In this document: in pieces, positions 1 through 64,000 of the stretch
Position numbering within the stretch: position 1 is the first letter of the stretch
Layout of the letters: each line of letters begins with the position of its first letter
Assembly (NCBI GenBank): GCA_964016985.1
Contig: OZ024824.1
Coordinates: forward strand, 124,656,803 to 124,720,802
Direction: 5' to 3'
DNA: 64,000 bases
Source of the DNA: Anodontia alba
Taxonomy: Eukaryota > Mollusca > Bivalvia > Lucinida > Lucinidae
Program-made: the position numbers and the translations under genes
Notes under the pieces: model-generated
Database searches by the model: none
What the model was told of the DNA's origin: nothing
Seen by the model: the letters and a program-made list of their open reading frames with translations, nothing else

Positions 1-44
<44 letters not shown>
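1..44. repeat. (GT)n microsatellite
   Basis: Uninterrupted GT dinucleotide run at the window edge; its true length is unknown because it is cut by the window start. Confidence 0.95.
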
Positions 45-46
<2 letters not shown>

Positions 47-105
47 TGTGTTTTCTACTATAACTGAATAGCAATCCACTTAGCCGTATTAATCTTTGTT
101 AAATT

Positions 106-427
106 ACATGCGTACGTTAGCCGGCCTCGGTGGCTCAGTTGATTGCGCCGTCCGACTGGAGACAAGGAGGTCGCGCGTTTAACCCCCGCCGAGGTCGGCA
201 AAATTCTTTCGTGAAGATTGATCATGAAATATTTTCTACGGTCATTCTCTCCCTTCCAAGGGCAGTTGTCAGTTTCAGGCGAGAGAATGTGCACAATACT
301 GGTTAACCGCTTAGAGGACTAAGCCAACCCAGTAAACGTGTGGTTAGGTAAACTGACCGCGCTCGACATGACCCCATTGGGTTGCCTGGGCCGTAAAACC
401 GCAACACAAATAAAACATGCGTACGTT
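106..427 (+). mobile_element. tRNA-derived SINE, copy 1
   Basis: The body runs 119-414 and is bounded by a perfect 13-bp target-site duplication ACATGCGTACGTT (106-118 and 415-427). The head resembles a tRNA gene with a box A-like TGGCTCAGTTG and a degraded box B; the 3' part ends in GGGCCGTAAAACC and an A/C-rich tail. Three more copies occur at 7660, 19150 and 63089. It is a Pol III-type retroposon mobilised by a LINE partner that cannot be identified here. Confidence 0.9.
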
Positions 428-1086
428 CACACAAACGACAGCGTGATCATGAATAGGCAAACCAAATAAATGCCTGTGGTTTAATGAGTCTTTGACATTT
501 TGGAGGACTGCTTCATACTGCTCTGTGATTATATAATGTTACAGTAAACAATAACCTGCACACTTAAACGTACTTACCAATATGTGTCATTTGTATTTCT
601 GCAGCTTATGTTATGTCAAACACTACTTTCCACCGTCTAACAGTTTACTTATTTGACACCAGAATTTAATATAACGCGGTTTCATAGGACGACTTTATTA
701 AATTCTGTTTTCAGGACGTGATTATTTAAGAAAGAGTTGATTCGTTTTTAAGATTCATGTATCAACTCTACCCAATTAACCTGTCATTTGAAATAAAATT
801 ATTAACTGGCGAAGTCTAAAACCCTAAAAATATAAAGAGCTGTTCAATAATAATTCAGTTCCAGCCAACATTGTCATGCAAACCTTTGTATCTTAAGTTT
901 GGCACGTGAAACTGTTTCGATACGGTGGTGCAATAGTATTCCCATCTTTGTAAAAGTATAATATTCAACGGTATCTGTTCCTAAATCCTTTCACCCCTGA
1001 ATTACTGCAATGGACTCTTTCATCTCTGAATTTGGACACATCCATTGTTGCATATCAGGATTTGATAAGGATGAAATCAAGAACAA
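428..1086. other. AT-rich sequence, nothing recognised
   Basis: No convincing coding frame, terminal repeats or structured RNA seen. Confidence 0.5.
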
Positions 1087-1090
1087 AATG

Positions 1091-1157
1091 GCAAACAGTG
1101 TGGATCCTGATGAGACGACTCGTTATGAGCCGTCTCATCAGGATCTGCACTGTTTGC
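1091..1157. repeat. Foldback repeat (GCAAACAGTGT family)
   Basis: Inverted arms 1091-1117 and 1131-1157 pair almost perfectly around a 13-base loop; the outer ends read GCAAACAGTGT and its complement. Related foldbacks lie at 36516, 39016 and 61522. Open frames across it are accidents of the repeat. Confidence 0.8.
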
Positions 1158-1949
1158 ATTGGTATCTCTATCGGTCTGCAGGGATGAAAAGGTTACAACA
1201 ATAACCTTTGGAAATAACGAACATACCGAAAACATGAGAACATCAGACTCGGGTTTTCTTGAATCTGTTTATATGCATTATTGGATTTTATTGGATTTTA
1301 TGTCCCTGCATACGCCCTCTAACCTCAAGCAATTTGTTTTCCGATAAAACTGAAATGGGCTCAATGTTCGTAAAACACACTGAAAATATTCCGTTCTTCT
1401 GTTCTTTAAAGAAATTATTCTCTGATGCATTACTGAGAGACGTATTACGACCGCTAAACTGCGCTTAACACCAACCGTAAAGTGTTCAAATACGTTCCTT
1501 AACCAATTTATACCTAGTGGACTCCTCCATCTCAACTTTTTGGATTAGCCCATTTGCTTATGGGTGAAGGGGTTTCTGGTAAGTTTTATTACTACCATGT
1601 TTTTTTTTTTTTTTTTTGTTTTTTTTTAAATGTCTGTATTTAATTCAAACAGTGTATACTCTGATCAGACGCAGGATTCCGATCTGGATCTATATTGTTT
1701 GTTTATGTTCCGTGCATGGGACATTTATGAGGCATAAATGGGTTAAAATTCTCATTTGGAAACAGAAAATACATCGTAGCTAAGAACAATAGTATAAAAG
1801 ATGTCCAGTAAGTGCTATTACCATAGACCATAGCATACACCAAGATACACATATATCAAGAGGACGATTAGACAAGACGGACAGCACACGTACTACAAAC
1901 CCATAAAAAACAGGTGGTTTTATTGATTTGTTTGATGTGCAACATTGGG

Positions 1950-2095
1950 TCATGCAATGCCGCACATACTCTCTAGACTTGATCTTAGCAGAATTCTGTG
2001 TAAAACCGAGATGGGCCTTATGGTCCAAAATGATCAGAAAATATAATCTACACTATGGTGAAGTACGGGGAGACGATATAAGACCGCTACATGAC
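1950..2095 (+). repeat. Partial copy of a ~240-bp dispersed repeat
   Basis: The stretch around ATAATCTACACTATGG and GTACGGGGAGACG matches the repeat duplicated at 11993-12500 and the inverted copy at 62700-62945. Its class is unknown. The rest of 1158-2449 has a T-run near 1600-1627 but no gene I recognise. Confidence 0.6.
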
Positions 2096-2449
2096 AGTTT
2101 TATTGACTCTATTCATGTGCAGTGTTGGGTTATGCAATATTTGCACACTGCTTCTAGTCTTGAGCCTCGAATTGAGCAGAACGCAGATAAAACTTAACGG
2201 TCCTAAAGGGACAGAAAATAGAATCTTCACGATTACAGAATATAGCCTACTGATGAGACAAAGAGGAACAGACAACACACAAGCCACTAACCGAAGCTAT
2301 GCATTCAGTTTCCTCATCCCCCAAAAAACACACAATGCCAGACAAGATCCACCAAACCCAACCAAACAAAACAATACGGCAAACAGGACAAAACAAAAAA
2401 AAAACAACTCGCAGTGGGCAGTCGAAAGGCCATCCTAAAGAGCAAACAA

Positions 2450-2766
2450 TACAGTTGACTCTCGTTATCTCGACCTCGCTTATCTCGAATAACCGCTTAT
2501 CTCGAACTGAAAACCTTGTTCCTGCCTAAAAATGAAAATCTACCAACCGGTAAAAAATATTGTGCTAGGAGCAATTTCTCCTCTTTTCCATAATATTTTC
2601 AATACATCTCTAACTTCGAGTCCAATTTGTTTTACATATATATTTGTTAAATGTGGTTGTTCGAACTATTTTTCCTTAGTTGTGAAAATCTGATATGTAG
2701 AGATACGGATATCTTGAAGTATTTATGAGAGTTCTTTGGAATTCGAGATAACGAGAGTCGACTGTA
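2450..2766. mobile_element. Tigger/pogo-like MITE, copy 1
   Basis: A 313-bp element (2452-2764) between TA dinucleotides. The terminal inverted repeats begin CAGTTGACTCTCGTTATC on the left and end GATAACGAGAGTCGACTG on the right. CAGT termini with TA duplication are typical of Tc1/mariner-pogo elements. No transposase is present, so it is non-autonomous. A second copy is at 58330-58737. Confidence 0.85.
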
Positions 2767-3493
2767 CCGGAACCACTGCCTTAGAATGGTAAGTAGTAAA
2801 ATCAACTTTCAGTAGAGGTGCGCGATCCACTTTACATGGAATGCCATAAAATCTCTGTTATATTAAAACTATCCGGCAGCACTGAGCATTTTGAAGTAAA
2901 TAATAGTAATCTTTTTATCATAGACCTGTATTTTTGCCTCGGCTCAGCCTAGGGTCAGACATTTGGCAAGTCCATTGGCTAGACATAGGCGCTATTAATC
3001 AGTACATGAAAAAAAATATCAATATATTCCACACGGTTTAAGGATTATGTCCATTTTCATATTTTCACATGTTTTACCTCGGCTTAGCCTGTGTCAAATA
3101 GAACTTACATTTGGCAAATTCATTGACTAGATCTTGTCAGTATCTAGCAAAATATTCCCAAAGGCTTAACCGCTATAGCCATTTTCGCTAACTGACTACG
3201 AATGGACAGACGGACTCACAAAGTGATTACAGGGCACTCTTCGAAAGTCAGCTTTTCATTCAGTCGAATCCGTCGACTTCTCTGCGGATCGTGCAATCTA
3301 CCACGGTGGGGATATTGCGGGGGAAGGGGTTAAATCATTTTTTACAGGTACCAACTTTTCGCAAAAGTTTAAATGCTTTGTTCTGTTTGTTTGCCGTATT
3401 GTTTTGTTTTATATATATATAATTGTAAGAACATAGTTTAAAGAGGCTGATAAAAAGAGCTAACTTTTTAGAACAGACACATACATTAAAAGT
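2767..3493. other. Intergenic sequence, nothing recognised
   Basis: No supported coding or RNA feature; two loosely similar stretches containing CCTCGGCT(C/T)AGCCT (about 2935 and 3077) hint at an old internal duplication. Confidence 0.4.
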
Positions 3494-3700
3494 ACAGTAA
3501 AACCTGTGTAAGAGAGCCACCTTCGAGACTGCGTTTAAATAGTGGTTGATGTGGAAAAAGTTGTCTGTCTTATAAAGGTACATGTCATGTAATTTTGCTA
3601 GCAAAATTACATGACATGTACCTTTATAAGACAACCATCTTTCTACATCAACCAATAAGGTCAATTTCAAAGTTGGCTGTCTTACACAGGTTTTACCGTA
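3492..3700. mobile_element. Short foldback MITE with TA duplication
   Basis: The 205-bp element 3494-3698 has termini CAGTAAAACCTGTGTAAG and the inverse complement, flanked by TA. Its centre is a near-perfect palindrome (about 3567-3632) meeting at GCTAGC. No coding capacity. Confidence 0.85.
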
Positions 3701-3930
3701 TCTAAATGCATTCGACCAAATCTTAGTCTTCCCAAACATTTAAGAGAAGGGGATACATTTAATTTGAAATACGGCTGTGATGTTAAACATGATATCTGTG
3801 TAAACCGATGCAACGCCTGTTAGGGTGAGACGGCAGGTTTCAGGAAGAGAGGGACTATAACTAAAAGTGAAAGCTCCCCAGTATGTACGCACATTGATGA
3901 ATGTTCACATTCAGTATCACCAATGTATAG

Positions 3931-3936
3931 AATTTT

Positions 3937-3969
<33 letters not shown>
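3931..3969. repeat. Poly-T tract
   Basis: A run of about 38 T residues. The surrounding 3701-4160 shows no gene or terminal repeats. Confidence 0.9.
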
Positions 3970-4164
3970 CAAAACAGAGAGTGTTGTTATACGCCGAAAA
4001 CAAAAAGAAACATGCTTTATACAAACTTTAATGTCTAACCTCAATACGGTACGAAACTGACGTAATTGCTGTAATACACATTAGTGCCAAAGTACTTTTT
4101 CTACAACGTCCTGACTACGGACAACGGTAACTTTAAGTATAATATGACTGCTAGTTAACCTCCT

Positions 4165-4401
4165 GGGCCCGGTTGTTCAAAGATTCGTTAGCTTAACGAG
4201 CTCGTTAAGGGTCATTTCGTTAACTGTTTTAGAGGATTCAATGTACAATATTCTGATATTTTTTGCTGAAAAATGTGAGTAGCTTTTGCACTGCAAAAGC
4301 TACTCACATTTTTTCAGCAAAAAATTTCAGCATATTTGCGTATCACTCGATGTAAATTTTAACGAATCGTTAAGCTAACGACGCTTTGAACAACTGGGCC
4401 C
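4165..4401. mobile_element. GGGCCC-terminated foldback MITE, copy 1
   Basis: Termini are GGGCCCGGTTGTTCAAAG and the complement of CTTTGAACAACTGGGCCC. The centre is a long hairpin around GAGTAGCTTTTGCA. A second copy in opposite orientation is at 61856-62100; both are flanked by CCT on the left and TGG on the right. The superfamily cannot be assigned. Confidence 0.85.
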
Positions 4402-4450
4402 TGGACTCTAGGTGCATACAGCGTATCTTATTTCTTTATGTTATTTATAT

Positions 4451-4452
4451 AC

Positions 4453-4495
<43 letters not shown>

Positions 4496-4498
4496 GAC
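4451..4498. repeat. (ACAG)n microsatellite
   Basis: A short GA run passes into a tetranucleotide ACAG array. Confidence 0.95.
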
Positions 4499-5665
4499 TG
4501 AGAGCCCTAGGTACTCTAAATGTACACTGTAGGTAAAAATTATACATGGATGATGAATTTCCTTCTTGTATAGAAGTGGAGCAAATATAATACATTTACT
4601 ATGCAAAATCAGAAATAACTTTAAACAACAATGGTCAGCACTCTTAATGTATTTGTTCGTTTTTCCTTAAAAGATTTATCCATCCTTAAGCATTAGAAAA
4701 TATTACATACCATCGATATATCTGGCACACACACATATCAAAGATATCATAAAATACGTAATATAAAATGAATAAACAACTTCGGGAAATGAACAACAAA
4801 CAGATTTATTCCATTTTCTAGAGCCACCAGTATAAGAAAATTGAAACTGAAAACTCAAATATAAACCGGACTCAAATTTGGAAATTTTTTACCTGATAAA
4901 AACTCCTACACAAAAAAAAAGCTATAATATACAGATATATTTAGGGGAGAGTCCCAGATTGAAAGTATTCGGTAAAATACAAAATAATTAATGTCATTCC
5001 AAACTATATTATGTGTAAAAACTGGAACGTGCATCTCAGAAACATTTTTGTCACTGTTCACGTTTTTAGTAGAAATGGAATGAGTATCTTTTTGACGTAT
5101 ATTTAGAAACATTAGTTAAACAATATATATACCAAACACAGAAATAAATGAAAATTTTTACCGTTTTGGGTTACCATAAAACATTTCAGAAAGATACATA
5201 AATTAGTACAAAAAAAGATGTTTTGAATATATCATAGATATTTGGCAAAATCTGCATAGATTCAAAATTTTATAGATTCTCATGTATTGCAAAACAATGT
5301 CATGTTTGCTTTCGACAAGAACATGTTAGTTACAAATATATATATGTTTGTTAAATATGTACGTAATTAAAAATTCCAATATTAAAGTATTCCTGGAAGA
5401 CATCTGATTAAAGTCAGAACAGTAAAATAAAGCAGTGCTAGGTAAAAAGGAAAGAGGAAACCAAAAACAACAAGAAAAACAAAAAAAATACAAACAGACT
5501 AAAACTCTGCTACATATTTAGCCATTTAAACAAAAATATAAATGGACATACCCAGGCAATGCCAAGCAAAGCCTTCTCGATGCACCGAAAGAAACCAAAA
5601 TATCAATCATAGATGTGTTTATAATTCCACTGGATATAGAAAATGTTAGTTGTTTTCTTCAAAAA
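4499..5665. other. AT-rich sequence, nothing recognised
   Basis: Over 1.1 kb of AT-rich sequence without a convincing ORF, terminal repeats or RNA structure. Confidence 0.5.
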
Positions 5666-5669
5666 AGGT

Positions 5670-6193
5670 AAGAGAAAAGTCCAGGGAGTGCCACAATCAC
5701 AAACCGCAGCCCTTCCCAGACCCCAAGAGGAAGAGGAAACCGACAAATCTAAACAAGCACAAACCAAACAAACGTACGAAAAGCACTAAGATTAGCTTTC
5801 TCTTCCCCAAGCGAGGTAATCGCAATACTAAAAGGACTGAAAAACACAAGAACAAAATGACACATGGAAAGACATACAACAAATCGCCTCGTAGAATAAA
5901 CCACAAAGCAACAAAGAGTAAGACTAACACCGTGACCACCGCCTTAGAACGGTCGGTAGAACAAACCACCGGGGGTTAAAAGCACTTTTACAGCTAGCTA
6001 ACTTCACCCTGGGTCCCGATGCTACTCTTAATAAAGAAATACATAAAAATCCGGTTCGCATAAAGGCTCCCAACTCAGTCAATGTATCAAAGCGAAAGCA
6101 TAAAAATCAAATTAATCACTATAATAAACAAAGACGAGTACTCATGTCTAATTCTACTGTATGCCAGAGTAAATGAAAACCAATAGTTGAACC
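5670..6193 (-). mobile_element. Penelope-like element 3' tail
   Basis: Minus-strand copy of the downstream tail of the PLE family whose fuller copies lie at 23256-24941 and 21052-22443. Reading from 6193, it passes the motif TTGGTTTTCATTTACTCTGG, a short purine/pyrimidine tract near 5970, and ends at TTTTCTCTTACC. No reverse transcriptase remains; sequence above 6193 is unrelated, so it is 5'-truncated. The long frames inside are repeat artefacts. Confidence 0.75.
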
Positions 6194-6508
6194 ACGGCGG
6201 GCCAAGAAAAACCGCAATTTTCACATTGATCTACTCTGCCTCCAAAAACAGCATGTACACTGTTGCTGTGGTATATTCTTGGCAATATTGTGAAATGATT
6301 ATGTAGGTAAGTCTTTATTCTTCCTGCTGTAGCCAATATATTTTGCATCAGTTATCTATTCAAGTCGCAAGAATGACCCAAACTTAAGAACTATATCAGA
6401 TCATACCGTCCGTGATATTTTATAGTAAACTTCGGATTCAAGCAAACCTTGTTTGGTGCTTTTGGAATGCTGTGTTACGCGATTGTGACTTGTCCCTGTG
6501 GCAGTTCG

Positions 6509-6540
<32 letters not shown>

Positions 6541-6639
6541 CGTGTGTGGTGGTTACGTATTTGACTTTTTGTTTTGTCATTGTTTGTTCCTGATCTCTCC
6601 TTCTTTAAGTGACTTGGAACAATACGTAACAATTGTCAC
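6194..6639. other. Unassigned sequence with poly-T tract
   Basis: Contains a T-run at about 6510-6537; nothing else recognised. Confidence 0.5.
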
Positions 6640-7258
6640 CCACTACAGAAAGATGGTTAAGATATGGATATTATGCAGCAAACTGCGTGCATGTTTGTTT
6701 ACTTTGTTTTCCTCTATAATTGCAAGCTGTTTAGTTGGTCCTAAAACTTAATGACAGCTCAGTCCTCAATCTGCTTCAAATGGTTTGCGCCTGACTACAA
6801 TATCTGTGGTCGAGCCCATCGTGGTCCTACTTTTTTTATTTGTGGTCTTTGCATTGTTTCATCTGAGCATATTTGATTACACATGTATCAATGTGGTGTT
6901 TCAGAGATGAGTAAGAAGAAACCGTTGCGGACCGAACATATATTTGTAATTTGGACCGAACATATATGTGTAATTTGGAGCTGCATCAAACATTAAGAAT
7001 TAAGGGCGAGGTTTCCTGTACGTAAAACTTGTTTAAGCACCCCCGCACTTCCATCTCGCTCCCACAATCCACCCCTTCTCCCAGTAGTTTTACTATTGTC
7101 TGTTCCATGACTGTTCCTCTGTTGCCCTTCTTCTTTGTTCGTGCGTCGATGGTGTTATATGCGGCGTTTGTCTTGTCATTATTTGCTCTTCAGCTCTCAT
7201 TCTTTTGGTGCCTTGGGAAGGCTGTTTCTTGTTTGTGGCATTTCCTGGTTATATTCAA
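6640..7258 (+). mobile_element. Diverged Penelope-like element tail (subfamily 3)
   Basis: The first ~110 bases keep a worn version of the PLE C-terminal coding end (compare 8690-8850 and 21740-21900), followed by the family tail with GACCGAACATATAT, a C-rich stretch near 7042-7080 and a worn 3' end around TTGTGGCATTTCCTGG. The tail is interrupted by the MITE at 7259. It is an old, 5'-truncated copy. Confidence 0.55.
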
Positions 7259-7527
7259 CATTACAAAATCATGCCTATTCAAATACACTGAAAATTTTAC
7301 CACCAAAAATAAGGGAAAATCAGATAAAAAGTCTGATATAATTTTTTTATTTCTGCTCAAAACATAGATTGTGGGACCGCCTCGCCGAGGCGTTTCTAAC
7401 GAGTACCTACAATCTATGTTTTTAAGCAGAAATAAGAAAGACAATGTATATCTCTGTAAACCCCAGTTTTACTATATAAAAGTGGAGTTTAAGGGAGTCA
7501 ACATTATAAAGGCGTGTTTTCGTGATG
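7259..7527 (-). mobile_element. Foldback MITE family A, copy 1
   Basis: Terminal repeats follow the family consensus CATYACGAAAACAYGCCTAT, with the matching inverse end near 7508-7527. A central hairpin carries the GCCTCGCCGAGGC core flanked by TAGATTGTGGG and its complement. Nine copies occur in this window. No coding capacity. Confidence 0.85.
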
Positions 7528-7650
7528 GATATTTTTGGAAGGACTGTGCTTCGTGATTAAATCATCTTAAACTAAGATTTCCCAAATTTCTATTGATTAG
7601 ATTTTATATAAAAGATAACCTAAAGAAAGCATTTGAATAATCAAGGAGAT

Positions 7651-7961
7651 ACCTAGGGATGTTGCCGACCTCGGCGGGGGTTGAACCCGCGACTGGAGAC
7701 CAGGAGGTCGCGGGTTCAACCCCCGCCGAGGTCGGCAACATTCTTTCGTGGAGATTGATCATGAAATATTTTCTACGGTCATTCTCCCCCTTCCGCTGAT
7801 TCAAGAAGGGCAGTTGTCAGTTTCTGGCGAAAGAATGTGCACAATACTGGTTAACCGCTTAGAGGACTAAGCCTGTCCTGTGGACGTGTAGCTAGGTAAA
7901 CTGACATGACCCCATTGGATTGACTGGGCCGTAAAACCTCAACACAAACAAAACCTAGGGA
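7651..7961 (+). mobile_element. tRNA-derived SINE, copy 2, with inverted head
   Basis: The body 7660-7952 is flanked by the direct repeat ACCTAGGGA (7651-7659 and 7953-7961). The head is abnormal: the first 33 bases (7661-7693) are an exact inverse complement of 7708-7740, so the box B region is present twice in a hairpin and the normal box A end is lost. The rest matches the other SINE copies. Confidence 0.88.
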
Positions 7962-8099
7962 AGTTCACAATTACCAAGCACTGCCTTCTAGAGGCACCGA
8001 AAGAACTAGAAATGGGTAGTAAATATAGGATTTGGAATAACAGACACGCAAATAAAGAACGGTATCTTACCTATCACGGTCGGCAGAACAAACAGGACC

Positions 8100-8331
8100 T
8101 TATTACGAAAACCGGCCTATTCAAGTATATAGAAAATTTCACGTCCAAAAACTGAAAATTTTCAGCTAAAAAACCCTGATATTTTTCCTATTTCTGCTCA
8201 AAACATAGATTGTGGGTACTCGTTCTTGAGCAGAAATCAGAAAAATAATGTATACCCCTGTAAACCCCAGTTTTACTATATAAAAGTGGGGTTTAAGGGG
8301 GTCAATATTATATAGGCGTGTTTTCGTGATG
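8100..8331 (-). mobile_element. Foldback MITE family A, copy 2 (core deleted)
   Basis: Both ends match family A, but one arm and the GC-rich core of the central hairpin are missing (about 8219-8226), leaving a 232-bp derivative. Confidence 0.8.
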
Positions 8332-8689
8332 TATAACGATGGAACGGACAGGAGGAAGACTGCTCAGTTCAAGGCTGTTGACTCAGGGATACCAAATAAC
8401 TTAACTAGTATCAACTCTTAAGAAGCTCTATTGCAGGCATCACGACCTTTTAAATCTCTGCAATGTGGATGTGTTCTGGCTTTGTCAGATATTTTTGCCA
8501 GAACCAATTCATAAATAGACTTTCTAAACCTCAGAAATCACTATTCCGGTATTTTCCTAAATCTCTCTTCACGCTGATAGACACGGTGGGTGAAGCATCC
8601 CTACCAGGTAATGCTTACTTTTTATGGACACCTTATTACATCCTACTTGTTTGTGTCTATGTCTATTTGCCTGAAACTTTTTAACTTTG

Positions 8690-9541
8690 TCTTTGTGTAT
8701 ATCAGTACCCACTTTCGTAAAAACATTTTTCGATATAAAAAGATTGGGTACAACATAAATGTTATACGACAGACTGCATGTATGGTTGTTAACCCAATCA
8801 CGGTTAATAACTTTGTTGCCCTCTTTAATTGCACGCCGGCGGGCTAGGCCTCAAATTCTATGATTGTTCCAGCGTAAAGGCTTACTTTAAATTTAATTTT
8901 GGGTAATGTTGGTTGGTACTTGATGCTTCATCTTTGGTCGGGTCCACCGGAGTCTACTGTTGGTTTTCTTTTGCTCCAGCATTTCAGTTGTTTCGTGCTG
9001 TCGAGTCCTCGTTGTTGTTTCATCTCTGTAATTAGTTGAATATTTGTGTTCTCGGAGATGTAGCACTGATGAGTTAGGAAGCCTCAATGCGGACTGAACA
9101 AATTATGTGTCTAAACCGCGGCAGAAGTAAGTGCGAGGGTTGTGGCCACGTAAAATAGATTTAAGCGCCCTCCCCCTCCTCCTCCAACAGTGAAATGCTT
9201 TTCACTGACCGTCCCCCACCCCCATCCCTCCACCCCCAACCCCCCACCCCCCAATCCCCTCCCCCACCCTAACAGTGAAATGCTTTTCACTGACCGTTCC
9301 AAGGCGGTTCTTCTGTCTTGATTATTTTTGTTATAGTTCGTCTTTGAATGTGTGTGTCGCTTATATCCTTTTATTTTGGATAGCCATTTGGCCACTTTGT
9401 GGGAAAGTAACTGTCCGTTTGGCTTTCTGCTAGTGATGTTTCCATTAGGGTCTAGTTATTTCGTGTCTGTGTTTCTTTCCCTTTGATGTCTCTGATGGGA
9501 GGTGTGGGATAATTGTATCGATTCCTGATCATTGCCTTCCC
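8690..9541 (+). mobile_element. Penelope-like element 3' end (subfamily 2), plus copy
   Basis: About 8700-8846 encodes the C-terminal PLE segment (YKKIGYNINVIRQTACMVVN and on to FNCTPAG), matching RT ends elsewhere in the window. A tail follows with a strongly C-rich tract at about 9165-9280. Its end (9503-9541) is the inverse of 9658-9690, so this copy and the next form a tail-to-tail inverted pair. Truncated and inactive. Confidence 0.7.
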
Positions 9542-9657
9542 TTCTATTTTGTCTTTGTGTGTATATACGATTTTTGACTAATATTAAAGCTCGGTCTTGA
9601 AACTAATAAGAGGCCTTGATGTACCATTATGAATTTATACTTTTACTGCATAAATAG

Positions 9658-10335
9658 ATAGGAAGGCAATGATCGATACAATTACCTAACACCTTCCATT
9701 CCAAGACATCAAAGGGAAAGAAGGACGCACCACAATCAAAACACTACAAGAAGAAAGCCAAAAGGACAGTTTTTTTTTCAAAAATGGACTAACGGCTATC
9801 CAAAATAAAACATATCACCAAGACATACATACAAAGACAAATAATCACAGAATTAGTAAACCACAACAGAAGCACCGTGTTGGAACGGTCAGTAAAAATA
9901 TTGCTAGGGTGTGGGGAGGGGGGCTTAAATTGATTTTACATATGTCCACAACCCTCGCCCTTTGCTCTGCCGTGGTATACACAAGACATTTGATCACTCC
10001 GCGTGAAGGATTGCAACATATCCGAAAACATAAAAATCAAACGAATCCTTAGATGAAACAACGATGAGGACTCGACAGTAAAAAATAATTGAAATGCTGA
10101 AGCAGAAGAAAACCAACAGTAGGATTCCGGTGGGCCCGACCAGAGCCAGTCACCAACCGACTTACTTAAAAGTCTATAGACTGGGGCCGTCATAGAGTCT
10201 GGGGCCCGACCAGCTGGCGTGCAACCAAAGAGGGAAGCAATGTTATCAACCGGTCCGTGATTGGATTTACTTCCAGGCATGCAGTCTGTCGTATTACATT
10301 TATGTTGTACCCAATCTTTATATATCGAAGAATGA
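9658..10335 (-). mobile_element. Penelope-like element 3' end (subfamily 2), minus copy
   Basis: Inverse partner of 8690-9541: the minus strand of about 10190-10335 encodes IKIGYNINVIRQTACLEVN, and the tail runs down to 9658. The two tails face each other across about 115 bases. Such inverted arrangements are known for PLEs. Confidence 0.7.
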
Positions 10336-10379
10336 TTTTACAAAATTGAGAGCTAAAAATCATTGCAAGCATTGTTTTT

Positions 10380-10380
10380 C

Positions 10381-10449
<69 letters not shown>

Positions 10450-10478
10450 GTTGTTGTTGTTGTTGTTTTTTTTTTTCT
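10380..10478. repeat. T-run, (GT)n and (TTG)n compound microsatellite
   Basis: Poly-T, then GT dinucleotides, then TTG trinucleotides and another T-run. 10479-11015 shows no recognised feature. Confidence 0.95.
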
Positions 10479-11015
10479 GAATTTATATAGTCTCCATTCG
10501 CACTGCACATAGTTGGGCCTATATTCATCACCATTTACTGTCTTTTACGTCGCCCGAGCCCTGGTCCTGCTAGACCTATTGTTGTGAAAATGTTTTTTGT
10601 GTTCATAACCAGAAGGTTTGAGCATAATGACACGAGGTTATAACCTTTTTGTAAGATATTACTCATTATATAGTTATTACTTCCTGGTTAGATGAATCAT
10701 AATTCTTTTGTGACTTTCTTCTTCACTTATGATTTAAATGCTTTACACTAAGTTGTTTGAATGCGGTAAGCGTCTAGATGACAATGAATATTAACGAAAT
10801 CGATGAAACACATATGTAGAAATGTAACTGAATAATCAGGACTATATATTATCAGCTTCCGTAAGTTATTGAATATTGTCAGACTGTGTTCGAAAACATA
10901 TTTGAAAAACATATATTAATGGTTAAAATGGAATATTGTCATAGTATTCGTACTTACGAAAATGGTGTGTATTCAACATCTGCCATGTCAGTGTAAAATT
11001 CAGACAAAATATGAA

Positions 11016-11373
11016 TTACCGTATTCAACCTAATTACCGCACATACCCCTATAAGCGCACAGTCAAGAAATTCCGTAGTCTTCAGATTACAACCAGTGTA
11101 CTTTTTTCTTTACTTCTTTACAAAGGCATATGTTGTGGGAATTCATTTGAATTTCATCGACAAGTCGATGCAATTCAAATGAGTACCCACAGCATATGCC
11201 TTTGTAAAGAAAGTCAGAAAAAATCGCATAGTCATCATTAAATAAGTCCTTTTCTGATATTTTTTTATAGTGTATCCTTAGTAGATAGATACATATTTGA
11301 CCACAAATGAGTGTGTTCTGTAAGTTTGAAAAAACCTAAGCGCACAGTGCGGTAATTAGGTCGAATACGGTAA
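11016..11373. mobile_element. Foldback MITE with TTACCGTATTC ends
   Basis: Terminal inverted repeats of 27 bp (11016-11042 and 11347-11373) start TTACCGTATTC. The centre is a long imperfect palindrome (about 11117-11212). No coding capacity; superfamily unknown. Confidence 0.85.
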
Positions 11374-11504
11374 GTTACCAAGGAAAGGTCACAGTCACGA
11401 AAGCAAAGCCAGGTACCGTACTTAGCCGGGATGAGGTACAAACAATAAAAGCATTACTGAACAGTTCTAATAAATGGCAGAAAGATAATGAAGAACTATA
11501 AAAC

Positions 11505-11815
11505 TTAAGTGACCTCCACTCCTCCCAGTGGCTTTTCTGACTGCCGTTCCTCGCTTAAGTTATGCGGACCGAACATATGTTTGTAATTTAGAGATGCATC
11601 AGCTGAGTTTTTGCGCGATTAAAAAATGGTTTAAGCCCCTAGTAGTTTTTCTATACTGATCGGTTCCTGTTTGGCGGTTTTTTGTCTGTTTGTGCGACGC
11701 TAGTTCATATGTTGCGATTTATTTTTACATCATTTTTACTCACCTGTCTTCGTTTGGTGCCTAAGGAAAGCTGTGTTTCTTGATTGTGGCATTTCCTGCA
11801 TATCTACACATATTT
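11505..11815 (+). mobile_element. Diverged Penelope-like element tail fragment (subfamily 3)
   Basis: Shares GCGGACCGAACATATG, the downstream C/T-rich segment and the ending GTGGCATTTCCTG with 6900-7258. Only tail sequence remains. Confidence 0.5.
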
Positions 11816-11992
11816 TACACGATCGAAACATCGCTTTTAGTTCTAATGCAAATCCAAATTACAAATTTGTGTTTAGTCCGTTTAGGGTATTCTATTTCAT
11901 GAATGAAATATTAAAGCAAAGCACTGATAGTCGTAAAAGTACGTTGCAAAAAAGTAGAGAGGTCAGTCGAGATCTGAATAAACGTCAAAAAG

Positions 11993-12500
11993 ATTGCTTT
12001 TGGAAACAAAGAACACACTACAGATAAGAAAATGGGAGTCTCAGTTTTATTGAGACTCTTCATAAGCAGTAATGAAGTTTGCAACACTGCTTACGCCCTC
12101 TAGCGTATACATGAGCAGAACTCCATTTTCAAAGATTCCACAATGGGCCCAATGATCCAAAAGAAATGAAATATAATCTGCACTATGGTAAAGTACGGGG
12201 AGACGTTCTACCGCTGCCACACGGCACTAAAACCAACTGTAGTATAGAAAAATAAACGTCAAAACGTCAAAACGATTGCCTTTGGAAACAAAGAACACAC
12301 TACAGATAAGAAAATAGGAGTTTCGGTTTTACTGAGACTCTTCATAAGCAGTAATGAAGTTTGCAACACTGCTTACGCCCTCTAGCGTATACTTGAGCAA
12401 AACCCCATTTTCAAAGATTCCACAATGGGTCCAATGATCCCAAAGGAAATAATATATAATCTGCACTATGGTAAAGTACGGGAAGACGTTCTATCGCCTG
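11993..12500 (+). repeat. Tandem duplication of a ~240-bp dispersed repeat
   Basis: Two near-identical units (about 11993-12235 and 12272-12500) share TTTGGAAACAAAGAACACAC, GAGACTCTTCATAAGC and GTACGGG(G/A)AGACGTTCTA. Other copies: 1950-2095 (partial) and 62700-62945 (inverted). No coding frame or clear terminal repeats; it could be a SINE or a DNA-element remnant. 12501-12787 shows nothing else recognised. Confidence 0.75.
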
Positions 12501-12787
12501 GGTGAAAGAAACCAGAAGGATCCGACCACAAATTGCGATAGTGTGGCGCCAACCTTCTGAAACAGATAACGGAAGAAACCGTCATTGAATCTTGAGGCCC
12601 GATTCATCGTCGAGCAGTTAAAGCGTGAAGCAACATCGTCAACAATAATTGGTTTAATATTAATTCAGTACGACGTAGAAGGGTTCTGACAAGATAAACT
12701 TTTGGAAACAGGAAACACATTCAAATAAATGTAATAACGTACTCGGTTTATGAACAGAACTGTAATGTGCAAGATCCTAACCCATAT

Positions 12788-13065
12788 CATCACGAAAACA
12801 TGCCTATACAATTTTGACCCCCTTAAACCCCACTTTTATATAGTAAAACTGGGGTTTACGGGGGTATACATTATTATTCTTATTTCTGCTCAAAAACATA
12901 AATTGTGAGTACTCGTTAGAACCGCCTTGGCGAGGCGGTTCTAACGAGTACCCACAATCTATGTTTCGAGCAGAAATATGAAAAATATCAGAATTTTTTA
13001 TCTGAAAACTTTCAGATTTGGTGGTGAAATTTTCAGTTTATTTGAATAGGCATGTTTTTGTAATG
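12788..13065 (+). mobile_element. Foldback MITE family A, copy 3
   Basis: A 278-bp copy with CATCACGAAAACATGCCTAT at the left and its inverse at 13046-13065, plus the full central GC-rich hairpin. Confidence 0.88.
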
Positions 13066-13569
13066 AAGTACCGATACACTGGTATAACCGCAGAGGGGTG
13101 AAAATAAAACTAACAAAATACGTCATGGTCACATATATACGGTAAGATTCAGACCGTTTTCTAGGATACAACTATGGTCCAAGCAACAATACTTTAATAT
13201 TTGTTCTGCAGTTTTATATTGCAAAGAAATAGTTTTGCTCCCTCTATGTTGGTATAACAACATGGGACCACAAATCAAGCGCTGGCATCATACACAGTTA
13301 CATGTAATTCGTTTTGCAATGGAAAAAGAAATTGTTAGAAAATCCAAAATTGAATTTAAAAAAAATCTGAAAAGATTACGTGAATAAATATATAAATATC
13401 TGACAGAAAAACATGTTTGGCTGTTTTATTCAAGATAATGTTCTCTTAGTCCACTAATTACGTTAAAATCATAAACACAGAAAATGACTTTGCAAAATGG
13501 CGTAATATTCTTTATATCATAAGAAGAAATTCACATTCAAGACGCACTTTATATTTTTTATTTTATTTT

Positions 13570-13600
<31 letters not shown>

Positions 13601-14884
13601 GTCAAAACCCAGCGAGTGAACGCTAGTGTTAGAGGAAAAAAAGTAACTTTAACTACTGTAATCAGTATGCATAACTTCTTGCAAATTTGACACTTCCAAG
13701 TTTTAGTCATAGAATTAAAAAAAAAACTCTGCTTTCGACATCGTTTAGAAAGTTGTATTTTGCCTGAGTCTTTACATAGAAGTGTATATATTTATTTTCC
13801 CATAGTAAAATGGCTGCAAATTACGCTGAACTCGGGAGGGTAGGTCATCTATAGATAAGTTTTCAATAAGTTCTACTTATTTGAATTGTCTAAAATTTTC
13901 ATAATATTGTCATGAAACATCAATAAATATATAATCTATGAAAAACAATTATTTCCTTAGATAAAAAATTACAAAACAATCAGTTACTTTAGAATATACA
14001 TAGGTCAGATCATTTTTGGCCGTTATTTAAATTTAGAGTAAATATTTAAGAACAAACCATACAATCAGAAAAGGCAAATAATTTCTGACAAGATATGGTA
14101 AATCAGAGCAAACTATTTTCATTGAAAATATAACGCCAAATGAATACCATCTTTACGAGTGATGTTAAAAGGGCAGTATCTGCAGTGCTTCAGTTAAATG
14201 GGGGAAAAACAACTCAAAAATATTCATATCGATACCTGGATATCTTTAAATGATGATTGGATTTATTAATACCCAAAACTAAAATCCCATGATGACAAGG
14301 TAAAAATGGATTTTTAATTTTATTTCTTGTTTTTAATTGTTTATTTCTTTGCCATGCAGGTTCCTTTTCGCTATTACCAGTAATACGTCTTTTCCTTAAA
14401 AAAAAGAAAGCGCGAAATCTTTAAGAACATTTTTATAAAATTGTAAAAAAAAAAATCTAAACTTATGTTAAAACTCCATTTTCTAACAATTCCAAGTGTA
14501 TTTAGTTTATTTTATTTATTTTAGAGAGTAGTTTGCCTTTGCGGTCAGTTTCGGAACATTTGGCTAATTAAGAAAATCCATACTTTCGTTTTAAACCGAA
14601 CGGCGTATGACAAAATTTTTAAAGTAAGTTTTTTGTTTATCTTTTTTCTGACCAAATCCATCTTTTATTACCGATTCTGATATTTCGTACAGTCTCGTAC
14701 ACAAGCCTTCAATTCGTTCAAAAACCTTATACATAGATTAATCTATTTTCGTCCTATTGTAACACACGTTTTAAAAAAATCACTACCATGACAGAGGCAG
14801 CCATTTATTGGCCTGTATGTTTTGTACTACAGGAAATATGATATACCTAAAAAGATGACATTTAGTTTTTTAGTTTTTTTTAAC
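13066..14884. other. AT-rich sequence, nothing recognised
   Basis: About 1.8 kb of AT-rich sequence with a T-run at about 13568-13600. No gene, RNA or mobile element supported. Confidence 0.5.
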
Positions 14885-15110
14885 TGTACAGTCTCTATGA
14901 GGCGATTTGTTTTAAATCTTGCCTTGTGTCATTTTGTTCTCGTTTTTTTCAGTCCTTTTAGCATTGCGATTAACTCGCTTGGGGAAGAGGGAGATAATCT
15001 TAGTGCTTTTCGTACGTTTGTTCGATTTGCGCTTGTTTGGTTTTGTCTGTTTCCTCTTCTTCTTGGTGTCTGAGAAGGGCTGCGGCTTGTGACTTTTCTC
15101 TTACCCCTTT
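14885..15110 (+). mobile_element. Penelope-like element tail fragment
   Basis: Matches the last ~220 bases of the PLE tail (TCAGTCCTTTTAGCATTGCG, GTGCTTTTCGTACGTTTG and onward to TTTTCTCTTACCCC). Confidence 0.7.
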
Positions 15111-16140
15111 TTGCATCTACAAAATTATGGTGCAACATACCTCGGACAGCTGATGGCCGGGAATATGTGAGCTTTGCTCCCCATTTGCTCTATTTCAGTT
15201 TACAGGAGAAAACGCAACAGATGACCATAACAATGTCTGGAAAAATGATCATGGAATGAAAAAAGAAAAATGCATTTTATATTTACTATGCGCCCACACC
15301 ATTCATTTTATAAATCAATGGAACGTAAATCTTTTTCCTGTGACACCATTTTTACCTTTATGGGGATGATATAATCTGAGAGTGTCTTACTATGGACACC
15401 ACTCTGTCTGTTGGGACATAGGTGAAATTTTCATAACGAGTACTGAAATGTCCATACCGTTACTGTCTATACCGTTACTATTTACGTCCACGCAGTTACT
15501 CTAATGTGTAACGGTGCAGGCATTTTCATGTTTATTTTTTCTTGAATATGCATATTGTTGCAAATCCTTGATGGAATTAAAATTTCCTTTGGATTGCTGA
15601 AGTCGGGTGACGTTATATGTCAAAGTTATGTTTGATCAACAGGTTAATCATCAGTGGTTTTGGCATTTAATGCCATTTCAGGGATACCAATCCCATTTGT
15701 AAGTCTGTTCGTGTTACGTTAATTATTATTATTATTATTATTATTATTATCAATAGTTTTGTTGCCAACATAAAATATTCCCTGAAGCCCTTATCCTCTG
15801 AAATAGAGTAAAAGAGTCTGAGACATACAAGTTTAACATGTCAAATTCCAATCCTGTAGTAACTATATTTTTCCGTTACGGACTGTCCGTTCCGTTACAA
15901 ATGAAAATAAAAATGCATTATTTCAAACACAAATAGTTTCTACTAGGTTTTCTTTCAGGATTAAACAGAAGTATACATAATGACATATTGACCACAGCAA
16001 GCGTGACTTTAAAAATACCCCTTTTGATAGTCACAGAGAAATTTATTTAAATTTAACTATTTTTTTAATTGTTCATGCTGTTTATGCATTTTATGTACTA
16101 AAACCTTAAGTAAGAAACATTTCTATCGATATTTAATTAG
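15111..16140. other. Non-coding sequence with (ATT)n microsatellite
   Basis: Contains an ATT array at about 15721-15751; otherwise no supported feature. Confidence 0.5.
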
Positions 16141-16148
16141 AATTTCTC

Positions 16149-17960
16149 CGCATAAGTGGCTGGAGCACTACCAAAAGGCTTCTCAATGTTGAGTTTGACT
16201 GGGACCCAGACCACCTGTCATATCAATCACCAGTGAAAGGCTCGCCCATCCTAATCACCATTGATATGGTTAAGAAGGCTATCTCGCAGATGAAGGCAGG
16301 CAAAGCACCGGGCCCATCAGGCATAGTGATGGAGATGATAAGAGCGGCCGGTGACATGGGCGCCTCCATAATCCGTGGCCCCGCAGTTGCAATCATTCGT
16401 GATCGCAAGGTACCCTCTGACTGGGAGCAGAGTTTCATTATCTGCCTCTACAAGAGAAAAGGGGACGCATTGGAAAGGGGCAACTACCGCGGTCTCAAGC
16501 TGACAGAGCAGGTTATGAAAATCCTGGAGAGGATTGTGGACGGCCTCATCAGACAGTTGGTGTCAATCGACGATTCCCAGTTTGGCTTCGTCCCAGGCAG
16601 AGGCACTACAGACGCAATCTTTGTTGTCAGGCAGCTGTAAGAGAAGTATCTAGCTGCCAATAAGAGACTCTACATGGCTTTCGTAGACCTGGAGAAGGCG
16701 TTTGATTGAGTGCCTCGGAAGGTCATCTGATGGGCGCTGAGAAAACTTGGTGTGGAGGAGTGGATTGTGCGACTGGTGCAGGGGATGTATGCAAATGCAC
16801 GGAGCCGTGTCCGTGTTGGTGAGGGGTACAGTGAAGAGTTTGAAGTGAAGGTTGGTGTTCACCAAGGCTCAGTACTCAGCCCACTGCTCTTCATCATTGT
16901 GCTTGAAGCCTTATCACGAGAGTTCCGCTCTGGGGTCCCCTGGGAGGACCTCTATGCCGATGACCTTGTTATCATCGCTGAATCACTTGAGGAATGTGTC
17001 AGGAGGCTCTTGACTTGGAAAGAAGCAATGGAGAAGAAAGGACTGAGAGTAAATGCAGGAAAGACAAAGATCATGATCTGCGGTACGGGACTGGACCTCC
17101 TGCAGAGTTCAGGCGAGTTTCCATGCGCTGTATGTTGCACTGGAGTGGGCAGCAACAGCATCTTCTGCAATGGCTGCAAGCACTGGGTGCACAAGAAATG
17201 CAGTGGGCTCAAGCGCTTGAAAAAAGACCCTGACTATAGATGTACACGGTGCCAGGGAACTGCACGCCCCTTGGATGGCAGACCACAGAAGGAAGTTCAG
17301 GTCGGACCTGACAAGCTTGAGGTGGTAGCTTCCTTTTGCTACCTAGGAGACATGCTCTCAGCAGCAGGTAGCTGTGAACTTTCAACCACAACACGTGTGA
17401 AAACCGCCTGGAAGAAGTTCAAGGATCTGCTACCAGTCCTCTCTACACGCCACCTCTCTTTCAAAACACGTTGCCATGTGTACAGCTCTTGTGTGCGGAG
17501 CGCAATGCTCCATGCCAGCGAGACTTGGCCATTGACAAAGCCGAACCTCCAGCGTCTGCAGCGAAATGACAGGGCAATGATCAGACAGATCTGCAATGTC
17601 AGGCCGCAAGACATTGTCACCACCAGGTCCAATGATCTACTTGTGCGGCTTGGCATTGAGAATCTGGACCTCATTCTGAAGGAGAGAAGACTTCGATGGT
17701 ATGGACATGTGGAACGCTCCAGTGGTGCAATCAAGACAGCCTTTGACATACAGGTTGATGGAAAGCGTGGGCCTGGGAGGCCCAAAATGACATGGAAGCA
17801 GCTGACAGAGAGGGATTGCAGAGAGTGGAAGCTCTCGGCTATCAACCCTCATGATAGACGTACCTGGAGATCTGGTGTGAGATCTGCCATGCGTGCAGCA
17901 AGCCAGCTATCTGGAAGGGGGCCCACTGATGTGGATGTTGCCCCTGTACCTGCACGTTAA
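16149..17960 (+). pseudogene. RTE-like LINE reverse transcriptase with PHD-type finger
   Basis: 5'-truncated non-LTR retrotransposon; the reverse transcriptase would prime on nicked target DNA. The RT core is clear: GKAPGPSG, NYRGLKL, QFGFVPGRGTTDAIF, FVDLEKAFD, GVHQGSVLSPLLF and the catalytic YADD box. The C-terminal part has the ETWPLTK and RRLRWYGHVERS motifs usual in RTE-like elements. About 17120-17260 encodes a C4HC3 (PHD-like) finger between the RT core and the C-terminal domain. The frame has three nonsense codons (16638-16640 TAA, 16707-16709 TGA, 16728-16730 TGA) and a frameshift near 16180; 16752-17960 is open for 402 codons. The apurinic-type endonuclease is missing. Confidence 0.88.
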
Positions 17961-18968
17961 TCAAAAATCCGATTATGATACATATGATATGAAGCACTAT
18001 AGTTACTCAACGTAAATACAGCTTGAATGAAGACTTTCAAAGCTTAGTTCAAGGACTACCCTGTCACGGGATTTGACAAATTTAGCGTTATGGGGCACTT
18101 CCCGTTGGTATAGAAACCCTAGTTTGTATCAGAAATTGTGTATATTTAAGAATAGTGTACTTCATGTGTCATATTTTCATATTTTACATCGAAACGTTGA
18201 AAACAAATAAGTTGATTTTTGCAAGTAATATAAGTGAAAAAGTCCCGTACTTAAATATTCGCCCTTTTACTAAGTTGCTCGTACTGGCTGAGACATTTCA
18301 ATTCATGTAGTGAAAAAGTGCCTTCGAACTTGCACAAATTTTGCAGATTTAGATCATCCTATGCATGCGCAAAGTATCACCCGGGCCTTTTACTCTCCAT
18401 TTATACATTAGGTAGTATCCGGTGATTCTGTTAGTACACTTTGGAGCCTGATCAAACTGCACGGATGCGCAGACTGATCCGCACCTTCGCTGTCCGCATA
18501 TGCCCGAAGACACGTTTTCGGATGGCGCAGCCCATATGAAGTGCAACGCTACTATGACAATTTCAATCAAAGTTTCATATTTGCCTCGGACAATATATAC
18601 GGTCGAATTTCAATGACTAGAAAATCTTTAGGATTATGGAAATTTGTTCTAGACATGAGTAGTTCGAGCCTCTGAGGGTTAATCATAACGCCAGATCAGG
18701 AGGATAATGGAGATACTTTAGGAATGCCTTTTTTATCTATACTATAATGATATGTTGTTTAGTCAGTAGAAATGCCTTGACAAACATTTTCATGATAAAA
18801 TTAGATTTTTCCCTGAGATCAATTCAAAAATACTTGTTTTCTTAAGCTGTCAGAAGAATTTCCTGGGGATCAAAACACGGGTTCAATCAGCCACGGGAAT
18901 GAGGCATCCGTGATCGAGTCATTGAAGTTTTACTGTATTGACATTCCATTCGAAAGATATAACAAACT
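17961..18968. other. Unassigned sequence with a weak GATCA-type foldback
   Basis: About 18440-18545 contains CCTGATCAAACTGC and CAGACTGATCCGC, resembling short foldback repeats near 50880 and 56000. Nothing else recognised. Confidence 0.4.
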
Positions 18969-19066
18969 ACCCAGCAAACACCCAATGTCGCAAGAACGTC
19001 GTTACAACGTCGCTGCAACGTCACTACGTTGTTGTAATATTGTGTGTTTGCTAGGTATGCTGGACA
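18969..19066. repeat. Short imperfect foldback (CCAGCAAACAC ends)
   Basis: Outer ends CCAGCAAACAC and GTGTGTTTGCTAGG are inverse, with ACGTCGTTACAACGTCGC-type repeats inside. Probably a tiny MITE. Confidence 0.6.
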
Positions 19067-19138
19067 AATGCAAATATCATCTCAATTTTATGGATTAATA
19101 ATTGTCGTCTGCGTTCGATTAACTTAAAAGGTGTACAT

Positions 19139-19458
19139 ACCTATGATAACGCCGGTCTTGGTGGCCCAGTTGGATGCGCCGTCCGACTGGAGACCAGGAG
19201 ATCGCGGGTTCAACCCCCGCCGTGGTAGGCAACATTTTTTTGTGGAGATTGATCATGAAATATTTTCTACGGTCATTCTCTTCCTTCCGCTGATTCAAGA
19301 AGGGCATTTGTCAGTTTCTGGCGAAAGAATGTGCACAATACTGGTTAACCGCTTAGAGGACTAAGCCTGCCCAGTAAACGTGTGGTTAGGTAAATTGACC
19401 GCGCTCGGCATTGGGTTGACTGGGCCGTAAAACCTCAATATAAACAAACCTATGATAA
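19139..19458 (+). mobile_element. tRNA-derived SINE, copy 3
   Basis: The body 19150-19447 is flanked by the perfect 11-bp duplication ACCTATGATAA (19139-19149 and 19448-19458). Box B reads GGGTTCAACCCC; box A reads TGGCCCAGTTGG. Confidence 0.92.
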
Positions 19459-20555
19459 AGCGATGACAATGTAAATGAAATGAAAAAGAAAACCGCAATG
19501 ACAACGAACAGCTTACCCGAGGCAGATGAAAAAGGAGAAATGGATTGACAAAACATTACGGCAATTTCGCAATACTTGACATACGACAAGGAACCATAAC
19601 AGAGAAGCTGTCTTTGTACTGTCCGCATAAAAACAAAAACAAAAAAAAAAAGATCACGACAAGGGAGGGAATGTTCATTGATTAAACTAATTTCATTCAT
19701 TCGACACTACGCGCTTATACCTTAAACCTGTTTCAAAGTATAAACAGACATACACATTAACAAACATGTGTTCGGTCCCCGCAGAGCTCCTGTACCTTAT
19801 CATTTTTATATTAAGTGTCTGTTTTTCTAATTTATCACAAATAATATGAGTTTAGTTCTCTTCGTTGTCATTGTTTGACTTTTTGTTGTTGTTCTTTTTA
19901 TTATTATTATTTTTTTTTCAGAGCCTAGAAAATATAATGACTACGTATATTCTAAAAATGGGAAAACTGGTGGCTAATATCATGCTATTTATAGTGTGTA
20001 AGTATTTATTTATTTGTTTGGTGAGTGCACAGTCGAAAACTATCCTATAGACACATTCAAAACTTAAGTTTCAATTAACTAATAAGAAAGTAGTGAAATA
20101 ATAATTTAAAAAAGGCAATATTAAAAGGACTGGATAAATTTTGTTTCATCCGTTTGTATTAAAATCTGATATAGAACAGATACTCATACTAATATCAATT
20201 AAAGAAAATTAATAACTTTCAAGGAAGAAACTTCTACCTTTCTGAAAAAAGGGTCTGCTCCAAAATATAAGCGTTTTCTCCCTGTGGGTGCAAATTCTTT
20301 CTTTTTTGAGAAAAACTCTTTTCAAAAAGGGGTTGGTGGATGGGAAAGCAAGGCATCTTTTATATCAAACAAAATGTGGAAAAAAAACTCTATAAATCTT
20401 AATTTTTTTTATTTTTTTATTTTTTTATTTATTTTTTTTCTGAGCAAACAGATTTACGAACGGTCCTTTCGATTTTGTAAATATTTGCATAAAACAATCT
20501 GGTTTTCACAGACCTTGTTTAAGAAATACTTTACAAGCCATGTGTAGACTACAAA
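19459..20555. other. AT-rich sequence, nothing recognised
   Basis: Several T- and A-runs (19896-19920, 20400-20440) but no supported gene or element. Confidence 0.5.
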
Positions 20556-20559
20556 AAAA

Positions 20560-21050
20560 GATAATAGAAAAGTCCTAGAAGTGCCACAATCACAAGCCGC
20601 AGCCCTTCCAAGACACTAAGAGGAAGAGGAAACAGACAAAACCAAACAAGCGCTAATCGAACAAACGTACAAAAAGCACTCAGATTAGCTCTGTCTTCCC
20701 CAAGCGAGGTAATCGCAATGCTAAAAGGACTGAAAAACACAAGAACAAAATAAAACAAATCGCCTCGTAGAATAAACCACAAAGCAACAAAGAGTAAGAC
20801 TAACACCGGGACCACCCCCTTAGAACGGTCAGTAGAATAAATCACCAGTGTGTGTGTGGGGGGGGGGGGAAGGCGGGGAGGGGGCTTTAAAGCACTTCTA
20901 CAGTTAGCCAACTTCACTCTGGGTCCCGATGCTACTCTTAACACAGAAATACATAAACATTTGGTTCGCATAAAGGCACCCAACTCAATCAATGCATCAA
21001 AGCGAAAACATAAAAATCAAATCAATCACTATAATAATCAAAGACTAGTA
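20560..21050 (-). mobile_element. Penelope-like element tail, inverted next to a plus copy
   Basis: Minus-strand tail like 5670-6193, from the family 3' end (about 20560) to about 21050, where it abuts the plus-strand reverse transcriptase fragment at 21052. Includes a G-rich tract at 20854-20885. With 21052-22700 it forms the inverted arrangement typical of PLE insertions. Confidence 0.75.
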
Positions 21051-21051
21051 T

Positions 21052-22700
21052 GGTCTTGTCAAAAAGTCTGTGATGCCCCTATTTATCTTTAGGCTATCAT
21101 TTTGTATTAGATTTGGAACTAAACAGTATAGGCAAACTATTGGTATTTCGATGGGAACTAATTGTGCTCCTCTTGTTGCAGATTTGTTTCATTTTTATTA
21201 TGAAAGAGATTTCATGAAGTCTTTCTCACGGGAAAATCAGGCTGATATTATTGAGGCTTTCAATTCCACTTTAAGCTACCTTGATGATTTATTAAATATT
21301 GACAATATTTATTTTGACTAAATGGTGGACCGCATATACCCTACTGAACACCAATTAAATAGAGCCAATTCTTTCAATATCGAAGCTCCTTTTTTCGGAT
21401 TTGAATCTACGTATATCTAATGGTACAGTTTCCACCAAAATTTATGATATGCGGGACGATTTTAGATTTTGATATAGCCAAATTCCCTTTTCTAGATGGC
21501 GATGTCCCCCGGCGTACCTCTTATGGAGTATACATATCTCAACTTATTAGATTCGCCAGACCTTTATCAAATCTTTAACTGCCGTAATAAAGCCTTTACT
21601 GCCAAACTTCTCAGGCAGGGCTATCGTTACTTTAAACTTCGTTTCGAAATTTTATCGCAGACACAGTGCCTTGGTAGAAAAATATAAAACACTTCTGCAA
21701 CCAGGTATATCGGAACCAGAATTTTACGAGGCAATTCAGAAAACTAATAAACTGTTATAAAAGAATTGGCTACAGCCTGGATATTATGCGGCAGTCCGCA
21801 TGCCTAGTTGTCAACTCAATCATTGTTGATGGCTATGCTTCACTCTTTAATTGCACGACGGCGGTTCGGGCCTCAGACTCAATGACGGTCTCTTCGTAAA
21901 ACTTTAACCAGTGGGTTGGGGCTTGACGATATGTCTCTGGCTTGGCCCGCCGTGGTTCAACTATTGGTTTTCATTTACTCTGGCATACAGTAGAGATAGC
22001 CATGATTACTCGTCTTTGTTTATTATAGTGATAAATTTGATTTTTATGTTTTTGCTTTGATACATTGACTGAGTTGGGAGCCTTTATGCGAACGGAGTTT
22101 TATGTGTTTCTGGATTAAGGGTAGCAGCGGGACCAAGGGTGAAGTGCTTTTAACACCCCGGTGGTTTACTGACCGTTTTAAAGCGGAGGTCCCGATGTTA
22201 GTCTTACTCTTTGTTGCTTTGTAGTTTATTCTACGAGGCGATTTGTTTTATGTCTTACCTTGTGTCATTTTGTTGTTGTGTTTTTCAGTCCTTTTTAGCA
22301 TTGCGATTACCTCGCTTGGTAAAGAGAAAGCTAATCTTAGTGCTTTTCGTACGTTTGTTCGATTTGTGCTTGTTTGGATTTGTCGGTTTTCTCTTCCTGT
22401 TGGTGTCTGGGAAGGGCTGCGGTTTGTGATTGTGGCACTCCCTGGACTTTTCTCTTACTTTTTTATATTCTACGAGTCGATTTGTTTCATGTCTTACGTT
22501 ATGTTGTTTTCAGTCCTTTTAGCATTGCGATTACCTCGCTTGGGGAAGGGAGAGCTAATCTTTGTGCTTTTCGTACTTTTGTTCGATTTGGGCTGGTATG
22601 ATTTTGTCTGTCCTCTTCGTCTTGGTGTCCGGGAAGGGCTGCGGCTTGTGATTGTGGCACTTCCTGGACTTTTCTCTTACCCGTTTTTGGGGGATCCCGT
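21052..22700 (+). pseudogene. Penelope-like element, degraded RT plus duplicated tail
   Basis: 21052-21898 encodes the second half of a PLE reverse transcriptase: the QTIGISMGTNCAPLVADL palm motif, the RYLDD-type catalytic box as SYLDDLLNID, and the C-terminal CLVVN end, broken by a TAA after YFD (21319-21321), several frameshifts and deletions. The ORF end overlaps a SECIS-like stem-loop (21860-21951). The tail then runs to about 22443, and its last ~210 bases are repeated in tandem (about 22225-22443 and 22464-22684). The N-terminal half with the endonuclease is absent. Confidence 0.8.
21860..21951 (+). promoter_or_regulatory. SECIS-like stem-loop, PLE copy 1
   Basis: A basal helix pairs GGCGG (21860-21864) with CCGCC (21947-21951) and continues through GGGCC with GGCTT and AGAC with GTCT. 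Then comes an internal loop with ATGA (21882-21885) opposite TTGAC (TGAC 21924-21927), 12 bases, and AAAA (21898-21901) in the apical loop. This is the layout of a eukaryotic SECIS, which recodes UGA as selenocysteine. The ORF's TAA (21896-21898) sits at the apical loop, so the structure straddles coding and non-coding sequence. Confidence 0.55.
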
Positions 22701-23255
22701 AAAATTAGCTATTCCAAGGCGGTACTTTCATTGTTGAATTTTTTGTTTATTCTTCAGCAGTGTTTCACTTACAAATGTGTTTCTTTTAACAGTTATGTGA
22801 GTTTAAGATATATTAGTAAAGGTTGGGTAACAGAATTGCCACCGTTTAGGGAAATGGTTTCCAACATTTTATTTTATTTTATTTATCTATTGTGGCTGTT
22901 TAATTGTATTTGTCTGGCCTTCCCTTTGATGTTGAGAGCGTGATGTGGATCTGAATGCATCGGTTCCTGAGTTCGTCTGAGTTTGCTTAAAATGACGTCA
23001 TGATACGTGATGTTACTTTTGCGTGTCGTTTCATGTTGCTCAAACCCTTCATGACTGGAGAACGCACTGTGAACAGAATCTTTACTGGGTGCTTTTTTGA
23101 TAGTCAAGGATGCAACGTTTCTTCATTCGGACAAAAAAGACTCTGATCAGACTACGCTAACGAGTTCTCGTTGGGCGCACATGTCAGCAAGTACGTTTCT
23201 CACGTTGCAGTTCCATTGATGTCTTATATTTATGTTACCATATTACCCTAAAGAC
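22701..23255. other. Unassigned sequence
   Basis: No supported gene; a weak GATCA-type foldback lies near 23137-23190. Confidence 0.4.
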
Positions 23256-23784
23256 AAGGTAAGAGAAAAGTCCAGGGAGTGCCACAATCACAAACCGCAG
23301 CCCTTCCCAGACCCCGAGAGGAAGAGGATACCGACATATCCAAACAAGCACAAATCGTACAAACGTCGAAAAGCACTAAGATTAGCTCTCTCTTCCCCAA
23401 GCGAGGTAATCGCAATACTAAAAGGACTGAAAAACACAGGAACAAAATGACACATAGTAAGACATAAAACAAATCGCCTCGTAGAAGACTAACACCAGGA
23501 CCACCGCCTTAGAACGGTCAGTAGAGTAAACCACGGCGGGGGGGGGTGGGGGGGGGCGGGGCTGAGGGGGTTAAAGCACTTTTACAGCTAACTAACTTCA
23601 CCCTGGGTCCCGATGCTCCTCTTAATACAGAAACGCATAAAAATTTGGTTCGTATAAAGGCTCTCAACTCAGTCAATACATCAAAGCGAAAACACAAAAA
23701 TCAAATTAATCACTATAATAAACAAAGACGAGTACTCATGGCTAATGCTACTGTATGCCAGAGTAAATGAAAACCAATAATTGA

Positions 23785-23880
23785 ACCACCGCGGGCCAAG
23801 CCAAAGACATATCGTCAAGACCCAACCCACTGGTTAAAGTTTTAGGAAGAGGCCGTCATTTGGTCTGACGCCCGAACCGC
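23785..23880 (-). promoter_or_regulatory. SECIS-like stem-loop, split PLE copy
   Basis: Minus strand: ATGA (23859-23856), exactly 12 bases, AAAA (23843-23840), then TGAC (23817-23814). The basal stem pairs GTTCGGGC and CAGAC with GTCTTTGGCTTGGCCC. Same place and geometry as 21860-21951 and 57132-57228. Pairing in helix II here includes G-U pairs and mismatches. Confidence 0.5.
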
Positions 23881-24927
23881 CGTCGTGCAATTAGTGAAGC
23901 ATAGCCATCAACAATGATTGGGTTGATAACTAGGCATGCATTCTGCCGCATAATATCCAGGCTATAGCCAATTCTTTTATAACGGTTATTAAGTTTTCTG
24001 AATTGCTCCGAAAAGTTAAATTTACCTACAATTTTTCTAAATCTGTACACTAAGTTACCGTAAAATTCTGGTTCCGATATACCTTGTTGCAGAAGTGTTT
24101 TCAGACTGACGCTATATTTTTCTACCAAGGCACTGTGTCTGCGATAAAATTTCGAAAACGCCTTACGAAGTTTAAAATAACGATAGCCCTGCCTGAGAAG
24201 TTTGGCAGTAAGGGCTTTATTACGGTAGTTAAAGTCATTAAGATTTGAAGAAGCTCTGGCGAATCTAATAAGTTGAGATATGTATACCCCATATGAGGTA
24301 CGCCGGGGGACATCGCCATCCAGAAAAGGGAAATTGACTATATCAAAATCAAAATCGTCTCGTTTATCATAAATTTTGGTGGAAACCGTACCATTAGAAA
24401 TATATAGATTCAAATCCAAAAAAGGTGCCTCGGTATCGGAAGAATTAGCTCTATTTAATTGGAGTTCCGTAGGGTATATCCGGTCCACCATTTGGTCAAA
24501 GTAAATAGTGTCAATATTTAATAAATCATCAAGGTATCTTAAAGTTGAATTGAAAGCCTCAATAATGTCAGCCTGATTTTCACGTGAACAAAAAAGAAAC
24601 AAATCTGCAACAAGAGGAGCACAATAAGTTCCCATCGGAATACCAATAGTTTGCCTATAAAGTTTAGTTCCAAATATAATAAAAATATTTTCCAAAAGAT
24701 AAACAAGGGCATCACAGACTTTTTGACACGGCCATAAATTGTGATTATTATATACATCAGAAGTGAAAAAAGCACATTCTTCGTTGCGGGCCAAATACTG
24801 GGTAGTTCCCGAATAAACGTTTGGTTGATTAAATCAATAAGTTTATCTTTTATAAGATAATGAGGTAACGTAGTATACAGTGTAGAAAAAATCATATGTA
24901 GACAATTTAGAAGCCTGAAAGTTTTTA

Positions 24928-24941
24928 GATTTAAATTTATT
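24928..24941. repeat. Target-site duplication of LINE insertion, 3' copy
   Basis: GATTTAAATTTATT on the plus strand is identical to 34247-34260. On the minus strand it encodes NKFKS of the PLE RT on both sides, so it marks the insertion point exactly. Confidence 0.93.
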
Positions 24942-25450
24942 AGTTTAAACATTTATTTCATGTATAATATTAACATATTTGAACATATACAAGACATGTG
25001 TTTACTACATTACAATATTATACAATGGGATTCGGAAGAAAGTCAACAGACTTATGAAGTCCGTCTCCCATTTTTTGCAAATATGAATGTACAAATACAA
25101 CATGTGACTTGAAATAGAACAAACTAACAGTGATAAAAAGGACAGAGTGAATTTCAGATAGAACAATCGTGAAGGTACATCTTTTCAACCAATGGCTGCT
25201 CCACGGGGATGTGGAAATACGTTTTGCACATATGAGTTGGATAAGTAAAATAATGAACAATAAATTAATTTATCGTCAGGCTAGGTTTATGTAAGGTTTA
25301 TTTCTCGACCACAACAAGATTTATCCCATTCCTTAAGAAATGGTACGAATTGAGATTAAAGAACATTTTAATTTTAGACGACTTTGCTAATTAATAGAAA
25401 TTTTATTAAACTAATAGAAGCGACTTTACAATAGTTTTACTTACCATAGA

Positions 25451-28400
25451 TTAATTATTTATCATTTCAAAACGTTTTGATTTCGTCAGGAACTCCTGTA
25501 CGGCGAGGAATATCTGTCTGTTATCAGAGTCAGAGAGTTCCTGACTACCAAAAAGAAATACATTTAAGGATGGCTGAAACACCGGAGTTACTCTATTAAC
25601 AAGTTCTTGTCGCAGGGTTGTATATCGTGGACAGGACATTAAGAAGTGCTGAGTATCTTCACGTGCTCCACAGACACATATCGGACTATCGATAATATTT
25701 TTAGAAAATAAGTGTGCATTAAGAGTACTACATCTCATTCTTAATCGAGCATGATAAATTTGGCCAAGTCTTTTACCATCAAAAAAGAACCTAGGTACCG
25801 CATTGAGATCAGAATCAAGGCGATGTTTAAAAGAAGATAATGTAGGAGTGTTTCTTACTTCCTCAGTTAATTCATTCCAGTCTCGTGTGACAGAAGGAAG
25901 AAAAGATTTATAGTAAAGTTGGGAATTTGCATGTACAGTATTAAGATTCTGTGCATTTCTCAAGTTATACACGGAATTGTTACCTACGTTGTCAGGCACT
26001 AAAGAAGAGAGATAATTAGGAGAAAGACCATTTTTCATTTTATAGAAAAGTTGCAATTTTTGTTTTTTTCTACGCGAGGCTAAAGTTTCCCACCCAGTTT
26101 CAGTATAAAGAGACTCTATGGAAACTAACTTTGTGGCTCCTGTTACAATACGGGCAGCTTCTATTTGTATTTTCTCTAACTCGTTCGCTTCATAAAGGGT
26201 ACAGTTATCCCAGACGACATTAGAATACTCAATAACTGGTCTGATAAAAGAAAAATAAATGGTCTGTAATGATCGTCTGTCTAGTTTGTATTTAAGCTTT
26301 CTCATGATGTTAATGCGGGTCCAGGCCTTCGATTTGATATATTCCAGATGTTCATGCCAAGTACAATCACTTGATAATACTACCCCAAGATGCTTATGAG
26401 AAATTACTTCTTCTATCTGTGTTTGATCCATAAAAACAGGAGGATGATATGGTTGATTTCTTTTTCTTGAAAAAATAATTGATTCTGATTTGGCTGGGTT
26501 AAATGTCACAAGCCATGTTTTAGCCCATAAATGTATTTTTTGTAAATCTTCATTTAACTGATTAGCAGCATTGACTGGATCTTCTACCACTATGTAAAGA
26601 CTTGTGTCATCTGCAAAGAGCCTTATAGAAGAGTGGATATTTTCAACAATATCATTGATGTATATTAAGAAAAGTAGAGGACCAAGTATCGAACCTTGGG
26701 GAACACCTGCTTTTATGGAAGTCCAACCTGAGGCTGTCCCAGGTAGCACGACACGTTGCTTTCTATTGTTTAAGTAATCGGTAAACCATTGTAAAAGAGA
26801 TCCAGAAATTCCCACAGAAGAAAGTTTATATAGAAGACCCTTGTGCCATACCCTATCAAACGCTTTACTAATGTCACAAAATATAGCTCTTACTTCTTTT
26901 CCTTCATCTAGCGCTTGACAAAACGTATTATAGAGGTCTGTTAACTGGTTTACTGTTGAATCTCCAGGCACAAAGCCAGATTGTAAGGTAGTTATAACGT
27001 GATTTTCTTGAAAGAAATTAAAAATTCGTTTATGAACTATTTTTTCAAGAACCTTTCCAACGGTACTTAGAAGGGATATTGGTCTATAGTTAGATACCTC
27101 AGATGGATCGTCTTTTTTTAAGATAGGTGTGACATTAGCTTGCTTCCAAATAGATGGAACTTTACCTTTATTAAGAGAAAAGTTGAATAGGTCCTGTAAG
27201 GGAGATGCTAGAGGCTGCGCAAGCTCTTTAAGAATTTTGTTGCTGATTAAATCAGGTCCTGATGCTTTACCTGTAGGTAGAGAGAGAAGCGTAGATTTGA
27301 CTTCTTCAGATGTAATTCTGAGAGAATGGAGGTTATAAAGAGGTGTTATCCTTGTTCGAGGCAACGAGGCATTATGTTCGTCCAAAATAGTTTGTTGAGT
27401 AAAAAATTCATTTAGTTTATCAGCTTTATGTTCGTCTTTACAATAAATAATATCATTACTTTTCAGTGGCGGAATAGAAGAGTCTTGATCCGGCTTTATA
27501 AAATATTTTAGGGTTTTCCACCAATCTTTTTGGCAAATATTGGGATCTTTGAGTTTGTTTTTCAGTTTATCTAACTCTTCATTTTTAGCTTTACGAATTT
27601 GAAATGTGACATCATTTCTTACCTGTTTGTAATTATTAAAGTCTGTCTGATTTTTTGATCTTTTGTATTTATCATAAAGTCGTTTCCGTTTTCTCATAAG
27701 TCGTTTAATATTATTAGTTAACCAAGAAGGATCAGATTTTCGAATGTGTACAAGCTTGTTTGGAACATGTTTGTTTACAAGATACAAAATTCTGTCGGTA
27801 ACATTTTGGGCATAAGTATCCACATCATTGTCTTTCACTAGGCTCCAATCAGTTTCAGTTAACTCATGAGAAAGCGATTGCAAATCACCCCTGTGATATA
27901 GATAAATTTGTCTAGAAAACGATGGGGTTATAACTTTATCAAAATTATAAACACAATAAATAGGGCTATGATATCTTATATTTTGGTCAAGAAATGGTTC
28001 ACCAACCCCGCTGAGGAATACCCTATTCTTGTTTGATACCAGAAATAGGTCAATAATAGAATCAGAATTTTCTGTATGGTGTGTTGGTTCTGTTATTATT
28101 TGGTCCATATTAAACTGTTGACATAAGTCGTTAATTTTCCTATATAAGGCAGGTTTAGAAACATCAAAATTAAAATCACCAGTTATTGTTATATTAGCAA
28201 TACTTGTATCAAATGCAAGGCCAATAGAGTCTTCAATACTAGAATAAATTAAGTTGTTTGAGCTTGGCGGTCTATAAAAAGTGCCGAGCAATTCTTTCCT
28301 ATTGTGTAAGGAGATCTCAACCCAAATACATTCAAGTTGTGGAAGTTCAAGGTCACGCCTTCTACATGAAAATAGAGACTGATTTATGTAGACACAAATG

Positions 28401-28807
28401 CCGCCGTGATTATCACCAACGCGATCACGGCGATACAAATTGAATCCGTTTATTTTAATTGTTTCGTCAGAGGTACGACGATCAAGCCATGTTTCAGTTA
28501 AACATATAGCATCAAAATCTCTTAGTTCGGACTCAATTATGTCAACTTTATTACTTAAGCTTTGAATATTATAGTGAACAACAGAAAATTTGCCTTTAAT
28601 AGATGATTTTTCAAAGATTCCACTCTCGGCTGAAGAGTTTGAGGATTCATCTAGGCGAGGTCCTGGATTGGTTTCTATACCCCCAATTAGTAATGCTGAC
28701 ATAATAATATATATCTCAAAATAATTCAAATAATCAATACCTTTCACCCTAGCCTGGCGACAATAATTCAATCCAATCCGCATCCTGTAGACTTGAATCT
28801 CAATCAT
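25451..28807 (-). CDS. CR1-like LINE ORF2: endonuclease and reverse transcriptase
   Basis: An intact 1118-codon frame for target-primed reverse transcription. Residues ~42-50 form a 2A-like motif (GGIETNPGP). Residues ~75-290 are an APE-type endonuclease (HYNIQS, LTETW, ITGDFNFD, SIIDLFLV), with RYHSP where the last catalytic motif usually reads SDH. Residues ~510-780 are the RT (NYRPISLLSTVGKVLEK, FCDISKAFDRVWH, GVPQGSILGPLLFLIYINDI, catalytic FADD). The C-terminus holds a CVCG...H...C zinc-like motif. The Met at 28807 opens the frame; the Met at residue 36 is an alternative. It has no stops or frameshifts, so it is young and possibly active. No ORF1 lies directly upstream. Confidence 0.95.
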   Translation of the reverse strand: MIEIQVYRMRIGLNYCRQARVKGIDYLNYFEIYIIMSALLIGGIETNPGPRLDESSNSSAESGIFEKSSIKGKFSVVHYNIQSLSNKVDIIESELRDFDAICLTETWLDRRTSDETIKINGFNLYRRDRVGDNHGGICVYINQSLFSCRRRDLELPQLECIWVEISLHNRKELLGTFYRPPSSNNLIYSSIEDSIGLAFDTSIANITITGDFNFDVSKPALYRKINDLCQQFNMDQIITEPTHHTENSDSIIDLFLVSNKNRVFLSGVGEPFLDQNIRYHSPIYCVYNFDKVITPSFSRQIYLYHRGDLQSLSHELTETDWSLVKDNDVDTYAQNVTDRILYLVNKHVPNKLVHIRKSDPSWLTNNIKRLMRKRKRLYDKYKRSKNQTDFNNYKQVRNDVTFQIRKAKNEELDKLKNKLKDPNICQKDWWKTLKYFIKPDQDSSIPPLKSNDIIYCKDEHKADKLNEFFTQQTILDEHNASLPRTRITPLYNLHSLRITSEEVKSTLLSLPTGKASGPDLISNKILKELAQPLASPLQDLFNFSLNKGKVPSIWKQANVTPILKKDDPSEVSNYRPISLLSTVGKVLEKIVHKRIFNFFQENHVITTLQSGFVPGDSTVNQLTDLYNTFCQALDEGKEVRAIFCDISKAFDRVWHKGLLYKLSSVGISGSLLQWFTDYLNNRKQRVVLPGTASGWTSIKAGVPQGSILGPLLFLIYINDIVENIHSSIRLFADDTSLYIVVEDPVNAANQLNEDLQKIHLWAKTWLVTFNPAKSESIIFSRKRNQPYHPPVFMDQTQIEEVISHKHLGVVLSSDCTWHEHLEYIKSKAWTRINIMRKLKYKLDRRSLQTIYFSFIRPVIEYSNVVWDNCTLYEANELEKIQIEAARIVTGATKLVSIESLYTETGWETLASRRKKQKLQLFYKMKNGLSPNYLSSLVPDNVGNNSVYNLRNAQNLNTVHANSQLYYKSFLPSVTRDWNELTEEVRNTPTLSSFKHRLDSDLNAVPRFFFDGKRLGQIYHARLRMRCSTLNAHLFSKNIIDSPICVCGAREDTQHFLMSCPRYTTLRQELVNRVTPVFQPSLNVFLFGSQELSDSDNRQIFLAVQEFLTKSKRFEMINN
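28658..28684 (-). other. 2A-like ribosome-skipping motif in LINE ORF2
   Basis: Minus strand encodes GGIETNPGP; the 2A consensus is D-x-E-x-N-P-G-P. Here Gly (GGT) replaces the usual Asp, one base away from GAT. 2A-like motifs at this place are known in APE-type non-LTR elements, where they release a short N-terminal peptide. The Asp change may weaken skipping. Confidence 0.7.
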
Positions 28808-29045
28808 GTTATGCAGTCAACAAGGAGTCGGAATTGTTTCAGTGATGCGGAATGGGTATGTTGATTCGTTGTACTTCCATGACAAGATAAATGGCACGTA
28901 TAGATTTCCCCGTGGAGCAACAAGGCAAGCATTGGTTTATATGATGAACAACTATTCAAACAAACATGTAAGCAGTATATAAACAAAAGATTCATAATGT
29001 TACATGATACGGAAAAGGAATAGTTAAGTACAATTTGGGATATTA

Positions 29046-29194
29046 TATTATACAACATACATGTAAGTTGAGTAATCATATTGCAGAACCCTATAATCAT
29101 TCAACAGTGAGTAGCATACTTCTTAATATTACACGCTATGAAGATGAATTTATTAAACTCATTTATCGGGCAGACATTGTAAAAAAACAAAAAA

Positions 29195-29227
<33 letters not shown>

Positions 29228-29660
29228 AAACACACACACACAAAAAAAAAACAAAAACATTTGGGAACTCTTTGACTATTCAACAGTAAGTAAAATGCAT
29301 ATATGTTGTGAAGAATTTGCTTGACCCCTTTTCGAACAGACATTTTAAAATGCGCAGGTAGGCTGAGTAATCGTGTTGAAACCCCTATAGCAATTCAACA
29401 GAGAATAAGAAACATATATGGTACGGTGATTTTTCTAGACCCCTTTTTAAGCCGACATTACAAAATAAAAAAAAAAAAAAAAAAAAAAAATGCATACTGT
29501 TAGATAATCGTGTTGAAAACCCTACAACCAGTTCAACAGTGACTAAAATACATATATGCTTCAAAGAATTTAGTAGACCTTTTTCAACAGACAGTGTAAA
29601 ATATGCATGTAAATTAAGTAATCGTGTTGGAAATACAATGAGTAAAATACATATGAAATT
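29046..29660. repeat. Degenerate ~110-150-bp tandem repeat with A-runs
   Basis: Units repeat TGAGTAATCGTGTTGAAA, ATTCAACAGTGAGTAAAA and TAGACCCCTTTTTCAACAG-like segments, separated by A-runs (29197-29226, 29467-29490). It lies just upstream of LINE ORF2 on the minus strand, so it could be part of the LINE 5' region or unrelated. Confidence 0.65.
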
Positions 29661-29759
29661 TATTAAATCAGAATGAGAAATATTACCAAATATAGCATGT
29701 GTTATCAGAGATATAGACCGAAGCCGACAGTCCAATTCTAGATGAGACACCGCAGAAGG

Positions 29760-29932
29760 CACATATACACATGCATACACATACGCACATACATCTACGT
29801 ATACATGCACATATATACATGTATATACATATATACGTACATACATACATATACATATATATACGCAAACACATATACATACATACCACACATACACACA
29901 CGCATATATATATATATATATACATACATTTA
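29760..29932. repeat. ACAT/TACA-rich microsatellite
   Basis: Alternating CA, TA and CG dinucleotides (ACATAC, ACATATAT). Long frames here are low-complexity artefacts. 29933-30370 shows no gene. Confidence 0.9.
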
Positions 29933-30369
29933 CTTCAAACTCGTATTAATGCACAACCTGACATTCGCAAAATAAAACAGTTCACATCCATTTAGTCCCA
30001 CTCCTTTTCCGAAACGAAAGTGAAAAGGACGTTTGGGAAAATGGATGACTATTAACGCACCCCCATTCCAATTCGCTTCGGCTCTTAGCGAAACGAAATG
30101 TAAGGGCCAAGAAATGGAATGGAAGTGAAGAGGACGGTAAATTTGGCGTTATTAAATTAAACGTTTGTTGTTGACGACTTTTATCTACAGCAACAACAAT
30201 TTTGCGTACCCTTTTGGTCGCTTAATTTTTTTTATTAAATATCACCAGAAAACCAATAACTAATTAACTAATACAAACATTTGTTAAAAACTCAGATAAC
30301 GCAAGCTACACATGATCAAATACTGTTTCGCTGTATACATGGTTAACATGGCGACTAATACTTGACTAT

Positions 30370-30372
<3 letters not shown>

Positions 30373-30424
<52 letters not shown>
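30373..30424. repeat. (GA)n microsatellite 1
   Basis: GA run of about 50 bases. Confidence 0.95.
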
Positions 30425-30428
<4 letters not shown>

Positions 30429-30566
30429 ATTCTACAACAAAAAACAGAATACAGGATAAATTACACCTATCAATTTTCTAACACGAAGGCATGATATTGT
30501 GTAGCTATGAATATGATGGTGTGATGGGATGACAACTATCAATTGACTAACAGTAAGGTGAGGTAC

Positions 30567-30567
<1 letters not shown>

Positions 30568-30615
<48 letters not shown>

Positions 30616-30692
30616 TACAGACAGACACAGAGAATACAGACAGACAGACCGACACAAACAGACAAAGAGAGAGAGAGATAGAGAGAGAGAGA
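30568..30692. repeat. (GA)n and (ACAG)n microsatellite 2
   Basis: GA run to about 30612, ACAG-type repeats, then a second GA run to 30692. Confidence 0.92.
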
Positions 30693-31094
30693 GTAATATT
30701 TATTATATACCATTAGATTTTAACGCTGCACCAATCAAGTTATAACACAACACCGAAAAAGTCAGCGTCGATACGTCTTCACGACGTCGAATCGTCACGT
30801 TCCGACGCTATGAATTCGAATCGTCGCGGACCCGACACCGCTTTGGCGCTGTGGGTTCCCCTGTTGTTACCATACTTGCAGCCGGCGGGGATGGGGAAAG
30901 GGTGGGAGGCTTTTTGAAATATCATTATTTTATAAACGTTTATACTCCTGTCAGTAAGTGTTATGGTTACATGCGCATTACATATAAGTACATCTTTTTT
31001 AACAAAGGAAAAGAAAGAAGAGAGGGAGAAACATACAGGATGAAAGGAGGAGAGAAAGTCACACATGAAGACAGACAGAAAAACAGACAACATA

Positions 31095-31097
31095 CAA

Positions 31098-31174
<77 letters not shown>
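31095..31174. repeat. (GA)n microsatellite 3
   Basis: About 75 bases of GA with one interruption. 31175-32600 shows no supported gene; 32376-32426 is an alternating CA/GCAT stretch. Confidence 0.93.
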
Positions 31175-31177
<3 letters not shown>

Positions 31178-32574
31178 GAATGGAATGAATTCCAACATTT
31201 CTTATCCGTAGGGAGAGACTGAGTAAATTCTAACATTTCTCTCCCGTAACTATATACGAGTACACCCTAAATATGTACATGTATTCATTCACAAACATTA
31301 TCTATATAGTATTCATTCATAAACGTAAACAACGAGCGAGTGTTGACCATATTCCAGCAGGTACACAACGCAGACACAATGTCGAATCAACGTTGCGTGT
31401 CCATCTGGATATATGGAGGATATTTACTCTTTTGCTGCGAACACCATAAATATTGTCATCGAGTGCAATGAAAACATCAGTATTTTCACGAGTGCGAAGC
31501 ACGAGTAAAAATTCAAATGCTTTCACTACACGAGATGAAAATTTCATGGTATTCACTAAAAAAGAGTAAATTTTCTTTTTATTTTATTGTTCACAAGTGC
31601 GCGTTTCTGACGTCATAACTAACGTCACCAAACGAAACATGTACGTCATGGCGTTGACGTTCAGTGCTTAACGTGAAACGCTGGAGAGACAAAAACAAAA
31701 AGTTTCGACAAATCAAAATAATCTTGATACCGAAATGTTCCTTACATTCTGACTAAGAAAATGCATACCAACACTTGATAGTTTAGTTCAGAAACAAAGA
31801 AGTTAGAGGTGTTCAAAAATCTGAAGTGGAGATAACACCCACTTCTGAGACAATGAAGAAAACCGAAGTCGCCCAAAGCGAGGAGTGAAAATATAAATCG
31901 TATCCGTCACCAGTGAAATGATACGATATCAATTCACTAGTGACTGATACCACTTTTATTTTCACCAGATATGCACTGATTTCACCGCTAACAATAAAAT
32001 AAACGCTGTTTATCACTGTCCTGTAAAAGATTTGGAGCATCATGGTTAACATTGACATTAATCAGGTCTCCCCAAGCGGTTATCATTATCATATTAATGT
32101 CATCGAAACAATGATTATATAGACCTTACCACATTCCCGGGATCACTTGATATCAGTCGCATCCACCCAAGCCCCCGGACAAACAATGCAGACCCGGATT
32201 GGAGCGCGTCGTCCGATCATGGTCCATTCCGCGCACTTTCCACTCCGCAGTATTTGAACTTGTAATCAAATAGTGCTGTTGACGTTCAAGTTAGATAGTC
32301 CAGCAAGGTGTCCGAGCTCCTAGGCAGGATACGGCTGGTATGGTACAGTCTCAGTTTGAAGAAGATCAGGCAAGCACACACACCACGCATGCATGCACGC
32401 ATGCACACACACGCACGCGTGTGTATGATGTCAGTAATTTCAAATGTATCATATGTGACCTGATTCAAAGAGTCTGGTGAGGTGTTCACACACATGTGGA
32501 ATATTTAGTACTGCAACAACCACAATCACTCGGACATTTACGCCTCCACAAACAGAGTATACCCAGAAAAGATT

Positions 32575-33020
32575 CCGCAGAGCGCAGCCTCTGATCTGGC
32601 TATACACTTGTACACTGTTTGCCTTACATGACGCAACACTCTAAATATTTAAAAAAATCAGGACAGACATGGTAAGAAGGTGAGGTGTCCGAATACTTAT
32701 GGCAATTACAGTTTCACTAACTGTTAATACGCATATAATTTTACCTGAGTTCTTAATCAATCAGGGGAACTATTTTACACGTGTAAAACTGTGTACCGCA
32801 CCAATCCCAATAATTGGGACACACAGGCTTCCGAAGTCTGAATGGACCCAGATCAAACACCAAAGAATGCGGCGTCTGATCAGGCTCCGCACTGTTTGCC
32901 ATACATGCTAAAACAGTCTGTACTCGCAGATGGTAGCAGACTGAATTATATCAAAATTTAGGACAAAAATGGTAAGTAGACGAGGTGTCCCAATAATTAA
33001 GGTAAGTACTTTACAACACA
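32575..33020. repeat. Foldback-type repeats around GGTGTCC and CACTGTTTGCC
   Basis: AGGTGTCC(C/G)AATA occurs at about 32683 and 32983. Segments with GATCAGGCTCCGCACTGTTT (about 32878) and TGTACACTGTTTGCC (about 32610) resemble the GCAAACAGTGT foldback family. Also an ATTGGGACACAC stretch near 32814. Probably MITE remnants; boundaries are unclear. Confidence 0.45.
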
Positions 33021-33224
33021 CACTGTCGGCAGTAAACTGTCTAAAGTACAGGTAATCTTACAATATAGTTAAAAAGGACTTTATGTGGAGGCTCAGTCCT
33101 CCAGATAACCACCTCAGGACGAAGTGACAAGACACCCGGAGAAGGCCCGGGCATTCCGCGCTAGTTCACGAAATGCGCGGGTCTTATCCGTCCATCAATA
33201 TACAAATCAGGAAAATTCTACTGC

Positions 33225-34246
33225 CTAAGTGTCAATTTGCCGGCCGGTACCCTTCACCTCATATCTTTCGAGTTCGGACATACTTGTAATTCTAACTTTA
33301 TTTCCTGCTACATCAAGTATGTGAGGGTAGCCAGCGTAGACCCATGTTTTTTTGATTTTCGAAGTTTTTGTTCTTATAATACGCCTGCATTCAAAGGCTA
33401 ACAGTTTGCGAAATGGGGTTAGATCCTCATTTATGAAAATGTTTCTAATATTATCCTCGCGCAATTTCGCACGGCCCCTGAGAAGATTCAGCCTGGCAGC
33501 ACTGTTTGTAAATTTGATAATAATTTCCCTATTTTGGAGAGGACGTGCGCTAGAACCCTCCGGATCCCTTTCCACTTCACCTTCCTGTGACCTGCCCACA
33601 CGATGCGCCCGATCAATATCACCTGGGCCAATTTTCACATTGACTCGCTTAGCGAAATCCAATACCACTTTGGTAACATCTTCGTTTTGAGTTTCTGAAA
33701 TACCAGAAATACGCAGGCACATTCTTCTGGAGTATTGTTCTGTGTCATCCTGCTTTTTATGTAAAGAAGCAACTTCTTCCTTCAGTGAATTGTATTTACA
33801 TTTCAAGTCATCCAGTTCGGACTGTAAATGTGCAGTTGCTGAGTTAACCTTGGCTTGAACAAGCTGACTTATTTCATTAATCAGCATGGATTTGACAGCG
33901 TGCGCAATTCTGGCTATGTCCTGTTCCGATAACGCTGACATAACAGGCTGCTGAATCTGCAGTAAGTGGTTAGTCATGGCATACTGGTCATTGAACACCA
34001 CAGGATTCATCAACGACGGCGGTGGAGGTGGTAGCTGACTAGCTGCTAGTTCTGGTGCTATGCCCGACAGATCCTCAGCTAGGAGTGTCTGATCTTGCAT
34101 TATTGAGCTTTGCGGTGTGTCTATGTAGTTAGAATCAGATGGCTTTCTACTTACTGGGCTTTTAAGAAGCGACAATGACTCGTCTGTCGAATCGTGCTCG
34201 AGTGTTAATTCGGTCTCAACGATAGAATGATCAGTCTGTGCTGTTT
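33225..34246 (-). CDS. LINE ORF1 protein (coiled coil plus RRM-like domain)
   Basis: The frame reads from the LINE border to the stop at 33225, about 340 residues. ORF1 proteins bind LINE RNA and chaperone nucleic acid. A Pro-rich patch (SQLPPPPPSLM) precedes a coiled coil (about QLVQAKVNSATAHLQSELDD to LHKKQDD), then an RRM-like core (MCLRISGISE, DIDRAHRVGR, EIIIKFTN, INEDLTPF) and a basic C-terminal domain. The frame stays open 8 codons into flanking PLE sequence up to a Met at 34271 that is not native; the first Met inside the LINE is at IMQDQ. The natural N-terminus is therefore probably lost. Confidence 0.85.
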
Positions 34247-34260
34247 GATTTAAATTTATT
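34247..34260. repeat. Target-site duplication of LINE insertion, 5' copy
   Basis: GATTTAAATTTATT, identical to 24928-24941. Confidence 0.93.
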
Positions 34261-34626
34261 GAGAATATCATTAGAATTTTTAATTAACCAGAAATAGTTA
34301 ATTCCGTCCCTTTCGTAAACTGTATCATAGTATCTTATCCAATGTTTTTTAACAGCAGTAAGGCATGAAGTTAGCAGTTTCGACAAATTAGTAGTCGTAC
34401 ATGAACTAGAATTAGCAATGAAACGTGCTTTATAAGGTCGTTTATGAAGTTTCGGTAACCAATATAATATAGGTAGTCCGTCTTGCTTTTCTTTAATATT
34501 CACTGCAAACTTAGCAGTAATATCGATATAATGGGTATTAATATTAGATCTCTCATCAGTAGAAATCCGTTTATATGTTTTAGTACTACCAAGTTCTTGT
34601 ATTAGAGTATTGATATAATAAAGTCG

Positions 34627-34629
34627 TCA
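34627..34629 (-). other. In-frame UGA in the RT fingers region (Sec candidate)
   Basis: Reads ANNVVVV-UGA-RLYYINTL with the frame open on both sides. Related elements, from memory, carry Cys or an ambiguous residue here. Confidence 0.55.
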
Positions 34630-35040
34630 CACAACAACAACATTATTAGCAGATTTATCAGCTGGAGCCAAAACATACTTCCTATGAAATTCTTGGATAC
34701 CTTGTTTCAAATATCGAAAAGATAATTTAGGCTTAGGAGGGAGAAGATCAAGGTTATTAGAATAAAACAACACACGTTCATCAATGATCTTAAAAATCTT
34801 TAATTTCCAATTATTTAAAGCATTAGACTCAACATTCTCTCGTTTACACCAACGCGTACAATAATCATTTAAAGCACTGGCAACTGTTTACCGAAATTTA
34901 TTGAAATCAATATGGGCTGGGAATCTATATTTAGGTCCTTTTGAAATAACTGAACGGATTCGTGAATCAGTTATAATCTTCAAGTTACCAGTGACAATAT
35001 GACCCGCTGGTTGATAACAAAATTTAGAATCTTTACAATC

Positions 35041-35043
35041 TCA
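35041..35043 (-). other. In-frame UGA at the CxC linker motif (Sec candidate)
   Basis: Reads SSPDS-UGA-DCKDSKFC and onward in the same frame to YQPAGHIVTG. The UGA takes the first Cys position of the CxC motif described for N-terminal-endonuclease PLEs. Confidence 0.6.
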
Positions 35044-35763
35044 AGAATCAGGGGAACTAGTTTCAATATCAAGATCAGAAACTAATTTATTGAAATTAAG
35101 TATAGTATTACGGATAGGTTTGTTATATTTATAACAAATAATAGGAGATTCCGTGTTTTCGAAATATAAAGGTATAGCTGATATAACATTATTATCACGA
35201 AATATGCTAGGTAAATCTATGAATTCAATACCTTTATTAATGAATGGAATTTTGATGAAATGTCTAATGTGGTTAATTTCAGAATTAATGTAAGGACGAA
35301 GAGCATGTTGAGTATAACTTCTATTTAGGAGAGCTGCTTCATACAAATCATGTTCTCTATCATAAAATTTATTCGCCTCATCATCTAACTTATGTAATGA
35401 AGAAACAGACAGTGAAGCTAGTTTGGAAAGCATTTGATGATGTCCAGAATTTAAGAGACTATTTAAATCAAAAAGAGATAAGACAGTTTTATGTTTTCGT
35501 TTAAAATTTCCATTTTTGCGCTTACCATGGGATCGTTTATTACGTTTTTTAATATCTAAAAGGGAAAAAGCATCGAAATCCGGCATTTTAGAAAGATTTC
35601 CTTCATGGTAAATATTATCATTAAATCCAAGTGGAAAAGGGGTTTGTAAACGTTTAATCCATTTAAGTTCCAGTTCATGTCTTAAAATATTTTTTAATCT
35701 TTCGGTAGAATTAGACTTGTGTATAATTTTTTCAACAGATTGAACTAAAACTTTACTTAGTGA

Positions 35764-35948
35764 TCATGAATGACCAGTACTCCGGAAATGTTGATAAAGA
35801 AACGTATCAATTTTCTTAGCTTTTTTTTAATTTTAAGCAAATGTTCCTTAAACCTTGTTTTACGTGCCCGTTTGGTCTGTCCAACATACTGCATTCCTCA
35901 GCCTTCTTCGTTGCAAGTGAGAACATATATAACATCCTCTGATTTTCA
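35764..35948 (-). other. Three in-frame UGA codons in the GIY-YIG domain (Sec candidates)
   Basis: UGA at 35946-35948 (LD-UGA-KSEDVIYV), 35898-35900 (NEEG-UGA-GMQYVG, where the second Cys of the CCHH zinc motif is expected) and 35764-35766 (GHS-UGA-SLSKV, after the last His). The first two share one frame; the third follows the frameshift in the A-run. Confidence 0.6.
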
Positions 35949-36515
35949 GTCTAAATCAGAGTTGTTTACAACTGAAAATTGTCTATGATTAACTCAGAAA
36001 AATTATAGTTGACTGACAAATTAAATGATTGCAGCAGGTGCAACTCTTGGCATTGCACTTGGAAATATTAGGGTACATACTGTTCCTTTTGTACGGATTC
36101 TTATATTTTAAAAGTATGGGAGATTTAATTGGAGAAAGTCTAATTCTAAGGTGATTTCTGAAAATATTATAATTAGAAGCGCCATATAAATTTATTGATG
36201 ATACAGAGTGAAGTTTCAAAGGTGAAACGTTAACAGTAGGTAACAGAGAGTTAAATCTAGCAGTAGAACGGGGAATCTGTAAAGAAGAAGCAGAATGTAG
36301 CCTAATAGGAGAAATAGTAATTTTTAATCTGTTAGTGATATTCATATAGTTCATCTAAGCATTGCGATAGAAAAGCGTGTGAACAATGGTGACAGATCGG
36401 CTGCCACAAAATGCGGCGTGATCAGGAGTTCATGCTTTTAGATGCATCAGCAGGTAATAAAATGGACTTCCAGTGTAAACCTTTTATGCTTAATGTCCCA
36501 AGAAAGGGACACTTA

Positions 36516-36582
36516 CAAACAGTAAAGACCCAGATCAGACGCCGCAAACCGCGGCGTCTGATCAGGATCTACACAGTATGCA
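36516..36582. repeat. Foldback repeat with GATCAGACGCCGC arms
   Basis: Arms 36528-36545 and 36551-36568 are inverse around CCGCAAACCGCGG; outer ends resemble the GCAAACAGTGT family. Confidence 0.75.
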
Positions 36583-36769
36583 TAAAAACAGGGATTTCTA
36601 TAGACTATGATAATAATAACAATTAACCAGACATCCTTTCTCTTAAAAATGGACTTGTCAAAAAAGGTGAAGTAGAAGATTGAACTTGGAATAAATGAGT
36701 CCAGACAAATATGGAAAAGCAGTTAAGGTTTCTAAATATTTACCATGTATACGGTACACGTTTTTCCAG

Positions 36770-37102
36770 TTCAGGTGGTTTACTGCGCAGCTCTATTTCC
36801 GGAAGAGACCAGGGAGATGAAGATTGGAATAAATGATGACGGTTCACTAATAGATGCTTCTGGTGTCCCGAACTGTGGTAGCGGGAGAAAACTCCACTTG
36901 ATGTCTTACCGATACTGTCAGATAGAGTGCTCCTTCGGTCAATGTCTATCCACTTTTGAGACAACCTTTTCGTCTAAAGCGGAATTGCTTTTGCATGAGA
37001 GATGTTCCATGCAAAGGGAATGCACATATTTGAGTTTTCCTTTGAGGTCTGCCTTACAGAAAAATCAGACAAACGCTGTGTGTCTTAAATTCCAGTGTCT
37101 AG
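36770..37102 (+). CDS. Host gene exon A: SUEL/galactose-lectin-like domain
   Basis: Acceptor TTTTTCCAG ends at 36769 and the donor AG|GTAAGC begins at 37103. The exon is 333 bp with both introns in phase 1, typical of a shuffled extracellular domain. It encodes about 111 residues with nine cysteines; the end (HERCSMQRECTYLSF then AVCLKFQCLG) resembles the C-terminal half of SUEL-type lectin domains, which bind sugars outside the cell. The fit in the N-terminal half is weak, so the domain name is tentative. It splices in phase to exon B. Earlier exons, including a signal peptide, were not found. Confidence 0.6.
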
Positions 37103-38060
37103 GTAAGCTGTTTTTGTTTAATGAAATTTAGAGCACGTTATCTTTCAGTAATACACAGTACAAATTCGACGCAATGCCCTCGAGAATAGCGCAGAATTTT
37201 TACCGCACTATTTTTGAGAAAGGTGCAGCTTCAAATCCATACTGTTTTTTTTTTTTGTTGTTGTTGTTGTTTTTTTTTTTTTTTTTTTTTTGTTGTTTTT
37301 TTTTTTTTTTTTTTTTTTGTTTTGTTTTGTTTGTTTCCAAGGGCGATCGTTTTTATGTTTATTCAGAACATGATTGTTACAAATATGAATCTGTCATTGG
37401 TTGCCACTTTCAGAAGGAAAAAGGCATAAAAGGGCATATGTTGAAATCACTTGTATGCCCCATTTGCTATTTCTAAAGCAAAAAATCAATTGAGAGACCT
37501 CTAATTAACCTATTGATGATGTCAAGTGATTATATAAATAGACTTTGTGAAATAGTGTAGACTACGTTCACACACCGCAAAGTGGGACGTTTCTCAGAGT
37601 CCGAATTATTTTATATTAAGTTAGCAATTTGGCAATGACATATTCATTGGAGGCAATTTTTTGTAATGTATGCCTTAAGGCGAATGAACACACTTTCAGG
37701 GAGAAGAGCAGGGATGTGACTCCGTCAAAAGTTTTGCCTCCTATCTTAAAAGGACTACTATAAAAGGAAATAATATGTGAGCAATTTTTTCCCATTAATA
37801 TTAGACACCTTTTACGAAGGTCTTGGCGTACAGTAATGCAAACAGAAAGTCACAAAAAGTTGCCTTCCTTGGTAGAAATGGCGAAACATTAACCAGGTTT
37901 AATCCATTCGTAGTAATAGAGATAGTAGGCCTAACCGTTTAGCAGGCTGGAAGGGTCCATTGAAACCATCCATGTATTTATTGGATTATAATTTTACGGC
38001 TACTGGACAATACATAACACCAGCTGTGGTGAATGCACTCTGGATAGCCACTAAAACAAG
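37103..38060 (+). other. Intron after exon A, with T-rich tract
   Basis: A T/TTG-rich tract at about 37243-37340 produces spurious Phe-rich frames. No other feature before the MITE at 38061. Confidence 0.6.
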
Positions 38061-38336
38061 CATCACGAAAACATACCTATATAATTTTGGCCCTCTTAAA
38101 TCCCTCTTTTATATAGTAAAACTGGGGTTTACAGGGGTATACATTATTTTTCTTTTTTCTGCTGAAAAACATAGATTGTGGGTATTTGTTAGAACCGCCT
38201 CAGTGAGGCGATCTAACAAGAACCCACAATCTATGTTTTGAGCAGAAATATGAAAATTATCAGATTATATCTGAAAATTTTTAGGGTTTTTTATGTAAAA
38301 TGTTCTATATATTTGAATAGGCGTGTTTTCGTAATG
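38061..38336 (+). mobile_element. Foldback MITE family A, copy 4
   Basis: CATCACGAAAACATACCTAT at the left, inverse at the right, with a slightly worn central hairpin. Confidence 0.86.
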
Positions 38337-38436
38337 CATATCCCCGTACCTCACTACAATGTAGTTTATATTTCCTGGCCCTTTGTGAGTAGAGAGCCCA
38401 ATCAGTGATTTTAAAAAAAATTACTTGAGGGTCAAG

Positions 38437-38475
38437 GATGAGGCCTAATTGGCCGAAACTAGCTAGTCTGGTCCA
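38437..38475 (+). ncRNA. Hammerhead-like motif, copy 1 (degenerate)
   Basis: GATGA, then GGCC-TAATT-GGCC (perfect 4-bp stem II), GAAA, then CTAGCTAG closing a tiny stem III and GTC (38466-38468). The conserved CT before GATGA is lost (reads AG) and only a short stem I partner exists upstream. A better copy is at 63658. Confidence 0.35.
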
Positions 38476-39013
38476 GAAAACTTCACACCTTTGCTATTTT
38501 CAGTTTTGTGTGTACATTGCTCTCAAGTGTCATTCTCTTCAAAATGTGTTTAGATGAACAGCGAAGTCTGAGTTTACGTCTTTAACTATTACTTCCCACG
38601 GTCCGTTTAACTTAAAGTGATAATTTTACTTTCTTACCACAATTAATAGGCTAATGCTCCATTTCAGCCAAACTGATCGTAAATATGTCAACCAGAGGTG
38701 AACCCGTTAGTCCTTAGTCAAAAACAACAGCGCCTTATTAGGGTGTACACGATTTGACTTTTATCTCGTAATTCCTATGAACTCTATGACGTTCTCTATC
38801 TGTTACCGTATTTACTGTAAGTAATGGTTTGTTTGCTCTTCCTATTGATGTCATTGGTAGGCTATGGTCTGTGATGGTGGCTTTCTCTGAATATCTTCCA
38901 TACTGTTTTACTGACCCTTGCTTTGCTGAATAAATTGAGACGCCACGCCCCCTTCTAATTTCCAGCCAATCAGATTACTTGATCCAGGTTTTTGATAGAA
39001 ATTAATATATTTA
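38476..39013 (+). other. Intron sequence, nothing recognised
   Basis: No feature supported. Confidence 0.4.
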
Positions 39014-39015
39014 AT

Positions 39016-39086
39016 GGCAAACAGCGCAGATCCAGATCAGTTGGCTTCTTCAGAAGCCAACTCATCTGGATCTACGCTGTTTGCTA
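39016..39086. repeat. Foldback repeat (GCAAACAGCGC)
   Basis: GGCAAACAGCGCAGATCCAGAT pairs with ATCTGGATCTACGCTGTTTG around TTGGCTTCTTCAGAAGCCAA, itself a hairpin. Confidence 0.8.
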
Positions 39087-39177
39087 TGACAGGGCATGTC
39101 GTGTTCAGCAAGAGAAGGGTTAAACAGTTGGACAGAAATGCGAATAAAATGTGTATTCGCGGCATATGCGAACAGTA

Positions 39178-39400
39178 TACAGTCAGCCCTCTTTATACCG
39201 ACACACGATACAACGACCAACTTCGTTATAATAACAATTAATTCCACGAAATCTTTGCTCAAGAGGTGACAGATAATAAGAAGTTATGTAGGGATATTGC
39301 TTTAAAACTTCAAGCAACATATGTATGAATGTTAGAATCGCCTCACTGAGACGATTCTAACAAATATCCAAAAATATATATTCTATGTGGAAATAAGATT
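39178..39400. mobile_element. Tigger-like MITE fragment
   Basis: Starts TA-CAGTCAGCCCTCTTTATACC and carries a GAATCGCCTC-type central palindrome (about 39331-39368). It matches the inverse of 59060-59405; the far end is lost. Confidence 0.65.
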
Positions 39401-39437
39401 AAAACAATGCCTTTCATTATTATATCCAGTAAGAGAA

Positions 39438-39972
39438 GGCCCGCCGTGGTTCAACTATTGGTTTTCATTTACTCTGGCATATAGTAGAATTAGCCATGAG
39501 TACTCGTCTTTGTTTATTATAGTGATTAATTTGATTTTTATGTTTTCGTTTTGATGCATTGACTGAGTTGGGAGCCTTTATGCGAATCGAATTTTTATGT
39601 ATTTCTGTATTAAGAGTAGCATCGGGACCCAGGGTGAAGTTGGCTAGCTGTAAAAGTGCTTTAAACTCCGCGATGATTTACTCTACTGACCGTTCTAAGG
39701 CGGTGGTCCCGGTGTTAGTCTTACTTATTGTTGCTTTGTGGTTTATTCTACGATTTGTTTTATGTCTTACCTTGTGTCATTTTGTTCTTGTATTTTTCAG
39801 TTCTTTTAGCATTGCGATTACCTCGCTTGGAGAAGGGAGAGCTAATCTGAATGCTTTTCGTACGTTTGTTCGATCTGTGCTTGTTTGGATTTGTTGGTTT
39901 TCTCTTCCTCTTAGTGTCTGGGAAGGGCTGCGGTTTGTGATTGTGGCACTCCCTGAACTTTTCTCTTACCTT
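39438..39972 (+). mobile_element. Penelope-like element tail
   Basis: Starts at GCCCGCCGTGGTTCAAC, the base of the SECIS-like stem, and runs to the family end CTTTTCTCTTACC. It therefore lacks the ORF and the SECIS-like loop. Confidence 0.75.
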
Positions 39973-40212
39973 TTTTTTTCTTTACAACAGCACATTCATT
40001 TCAATGACAATATCTTTTGGAAGAAAGGCGGTCGTTGTAACGAGAGTTCAGGAGTTTGCATGGCGCGGCTTAAATAGAATTTGAGCAGTGACATAACATT
40101 TTCTACAATACTACATGTGTGCCCAGCTAAGAATCAGACCCATGCAGGCTGATCAGATAGTTTTCTGTCTGCCTGAAGACGCTTGAAAACCATTGTTACC
40201 CACAGAGCGCCA

Positions 40213-40275
40213 TGTTAAGACTCTAATAAGACTGCGTGGATGCACGGGCAGATCTGAGTCTTCGCTTGGCACACT
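40213..40275. repeat. GATC-type foldback repeat next to exon B
   Basis: AAGACTCTAATAAGACTGC and the later GATCTGAGTCTTCGCTTGG match similar foldbacks at 52243 and 23137. It ends a few bases before the exon B acceptor. Confidence 0.5.
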
Positions 40276-40280
40276 AGCAG

Positions 40281-40697
40281 CTCTGTATGAAATGCTGTAT
40301 GATTGTCGGCGCAATTATTCTGTTCTTACAACAGGTGATGAAGACGCTTGGGTTGACATTTGTACAATTAAAGATTTGGAGGTCAACAAACCTACATACC
40401 TGATAGCAACTAATACCACCAGATTCTTCAAAGAATGTCGATGTTTTGTGAACAAAGGCCATTTTTTGTTAAACGTCACAGACCTCAGACTCAAGAGTAT
40501 GAATAGCCGTAACTGCTCGTCTGCAGTTTTGAAAATAAACGGTAATGTTTTTTCTTGTGATATAGCTCAGGATGACTATGGATCCACTTTTAACAACAAA
40601 GTATTGGAATCACCTAAGAAAGACTTGTTTATATCGATTCGGTCCCTCTCCGATGAAACTTTGCCAGATATGATTTGGCTAACGCTAATTCCAAGAG
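40281..40697 (+). CDS. Host gene exon B: CUB-like extracellular domain
   Basis: Acceptor CTAGCAG ends at 40280; donor GAG|GTAAGC starts at 40698. The exon is 417 bp with both introns in phase 1, so it splices cleanly to exons A and C. It encodes about 139 residues with five cysteines and a pattern (ECRCFVNKGHFLLNVTDLRL, SSAVLKINGNVFSCD, MIWLTLIPRG) like CUB-type beta-sandwich domains, which act in extracellular binding. The assignment is by pattern only. The frame runs farther upstream into a dispersed foldback, so the chosen start rests on splice phase and the repeat border. Confidence 0.6.
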
Positions 40698-41002
40698 GTA
40701 AGCTTTTATTCAGTTACCAGCAGATATTTTTTAAACATTAACTTTTTTCAATTGCTTCATATAAATTTAATCTGTAACAGCTTCTTACGAAACCAAAAAT
40801 ACAAAGTTTAACATGTGATTTTGAAATAAAACATTTGGGTCGCGCCTTGCAAAAACGTGTTTTGGGCGTATTCGGGAAGCGAAGGCCAAGATCAGCTGGC
40901 GCACCCGCGGTCTGATTAGGGCCTACACTGCCTGCTAACAGAAGTATTTGTAACAAGAGAATGTATCAATGGAGAGCTAATGCTCAGATGAGACTTTGAG
41001 GA

Positions 41003-41155
41003 TTTGGGGAAGAGAGAGCTAATCTTAGTGCTTTTCGTACGTTTGTTCGATTTGTGTTTGTTTGGATTTGTCGGTTTCCTCTTCCTTCTGGGGTCTGGGA
41101 AGGGCTGCGGTTTGTGATTGTGGCACTCCCTGGACTTTTCTCCTATCTTGTTTTC
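41003..41155 (+). mobile_element. Penelope-like element tail fragment
   Basis: The last ~150 bases of the PLE tail (GTGCTTTTCGTACGTTTG, GGGCTGCGGTTTGTGATTG, CTTTTCTCC). Confidence 0.65.
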
Positions 41156-42083
41156 AGCATGTGAATCCACACATTTTGCGTATGCTGAAAATACTTTTTC
41201 GCTTGATGCGGTTATTTACTATAAAAATATAAAAAAAAAAATAAAGGAATAAAAACACAAACATCCTTTTGAAAAATGGGCGTTGTCATTTGAATAACAT
41301 GCTTCTTAAAACGTCGGAGTAGTGGTGGTTGTTGGGTAGGCTTTCAGCAGGCCGAAGACGTGTGATCTTTTGGAGAGGTATATTCCAAACGATCTTCAGG
41401 AGCTGCCCTGTCCGTCAAATGGTGATCCTTAGGGTACACATACCTGTACTGCCTTTATATGGGAGTACTCTAGCCAGCACCGGCGACTTTGTACAGCCTA
41501 TATGGTCAGCATATGCGAAAACAAACGAATCCGTACATTGCACTGCGTTATTTCAACCATTTTACATGTTCTTAATGAACTCAAATACAGGAAAGTATAC
41601 AACATTAACCATCAGTAACAGTGACTGTTGTACGCTTTCGTGTGTTTAAATGCTTACCCTGAAAGATTTTGACGCCATCTGAGACTCCCATCTTGCAAAA
41701 AATCTTTGCGTAGACCAAGTGTTTGCATTGGAATCTTTAACAATAGCACAATAGCATCTAGTCTTAAAGGAAAGACTGTGCGTCCGGTTCGAGTAAAATC
41801 GTTTCTTTAAACAAATAGTTCTTAATGCGACGGTGGGCAGATAAATCCATGATGCAGCTATTTGTCTTGGTGATGTATCCTGTAATGCTCTAGGGCGGTC
41901 AGGACGTACCGATGGTGATTTCCTGTTTAATCACGTGCCGGTTTGGGCTTTGCCTATACATACCACTACACAGAAACTCTAACAACGTTAGATTTTATAA
42001 CTATTTTTTTACATATATATGTACAACATACAATTACATGAAATGACACTATTCAACTATGACACACACAAAAAAAAAAAACT
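41156..42083 (+). other. Intron sequence, nothing certain
   Basis: About 41329-41649 is open but has no recognised domain and no matching splice sites; nothing else is seen. Confidence 0.4.
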
Positions 42084-42087
42084 CTTG

Positions 42088-42675
42088 TGTTACGAACCAG
42101 GCGTAACGAGAAAGAAATGAAAGTGAAACCAGCAACAAGCTTTAAATTATTAACAATATTTATTCACAAAAAATAAGATAAGATTCAAAACAAAAGAATG
42201 TAAGTGAACAGTACCTTTCAAGTTTATGTCACAAAGTCCCTCAAAAATAATCCACAAGAATTTATAAAATCAAATCCTTTGAATATCAGTTTATGATCCT
42301 ACAATTTAAAGTAACTGAATTCAGAATTTAAGTCCAGAATGAATAAAATATTAAAGTAATCCAGTATAGAATAATTTCCAGTGAAAGTATACAAAGATGC
42401 ACAGATGAAAATCTTTTCTCCTTTTATAATATCAAAGAAGGTTCTATAAAAAGAATTTACTACAAGCATCTCTTATTTTCTAGTTCCAATCAAGAAACTT
42501 CTAAATCTACCATGACATGCCAAAAATAAATCAGTCCAGAATCAAGGACGTAAATATCATGTTATTGTAAACATGCTGTTCTAGAAAGTTATTTTTGGAA
42601 ACGTAGTAAATAAAGCTATTTATGGAAACATAGTAAACATGATGCTTAAGATAATTGAATACCCTATATATAACA
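42088..42675 (-). repeat. 3' LTR of Gmr1-like element
   Basis: 588 bp, TGTTACGAACC to ATATATAACA on the plus strand. A polyadenylation-type AATAAA lies on the minus strand at 42159-42164. Confidence 0.93.
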
Positions 42676-42687
42676 CTTCCCCTCTTC
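42676..42687 (-). promoter_or_regulatory. Polypurine tract
   Basis: GAAGAGGGGAAG on the minus strand directly before the 3' LTR; primes plus-strand DNA synthesis. Confidence 0.85.
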
Positions 42688-42811
42688 AATGAAAAGAAAA
42701 ATTTATGTAATAGAACTTTCTTTTGCCATAAAATTACCATAAAATAAAATACTGATAAAGGCAATTATTATCTTATATACAGCAAGTTACAGGAAACCAC
42801 AGATCAAGACA

Positions 42812-44349
42812 TCATGCTCTAGACAAGGCATCAGGAATAATATTATCTTTTCCTTTGATATGCCTGATGTCAAGATTGTATTCCTGCAACAACAGGCTCC
42901 ATCTGAGCAACCTCTGATTTTTGTTTTTCATCTTATGGATGAAAGTCAGTGGATTGTGATCACTAAAAACAACAATAGGTGAGGACGAAGAAGTCAGATA
43001 AACTTCAAAATATTGAAGAGCAAGAATGAGAGACAAACATTCTTTCTCTACTGTAGAATAATTCTTTTGATGTTTGTTAAACTTTTTGGAAAAGTAACAA
43101 ACTGGATGATCCACACCATTGTCATCCACTTGCAGCAAAACACCACCCACATCAGCATCATTCGCAGCTACTGCTAGCTTAAATTCTTTATTAAAATTTG
43201 GTGCCAAGAGAACCGACTCACTCCTCAGTATAGCATTCAGTTTATCAAAGGCATTCTGACAATGACTGGTCCACTTAAACCTCATTCTTTTACTTAGTAA
43301 ATTAGTCAGTGGCTCAGCAATGACAGAAAAATTATTACAGAATTTTCTGTAATAACGGGCCATACCAAGAAACCTCATCAGTTGTCTTTTGCATGTGGGC
43401 ACCGGAAAATTTGAAATAGCGTCAACTTTAGCCTCTATAGGTTTAACCTGACCATGACCCACAACATGTCGTAGAAATGTTAAAGTTGCATGACAGAATT
43501 CACTTTTAGCAAGGTTTATTGTCTATTTTGCTTCACTTAGTTTATCAAAGAATGCTTTGATAGTTCCAAGATGGTGATTCCATTCATCATTTTATATTAT
43601 TGCATCATCGATGTAAGCATCGCAATGCTCGATTCCAGCTATTATGGTGTTGATTAAGCGTTGAAATGTTGCTGGAGAGTTTTTCATTCCGAAAGGCATT
43701 ACTTTATAGTGATATAATCCATTAGGAGTAAGAAATGCTGAGACTTCTTTGGCGCTTTCTGTGACAGGAATTAGCCAAAATCCTTTCAGAAGATCAAATT
43801 TAGTTATATATTTTGAATTTTCAATTTTGTCAATACAGTCATCCATTCTTGATATGGGAAAAGTGTCTGTTTTACTCAAATTATTGACCTTCCTGTAATC
43901 GGTGCATATCCGATATGTTCTATCAGGTTTTGGAACAAGAATGCAAGGTGAACACCATTCACTTTGACTTGGTTCAATAAAATCATTGTCCAGCAAATAC
44001 TGAATTTCCTCCTTAAGATATTCTTGTTTTGTTGGGTTCATTCTATATGGATGTTGTTTGACAGGTTGTGAGTCCTCAACATTCACATCATGATAAATTT
44101 TGTCAGTCCTTGTAGGAATGTCCGGAAATAAGTGTTCATATTGATGAATTAACTGTTTCAGTTCCTTTCTTTGGATTGGATCTAGGTGTGAAAGTTTCTG
44201 GTCGAGATCCTGGTCGAGATCCTTTAGAATGTCAGAATTCTGGAGTTTTGATGAAGCAGGATCAGATTTGGTGAAGTTCATGTCTTCAGAGTTCATTTCA
44301 CTTTGTTCCTGAGGGACTGAACTAACAACACTTTTTGGTGTAACAGAAG
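42812..44349 (-). pseudogene. Gmr1-like pol: reverse transcriptase and RNase H
   Basis: RT motifs: LLDNDFIEPSQSEWCSPCIL, FDLLKGFWLIPV, MPFGMKNSPATFQRLIN and catalytic YIDD (43604-43615). Then the connection and RNase H (NYSTVEKECLSL, VVFSDHNPLTFI, end DALSRA). The frame is continuous with the integrase but has TAA at 43592-43594 and TAG at 43523-43525. The first RNase H catalytic Asp appears to be Ala (FKLAVAAND). It ends about 130 bp before the polypurine tract, so no env-like gene follows. Confidence 0.9.
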
Positions 44350-45730
44350 AGCTATCCCTATCTATGTATTGTTTAAGCATGTTAACATGACATAACTGTT
44401 TTTGTTTGCGTCTCCCAGGAGTGTTAACAATGTAATTTACATCACTAATCTGTTTATCTACAGTGTAAGGGCCGTAATACCTGGCTTGCAATGGTTTGCC
44501 AGGAATAGGCAAAAGAGCAAGTACCCTGTCTCCAGGCTGGAAATTTCTTTCTTTAGCATTTTCATCATACCAACGTTTCATTTTCTTTTGCGCTGACTTA
44601 AGATTGGCCCGAGCAGCCCCACAAGCTTTAGACAGTCGGTCTTTAAGATCTGATACATACTAAAGTAAGTTCAGAGAACTGTCATTATTTGAGAGAAATT
44701 TCTCTTTCAAAAGTTTCAAAGGTCCACGCACAGTGTGGCCAAATACCAGCTCAAATGGGCTGAAACCAAGAAATTCCTGAACAGACTCTCTAACGGCAAA
44801 CAACAACAAATGAATGCCTTCATCCCAGTCTTTTTCAGTGTCAAAGCAGTATGACCTGATCATATTTTTCAGTGCCTGATGAAATATTTCAAGGGCACCT
44901 TGACTTTCAGGATGGTAAGGTGACGATTTATACTGAGTAATGCCCAACTCATGCATAACTTGTTGAAAAATTCCAGACATGAAATTTGAGCCCTGATCCG
45001 ACTGAACAGACTTTGGGAGGCCTACAAATGTGAAAAACTTTACCAGAGCCCTAACAATGTTCTTAGTTTTAATATTCCTAAGTGGAACGGCTTCTGGGAA
45101 ACGTGTAGAAGGACACATTATAGTGAGAAGATACTCATGGCCTGACTTTGGTTTGGGCAAGGGACCAACACAGTCAATAATTATCCTGCTAAAAGGTTCA
45201 TCAAAAGCAGGTATGGGCTGTAAATGAGCTTTTGGTGTTGTCTGGTTGGGTTTTCCTACCACCTGACAAGTATGGCAAGATTTACAAAACTGAGTAACGT
45301 CAGATTTTAACCCTGGCCAGTAAAAATGGTTAAGGATTTTGTGATAGGTCTTATTTACACCTAAATGACCTGACATGGGTGTCTCATGGGCCAAGTTAAA
45401 AATTTCAGGGCGATAAACCCCTGGAACCACTATTTGTAGGTTAAGAGTCCACTCGTCTTCTGCTGAGACATCAGGAGGATGCCATTTTCTCATCAAAATG
45501 CCTTTTTTGACATAAAAACAAAATGGGACTTGATCTATTTCTTTCTCACCTAAAGCCCTTTCAAGCAAAGGCAAAATTTCAGGATCATTATGCTGTTCCT
45601 TACAAAGTTGTGACCTTGACACCAAGTCATGACACTGACCTTGGTCATTTAATATTGACGAGTAAGGACTGAAGTCTGACTCGTCACTTAAGTATGTCTG
45701 CTTGTCAGACAGGCTGGGTGAAAGAAAATT
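44350..45730 (-). pseudogene. Gmr1-like pol: integrase
   Basis: Inserts the LTR cDNA into the host genome. Zinc motif HHCC (HETPMSGHLGVNKTYHKI, then CKSCHTC), catalytic DDE (IIIDCVGPL, SDQGSNFMSG, SPYHPESQGALEIFHQALK) and a C-terminal GPY/F-type module (ERNFQPGDRVLALLP, RYYGPYTV). One TAG (44660-44662) interrupts it before the GPY/F module. It lies upstream of the RT in the same frame, opposite to most Ty3/gypsy elements. The Tc1-like insertion lies just upstream. Confidence 0.93.
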
Positions 45731-45732
45731 TA

Positions 45733-45946
45733 TACTGAAAGGAAAAAGAAACGCAGGGTAAATTTTATTCCTAAATTTCATTCAAGTTTGAAAAAGTTTG
45801 TTAAATATTTTACTATGATTACAAAACGGTACATGTATGGAACAAAAGTTCCAAATTTCATTGGTTTGTGATCAACAAGTCTCGAGTTATTGAAGTTCAT
45901 TGGTAGCTACCCCCCAAATCTTGAAATCAAAATCAAACTGAAAATC
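45733..45946. repeat. Left terminal inverted repeat of Tc1-like element
   Basis: Matches the inverse of 46581-46790 with a few differences (a 4-5 base difference near 45779). Confidence 0.92.
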
Positions 45947-45979
45947 CAGGCTATTTCCGATGAGGTAGTGGAGACGAGT

Positions 45980-46582
45980 TGTTTTTACGGACGAGTCTAG
46001 GTTCACTCTCTATCGCGCAGATGGTCGACGTCGTGTGTACCGACGTCGCGGAGAACGCTTTGCCGACGCTGTGTTGTCGAACGGGATCGGTTTGGGGGTG
46101 GCTCCGTTATGGTCTGGGGAGGCATTGCTCACGGGATAAAATCACAGTTGATTATTGTTGCGGGCAATATGACCGCAGTAAGGTATAGGGATGAGATCTT
46201 GCGTCCTGTTGCAGTCCCGCTTGTGCAACAACGTAATCTGATTCTGCAGCAGGACAATGTCCGACCACATGTTGCCCGAGTTTGTCAGGATTTCCTGGCA
46301 AACAATAACATCGCACCACTAGCATGGCCACCGTACAGTCCAGAGTTGACCCCAATAGAGCATATGTGGGATGAGCTGGACAGAAGGGTTAGGAAGCGCC
46401 GAAATCCCTCCCCCGCTCCCCCCCCCCCACCCCCCACCCCCCAAACTCTCGCACAACTAAGGAATGCGTTGATCGATGAATGGAGTAACATCCCGATGCG
46501 AACTGTCAATGCTTTGGTTAACTCTATCCAAAGGAGAATTAGGGCAGCAACGGCAGCAAGAGGGGGGCACACCCGATATTGA
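45980..46582 (+). pseudogene. Tc1-like (DDE) transposase, truncated
   Basis: About 45980-46100 encodes the first catalytic block (FTDESRFTLYRADGRRRVYR). After a one-base shift near 46075 it continues as MVWGGIAHG, LILQQDNVRPH (second Asp) and YSPELTPIEHMWDELDRRVR (catalytic Glu), ending HTRY. The N-terminal DNA-binding paired-type domain is missing. A C-tract (46423-46440) adds a short Pro run. It cut-and-pasted at TA sites when complete; this copy cannot. Confidence 0.9.
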
Positions 46583-46790
46583 TTTTCAGTTTGATTTTGA
46601 TTTCAAGATTTGGGGGGTAGCTACCAATGAACTTCAATAACTCGAGACTTGTTGATCACAAACCAATGGAATTTGGAACTTTTGTTCCATACATGTACCG
46701 TTTTGTAATCATAGTAAAATATTTAACAAACTTTTTCAAACTTAAAATTTAGGAATAAAATTTACCCTGCGTTTCTTTTTCCTTTCAGTA
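46581..46790. repeat. Right terminal inverted repeat of Tc1-like element
   Basis: Ends CCTTTCAGTA before TA; pairs with 45733-45946. Confidence 0.92.
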
Positions 46791-46792
46791 TA

Positions 46793-47260
46793 TAATCTCG
46801 TGTTTAAAAGACTGACCCAAAAAGGTATCAGTTAAATCAATGTCCCCATCATTCTGTTTTTCTTTCTTTGCCATGGCCCTTGTAATGGCAAAAGATGGGT
46901 ACAGATCAGGGATTTCCTGTTCAATGGGATCAGGTGGCTGATCAATACAAGGTAGAGTAGTCAAAAGTGGGTTTACCACATCCTTATCTCCTGCTAAGTC
47001 ATTGCCTAACAGTAAGTGAACACCTTTAAAAGGTAAAGAAGGTCGAATACCGACAGCCACGAAACCAGTTACCAAGTCTAAGGATAAATAAATGTTATGA
47101 AGAGGAACATTAACAAATCCACACTCTACACCCTGAATAAGGACACTTGTCCCAGAAGAAATCTTCTCAGAAAAAGGCAGTGTATCTGCTAAAATAAGGA
47201 TTGAGAAGCTCCGGTATCTCGTAAGATTTTAATTGGGATAGACTGGGCATAGTCACTATT
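46793..47260 (-). pseudogene. Gmr1-like aspartic protease region
   Basis: The active-site motif RDTGASQS near 47200, a frameshift near 47190, then GVHLLLGNDLAGD, typical for the end of this protease, and a linker towards the integrase. The Tc1-like element interrupts just after this region. The protease matures Gag-Pol. Confidence 0.8.
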
Positions 47261-47434
47261 TAGTGACAAAACCATCTGATAAGAATGGTTCATAAATCTC
47301 CGTAACAGAATTAGTCTCAGACCTTTTGGTCTGGGTGGGATCTTCCTCCTTAACACATGACTGTGGTTTCGACCGTAAAGAGGTAAGGTCAGTAGGTTTA
47401 AGCCCCTCTTGTTTTTCTTTCTTTTCAAATGTAA

Positions 47435-48652
47435 ACATTCAGAAATAATATGACCTGTCTTTTTGCAATAATTGCAAATTGGTTGAGATAAGGGATTTTG
47501 ATCCTTGTTTTCACCAGAAGATTTGGGTTTAGGAGTAAATGTTTGGCTATGACTGCAAGATGGATTACTAGGACTATGTTTGGATCCTGATTGTGGGAAA
47601 AATGGTCTTCTAGAGGGATTTGACTTATTAATAAAGGAAACCTTATGCGTTAAAGCATAATCGTCTGCAAGTCTAGCTGCAGCTTCCAAAGTTTCAACCT
47701 GTTTCTCATCTAAAAAGGACTTAATGTCTGAACTTATGCACCTTTTGAACTCCTCTACAAGCATGAGCTGCCTAAGTTTTTCATGATCAGAGCCAATTTT
47801 CTTCGAAGAGCACCACCTGTCAAATAACTGTTCGTTAGTTCTAGCAAATTCTACATGGGTCTGCTCATTTTCTTTCTTACAGTTCCTAAATTTTTGCCTG
47901 TAAGCCTCAGGGACCAACTCATAAGCCTTAAGAATTAATTCCCTTACAGTATCATAACTGGAGCTCTGCTCGACAGTCAGCTGATTATAAATTTCTCGAG
48001 CCTTTCCAATTATAACACTTTGCAAAAACAAGGTCCAATGCTCTTTTGGCCATTTTAAATTTTCTGCTAGTTTTTCAAAATGAAGAAAATATTTGTCAAC
48101 TTCTTTTTCTTGAAATGGAGGAACTAATCTGATGTGTTTTGTAATATCGAAATGAGCGCCAGAGTCTATAAAGGTTGCCGTTTTACCGTCATGTTTAGCA
48201 TTTTGAATTCTTTCATTCTTAATTCTGTGTCAAATTTTAATTTTTCCCTTTCTATCTGCATTTGTCTTTCTTTTTCTTTCTCCCTCTCTTCCAATTCCAT
48301 TTTTTCTTTCTGCATTTGTCTTTCTTGTTTCTCTACTCTTTCCTCCATTTCCATTTTAAGTTTTTTTTTGCTCTAATCTTAATTTTTCTAATTCAATTTG
48401 CCTCTGAATTTTAAGCTCTCGCATTTGTAAACCGGTCTGAGTTACGAGAACAAGAGACAAAGCAGAATAATCAAGAATTTCTTTATCAACCAAAAATTGG
48501 ACCAAAATATTTTTTATTTCCTGTTTTAACATGGACTTATTGATGGTAGTTAATTCATAGTGAGTAGCAATGTCCAACAAATCTGACTTTTTGGCTAAAT
48601 TTAACAGCTCCTGCGAAGACGCAGCTATGAAAGCTTGAAGGTCAAATGACAT
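47435..48652 (-). pseudogene. Gmr1-like Gag with SCAN-like capsid and zinc knuckle
   Basis: Starts at Met 48652 (MSFDLQAFIAASSQELLNLA). A charged coiled-coil segment follows (EKMELEEREKEKERQM), then a capsid part with KWPKEHWTLFLQSVIIGKA, LTVEQSSSYDTVRELILKAY and AYRQKFRNC that resembles the SCAN domain fold, and a CCHC knuckle CNYCKKTGHIISEC (47435-47476). Frameshifts lie in the A9 run (48361-48369), near 48185 and around 47430-47270. Gag packages element RNA. The SCAN domain of vertebrate zinc-finger proteins is thought to come from this Gag type. Confidence 0.85.
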
Positions 48653-48906
48653 GATTGCTTTTTGCTGGTTTTATCAAGTAAATTTATCAATTGGAGTTTA
48701 TTTGTTGATATTTTTCAAAAGTCAATACTTGCTTTTTTATTATTTACTTATATTATTTTTTTATATTTTTTTTTTGAAAGTCAATACTTTTTTTTTTATA
48801 AAATATAGATTTTTATATTTACTGAAATTTTTTAAAAGTCAGTACTTGTTTTATAGCAAACAATTTTTCTCAAGCTCAAATTTGTCTTAGCTCAAGAAAA
48901 TGTTCG

Positions 48907-48924
48907 ATCCCGGACGAGCCCCCA
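48907..48924 (-). promoter_or_regulatory. Primer-binding site, tRNA-Pro type
   Basis: TGGGGGCTCGTCCGGGAT on the minus strand, five bases after the 5' LTR. This is the sequence used with tRNA-Pro in well-known retroviral primer sites. Confidence 0.85.
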
Positions 48925-48929
48925 ATTTC

Positions 48930-49515
48930 TGTTACAAGCCAGGCGTAACGAGAAAGAAATGAAAGTAAAACCAGCAGCAAGCTTTAAATTATTAACAATA
49001 TTTATTCACAAAAAAAATAAGATAAGATTCAAAACAAAAGAATGTAAGTGAACAGTACCTTTCAAGTTTATGTCACAAAGTCCCTCAAAAATAAACCACA
49101 AGAATTTATAAAACAAATCCTTTGAATATCAGTTTCTGATCCCACAATTTAAAGTTCCTGAATTCAGAATTTAAGTCCAGAATGAATAAAATATTAAAGT
49201 AATCCAGTATAGAATAATTTCCAGTGAAAGTATACAAAGATGCCCAGATGAAAATCTTTTCTCCTTATATAATACCAAAGAAGGTTCTAGAAAAAGAATT
49301 TACTACAAGCATCTCTTATTTTCTAGTTCCAATCAAGAAACTTCTAAATCTTCCATGACATGCCAAAAATAACTCAGTCCAGAACCAAGGACGTAAACAT
49401 GTTATTGTAAACATGCTGTTCTAGAAAGTTATTTTTGGAAACGTAGTAAATAAAGCTATTTATGGAAACATAGTAAACATGATGCTTAAGATAATTGAAT
49501 ACCCTATATATAACA
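48930..49515 (-). repeat. 5' LTR of Gmr1-like element
   Basis: 586 bp matching 42088-42675; termini TGTTACAAGCC and ATATATAACA. Confidence 0.93.
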
Positions 49516-49519
49516 CTTG

Positions 49520-50092
49520 ACATATACCTCAGCTATACTCTTCGCTTCGGCTACGGTAGCCCAACACCGGTGGTAACTGATATGTTCTATAATTTGACTA
49601 ACTTGGTAGGTTAGCCAAATTGTTCAACAATATCAGTATGACTCCACCCAAGTGTGCTGAACCCTGAGCCGATGCAAAGAGAATATGCTGGGTTATCTAA
49701 CTTCCTGAATTCTTCATATGTTTATATGGGGCTCTTTACTTATACTCTCCTAACTAGTTATTTTCTTTAAGGATCCTTTTCTAATATTAAATTTTATTTT
49801 ATATTATTTTATATTAGATTGAATATCGTTCTTGATAATCACTAATCTATTTCTGTGTGGAGTGGCACCTTGGCGGCCGTTAACTTCACATCAGTTGATC
49901 AGCCTCTATGGGCCTTTACTATATCCATCAGGATACGAACATCAGGATATGCACACATCTAGTGGATTGTGTCACTGAAGGGCTTAAAAAAACAAGAACA
50001 TAACAATCACTAGATAGAATTACACCACCATATAATGAAGCTTGCCGTATGACTACATATATATTCAGTCAATAATGACGTTATACGTCACC
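49520..50092 (+). other. Intron sequence, nothing recognised
   Basis: AT-rich; no coding or terminal-repeat structure seen. Confidence 0.4.
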
Positions 50093-50245
50093 GGATGGTG
50101 TGACGTCATTGGCGTCGCGGCTGAATCCTCGACGTCTATTATCGACGTCGCCGTGATTCATCCGCGGCTTCAATCCAATTGTCGACGTCGGCGCAGCCGA
50201 CAGCTAGTTATCACCAGCACTCGGCAGCGTCGCCCCTCGACGTCA
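50093..50245. promoter_or_regulatory. Cluster of GACGTC (CRE-like) palindromes in a CpG-rich patch
   Basis: GACGTC occurs five times in about 150 bases, two as TGACGTCA or CGACGTCA-type sites, in unusually CpG-dense sequence. CREB/ATF factors bind such sites. Whether it is a promoter, an enhancer or a CG-rich repeat is not known. Confidence 0.35.
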
Positions 50246-51940
50246 TATGCAAAACTCCATATTTTTACAATAATTGTTGATGCCCCAACATAACAGTAAC
50301 AAATAAAATTAGAGACATGACATTTAAAATTCACACAGATAGCAACCAGAGCAAAGACGTTTCAGCCGCTCTACCTGCGATCAGGACATTTCACATCAGG
50401 GTCATGAAATGCCCATGGCTTAACTCACCACCGCGACATTTTGATCTAATAAATGTCAACACCTAACATCTTATATAATACATACAGCTTTTCGGTATAT
50501 TTTTCGACTGCCGCATCAGGGCAAACAATTTGAGCAGACGGAAAAAATATTTACAAATTAATAATTTGAACTTTACTAATTAAAAATATGTTGCCCGGTC
50601 CTATGTGAACGCGAATGCTTGCAATTTATGTTCATTTCTGTTTCAAAATTTAACAATAAAGGTTTTTTAAACTGCACGTACACTGGGCAGGCTTGGTCCT
50701 CTAAGCGTCTATTTGCCCATATTTCGTGCCGTCTTTCGCCAAGAGGGCATAAATTACATATATGCGTGTCTGTCATGCGTGCATGCCTTCATGTCGCGAA
50801 TTTGATGACTATCGCGATGCTCCTATGTGCTCATCGGCAAGTCCGGCTCTGCCCTGTTCACATGTCCCCTTTATTTTGCGTCTGCTATAAAGAACCGATC
50901 AGACTGAACATACTGCACAGTCCGATCAGCGTCCTTTATAGCCACATCATTCCCGCAAAATGAAGACACCGACTAGACCGAATTTACACTTGATAGGAAA
51001 GACCCCGATAAGATTGATTATACTGCTCAGCCTGCTCAGCGCCTTTCCCATACACCTCCTGCGCTGGGAAAAACCGCACCAGCCTGTAACATTTTTGCGC
51101 AACAAGTCAAGTATACGTGAACGAATCGTAAACAATAAAATGCAGAACCGTACTACCCTGCATCTGTTATATAGGCCGTGTTATCAACAATTCGCAGGTT
51201 TTAAATCAGACAGTACTATTCATTTTCAGACCTTGCAAATAAAACCTACAAACCGATGACTAACACTAAAATTATCAAAAGTAATAAATATTCACTCACC
51301 GAAATGAATCCCATACTAATGAGAATTTGTGTCCTCTGACACTTCTGTGTTGTATTTCGCCCTTATGGGAATCATTTACGGTGGAGTTTATATAGGGCAG
51401 GTATCACGCCACTACGTGGCTTATACGCGTGTTACACGGGCAACCTGTGCACTTTAGTTATTTATGGTAGCATTGTATGTATTTGTACTAGCTACGTAGG
51501 GTTAAGGCAAAAAAATGCCTTATGTAGGTGAAAAGGTACCCTACGTAAGAAAAAAAGAAACTGTCCCCTTCGGTGTTCCCTTTCTGTGTCGCCACATATC
51601 CACTCCCCTATTGGGGGCTAAATATAAAAAGCAAACTTTTATCACTGACTTGAATAAACACAAAGAAACTACCTATTTAGTTTGGGACAAGTATGGTAAG
51701 AATGCTTAGGTAAATACGGTGCATGATGACTAATTGTACCGCCATACAACTGGGTATTCAGCCATTTCTAGTATATCCATTCATTTAGCGCCTCTTCAAT
51801 TCACGTTATAAACCTTTTAAGTAATAACGTCAGAAAACAGACTTTCGGACAGATGCACCCAAAGAGGACACAGATCAGACTGCGCATTCGCAAAGCCTTA
51901 TCAGAAAATTCACTGGGCAAATTTCGAATAGCCAGGGATT
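50246..51940 (+). other. Intron sequence with GATC-type foldbacks
   Basis: Foldbacks around 50884-50942 (CTATAAAGAACCGATCAGAC and its near inverse) and 50998-51050 (GGAAAGACCCCGATAAG). No gene supported. Confidence 0.45.
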
Positions 51941-52216
51941 CATTACGAAAACACACCTATTCAAATATATTGAAAATTTCACCACAAAAACTGAAAGTTT
52001 TCAGGTAAAAATTCTGATATTTTTCATATATCTGCTCAAAGCATAGATTGTGTGTACTCGTTAGAACCGCCTCGTGGAGGCGGTTCTGACGAGTACCTAC
52101 AATCTATGTTTTGAGCAGAAATAAGGAAAATAATGTAAACCCCTGTAAACCCCAATTTTACTATATAAAAGTGGAGTTTGAGTGGGTCAAAATTATATAG
52201 GTATGTTTTCATGATG
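51941..52216 (-). mobile_element. Foldback MITE family A, copy 5
   Basis: CATTACGAAAACACACCTAT at the left and inverse at the right; central GCCTCGTGGAGGC hairpin. Confidence 0.86.
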
Positions 52217-52309
52217 TCAGAGTTTCTTCCTGCGGATAATATAGACTCTGATCAGACTGCATGGGCGCACAGGCTAATTTGAGTCTTTGTTGGGTGCAAG
52301 TTGCGCAAT

Positions 52310-52650
52310 ATTGAATTTTCCACGTATTAAACCTTCCACATATTAGGCTGATATCATTTGCGCATTTATTTAATTTTCGGCGTATTATTTAATGTTCCAC
52401 ATATGTTCTGATAATTATTTGCACATTATTTAATTTGATATTATTTGCACGTTATCTAATCATCCGCCTTTTAACCTGATATTTTTTTTTTGCTTAATTT
52501 AATCTTCCACTAATAAACCTGATAATTGTATTGCTCATTATTTAATCTTCCACATATAAAACTGATATTATTTGCGCATTATTTAATCTTCCACATATAA
52601 ACCTGATATTATTTGCACATTATTAAATCTTCCATATATAAGCCTGATTA
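52310..52650. repeat. ~41-bp satellite, block 1
   Basis: Degenerate units like TTTAATCTTCCACATATAAA plus CCTGATATTATTTGCGCATT repeat about eight times. Blocks 2-4 are at 53692, 54170 and 54645. Confidence 0.8.
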
Positions 52651-52651
52651 T

Positions 52652-53690
52652 CATTTGAACAGAACAGAACAGAACAGAACAGAACTTTATTATGCAATTA
52701 ATCTCAGGCTACATACAAGTAGCTTATGAGAAAAAAATAATCAGTAGTAGCATACAAAAACTGACGGTCACAACAAGAACTGTGAATTGTAAATATATTA
52801 TTCACATTGTACATGTATAGATCTGAAAGCGTACCAGAAAAAAAACTGATCGTAGTAAAGAACCAACAGCAAGGCCTCACCGCGTCATCATCTGCAGAAC
52901 ACAGATGCTTTCGGGGTAAGGTCCAGCTCTTGGACTTCACGATAGGGTGAGTTTGGAGCTGGAGCTTGGGGTGTACATTGAAATACCACAAGCTAGATGT
53001 GTACTGATTGTTAAGTTTGTCTAAGATTAAGGTTATTGGACATGCTTTCAGTATAGTGTCAGTTGGCACACGCATCGTCGATCCAGCGTTGACTCATCAA
53101 CGAATCAAGGTTGCTGCGGCGCTGCGTGTCCGTTGGGAACGTTTATCTATCATATTTCAAAGTAAGAAATTCATGCAGACACATATTTGCACTGGTTATA
53201 AATAGCATTTTTAGTTTCCTGTAAAAGGAAAGGGTACATGTACTTGTGTACAAACAGTCTATATAAGATATGTGTACAAGATGGGTATTAATTGCCAAAA
53301 AAATACTTGTATAATTTCGATATTCCGGACAGGAGCCCACGTCGGGGTGATAATAGAAGACCGAATATAGCTAATGCACTTTACGTTAGTAGATCACATC
53401 AGCAATCGTAAGAGAATGGCAAGTCATTTGTAAGTCGTTGCTCCTCGAACATTAAAACAACAGAACTAAACACCTATGCAATTCGTATCTTTTTTCCGGA
53501 AGTATAGGAAATTTCCAATAATTTTTGTAGGCGGGTCATATCGATGTTTACACCTGTCAGTGGATTGTCAACTTGACCTATTCATGCTTAAATCGTGCTA
53601 GTTATATCCGGGTCAGCATAAGTGTCCTGTTTTGTTGTTTTTTCTGTGTGTCGAGCTGGTTTGTGAATGGATTATGTATCTAACTTGCCA
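52652..53690 (-). mobile_element. Retroposon 3' end with (TTCTG)n tail inside the satellite
   Basis: On the minus strand a segment ends GCATAATAAAGTTCTG and runs into TTCTG repeats (52652-52685), as for LINE 3' ends with short tandem tails. It separates satellite blocks 1 and 2. No coding domain is recognised, so the source family and exact extent are uncertain. Confidence 0.45.
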
Positions 53691-53691
53691 A

Positions 53692-53913
53692 CTATTAAAT
53701 TTTCCACATATTAACCTGATAAATATTGGCGCATTATTTAATATCACACATATATTCTAATAATTATTTGCACATTCTATAATTTTTCCTATATCTGATA
53801 TTACTTGTGCGTTATTAATATTCCACATATAAACCTGATAATGAATTGCGCATAATTTAATCTTCCACATATAAACCTGATATTATTTGCACATTATTTA
53901 ATCTTAAACATAC
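53692..53913. repeat. ~41-bp satellite, block 2
   Basis: About five degenerate units of the same satellite. Confidence 0.75.
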
Positions 53914-54157
53914 AATATGAAAACATGCCTATTCAAATATACTGAAAATTTTACCACCAAAAATGAACATTTTCAGTTCTGCACAAAATATAGATATGGG
54001 TACTCGTTAGAAGTGCCTCAACGTATGGGTACTCGTTAGAACGAGTACCCAAAATCTATGTTTTAGAGCAGAAATAAGAAAATTAATGTATACCCCTATA
54101 AACTATACAAAAGTTGGGTTAAGGGGTTCAAAATTATATAGGCATATTTTCGTGATG
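53914..54157 (-). mobile_element. Foldback MITE family A, copy 6
   Basis: Inserted in the satellite; the central hairpin is rearranged (ACTCGTTAGAA appears twice). Confidence 0.78.
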
Positions 54158-54169
54158 TAAATCTGATCT

Positions 54170-54363
54170 TATTTGCGCAATATTTAATCCTACACGTCTC
54201 AATCTAATAGTTATTTGCGCATTATTTGATCTTCCACGTATGAACCTGATAATCGTTTTCCCATTACTTAGATTCCAAATGTAAACTTAATAATTATTTG
54301 CGCATTATCTAAACTTCCACATTCCAAATTGTGCAGTATTTACTTTTCCACGTATTAACCTGA
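54170..54363. repeat. ~41-bp satellite, block 3
   Basis: About four units between two MITE insertions. Confidence 0.75.
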
Positions 54364-54644
54364 CATCACGAAAACATACCTATACAATTTGAACCCCCTT
54401 AAACCCCACTTTTATATAGAAAAACTGGGGTTTACAGGGGTATACATTATTTTTCTTATTTCTGCTCCAAAACATAGATTGTGGGTACTCGTTAGAACCG
54501 CCTCGCCGAGGCGGTTCTAACGAGTACCCACAATCTATGTTTTGAGCAGAAATATGAAAAATATTGGAATTTTTTTAATCTGAAAATTTTCAGTTTTTGG
54601 AGATGAAATGTTCTATATATTTGAATAGGCGTGTTTTCGTAATG
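54364..54644 (+). mobile_element. Foldback MITE family A, copy 7 (best preserved)
   Basis: 281 bp. Ends CATCACGAAAACATACCTAT and inverse. The central hairpin (about 54473-54543) is a perfect palindrome meeting at CGCCGAGGCG. Inserted in the satellite. Confidence 0.9.
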
Positions 54645-54950
54645 TTATCGTTTCCCCATTACTTAGATTCCACATGTAAACTTAATAATTATTTGTGCAT
54701 TATCTAAACTTCCACATGTAAAACTGATATTATTTGTGCATTATTTACTTTTCCACGTATTAACCTGATAATTTTGCGCATTATTTAATTTTCCACATAT
54801 TAACCTGCTAATAATTGACGCATTATTTAATCTTCTACATTATTAACCTTATATTTTTTGGCACATTATTTAATATTCTACATAATAACCTGATAACTAT
54901 TTGCGCATAATTTAACCTTCCACATCAGTTTTACATTCATTTCATCGTTA
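54645..54950. repeat. ~41-bp satellite, block 4
   Basis: About seven degenerate units. The region 54951-55250 shows no other feature. Confidence 0.75.
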
Positions 54951-55251
54951 CTTAATATTCAAACAAAAAGAAAACGAGATAGAAAATCGGACATAAGATT
55001 GTGTAAAAAATGGCTTAATTAAATGCTGTTATGTCAAACTATGTGTATGATTGTATAAAATATAAATAGCGTCATCCAGGCGAAGTTTTAGTCCCGAAGC
55101 ACAGCCCACCTTAGGCATCGAAAGAAATAGAGATGATGAGCAAATAATGCCAAAGCAAAACACTACATTTCCAATAATAGACACACTAAAAAAAAGAATA
55201 ACTGTATCAGAGTAACTGCCTTGGAACAGTCAACAGAAAATAAATACTACT

Positions 55252-55550
55252 GAAAGACTACTCAAAGAAAATAGGTCGCCTCATATAAAACTACACAAAG
55301 AAAATAGGTCGCCTCATATAAAAGTACACAAAGAAAACAGGTCGCCTCATATAAAACTACACAAAGAAAATAGGTCGCCTCATATAAAAGTACACAAAGA
55401 AAACAGGTCGCCTCATATAAAACTACACAAAGAAAATAGGTCGCCTCATATAAAACTACACAAAGAAAATAGGTCGCCTCATAGAAAACTACACAAAGAA
55501 AATAGGTCGCCTCATAGAAAACTACACAAAGAAAATAGGTCACCTCATAA
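55252..55550. repeat. 33-bp minisatellite, array 1
   Basis: Nine tandem units containing ACTACACAAAGAAAATAGG and TCGCCTCATATAAA. The period is a multiple of three, giving an artefactual 93-codon minus-strand frame. Confidence 0.95.
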
Positions 55551-55840
55551 GATAAGATAATTTATTTCAGAAACATAAGCCTACTGGCCCTTGAGTTCTA
55601 CAGGTATGCATTTAACTAAGTGTGTACATAAAGTACAGAAATGGCGAACAATATTGCATTTTCCATTTTGTGAACAGTGATTTTAGGCTGTTCAACATAT
55701 TTAAGATTTCAATATACTATTATCACTATTATGCACTGTACGGAGAGATTGTAAGCACCGACACACTTCCAAATATCTTTTTATATGGTTTCTCATCATC
55801 AATAATAACTTACTTTGTTACATAGCTATATATGATGTGC
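55551..55840 (-). mobile_element. Possible retroposon 3' end with (TTATC)n tail
   Basis: Minus strand ends CTGAAATAAATTATCTTATC, a poly(A)-type signal plus short tandem tail, at the border of the minisatellite. Extent uncertain. Confidence 0.35.
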
Positions 55841-56175
55841 GTGGGGCCAGTTAGGAATCTTGACAGGGGAGACAATTATCTCCACTCCCAAAACTCCCCC
55901 TGTTTACCCACTTCCATCACGTAAGTAAACACGGATATCCCTCATTTACATGGTTGACAAAAGCATATAATATAAGGAAACAGATATGTGAGGCGTGAAG
56001 TCTCAGATCAGCCTATGCAACCACATGGCCCAATTGCACAGGCTGATCCGAGATCAGCTCTATCACAGGTAACTATACGTTATATTCCCAAATTTGCAAA
56101 ACAAAATCAAAAAATCCGTTTACACATTAGCGCAGTCTGAATCCTAGGCTTACCTGGTCATCAAACAACTTCAAA

Positions 56176-56312
56176 CTCATATAAGACTACACAAAGAAAA
56201 TAGGTCGCCTCATATAAAACTACACAAAGAAAATAGGTCGCCTCATATAAGACTACACAAAGAAAATAGGTCGCCTCATATAAAACTACACAAAGACTAT
56301 AAGTCGCCTCAG
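56176..56312. repeat. 33-bp minisatellite, array 2
   Basis: Four units in the same orientation as array 1, about 630 bp further on; a degenerate remnant lies at 56435-56490. A GATC-type foldback lies at about 56000-56060. Confidence 0.9.
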
Positions 56313-56326
56313 ATGAGATTAAACCC

Positions 56327-56433
56327 AGTCAGCATTCTATGTAAATCTATATCGGGCCGTCATCGGCCCGTCAGGGTAGCTGAGGGGCCGATGACGGTCC
56401 GATGTAGATTTACGTAGAATGCTAGCTGGGTTA
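56327..56433. repeat. Short foldback MITE-like element
   Basis: ACCCAGTCAGCATTCTATG at one end and its near inverse at the other, with GGGCCGTCATCGGCCC inside. It separates minisatellite array 2 from its remnant. Confidence 0.7.
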
Positions 56434-56895
56434 CGACTACTCAAAGAAAATAAATCGCCTCATATAACACCAATAAAAGAAATAGGTCGAAAATAAGTTT
56501 TCTTTTTTACCTTTCTGGAATGGTTAGCAGAATTAAAGACTACTCAAGTCTTACATGTTGGTCTGTTTGTTTGCTGAATTCCAAACCTCGGAATTATATC
56601 AGATCTTAGAGATGTGTTTAGCCTTCTAAATGCCCAAAATTGTTTATTCAAGGAAATTACTACACTTGAAGGGAGGCAACTCTGTTAAAATTGTTTGCCC
56701 CGCTTCAGAAAGGGACCTACTCTGAAAACTTAAGAATTTACCCCCTTCCTTTTAGAGTAGATTACGTTTCAGGAATAATTTGACGTGCAGTAATGCAAAC
56801 AAGAAGACAAATGGAGTCTCCCTTGTCAAAACATGGCAGAAAATCTACCAAGTGTATCACATCGCCTGTAATGACAATTAAAGAATAAATATATG
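56434..56895 (+). other. Intron sequence, nothing recognised
   Basis: Apart from the minisatellite remnant, no feature supported. Confidence 0.4.
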
Positions 56896-57317
56896 ATGTC
56901 AGTCTGAAAACACTTCTCCAACAAGGTATATCGGAATCAGGATTTTACGGTGACTTAGTGCACAGATTTAGAAAAAGAATGTGGGAAATCTAACTTCTCG
57001 GAGCAATTCAGAAAACTAATTAACCGTTATAAAAGAATTGGTTATAGCCTGGATATTATGCGGCAGAATGCATGCCTAGTTATCAACCCAATCATTGTTG
57101 ATGGCTACATGTATGCTTCACTCTATAATTGCACGAGGGCGGCTCGGGCCTCAGACTCAATGACAGCCTCACCGTAAAACTTTTACCAGTGGGTTGGGGC
57201 TTGACGATATGTCGTTAGCTTGGCCCGCCGTGGTTCAACTGTTGGTTTTCATTTACTCTGGCACACAGCAGAATTAGCCATAAGTACTCGTCATTGTTTA
57301 TCATAGTGATTAATTGG
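56896..57317 (+). pseudogene. Penelope-like element fragment (RT C-terminus and tail start)
   Basis: Encodes SLKTLLQQGISESGFYGDLV, then with shifts KRIGYSLDIMRQNACLVINP, and enters the tail. It includes the third SECIS-like structure. Truncated on both sides. Confidence 0.75.
57132..57228 (+). promoter_or_regulatory. SECIS-like stem-loop, PLE copy 3
   Basis: ATGA (57160-57163), 12 bases, AAAA (57176-57179), TGAC (57202-57205). Helix II pairs AGCCTCA-CC with GG-TTGGGGCT, the best of the three copies. The basal stem uses GGCGG and GGCCCGCC. Confidence 0.55.
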
Positions 57318-57318
57318 A

Positions 57319-57512
57319 GGAGTATGAGTTACCGCTGGGCTGAGTGAGGTTAGAACCCGCGCCGGTCACAACGGCAGCGCCTAGCCCTTCAGAGTCCGGA
57401 GACATAACCACTGCACCACAATGCTTGTTAAAACAAATTTCATGGAATAGTATTATGCTTGATTTCTCTGAATGACCCGTCGGATAGGGTATAAATCGGA
57501 TAGGGTATAATG
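57319..57512 (-). mobile_element. Second SINE-like repeat, copy 1
   Basis: Minus strand has a box A-like TGGTGCAGTGG and a box B-like GGGTTCTAACC about 60 bases apart, and a CGGATAGGGTATA repeat at the opposite end. Confidence 0.55.
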
Positions 57513-57664
57513 AGGGCACTCATTATATACAAGGAACTCTCAGGATCCATAGGATACTGAAGCTTGGAAATATTATTATAATTTTAATTTTTAAACAAAC
57601 TTCAACAAAGAATTCAGGCTCAGGATCATCACTGATGCAAGTACTTTACAAAATAGTACTAGGG

Positions 57665-57845
57665 AGAAATATGAAATACCACTGGGCTAAGTGAGGTTCG
57701 AATCTGCGCCGGCTACGACGGCAGCACCTAACCTTTCAGAGTCAGGAGACATGACTACTGCACCACTACGCTTGTTACAAAAGCAAGCTTCATGGAAGTG
57801 TATTATGCTTGACTTCTCTGAATGACCCGTCGGATAGGGTATATT
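57665..57845 (-). mobile_element. Second SINE-like repeat, copy 2
   Basis: About 190 bp, the same layout as 57319-57512; it ends about 20 bases before exon C. Confidence 0.55.
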
Positions 57846-57866
57846 TTTGGTATATATGTATTTCAG

Positions 57867-57980
57867 AATCAGCAAAGATCACATGCTTTGCAGTCAAGAG
57901 AACACATCAACCAACACCACCTGCAATCGACAATATAGTATCTACAGTTTCTTATGTTGTCAACAATACTACTTTAACAG
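57867..57980 (+). CDS. Host gene exon C: Ser/Thr/Pro-rich stalk
   Basis: Acceptor TATTTCAG ends at 57866; donor CAG|GTAATC starts at 57981. It is 114 bp with phase 1 on both sides, in frame with exons B and D. It encodes about 38 residues (SAKITCFAVKRTHQPTPPAI, then NNTTLTG) with an N-glycosylation-type NNT site. Short, no domain; most likely the membrane-proximal stalk. Confidence 0.6.
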
Positions 57981-58025
57981 GTAATCCGTTACGTGTATCG
58001 TGTGCAGCTGAGTTACGGCTACATT

Positions 58026-58296
58026 CATCACGAAAACACGCCTATACAATTTTGACCCCCTTAAACCCCACTTTTATATAGTAAAACTGGGGTTTACAGG
58101 GGTATACATTATTTTTGTTATTTCTGCTCAAAAACACAGATTGTGGTACTCATTAGAACCGCCTCGCCGAGGCGGTTCTAACGAGTACCCACAATCTATG
58201 ATTTGAGCAGAAATATGAAAACTATCAGAACTTTTTATCTGAAAAATTGTCATTTTTTGGTGGTAAAATTTCAATGTATTTGAATAGGCGTGTTTA
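58026..58296 (+). mobile_element. Foldback MITE family A, copy 8
   Basis: Left end CATCACGAAAACACGCCTAT; the right end stops after ATAGGCGTGTTT, so the last bases are lost. Confidence 0.85.
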
Positions 58297-58327
58297 GGGA
58301 ACTGAATTCACTTGGAAGAGTCTACAC

Positions 58328-58739
58328 TACAGTCGACTCTCGTTATCTCGAACTCGCTTATCTCGAATAACCGCTTATCTCGAAGTGAAAATCTGGTCCC
58401 TGTTTTAACACAGAGAGCTACCAAAAGGCAACAAAATCGAATAACCGCTTATCTCGAAGTGAAAATCTGGTCCCTGTTTTAACACAGAGAGATACCAAAA
58501 GGCAACAAAATATTGTGGGAAAGAGGAGAAATTGCTCCTTAGGAGCAATTTCTCCTCTTTTCCACAATATTTTCAATATATCTCTTAACTTAGAAGTCAA
58601 ATTACATATTCATTCTGTTTAAGGTGTTTATTCAATTAATTGTTTTCCTCAATTCCGCAAATCTGATATGTCGAAGTACGGATATCTCGAAGTGTTTCGT
58701 AGAGTCCCTTGGAGTTCGAGATAACGAGAGTCGACTGTA
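58328..58739. mobile_element. Tigger/pogo-like MITE, copy 2
   Basis: 58330-58737 between TA dinucleotides; ends CAGTCGACTCTCGTTATC and inverse. Longer than copy 1 because about 73 bases (AATAACCGCTTATCTCGAAG on) are duplicated in tandem, and it has a hairpin at about 58517-58567 (GAGGAGAAATTGCTCC and inverse). Confidence 0.87.
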
Positions 58740-58875
58740 TTTTGTTCAAGGGAGGCAATTTTTGTGACTTCCTGGATGACTTTTTCGCAAACCAAATCCC
58801 TTCTGTAACGGGGTCTATTCTAAAAGATTATCTCCTAAGAGTAAATCCTTTTTCCACCGGCTCGCATGACCTAAG

Positions 58876-58905
58876 AGTATTGACTGGGCCGTAAAACTTC
58901 AACAC
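58876..58905 (+). mobile_element. SINE 3' tail fragment
   Basis: GACTGGGCCGTAAAAC and TCAACACAAA match the ends of SINE copies 1-4. Confidence 0.6.
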
Positions 58906-59057
58906 AAAGATCCTTGTTCAGACGGGATTAAACAATTTTGACAATTGCTTCCAATGAAAGTGAATCAATTCCCTTTTAGACTGTAAGTCACCTGGGAACA
59001 GCAAATGACCGTACGTATAGGTTTTAAGTAATTCAAGTGGATAGCCAAGAAAATATA

Positions 59058-59407
59058 TACAGTGAACCCTCGTTATAACGACAGCATTTGCTCCCAAAGA
59101 CGTTGCCATTAAAATGAATTTGCTGTTGTACAGAATACGTAATGAGCAGATTGATATGTAAGAAAGGTCTTGTTTTGATCTTATTTCCTCATAGAACATA
59201 TGTTTTGGACATTTGTTAGAATCTCCTCCTGTAGGCGATTCTAACAAATATCCAAAGCATGTGTTTCTTTACAGTATTAAATACAATATTCTTGTATAGT
59301 TTGTGACTAATTGTTACCTCTTAAGCGAAGGTTTTGTGCCAGTCAAATCGTCAGTATGACGAATTTTGTCGTTGTATCGAGTGTCGGTATAAAAAGGGCT
59401 GTCTGTA
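59058..59407. mobile_element. Tigger-like MITE with CAGTGAACCCTCG end
   Basis: 59060-59405 between TA dinucleotides. Left end CAGTGAACCCTCGTTATAAC, right end GGTATAAAAAGGGCTGTCTG (imperfect inverse). The centre has a TAGAATC-type palindrome (59214-59257). Confidence 0.75.
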
Positions 59408-59493
59408 TTTGCATTTGGTCTCAGTTATTCCATTCAGGATTACACATGTACAACTCGCGAAGTGAGCATGGCCATGAATCATTGAAGTGATAA

Positions 59494-59852
59494 TACAGTC
59501 GAACCTCAATAGCTCGAACAACGATGGCTCGTTTACCATGGATGATTCGAACTCGTTTTTCGTCCCTACGAAATTCTTCCATAGCGCCAGAAAACAAATA
59601 TTTGAGGAAATTTTCTTATTTTATCATGAAATTGAATGTTGTGTGTGCTCATTAGAATCGCCTCATCGAGGCGATTCTAATGAGTACACTCAACATACCA
59701 TGATTTTATAGAAGATCAAAAAAACTCCAAAAATTATCCCCTTTTACTTCCCAACCTGGCACCATGATTAACCCTCGGTGGCTCAAACTACCCATGCCTC
59801 GAATAAGTTTCCACGGTCCTAAAGATGTTCGAGCCATTGAAGTTCGACTGTA
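59494..59852. mobile_element. Tigger-like MITE with CAGTCGAACCTCAATAG end
   Basis: 59496-59850 between TA dinucleotides; right end GCCATTGAAGTTCGACTG. The centre is a palindrome with TAGAATCGCCTCATCGAGGC (from 59652). Confidence 0.82.
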
Positions 59853-60421
59853 GGCATGTCTAGTTGTAAAACAGCCGACTGCTAACAAATTCGGTTGACA
59901 TTATAAAATATACCAATGGAGAGCAAATGCCCGGATGAGACTTTGCGCATGCGCGGGATGAATCTAAATGTACATTTAGCGCATGTTCGAAGAAACCTTT
60001 TCGCTTGGCGTAGCCCAAAAGAAAGCAAATACCAATGTCGGTTATTTTAACTGCTTCCATGAACTCGCACTCAAATTATTCATGTACGCCCATTTAGCCA
60101 ATAGCTAATTTTGTTTTTGAACACATTTTTATTTATCAAGAAATACAATAATTATTCAATAATCATACATATATGACATGCACATAAAAGAACAAAAGCA
60201 TTAGCTTATTCCGTTCTCATAAACAAAATACTACTTTAATTCGAAGTTCAGGCAGATCTCACTTTATATAGGGAGGTCAGAAACTGTGTAGCAGTTCACA
60301 TATTGGGCACTAAATTTAGAAGTAAGGAATGTGATTAACGTATGCAAGAACGCAACAGTACATCCATCCTCGTCAACGAAAGGATCATGAGAAACTAGTT
60401 CCTCATGATCCTTTTGTCGAC

Positions 60422-60702
60422 CATCACGAAAACATGCCTATATAATTTAGACCCCATTAAACCCCACTTTTATATAGTAAAACTTGGGTTTACAGGAGTA
60501 TACATTATTTTTCTTATTTCTGCTCAAAACATAGATTGTGGGTACTCGTTAGAACCGCCTCGTCGAGGCGGTTCTAACGAGTACCCACAATCTATGTTTT
60601 GAGCAGAAAAAAGAAAAATATCAGAATTTTTTTATCTGAAAATTCTCATTTTTTTGGGTGGTAAAATTTTCTATATATTTGATTAGGCATGTTTTCGTAA
60701 TG
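60422..60702 (+). mobile_element. Foldback MITE family A, copy 9
   Basis: 281 bp with intact ends and hairpin core CGTCGAGGCG. The bases outside it, ATCCATCCTCGTC (60362-60374) and GACGAGGATGGAT (60702-60714), are also inverse. Confidence 0.88.
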
Positions 60703-60859
60703 ACGAGGATGGATATGAAATATATCTGTTTTATTTTGGACTCTTAAAGACACTGATATAATGGGATGATCTGGTTAACAAACGAAAACCATAGACATGA
60801 ATATGCCACATAATGGTGGGTGCAACACGTTTAAAACATGTAATGTAGTACAGATTATG

Positions 60860-60884
60860 ATAATGATGATGATGAAGATGATGA
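60860..60884. repeat. (GAT)n microsatellite
   Basis: Imperfect GAT trinucleotide run. Confidence 0.9.
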
Positions 60885-60994
60885 TTACTTAAACTTACTA
60901 GTAATTAGAACCGTAATATTTTATTGTACATTAAGTTAACTTTATTTTGAAAACTTTCTTTTTATTATGTTTTTTTTTTTTTTTTTTTTTTCAG

Positions 60995-61136
60995 GGGAAA
61001 ACAAAGATACTTCTGTGTCTGAGAATAAAGTTTCTTCTATGCTCATTAGCCTGACGACTGCATTGATAGTAGTAATCGTGACGATGCTAATAATATTTTC
61101 AATTGTTTTCATTTTCCTTGTGCGAAGGAATAGACG
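60995..61136 (+). CDS. Host gene exon D: transmembrane segment
   Basis: A T-run of more than 20 bases and CAG end at 60994; donor ACG|GTAAGT starts at 61137. It enters in phase 1 and leaves in phase 2. Encodes about 47 residues: a polar lead (ENKDTSVSENKVSS), a ~25-residue hydrophobic helix (LISLTTALIVVIVTMLIIFS on) and a basic stop-transfer RRNRR. This is the single membrane pass of a type I protein. Confidence 0.75.
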
Positions 61137-61521
61137 GTAAGTCTGGATTTGTAGATGCTCCTGTAATATTTTCTGACGTTTCATAAACATCGGATATAAG
61201 CATTGCAATAATACAAACATGTAACGAAGATGGACGCAGTCTGTTCTCAAGGTAACCAGTTAGAGTTTTTGCCGAGTGCAAACATATTAGTGAAGATACC
61301 CAGGATATTCCACTTACTAAAAGGTGAGACGGGGAAAATAAGGAAAAAAAAACAACAAACTACTCATATGAAACCACAGACGCTCAAGCGAAGACGAACT
61401 GCAACAGAGGAACCGCCTTGGAACGGTCAGCAGGACTACTGGGGGACTTAACCCTTAAACCGCCAATCACAACAATTGTCTTTTGCTTTGTCATCTGCTT
61501 GCGATTTTAAAAGCCATTTAT

Positions 61522-61565
61522 GCAAACAGTGTGGACCCAGATCACACTGGGTCCACACTGTTTGC
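61522..61565. repeat. Foldback repeat (GCAAACAGTGTGG)
   Basis: Perfect 19-base arms GCAAACAGTGTGGACCCAG and inverse around a six-base loop. Confidence 0.82.
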
Positions 61566-61855
61566 CTGTATGCGAAAATAGATTTGAAAAGTTTGCAAGA
61601 ATATTTAGCAGACGACATAAACAAACGAATTTTCAGATGCCAGTTTTCTTGGCGTTTTAAGGGTTAAACCAGTTTTACTCGCGCGTAACCTCACAGATGT
61701 CTGAGTCGGAAATGAATTGCGCTTGAACATTTTTCGGCAAGCATAACATAACCACACACTTCACACACACACACACGCACGCACGTGTCTGTGCGTTCGC
61801 GTGCGTGTGTTGCCAGAACGGAAGCTAAATTAGTCGGTTGTGTGTATACAGTCCT

Positions 61856-62100
61856 GGGCCCAGTTGTTCAAAACTAACGATGTCGTTAGTTAACGATTCG
61901 TTAAAATTTACATCGAGTGATACACAAATATGCTGACATTTTTTGCTGAAAAAATGTGAGTAGCTTTTGCAGTGCAAAAGCTACTCACATTTTTTTCAGC
62001 AAAAAATTTCAGAAAATTGTATATTGAATCTGCTAAAATAGTTAACGAAATGGCCCTTAACGAGCTCGTTAAGCTAACGACGCTTTGAACAACCGGGCCC
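61856..62100. mobile_element. GGGCCC-terminated foldback MITE, copy 2
   Basis: 245 bp, inverted relative to copy 1 at 4165; same central hairpin. Confidence 0.85.
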
Positions 62101-62249
62101 TGGTTGCAGAAATAAACAAGTTTTAAACCTGTTTACATAACTGGGGAGCCGATAAAAAAAAATGCTGATTTATGTGTACGATTACTCTATTAGTGTCAAA
62201 CTTTCAAACAAGACGAATGGTTTTTTATGCGTTTTATAATATATTTCAG

Positions 62250-62604
62250 ATTGAAGAAACTAAATAGAGGACCTAAGTCCCCCAGATCTTCATCCGGTAT
62301 TCCAATCCCATGTTCAGATAACACTCTATTTCTAGACACAAGTCCAATGGCGCATATTGTAATGGTTCATTCCTCTTTGGACGATCAAATCAGTCCCCCA
62401 ATTATTACACTACCAAGAAAGTCCAGGGTGAGCTTGCAGTCTGTGCCAACCAATTATGAGGATAGCGGCAGGGAGCTTATGGAAATGACAGAGAGAAAAA
62501 CGGTGGCGGCTAGCAATTCAGATGATGAAACAATAGTTGGACTATTAAATCAAGCAAGCACAAGTGAATATCAGCTGGGCATGATATGTGAACAAACTTC
62601 CTGA
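62250..62604 (+). CDS. Host gene last exon E: cytoplasmic tail
   Basis: Acceptor ATATTTCAG ends at 62249 and the exon joins exon D in phase 2 (CG|A, Arg). Encodes about 118 residues to TGA at 62602-62604, starting LKKLNRGPKSPRSSSGIP, polar with several Ser/Pro and acidic patches (NYEDSGRELMEM, SNSDDETIVG) but no domain I recognise. It follows the membrane pass, so it should face the cytoplasm and may carry signalling or sorting motifs. Confidence 0.72.
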
Positions 62605-62616
62605 GAGGCCCAGCGC

Positions 62617-62622
62617 AATAAA
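62617..62622 (+). terminator. Possible polyadenylation signal of host gene
   Basis: AATAAA only 12 bases after the stop codon; a very short 3' UTR if used. Confidence 0.4.
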
Positions 62623-62699
62623 ACCGACTGGAATATTTATTATATTCACCCGAAACATTCGGACACCGTAATTATAATTGTTTAAGCAACCATACTGGT

Positions 62700-62945
62700 G
62701 TTAAGTACCGTGTGGCGGCGGTAGAACGTCTACTTCACCATAGTTAAGATTATAATTTTATTTCTTTTGAAATCTTTGAGCCATTGTGGTAGCTTTGAAA
62801 ATAGAGTTCTGCTCATATATACGCTAGGGACGCAAACAATATTGCAAACTTAATATAACTTACGAAGAGTCTCAGTAAAACCGAGAATCCCATTTTCTAT
62901 CTATAATATGTTCTTTGTTTCCAAAAGCAACCTTTTAGATTTTTA
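62700..62945 (-). repeat. ~240-bp dispersed repeat, inverted copy
   Basis: Inverse of 11993-12235: GTAGAACGTCTACTTCACCA, GAGTTCTGCTCATATATACG and TTCTTTGTTTCCAAAAGC. It lies about 100 bp after the host stop codon and may be part of the 3' UTR. Confidence 0.7.
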
Positions 62946-63075
62946 TTGTTCCAGAATTCGAACTAATTTAACTACTGCTTGTTCACGTATCTAAAAACGA
63001 TAATTGTCAAACAATGTAGAACCTAATCATATGTCGCGTTCTAAGGTGTTTGGTCAAGGTCTATACTCTTTTGCT

Positions 63076-63399
63076 GAGGCATTTTTGTTTGTTTGTGTTG
63101 AGGTTTTACGGCGCAGTCAACCCAATGGCGTCATGTCGAGCGCGGTCAGTTTACCTAACCACACGTTTACTGGGCAGGCTTAGTCCTCCAAGCGGTTAAC
63201 CAGTATTGTGCACATTTCTTTCGCCAGAAACTGCCCTTCTTGAATCAGCGGAAGGGAGAGAATGACCGTAGAAAATATTTCATGATCAATCTCCACGAAA
63301 GAATGTTGCCGACCTCGGCGGGGGTTGAACCCGCGACCTCCTGGTCTCCAGTTGGACGGCGCATCCAACTGAGCCACCGAGGCCAAGAGGCATTTTTGT
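63076..63399 (-). mobile_element. tRNA-derived SINE, copy 4
   Basis: The body 63089-63386 is flanked by the perfect duplication GAGGCATTTTTGT (63076-63088, 63387-63399). The minus-strand head has box A TGGCTCAGTTGG and box B GGGTTCAACCCC. Confidence 0.93.
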
Positions 63400-63583
63400 C
63401 CAAATACGTAAAATACATGTACATGTTCGAATACTTAGGATAAACACATGTACATGTACATATGAGTAGTCCTGTATCTGATATTAATTTATAATATTAA
63501 TGCTCTATAATTTGCGTACGGCAGCGGGGCATGTTATGTTTATTTGTCCGGTGTTCAATCGGTTTTTAGCGCGTGCCTCGATT

Positions 63584-63587
<4 letters not shown>

Positions 63588-63633
<46 letters not shown>
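63588..63633. repeat. Poly-T tract
   Basis: About 46 T residues; generates Lys-rich frames on the minus strand. Confidence 0.95.
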
Positions 63634-63634
<1 letters not shown>

Positions 63635-63657
63635 TGAATTTCTTGTCCTTAGTGATA

Positions 63658-63743
63658 CTGTGCCCATTCCGTGACGTTTTGGAAATTTTATATTAGGTTC
63701 TCTGATGAGGTCTAATTGGTCGAAAAAAGATAGTCTGGCACAG
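63658..63743 (+). ncRNA. Hammerhead-like motif, copy 2
   Basis: CTGATGA (63702-63708), stem II GGTC-TAATT-GGTC with G-U pairs, GAAA (63722-63725) and GTC (63733-63735). A 7-bp stem I could form between CTGTGCC (63658-63664) and GGCACAG (63737-63743), but about 37 extra bases lie before the core, and the Cys-Gly type C-G pair of stem III is lost. Copy 1 at 38437 keeps stem II with GGCC on both sides. Confidence 0.4.
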
Positions 63744-63846
63744 AAAACACAGACGCTCCAGGAGTTTTTAGTTCTTAGTAGGTTTCCAATGTTTTCAAAA
63801 GTCATTCGTTTTAGAATCTGTTTCCTGCAAAAGCAGATATATGCAT

Positions 63847-63878
63847 GTGTGTGTGTGTGTGTATGTGTGTGTGTGTGT
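63847..63878. repeat. (GT)n microsatellite
   Basis: GT run with one GTAT interruption near the window end. Confidence 0.93.
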
Positions 63879-64000
63879 CAGTTTGTACTTAAACGAACTG
63901 TAGTCCAGGTTTAATAATGCAGCAATTATTATTGAAATACCTGTGATGCTTGAGCCGGGGCATTGAATTTCCTACAAGACTACATGTGCACCCAGAAGAG

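Follow-up and report, generated by a model that had tools for sequence, protein, structure and literature searches.

A Naiad retroelement family in a clam genome with five conserved in-frame UGA codons and its probable reading as a selenoprotein

The window, by which we denote the whole 64-kb stretch of Anodontia alba DNA analyzed here, carries on its minus strand a copy of a Penelope-like element that is split into two halves by an insertion containing a LINE ORF2, a likely ORF1 and (GA)n tracts, with a 14-nt direct repeat on its flanks (Table 1); we infer a single insertion event for the interrupting stretch. The original prediction covered 34247..36354, an interval that stands for the 5' half, with the corrections that homology begins at 36351 and that the element continues at 24941-23842. 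Over the 5' half, from 36351 down, the window copy is 95.7% identical to another copy of the same family (L031, family 1) and, by alignment, it is truncated at 36351, just ahead of the likely start codon.

Reading of the 5' half on the minus strand confirmed five in-frame TGA codons and one in-frame TAA at the positions originally reported, and no in-frame TAG was present in the protein frame of this half. When compared to other copies, the frame is shifted by +1 near 36002 and by +2 near 35829. These are the two frameshifts from which the copy had been declared dead; three further frame-breaking indels, +1 (24891), -1 (24806) and -4 (23893), are found in the 3' half, together with an in-frame 27-nt deletion. 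On account of the frame-breaking indels and of the TAA, which is private to this copy, the window copy is dead.

Table 1. Features of the Naiad locus and of related sequences in the window (window coordinates).
Feature	Position	Strand	Remark
Naiad ORF, 5' half (GIY-YIG endonuclease, CxC linker, RT start)	34247..36351	-	homology to L031
Likely start codon, family 1 ORF	36343..36345	-	presumed; first ATG within stretch common to other copies
UGA site 135	35946..35948	-	TGA 29/30, TAA 1; the distant relative L051 has Cys
UGA site 151, second Cys position of GIY-YIG CCHH motif	35898..35900	-	TGA 28/30, CGA 1, TAG 1
UGA site 195, past GHS of CCHH motif	35764..35766	-	TGA 28/29, TAA 1
UGA site 436, first Cys position of CxC linker	35041..35043	-	TGA 27/30, TCA 2, TGG 1
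UGA site 574, VVVV[U]RxYY block, RT start	34627..34629	-	TGA 30/30
Private nonsense TAA	34888..34890	-	GAA in 27/30 copies; TAA in window copy alone
Insertion splitting the Naiad: LINE ORF2, likely ORF1, (GA)n tracts	24942..34246	-	
Likely ORF1 within insertion	33225-about 34241	-	
LINE ORF2 within insertion	25451-28816	-	ORF; Pfam APE (endonuclease) and RT domains
14-nt direct repeat flanking insertion	24928-24941 and 34247-34260		GATTTAAATTTATT (+ strand)
Naiad ORF, 3' half (RT)	23842..24941	-	to family stop TAA 23844-23842
SECIS candidate of family 1, over stop codon	23804..23867	-	degraded in window copy; coordinates transferred from L031 4988-5051
Naiad 3' UTR	23249..23841	-	L031 homology stops at 23249; element end ~5600 in L031
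SECIS candidate, other family 1 3' fragment	57152..57215	+	SECIS_1 24.5 bits, E 0.0087, below cutoff 35

Judged by eye, the window also holds other mobile elements: minus-strand ORFs at 42812-48229 resemble those of an LTR retrotransposon (gag, RT/RNase H, integrase), and on the plus strand there are a Tc1/mariner-like transposase ORF (46001-46582) and ORFs of a further LINE-like RT that includes a PHD-finger-like stretch (16137-17960). A tRNA-like call at 63308-63385 has an ambiguous four-base anticodon.

Several features place the element among the Naiads, a clade characterized by an insertion-in-fingers RT domain. The GIY-YIG domain precedes the RT in the same ORF; its Pfam match at 35930-35836 scores 17.9 bits, below the cutoff of 22.6, and the associated CCHH zinc motif could be followed by eye as LTC-N3-G-U...H...GHS, in which the position of the second Cys is a UGA. 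The linker motif reads UxC in the window family. Structure prediction for a relative, P0019 (mean pLDDT 79.2), returned telomerase chains as all 12 best PDB matches, with TM-scores of only 0.26-0.35 and 11-14% identity, and a PDB sequence search with P0019 gave no match. In several of 20 loci, partial 3' copies are found directly upstream of full copies, along with inverted pieces. No hammerhead ribozyme was detected in the window at the Rfam gathering cutoff, and the single match obtained in six loci at E <=5 was a non-hammerhead one. Judged by the N-terminal GIY-YIG, the CxC linker, the telomerase-like RT model of the relative and the tandem partial copies, the element fits the Naiads, i.e. 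Penelope-like elements with an N-terminal GIY-YIG and, as predicted here, a telomerase-like RT.

To determine how the in-frame stops are distributed among copies, we searched the genome (1,862,613,979 bases in 317 contigs), which yielded 2998 first-look candidates, with 40 further copies scored (42 rows; the window itself 1, small pieces 2). The best-scoring of the 2998 candidates, 30 loci, were retrieved, and a codon table of the 5' half was built from the window and 29 other copies. For the 3' half, the table comprises the window and 19 loci, and 11 of the 30 loci were left out: L001, which duplicates the window, and ten that are rearranged or incomplete (L008, L012, L016, L017, L018, L020, L022, L023, L024 and L026).

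Across the 30 aligned copies, the protein frame contains 159 TGA, 36 TAA and 11 TAG in 20,770 codons. At the five sites, TGA occupies 142 of 149 cells, the remainder being TAA (2), TAG (1), TCA (2), CGA (1) and TGG (1), and a Cys codon is found in 0/149. Taken singly, the sites have TGA in 27-30 copies out of 29-30 readable ones, while stops outside the five sites (17 TGA, 34 TAA and 10 TAG) are all sporadic, affecting at most three copies per codon. The chance that five of five fixed stop sites are TGA is about 0.002 given the sporadic-stop mix and 0.003 by mutational opportunity; the constancy of TGA at each site over the copies is the stronger argument. An alignment of this kind had been proposed as the test of the original prediction, and it bears the prediction out in that UAA/UAG are rare at the sites (3/149) and that at none of them do Cys or sense codons replace UGA across the other copies; likewise, the claim that the UGAs do not stem from random decay agrees with a TAA-rich mix of sporadic stops elsewhere. 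In the 3' half, none of the codons upstream of the family stop carries five or more stops among the 20 copies, and the family stop TAA itself is common to 18 of them.

Within family 1, however, a selection test showed neutral divergence (synonymous share near neutral 0.28) and is uninformative on selection; taken alone, the 29 other copies could stem from a single UGA-bearing founder. Since the copies diverge neutrally, the family 1 alignment shows, at the level of sequence, that its source copies carried the five UGAs, but does not by itself establish readthrough.

One locus deserves separate mention. Directly upstream of a normal copy, L020 (12-822; C4 near 85.66 Mb of the same genome) contains a 3' fragment in which G has replaced A at 141 of 223 A sites, whereas differences of other kinds number 25 over 830 aligned bases. 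The main copy at this locus shows 12 A-to-G and 12 T-to-C changes; in three further copies the A-to-G changes number 7-10, and a fourth control gave no alignment. The changed A is preceded by T in 53/73, A in 47/66, C in 26/40 and G in 15/41 cases, a preference which we take to be ADAR-like, and the fragment looks like edited RNA that was subsequently reverse transcribed. Its assignment to a separate family was rejected; it is an A-to-G changed family 1 copy.

Comparison between families is more informative. A protein search placed families at 73-76% identity to a relative, P0007, with family 1 at 68-69%. Family 2 (C18; L074, L077 and L054) and family 3 (C15; L075 and L055) show 70-76% DNA identity to family 1 and to one another. 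TGA was found at every readable site: family 2 (L074) has it at sites 436 and 574, and family 3 (L075) has it at 574, the region of 436 being missing; the N-terminal part of family 2 was excluded from this reading, the stretch upstream of its copy being another fragment. Between families 1 and 2, pS reaches 0.76 between the two UGAs and 0.69 past them, which is near saturation, whereas pN is 0.18-0.19. Over the 420 codons past site 574, dN/dS for the same pair is 0.12, and neither L031 nor L077 has a stop there; for families 2 and 3, dN/dS is 0.07. Conservation of the protein on both sides of the UGAs, as originally claimed, is thereby upheld at the level of families, with dN/dS of about 0.1 also past the UGAs. 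The UGA codons at the retained sites are, on these sequence comparisons, functional, because they have been kept through near-saturated synonymous change with conserved protein on either side. Random decay as the source of the UGAs is ruled out by the 30-copy codon table together with families 2 and 3.

For the N-terminal third, a hand count among the own-genome matches listed gave at least three TGA in 33 of the 38 that cover it, and the two listed matches nearest to the relative P0056 (71% and 67%) contain three TGA each, with neither TAA nor TAG. Further 3'-end fragments, mostly of family 1, are scattered through the window (5661-6206, 14894-15092, 20549-22688, 39438-39978, 41004-41154, 56887-57318, 8731-8863 and 10024-10327); exceptions are the fragment at 8731, from family 2 (93% to L054), and that at 10327, from a fourth family.

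Which residue stands at the UGA positions in related proteins was read from 235 relatives, the best 120 of 583 and the best 120 of 360, and all counts given here rest on these. At site 436, readable in 94 of the 235, we found Cys in 47, which accordingly have a CxC linker, W in 33, a protein end just before the site in 10 and other residues in 4. Site 574 was readable in 132, of which 45 end just before it, 32 have Cys, 32 have W, 19 start just after it and 4 show other residues. At site 151, six of these best-listed proteins have Cys and 13 further ones begin just past the site. In a distant relative, L051, Cys occupies 135, 151, 436 and 574 (the CxC being placed by eye), and in P0056 the first Cys of the CCHH motif is W and the second is Cys, the reverse of the window copy. 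Site 195, on the other hand, is a gap or P, S, I, H or W in listed relatives, and not Cys. The original prediction had proposed replacement of a functional cysteine at two sites, the second Cys of the CCHH motif and the first Cys of CxC; this holds and extends to four of the five sites (135, 151, 436 and 574), with 195 as the exception. The W in database proteins at 436 and 574 is probably UGA read by a predictor using code 4, since proteins 85-90% like the window show W at positions that are TGA in 27-30 of 30 DNA copies.

No relatives were found in viral contigs, and three were found in contigs of prokaryote genomes, all from MAGs and including L051; these are probably eukaryotic DNA. Naiad proteins or DNA (P0149, P0179 and L051-L053) were encountered in MAGs of Thiodiazotropha, Thiodubiliella and Thioglobus, which are clam symbionts, and of one Planctomycetota bacterium, where they probably represent mis-binned host DNA.

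Decoding of UGA as selenocysteine would call for a SECIS element, which the original prediction had proposed to look for, and a candidate was located at the 3' end of the element, outside the interval covered by that prediction. Scanning of the L031 3' end (610 nt) revealed one SECIS-like place, and none on the reverse strand. It reads AUGA-N12-UAAAA and ends UGACGAU. Its match to Rfam SECIS_1, in which AUGA, AAA and UGA are aligned, stays under the cutoff of 35 (21.8 bits, E 0.037) and was obtained only in a search restricted to the 3' end. Family 1 candidates thus range from 21.8 to 24.5 bits (Table 1), and family 3 (L055) reaches 37.9 bits (E 2.6e-6), above the cutoff. Family 2 retains AUGA, the 12-nt spacing and UAAA; Rfam searches gave no SECIS_1 match in this family and no SECIS match in the window copy itself. 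The whole 64-kb window yielded no match at the Rfam gathering cutoff, nor did six whole loci yield a SECIS match at E <=5. A genome-wide SECIS_1 search, in which 150 of 82470 first-look candidates were scored, gave 67 matches, one over the cutoff, and by eye none of those listed falls on a Naiad copy with known coordinates; this absence carries little weight, as the family 3 SECIS is missing from the list too.

Helix II forms 7/9, 7/9 and 9/9 pairs in families 1, 2 and 3, respectively, being a perfect 9-bp helix in family 3. The three families, which are too few for a covariation test, differ by a single double compensatory change, at pair 3 (C-G to U-A). RNA folding z-scores were uneven: L031 gave -2.34, L055 -4.35, L054 +1.27 and the window copy -1.05, and the window fragments at 21845 and 57125 gave -3.67 and -0.74; in shorter L031 pieces, the best fold is a competing hairpin. 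In the genome, tRNA-Sec matches exceed the cutoff at five places, and three of these score 77-78 bits.

The position of the candidate relative to the reading frame is peculiar. Families 1 and 3 end their ORF with the very UAA that forms part of the apical UAAA. Among the 235 listed proteins, 81 reach the C-terminal block and 70 have an S-M tail; exactly four residues follow the M in 66 of these 70, and in 69 of the 70 the residue after M has an A-initial codon, by which AUGA is kept. Seven listed proteins, e.g. P0174, end one codon before the motif. In family 2, two copies (L054 and the window fragment near 8900) have a TAG 15 nt ahead of AUGA, with AUGA-N12-UAAA still present. The persistence of the motif in this family, though the ORF ends 15 nt upstream, indicates that the constraint on AUGA-N12-UAAA acts on the RNA. 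These observations are compatible with a model in which a candidate SECIS built over the ORF end couples termination to recoding: a terminating ribosome would sit on the SECIS and block its folding, so that the element would be folded only in mRNAs whose stop codon is free of ribosomes. We consider the chances of this coupling to be evenly balanced; a stop codon lying within the SECIS, if this arrangement works, would give the gene an architecture that is unusual in an animal genome.

Taken together, the conserved UGAs, the purifying selection downstream of them, the Cys residues of relatives at four sites, a SECIS that exceeds the Rfam cutoff in one of the sister families and the tRNA-Sec genes in the genome support a model in which an active Naiad lineage very probably (roughly 0.9) encoded a selenoprotein with five selenocysteines, decoded via the host machinery and a 3' SECIS. 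Two selenocysteines would lie in the endonuclease, within or beside the zinc motif, and the other three past GHS, in the CxC linker and at the RT start. Host Sec machinery would insert Sec at the UGAs, steered by a single SECIS at the mRNA 3' end, the AUGA of which falls in the last codons and the apical AAA of which includes the UAA stop in families 1 and 3. The weak family 1 candidate would then have worked in the source copies, and Sec may serve zinc or redox chemistry in place of Cys. Membership of the element among selenocysteine-containing Naiads, as initially proposed, is likewise favored by the copies, families 2 and 3, the Cys-bearing relatives and the SECIS candidates.

Other readings of the five UGAs account for part of these data. 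Family 1 copies that diverge without selection, with UGAs common to all 30, are what would be expected of a non-autonomous dead family, in which a founder with five meaningless UGAs was multiplied in trans by an intact element. This scenario is, however, already largely refuted by the presence of TGA at the same sites in families 2 and 3 despite near-saturated synonymous change, by a low dN/dS (about 0.1) that holds downstream of the UGAs as well, by the lack of any fixed TAA or TAG and by Cys in relatives at four sites, and we regard it as very improbable. Equally improbable is readthrough of UGA as Trp or Arg via near-cognate tRNAs, without Sec. The W residues in 33 (436) and 32 (574) listed proteins would fit such decoding but probably reflect code-4 prediction, whereas listed relatives without UGA have Cys, not Trp, at these sites (47 and 32, respectively), and the above-cutoff SECIS of family 3 and the tRNA-Sec genes argue in the same direction.

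A further reading, which is a variant of the selenoprotein explanation and not its opposite, holds that the UGAs act mainly as regulated stops, with little full-length Sec protein being made and with selenium and SECIS strength as limiting factors. The low model score of the family 1 SECIS and the multiplication of losses over five serial UGAs speak for it, and UGA redefinition is described in a review as rather low for most selenoprotein mRNAs (PMC8310308). Conversely, termination at the first UGA would leave an incomplete endonuclease, and bivalve SELENOP with up to 133 Sec residues (PMC8744743) implies that bivalves can decode many UGAs per message. We therefore hold a predominantly regulatory role of the UGAs to be conceivable but rather unlikely, and retain the selenoprotein reading as set out above.

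Naiads were reportedly described by Craig et al. in 2021 (Mol Biol Evol) and are said to have turned into selenoproteins on separate occasions in spiders and in clams. The kind is thus already known from clams, and the window family would be a further member: it shares with the selenoprotein Naiads the N-terminal GIY-YIG, the CxC linker, the telomerase-like RT, the tandem partial copies, multiple in-frame UGAs and a clam host. Canonical Penelope/Poseidon elements also combine GIY-YIG and RT in one ORF and occur as tandem partial copies; in contrast to their C-terminal GIY-YIG, the domain order is permuted in the window element, and no hammerhead ribozyme was found in the window. Telomerase RT is the nearest structural match by the P0019 model, but only at the low TM-scores and identities given above, and the Naiad adds an endonuclease and UGAs.

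For the hard clam Mercenaria mercenaria genome, 11,273 Penelope copies have been counted (PMC8905726). In the glutathione peroxidase of fowlpox virus, the SECIS lies inside the coding sequence (PMC8310308), so that SECIS and coding region overlap in both systems; the Naiad candidate differs in that it codes only in its 5' arm and has the stop in its apical motif. Bivalve SELENOP (PMC8744743) shares with the Naiad the occurrence of several UGAs per bivalve mRNA but is a host gene with far more Sec residues and no mobile element.

On a practical level, gene callers cut Naiad proteins at UGA or write Trp, which should be borne in mind when such proteins are taken from databases. A genomic parasite that needs the selenium machinery of its host would represent a rare dependence, and the exchange of UGA and Cys between families of one genome permits a comparative study of what a mobile enzyme gains and loses through Sec.
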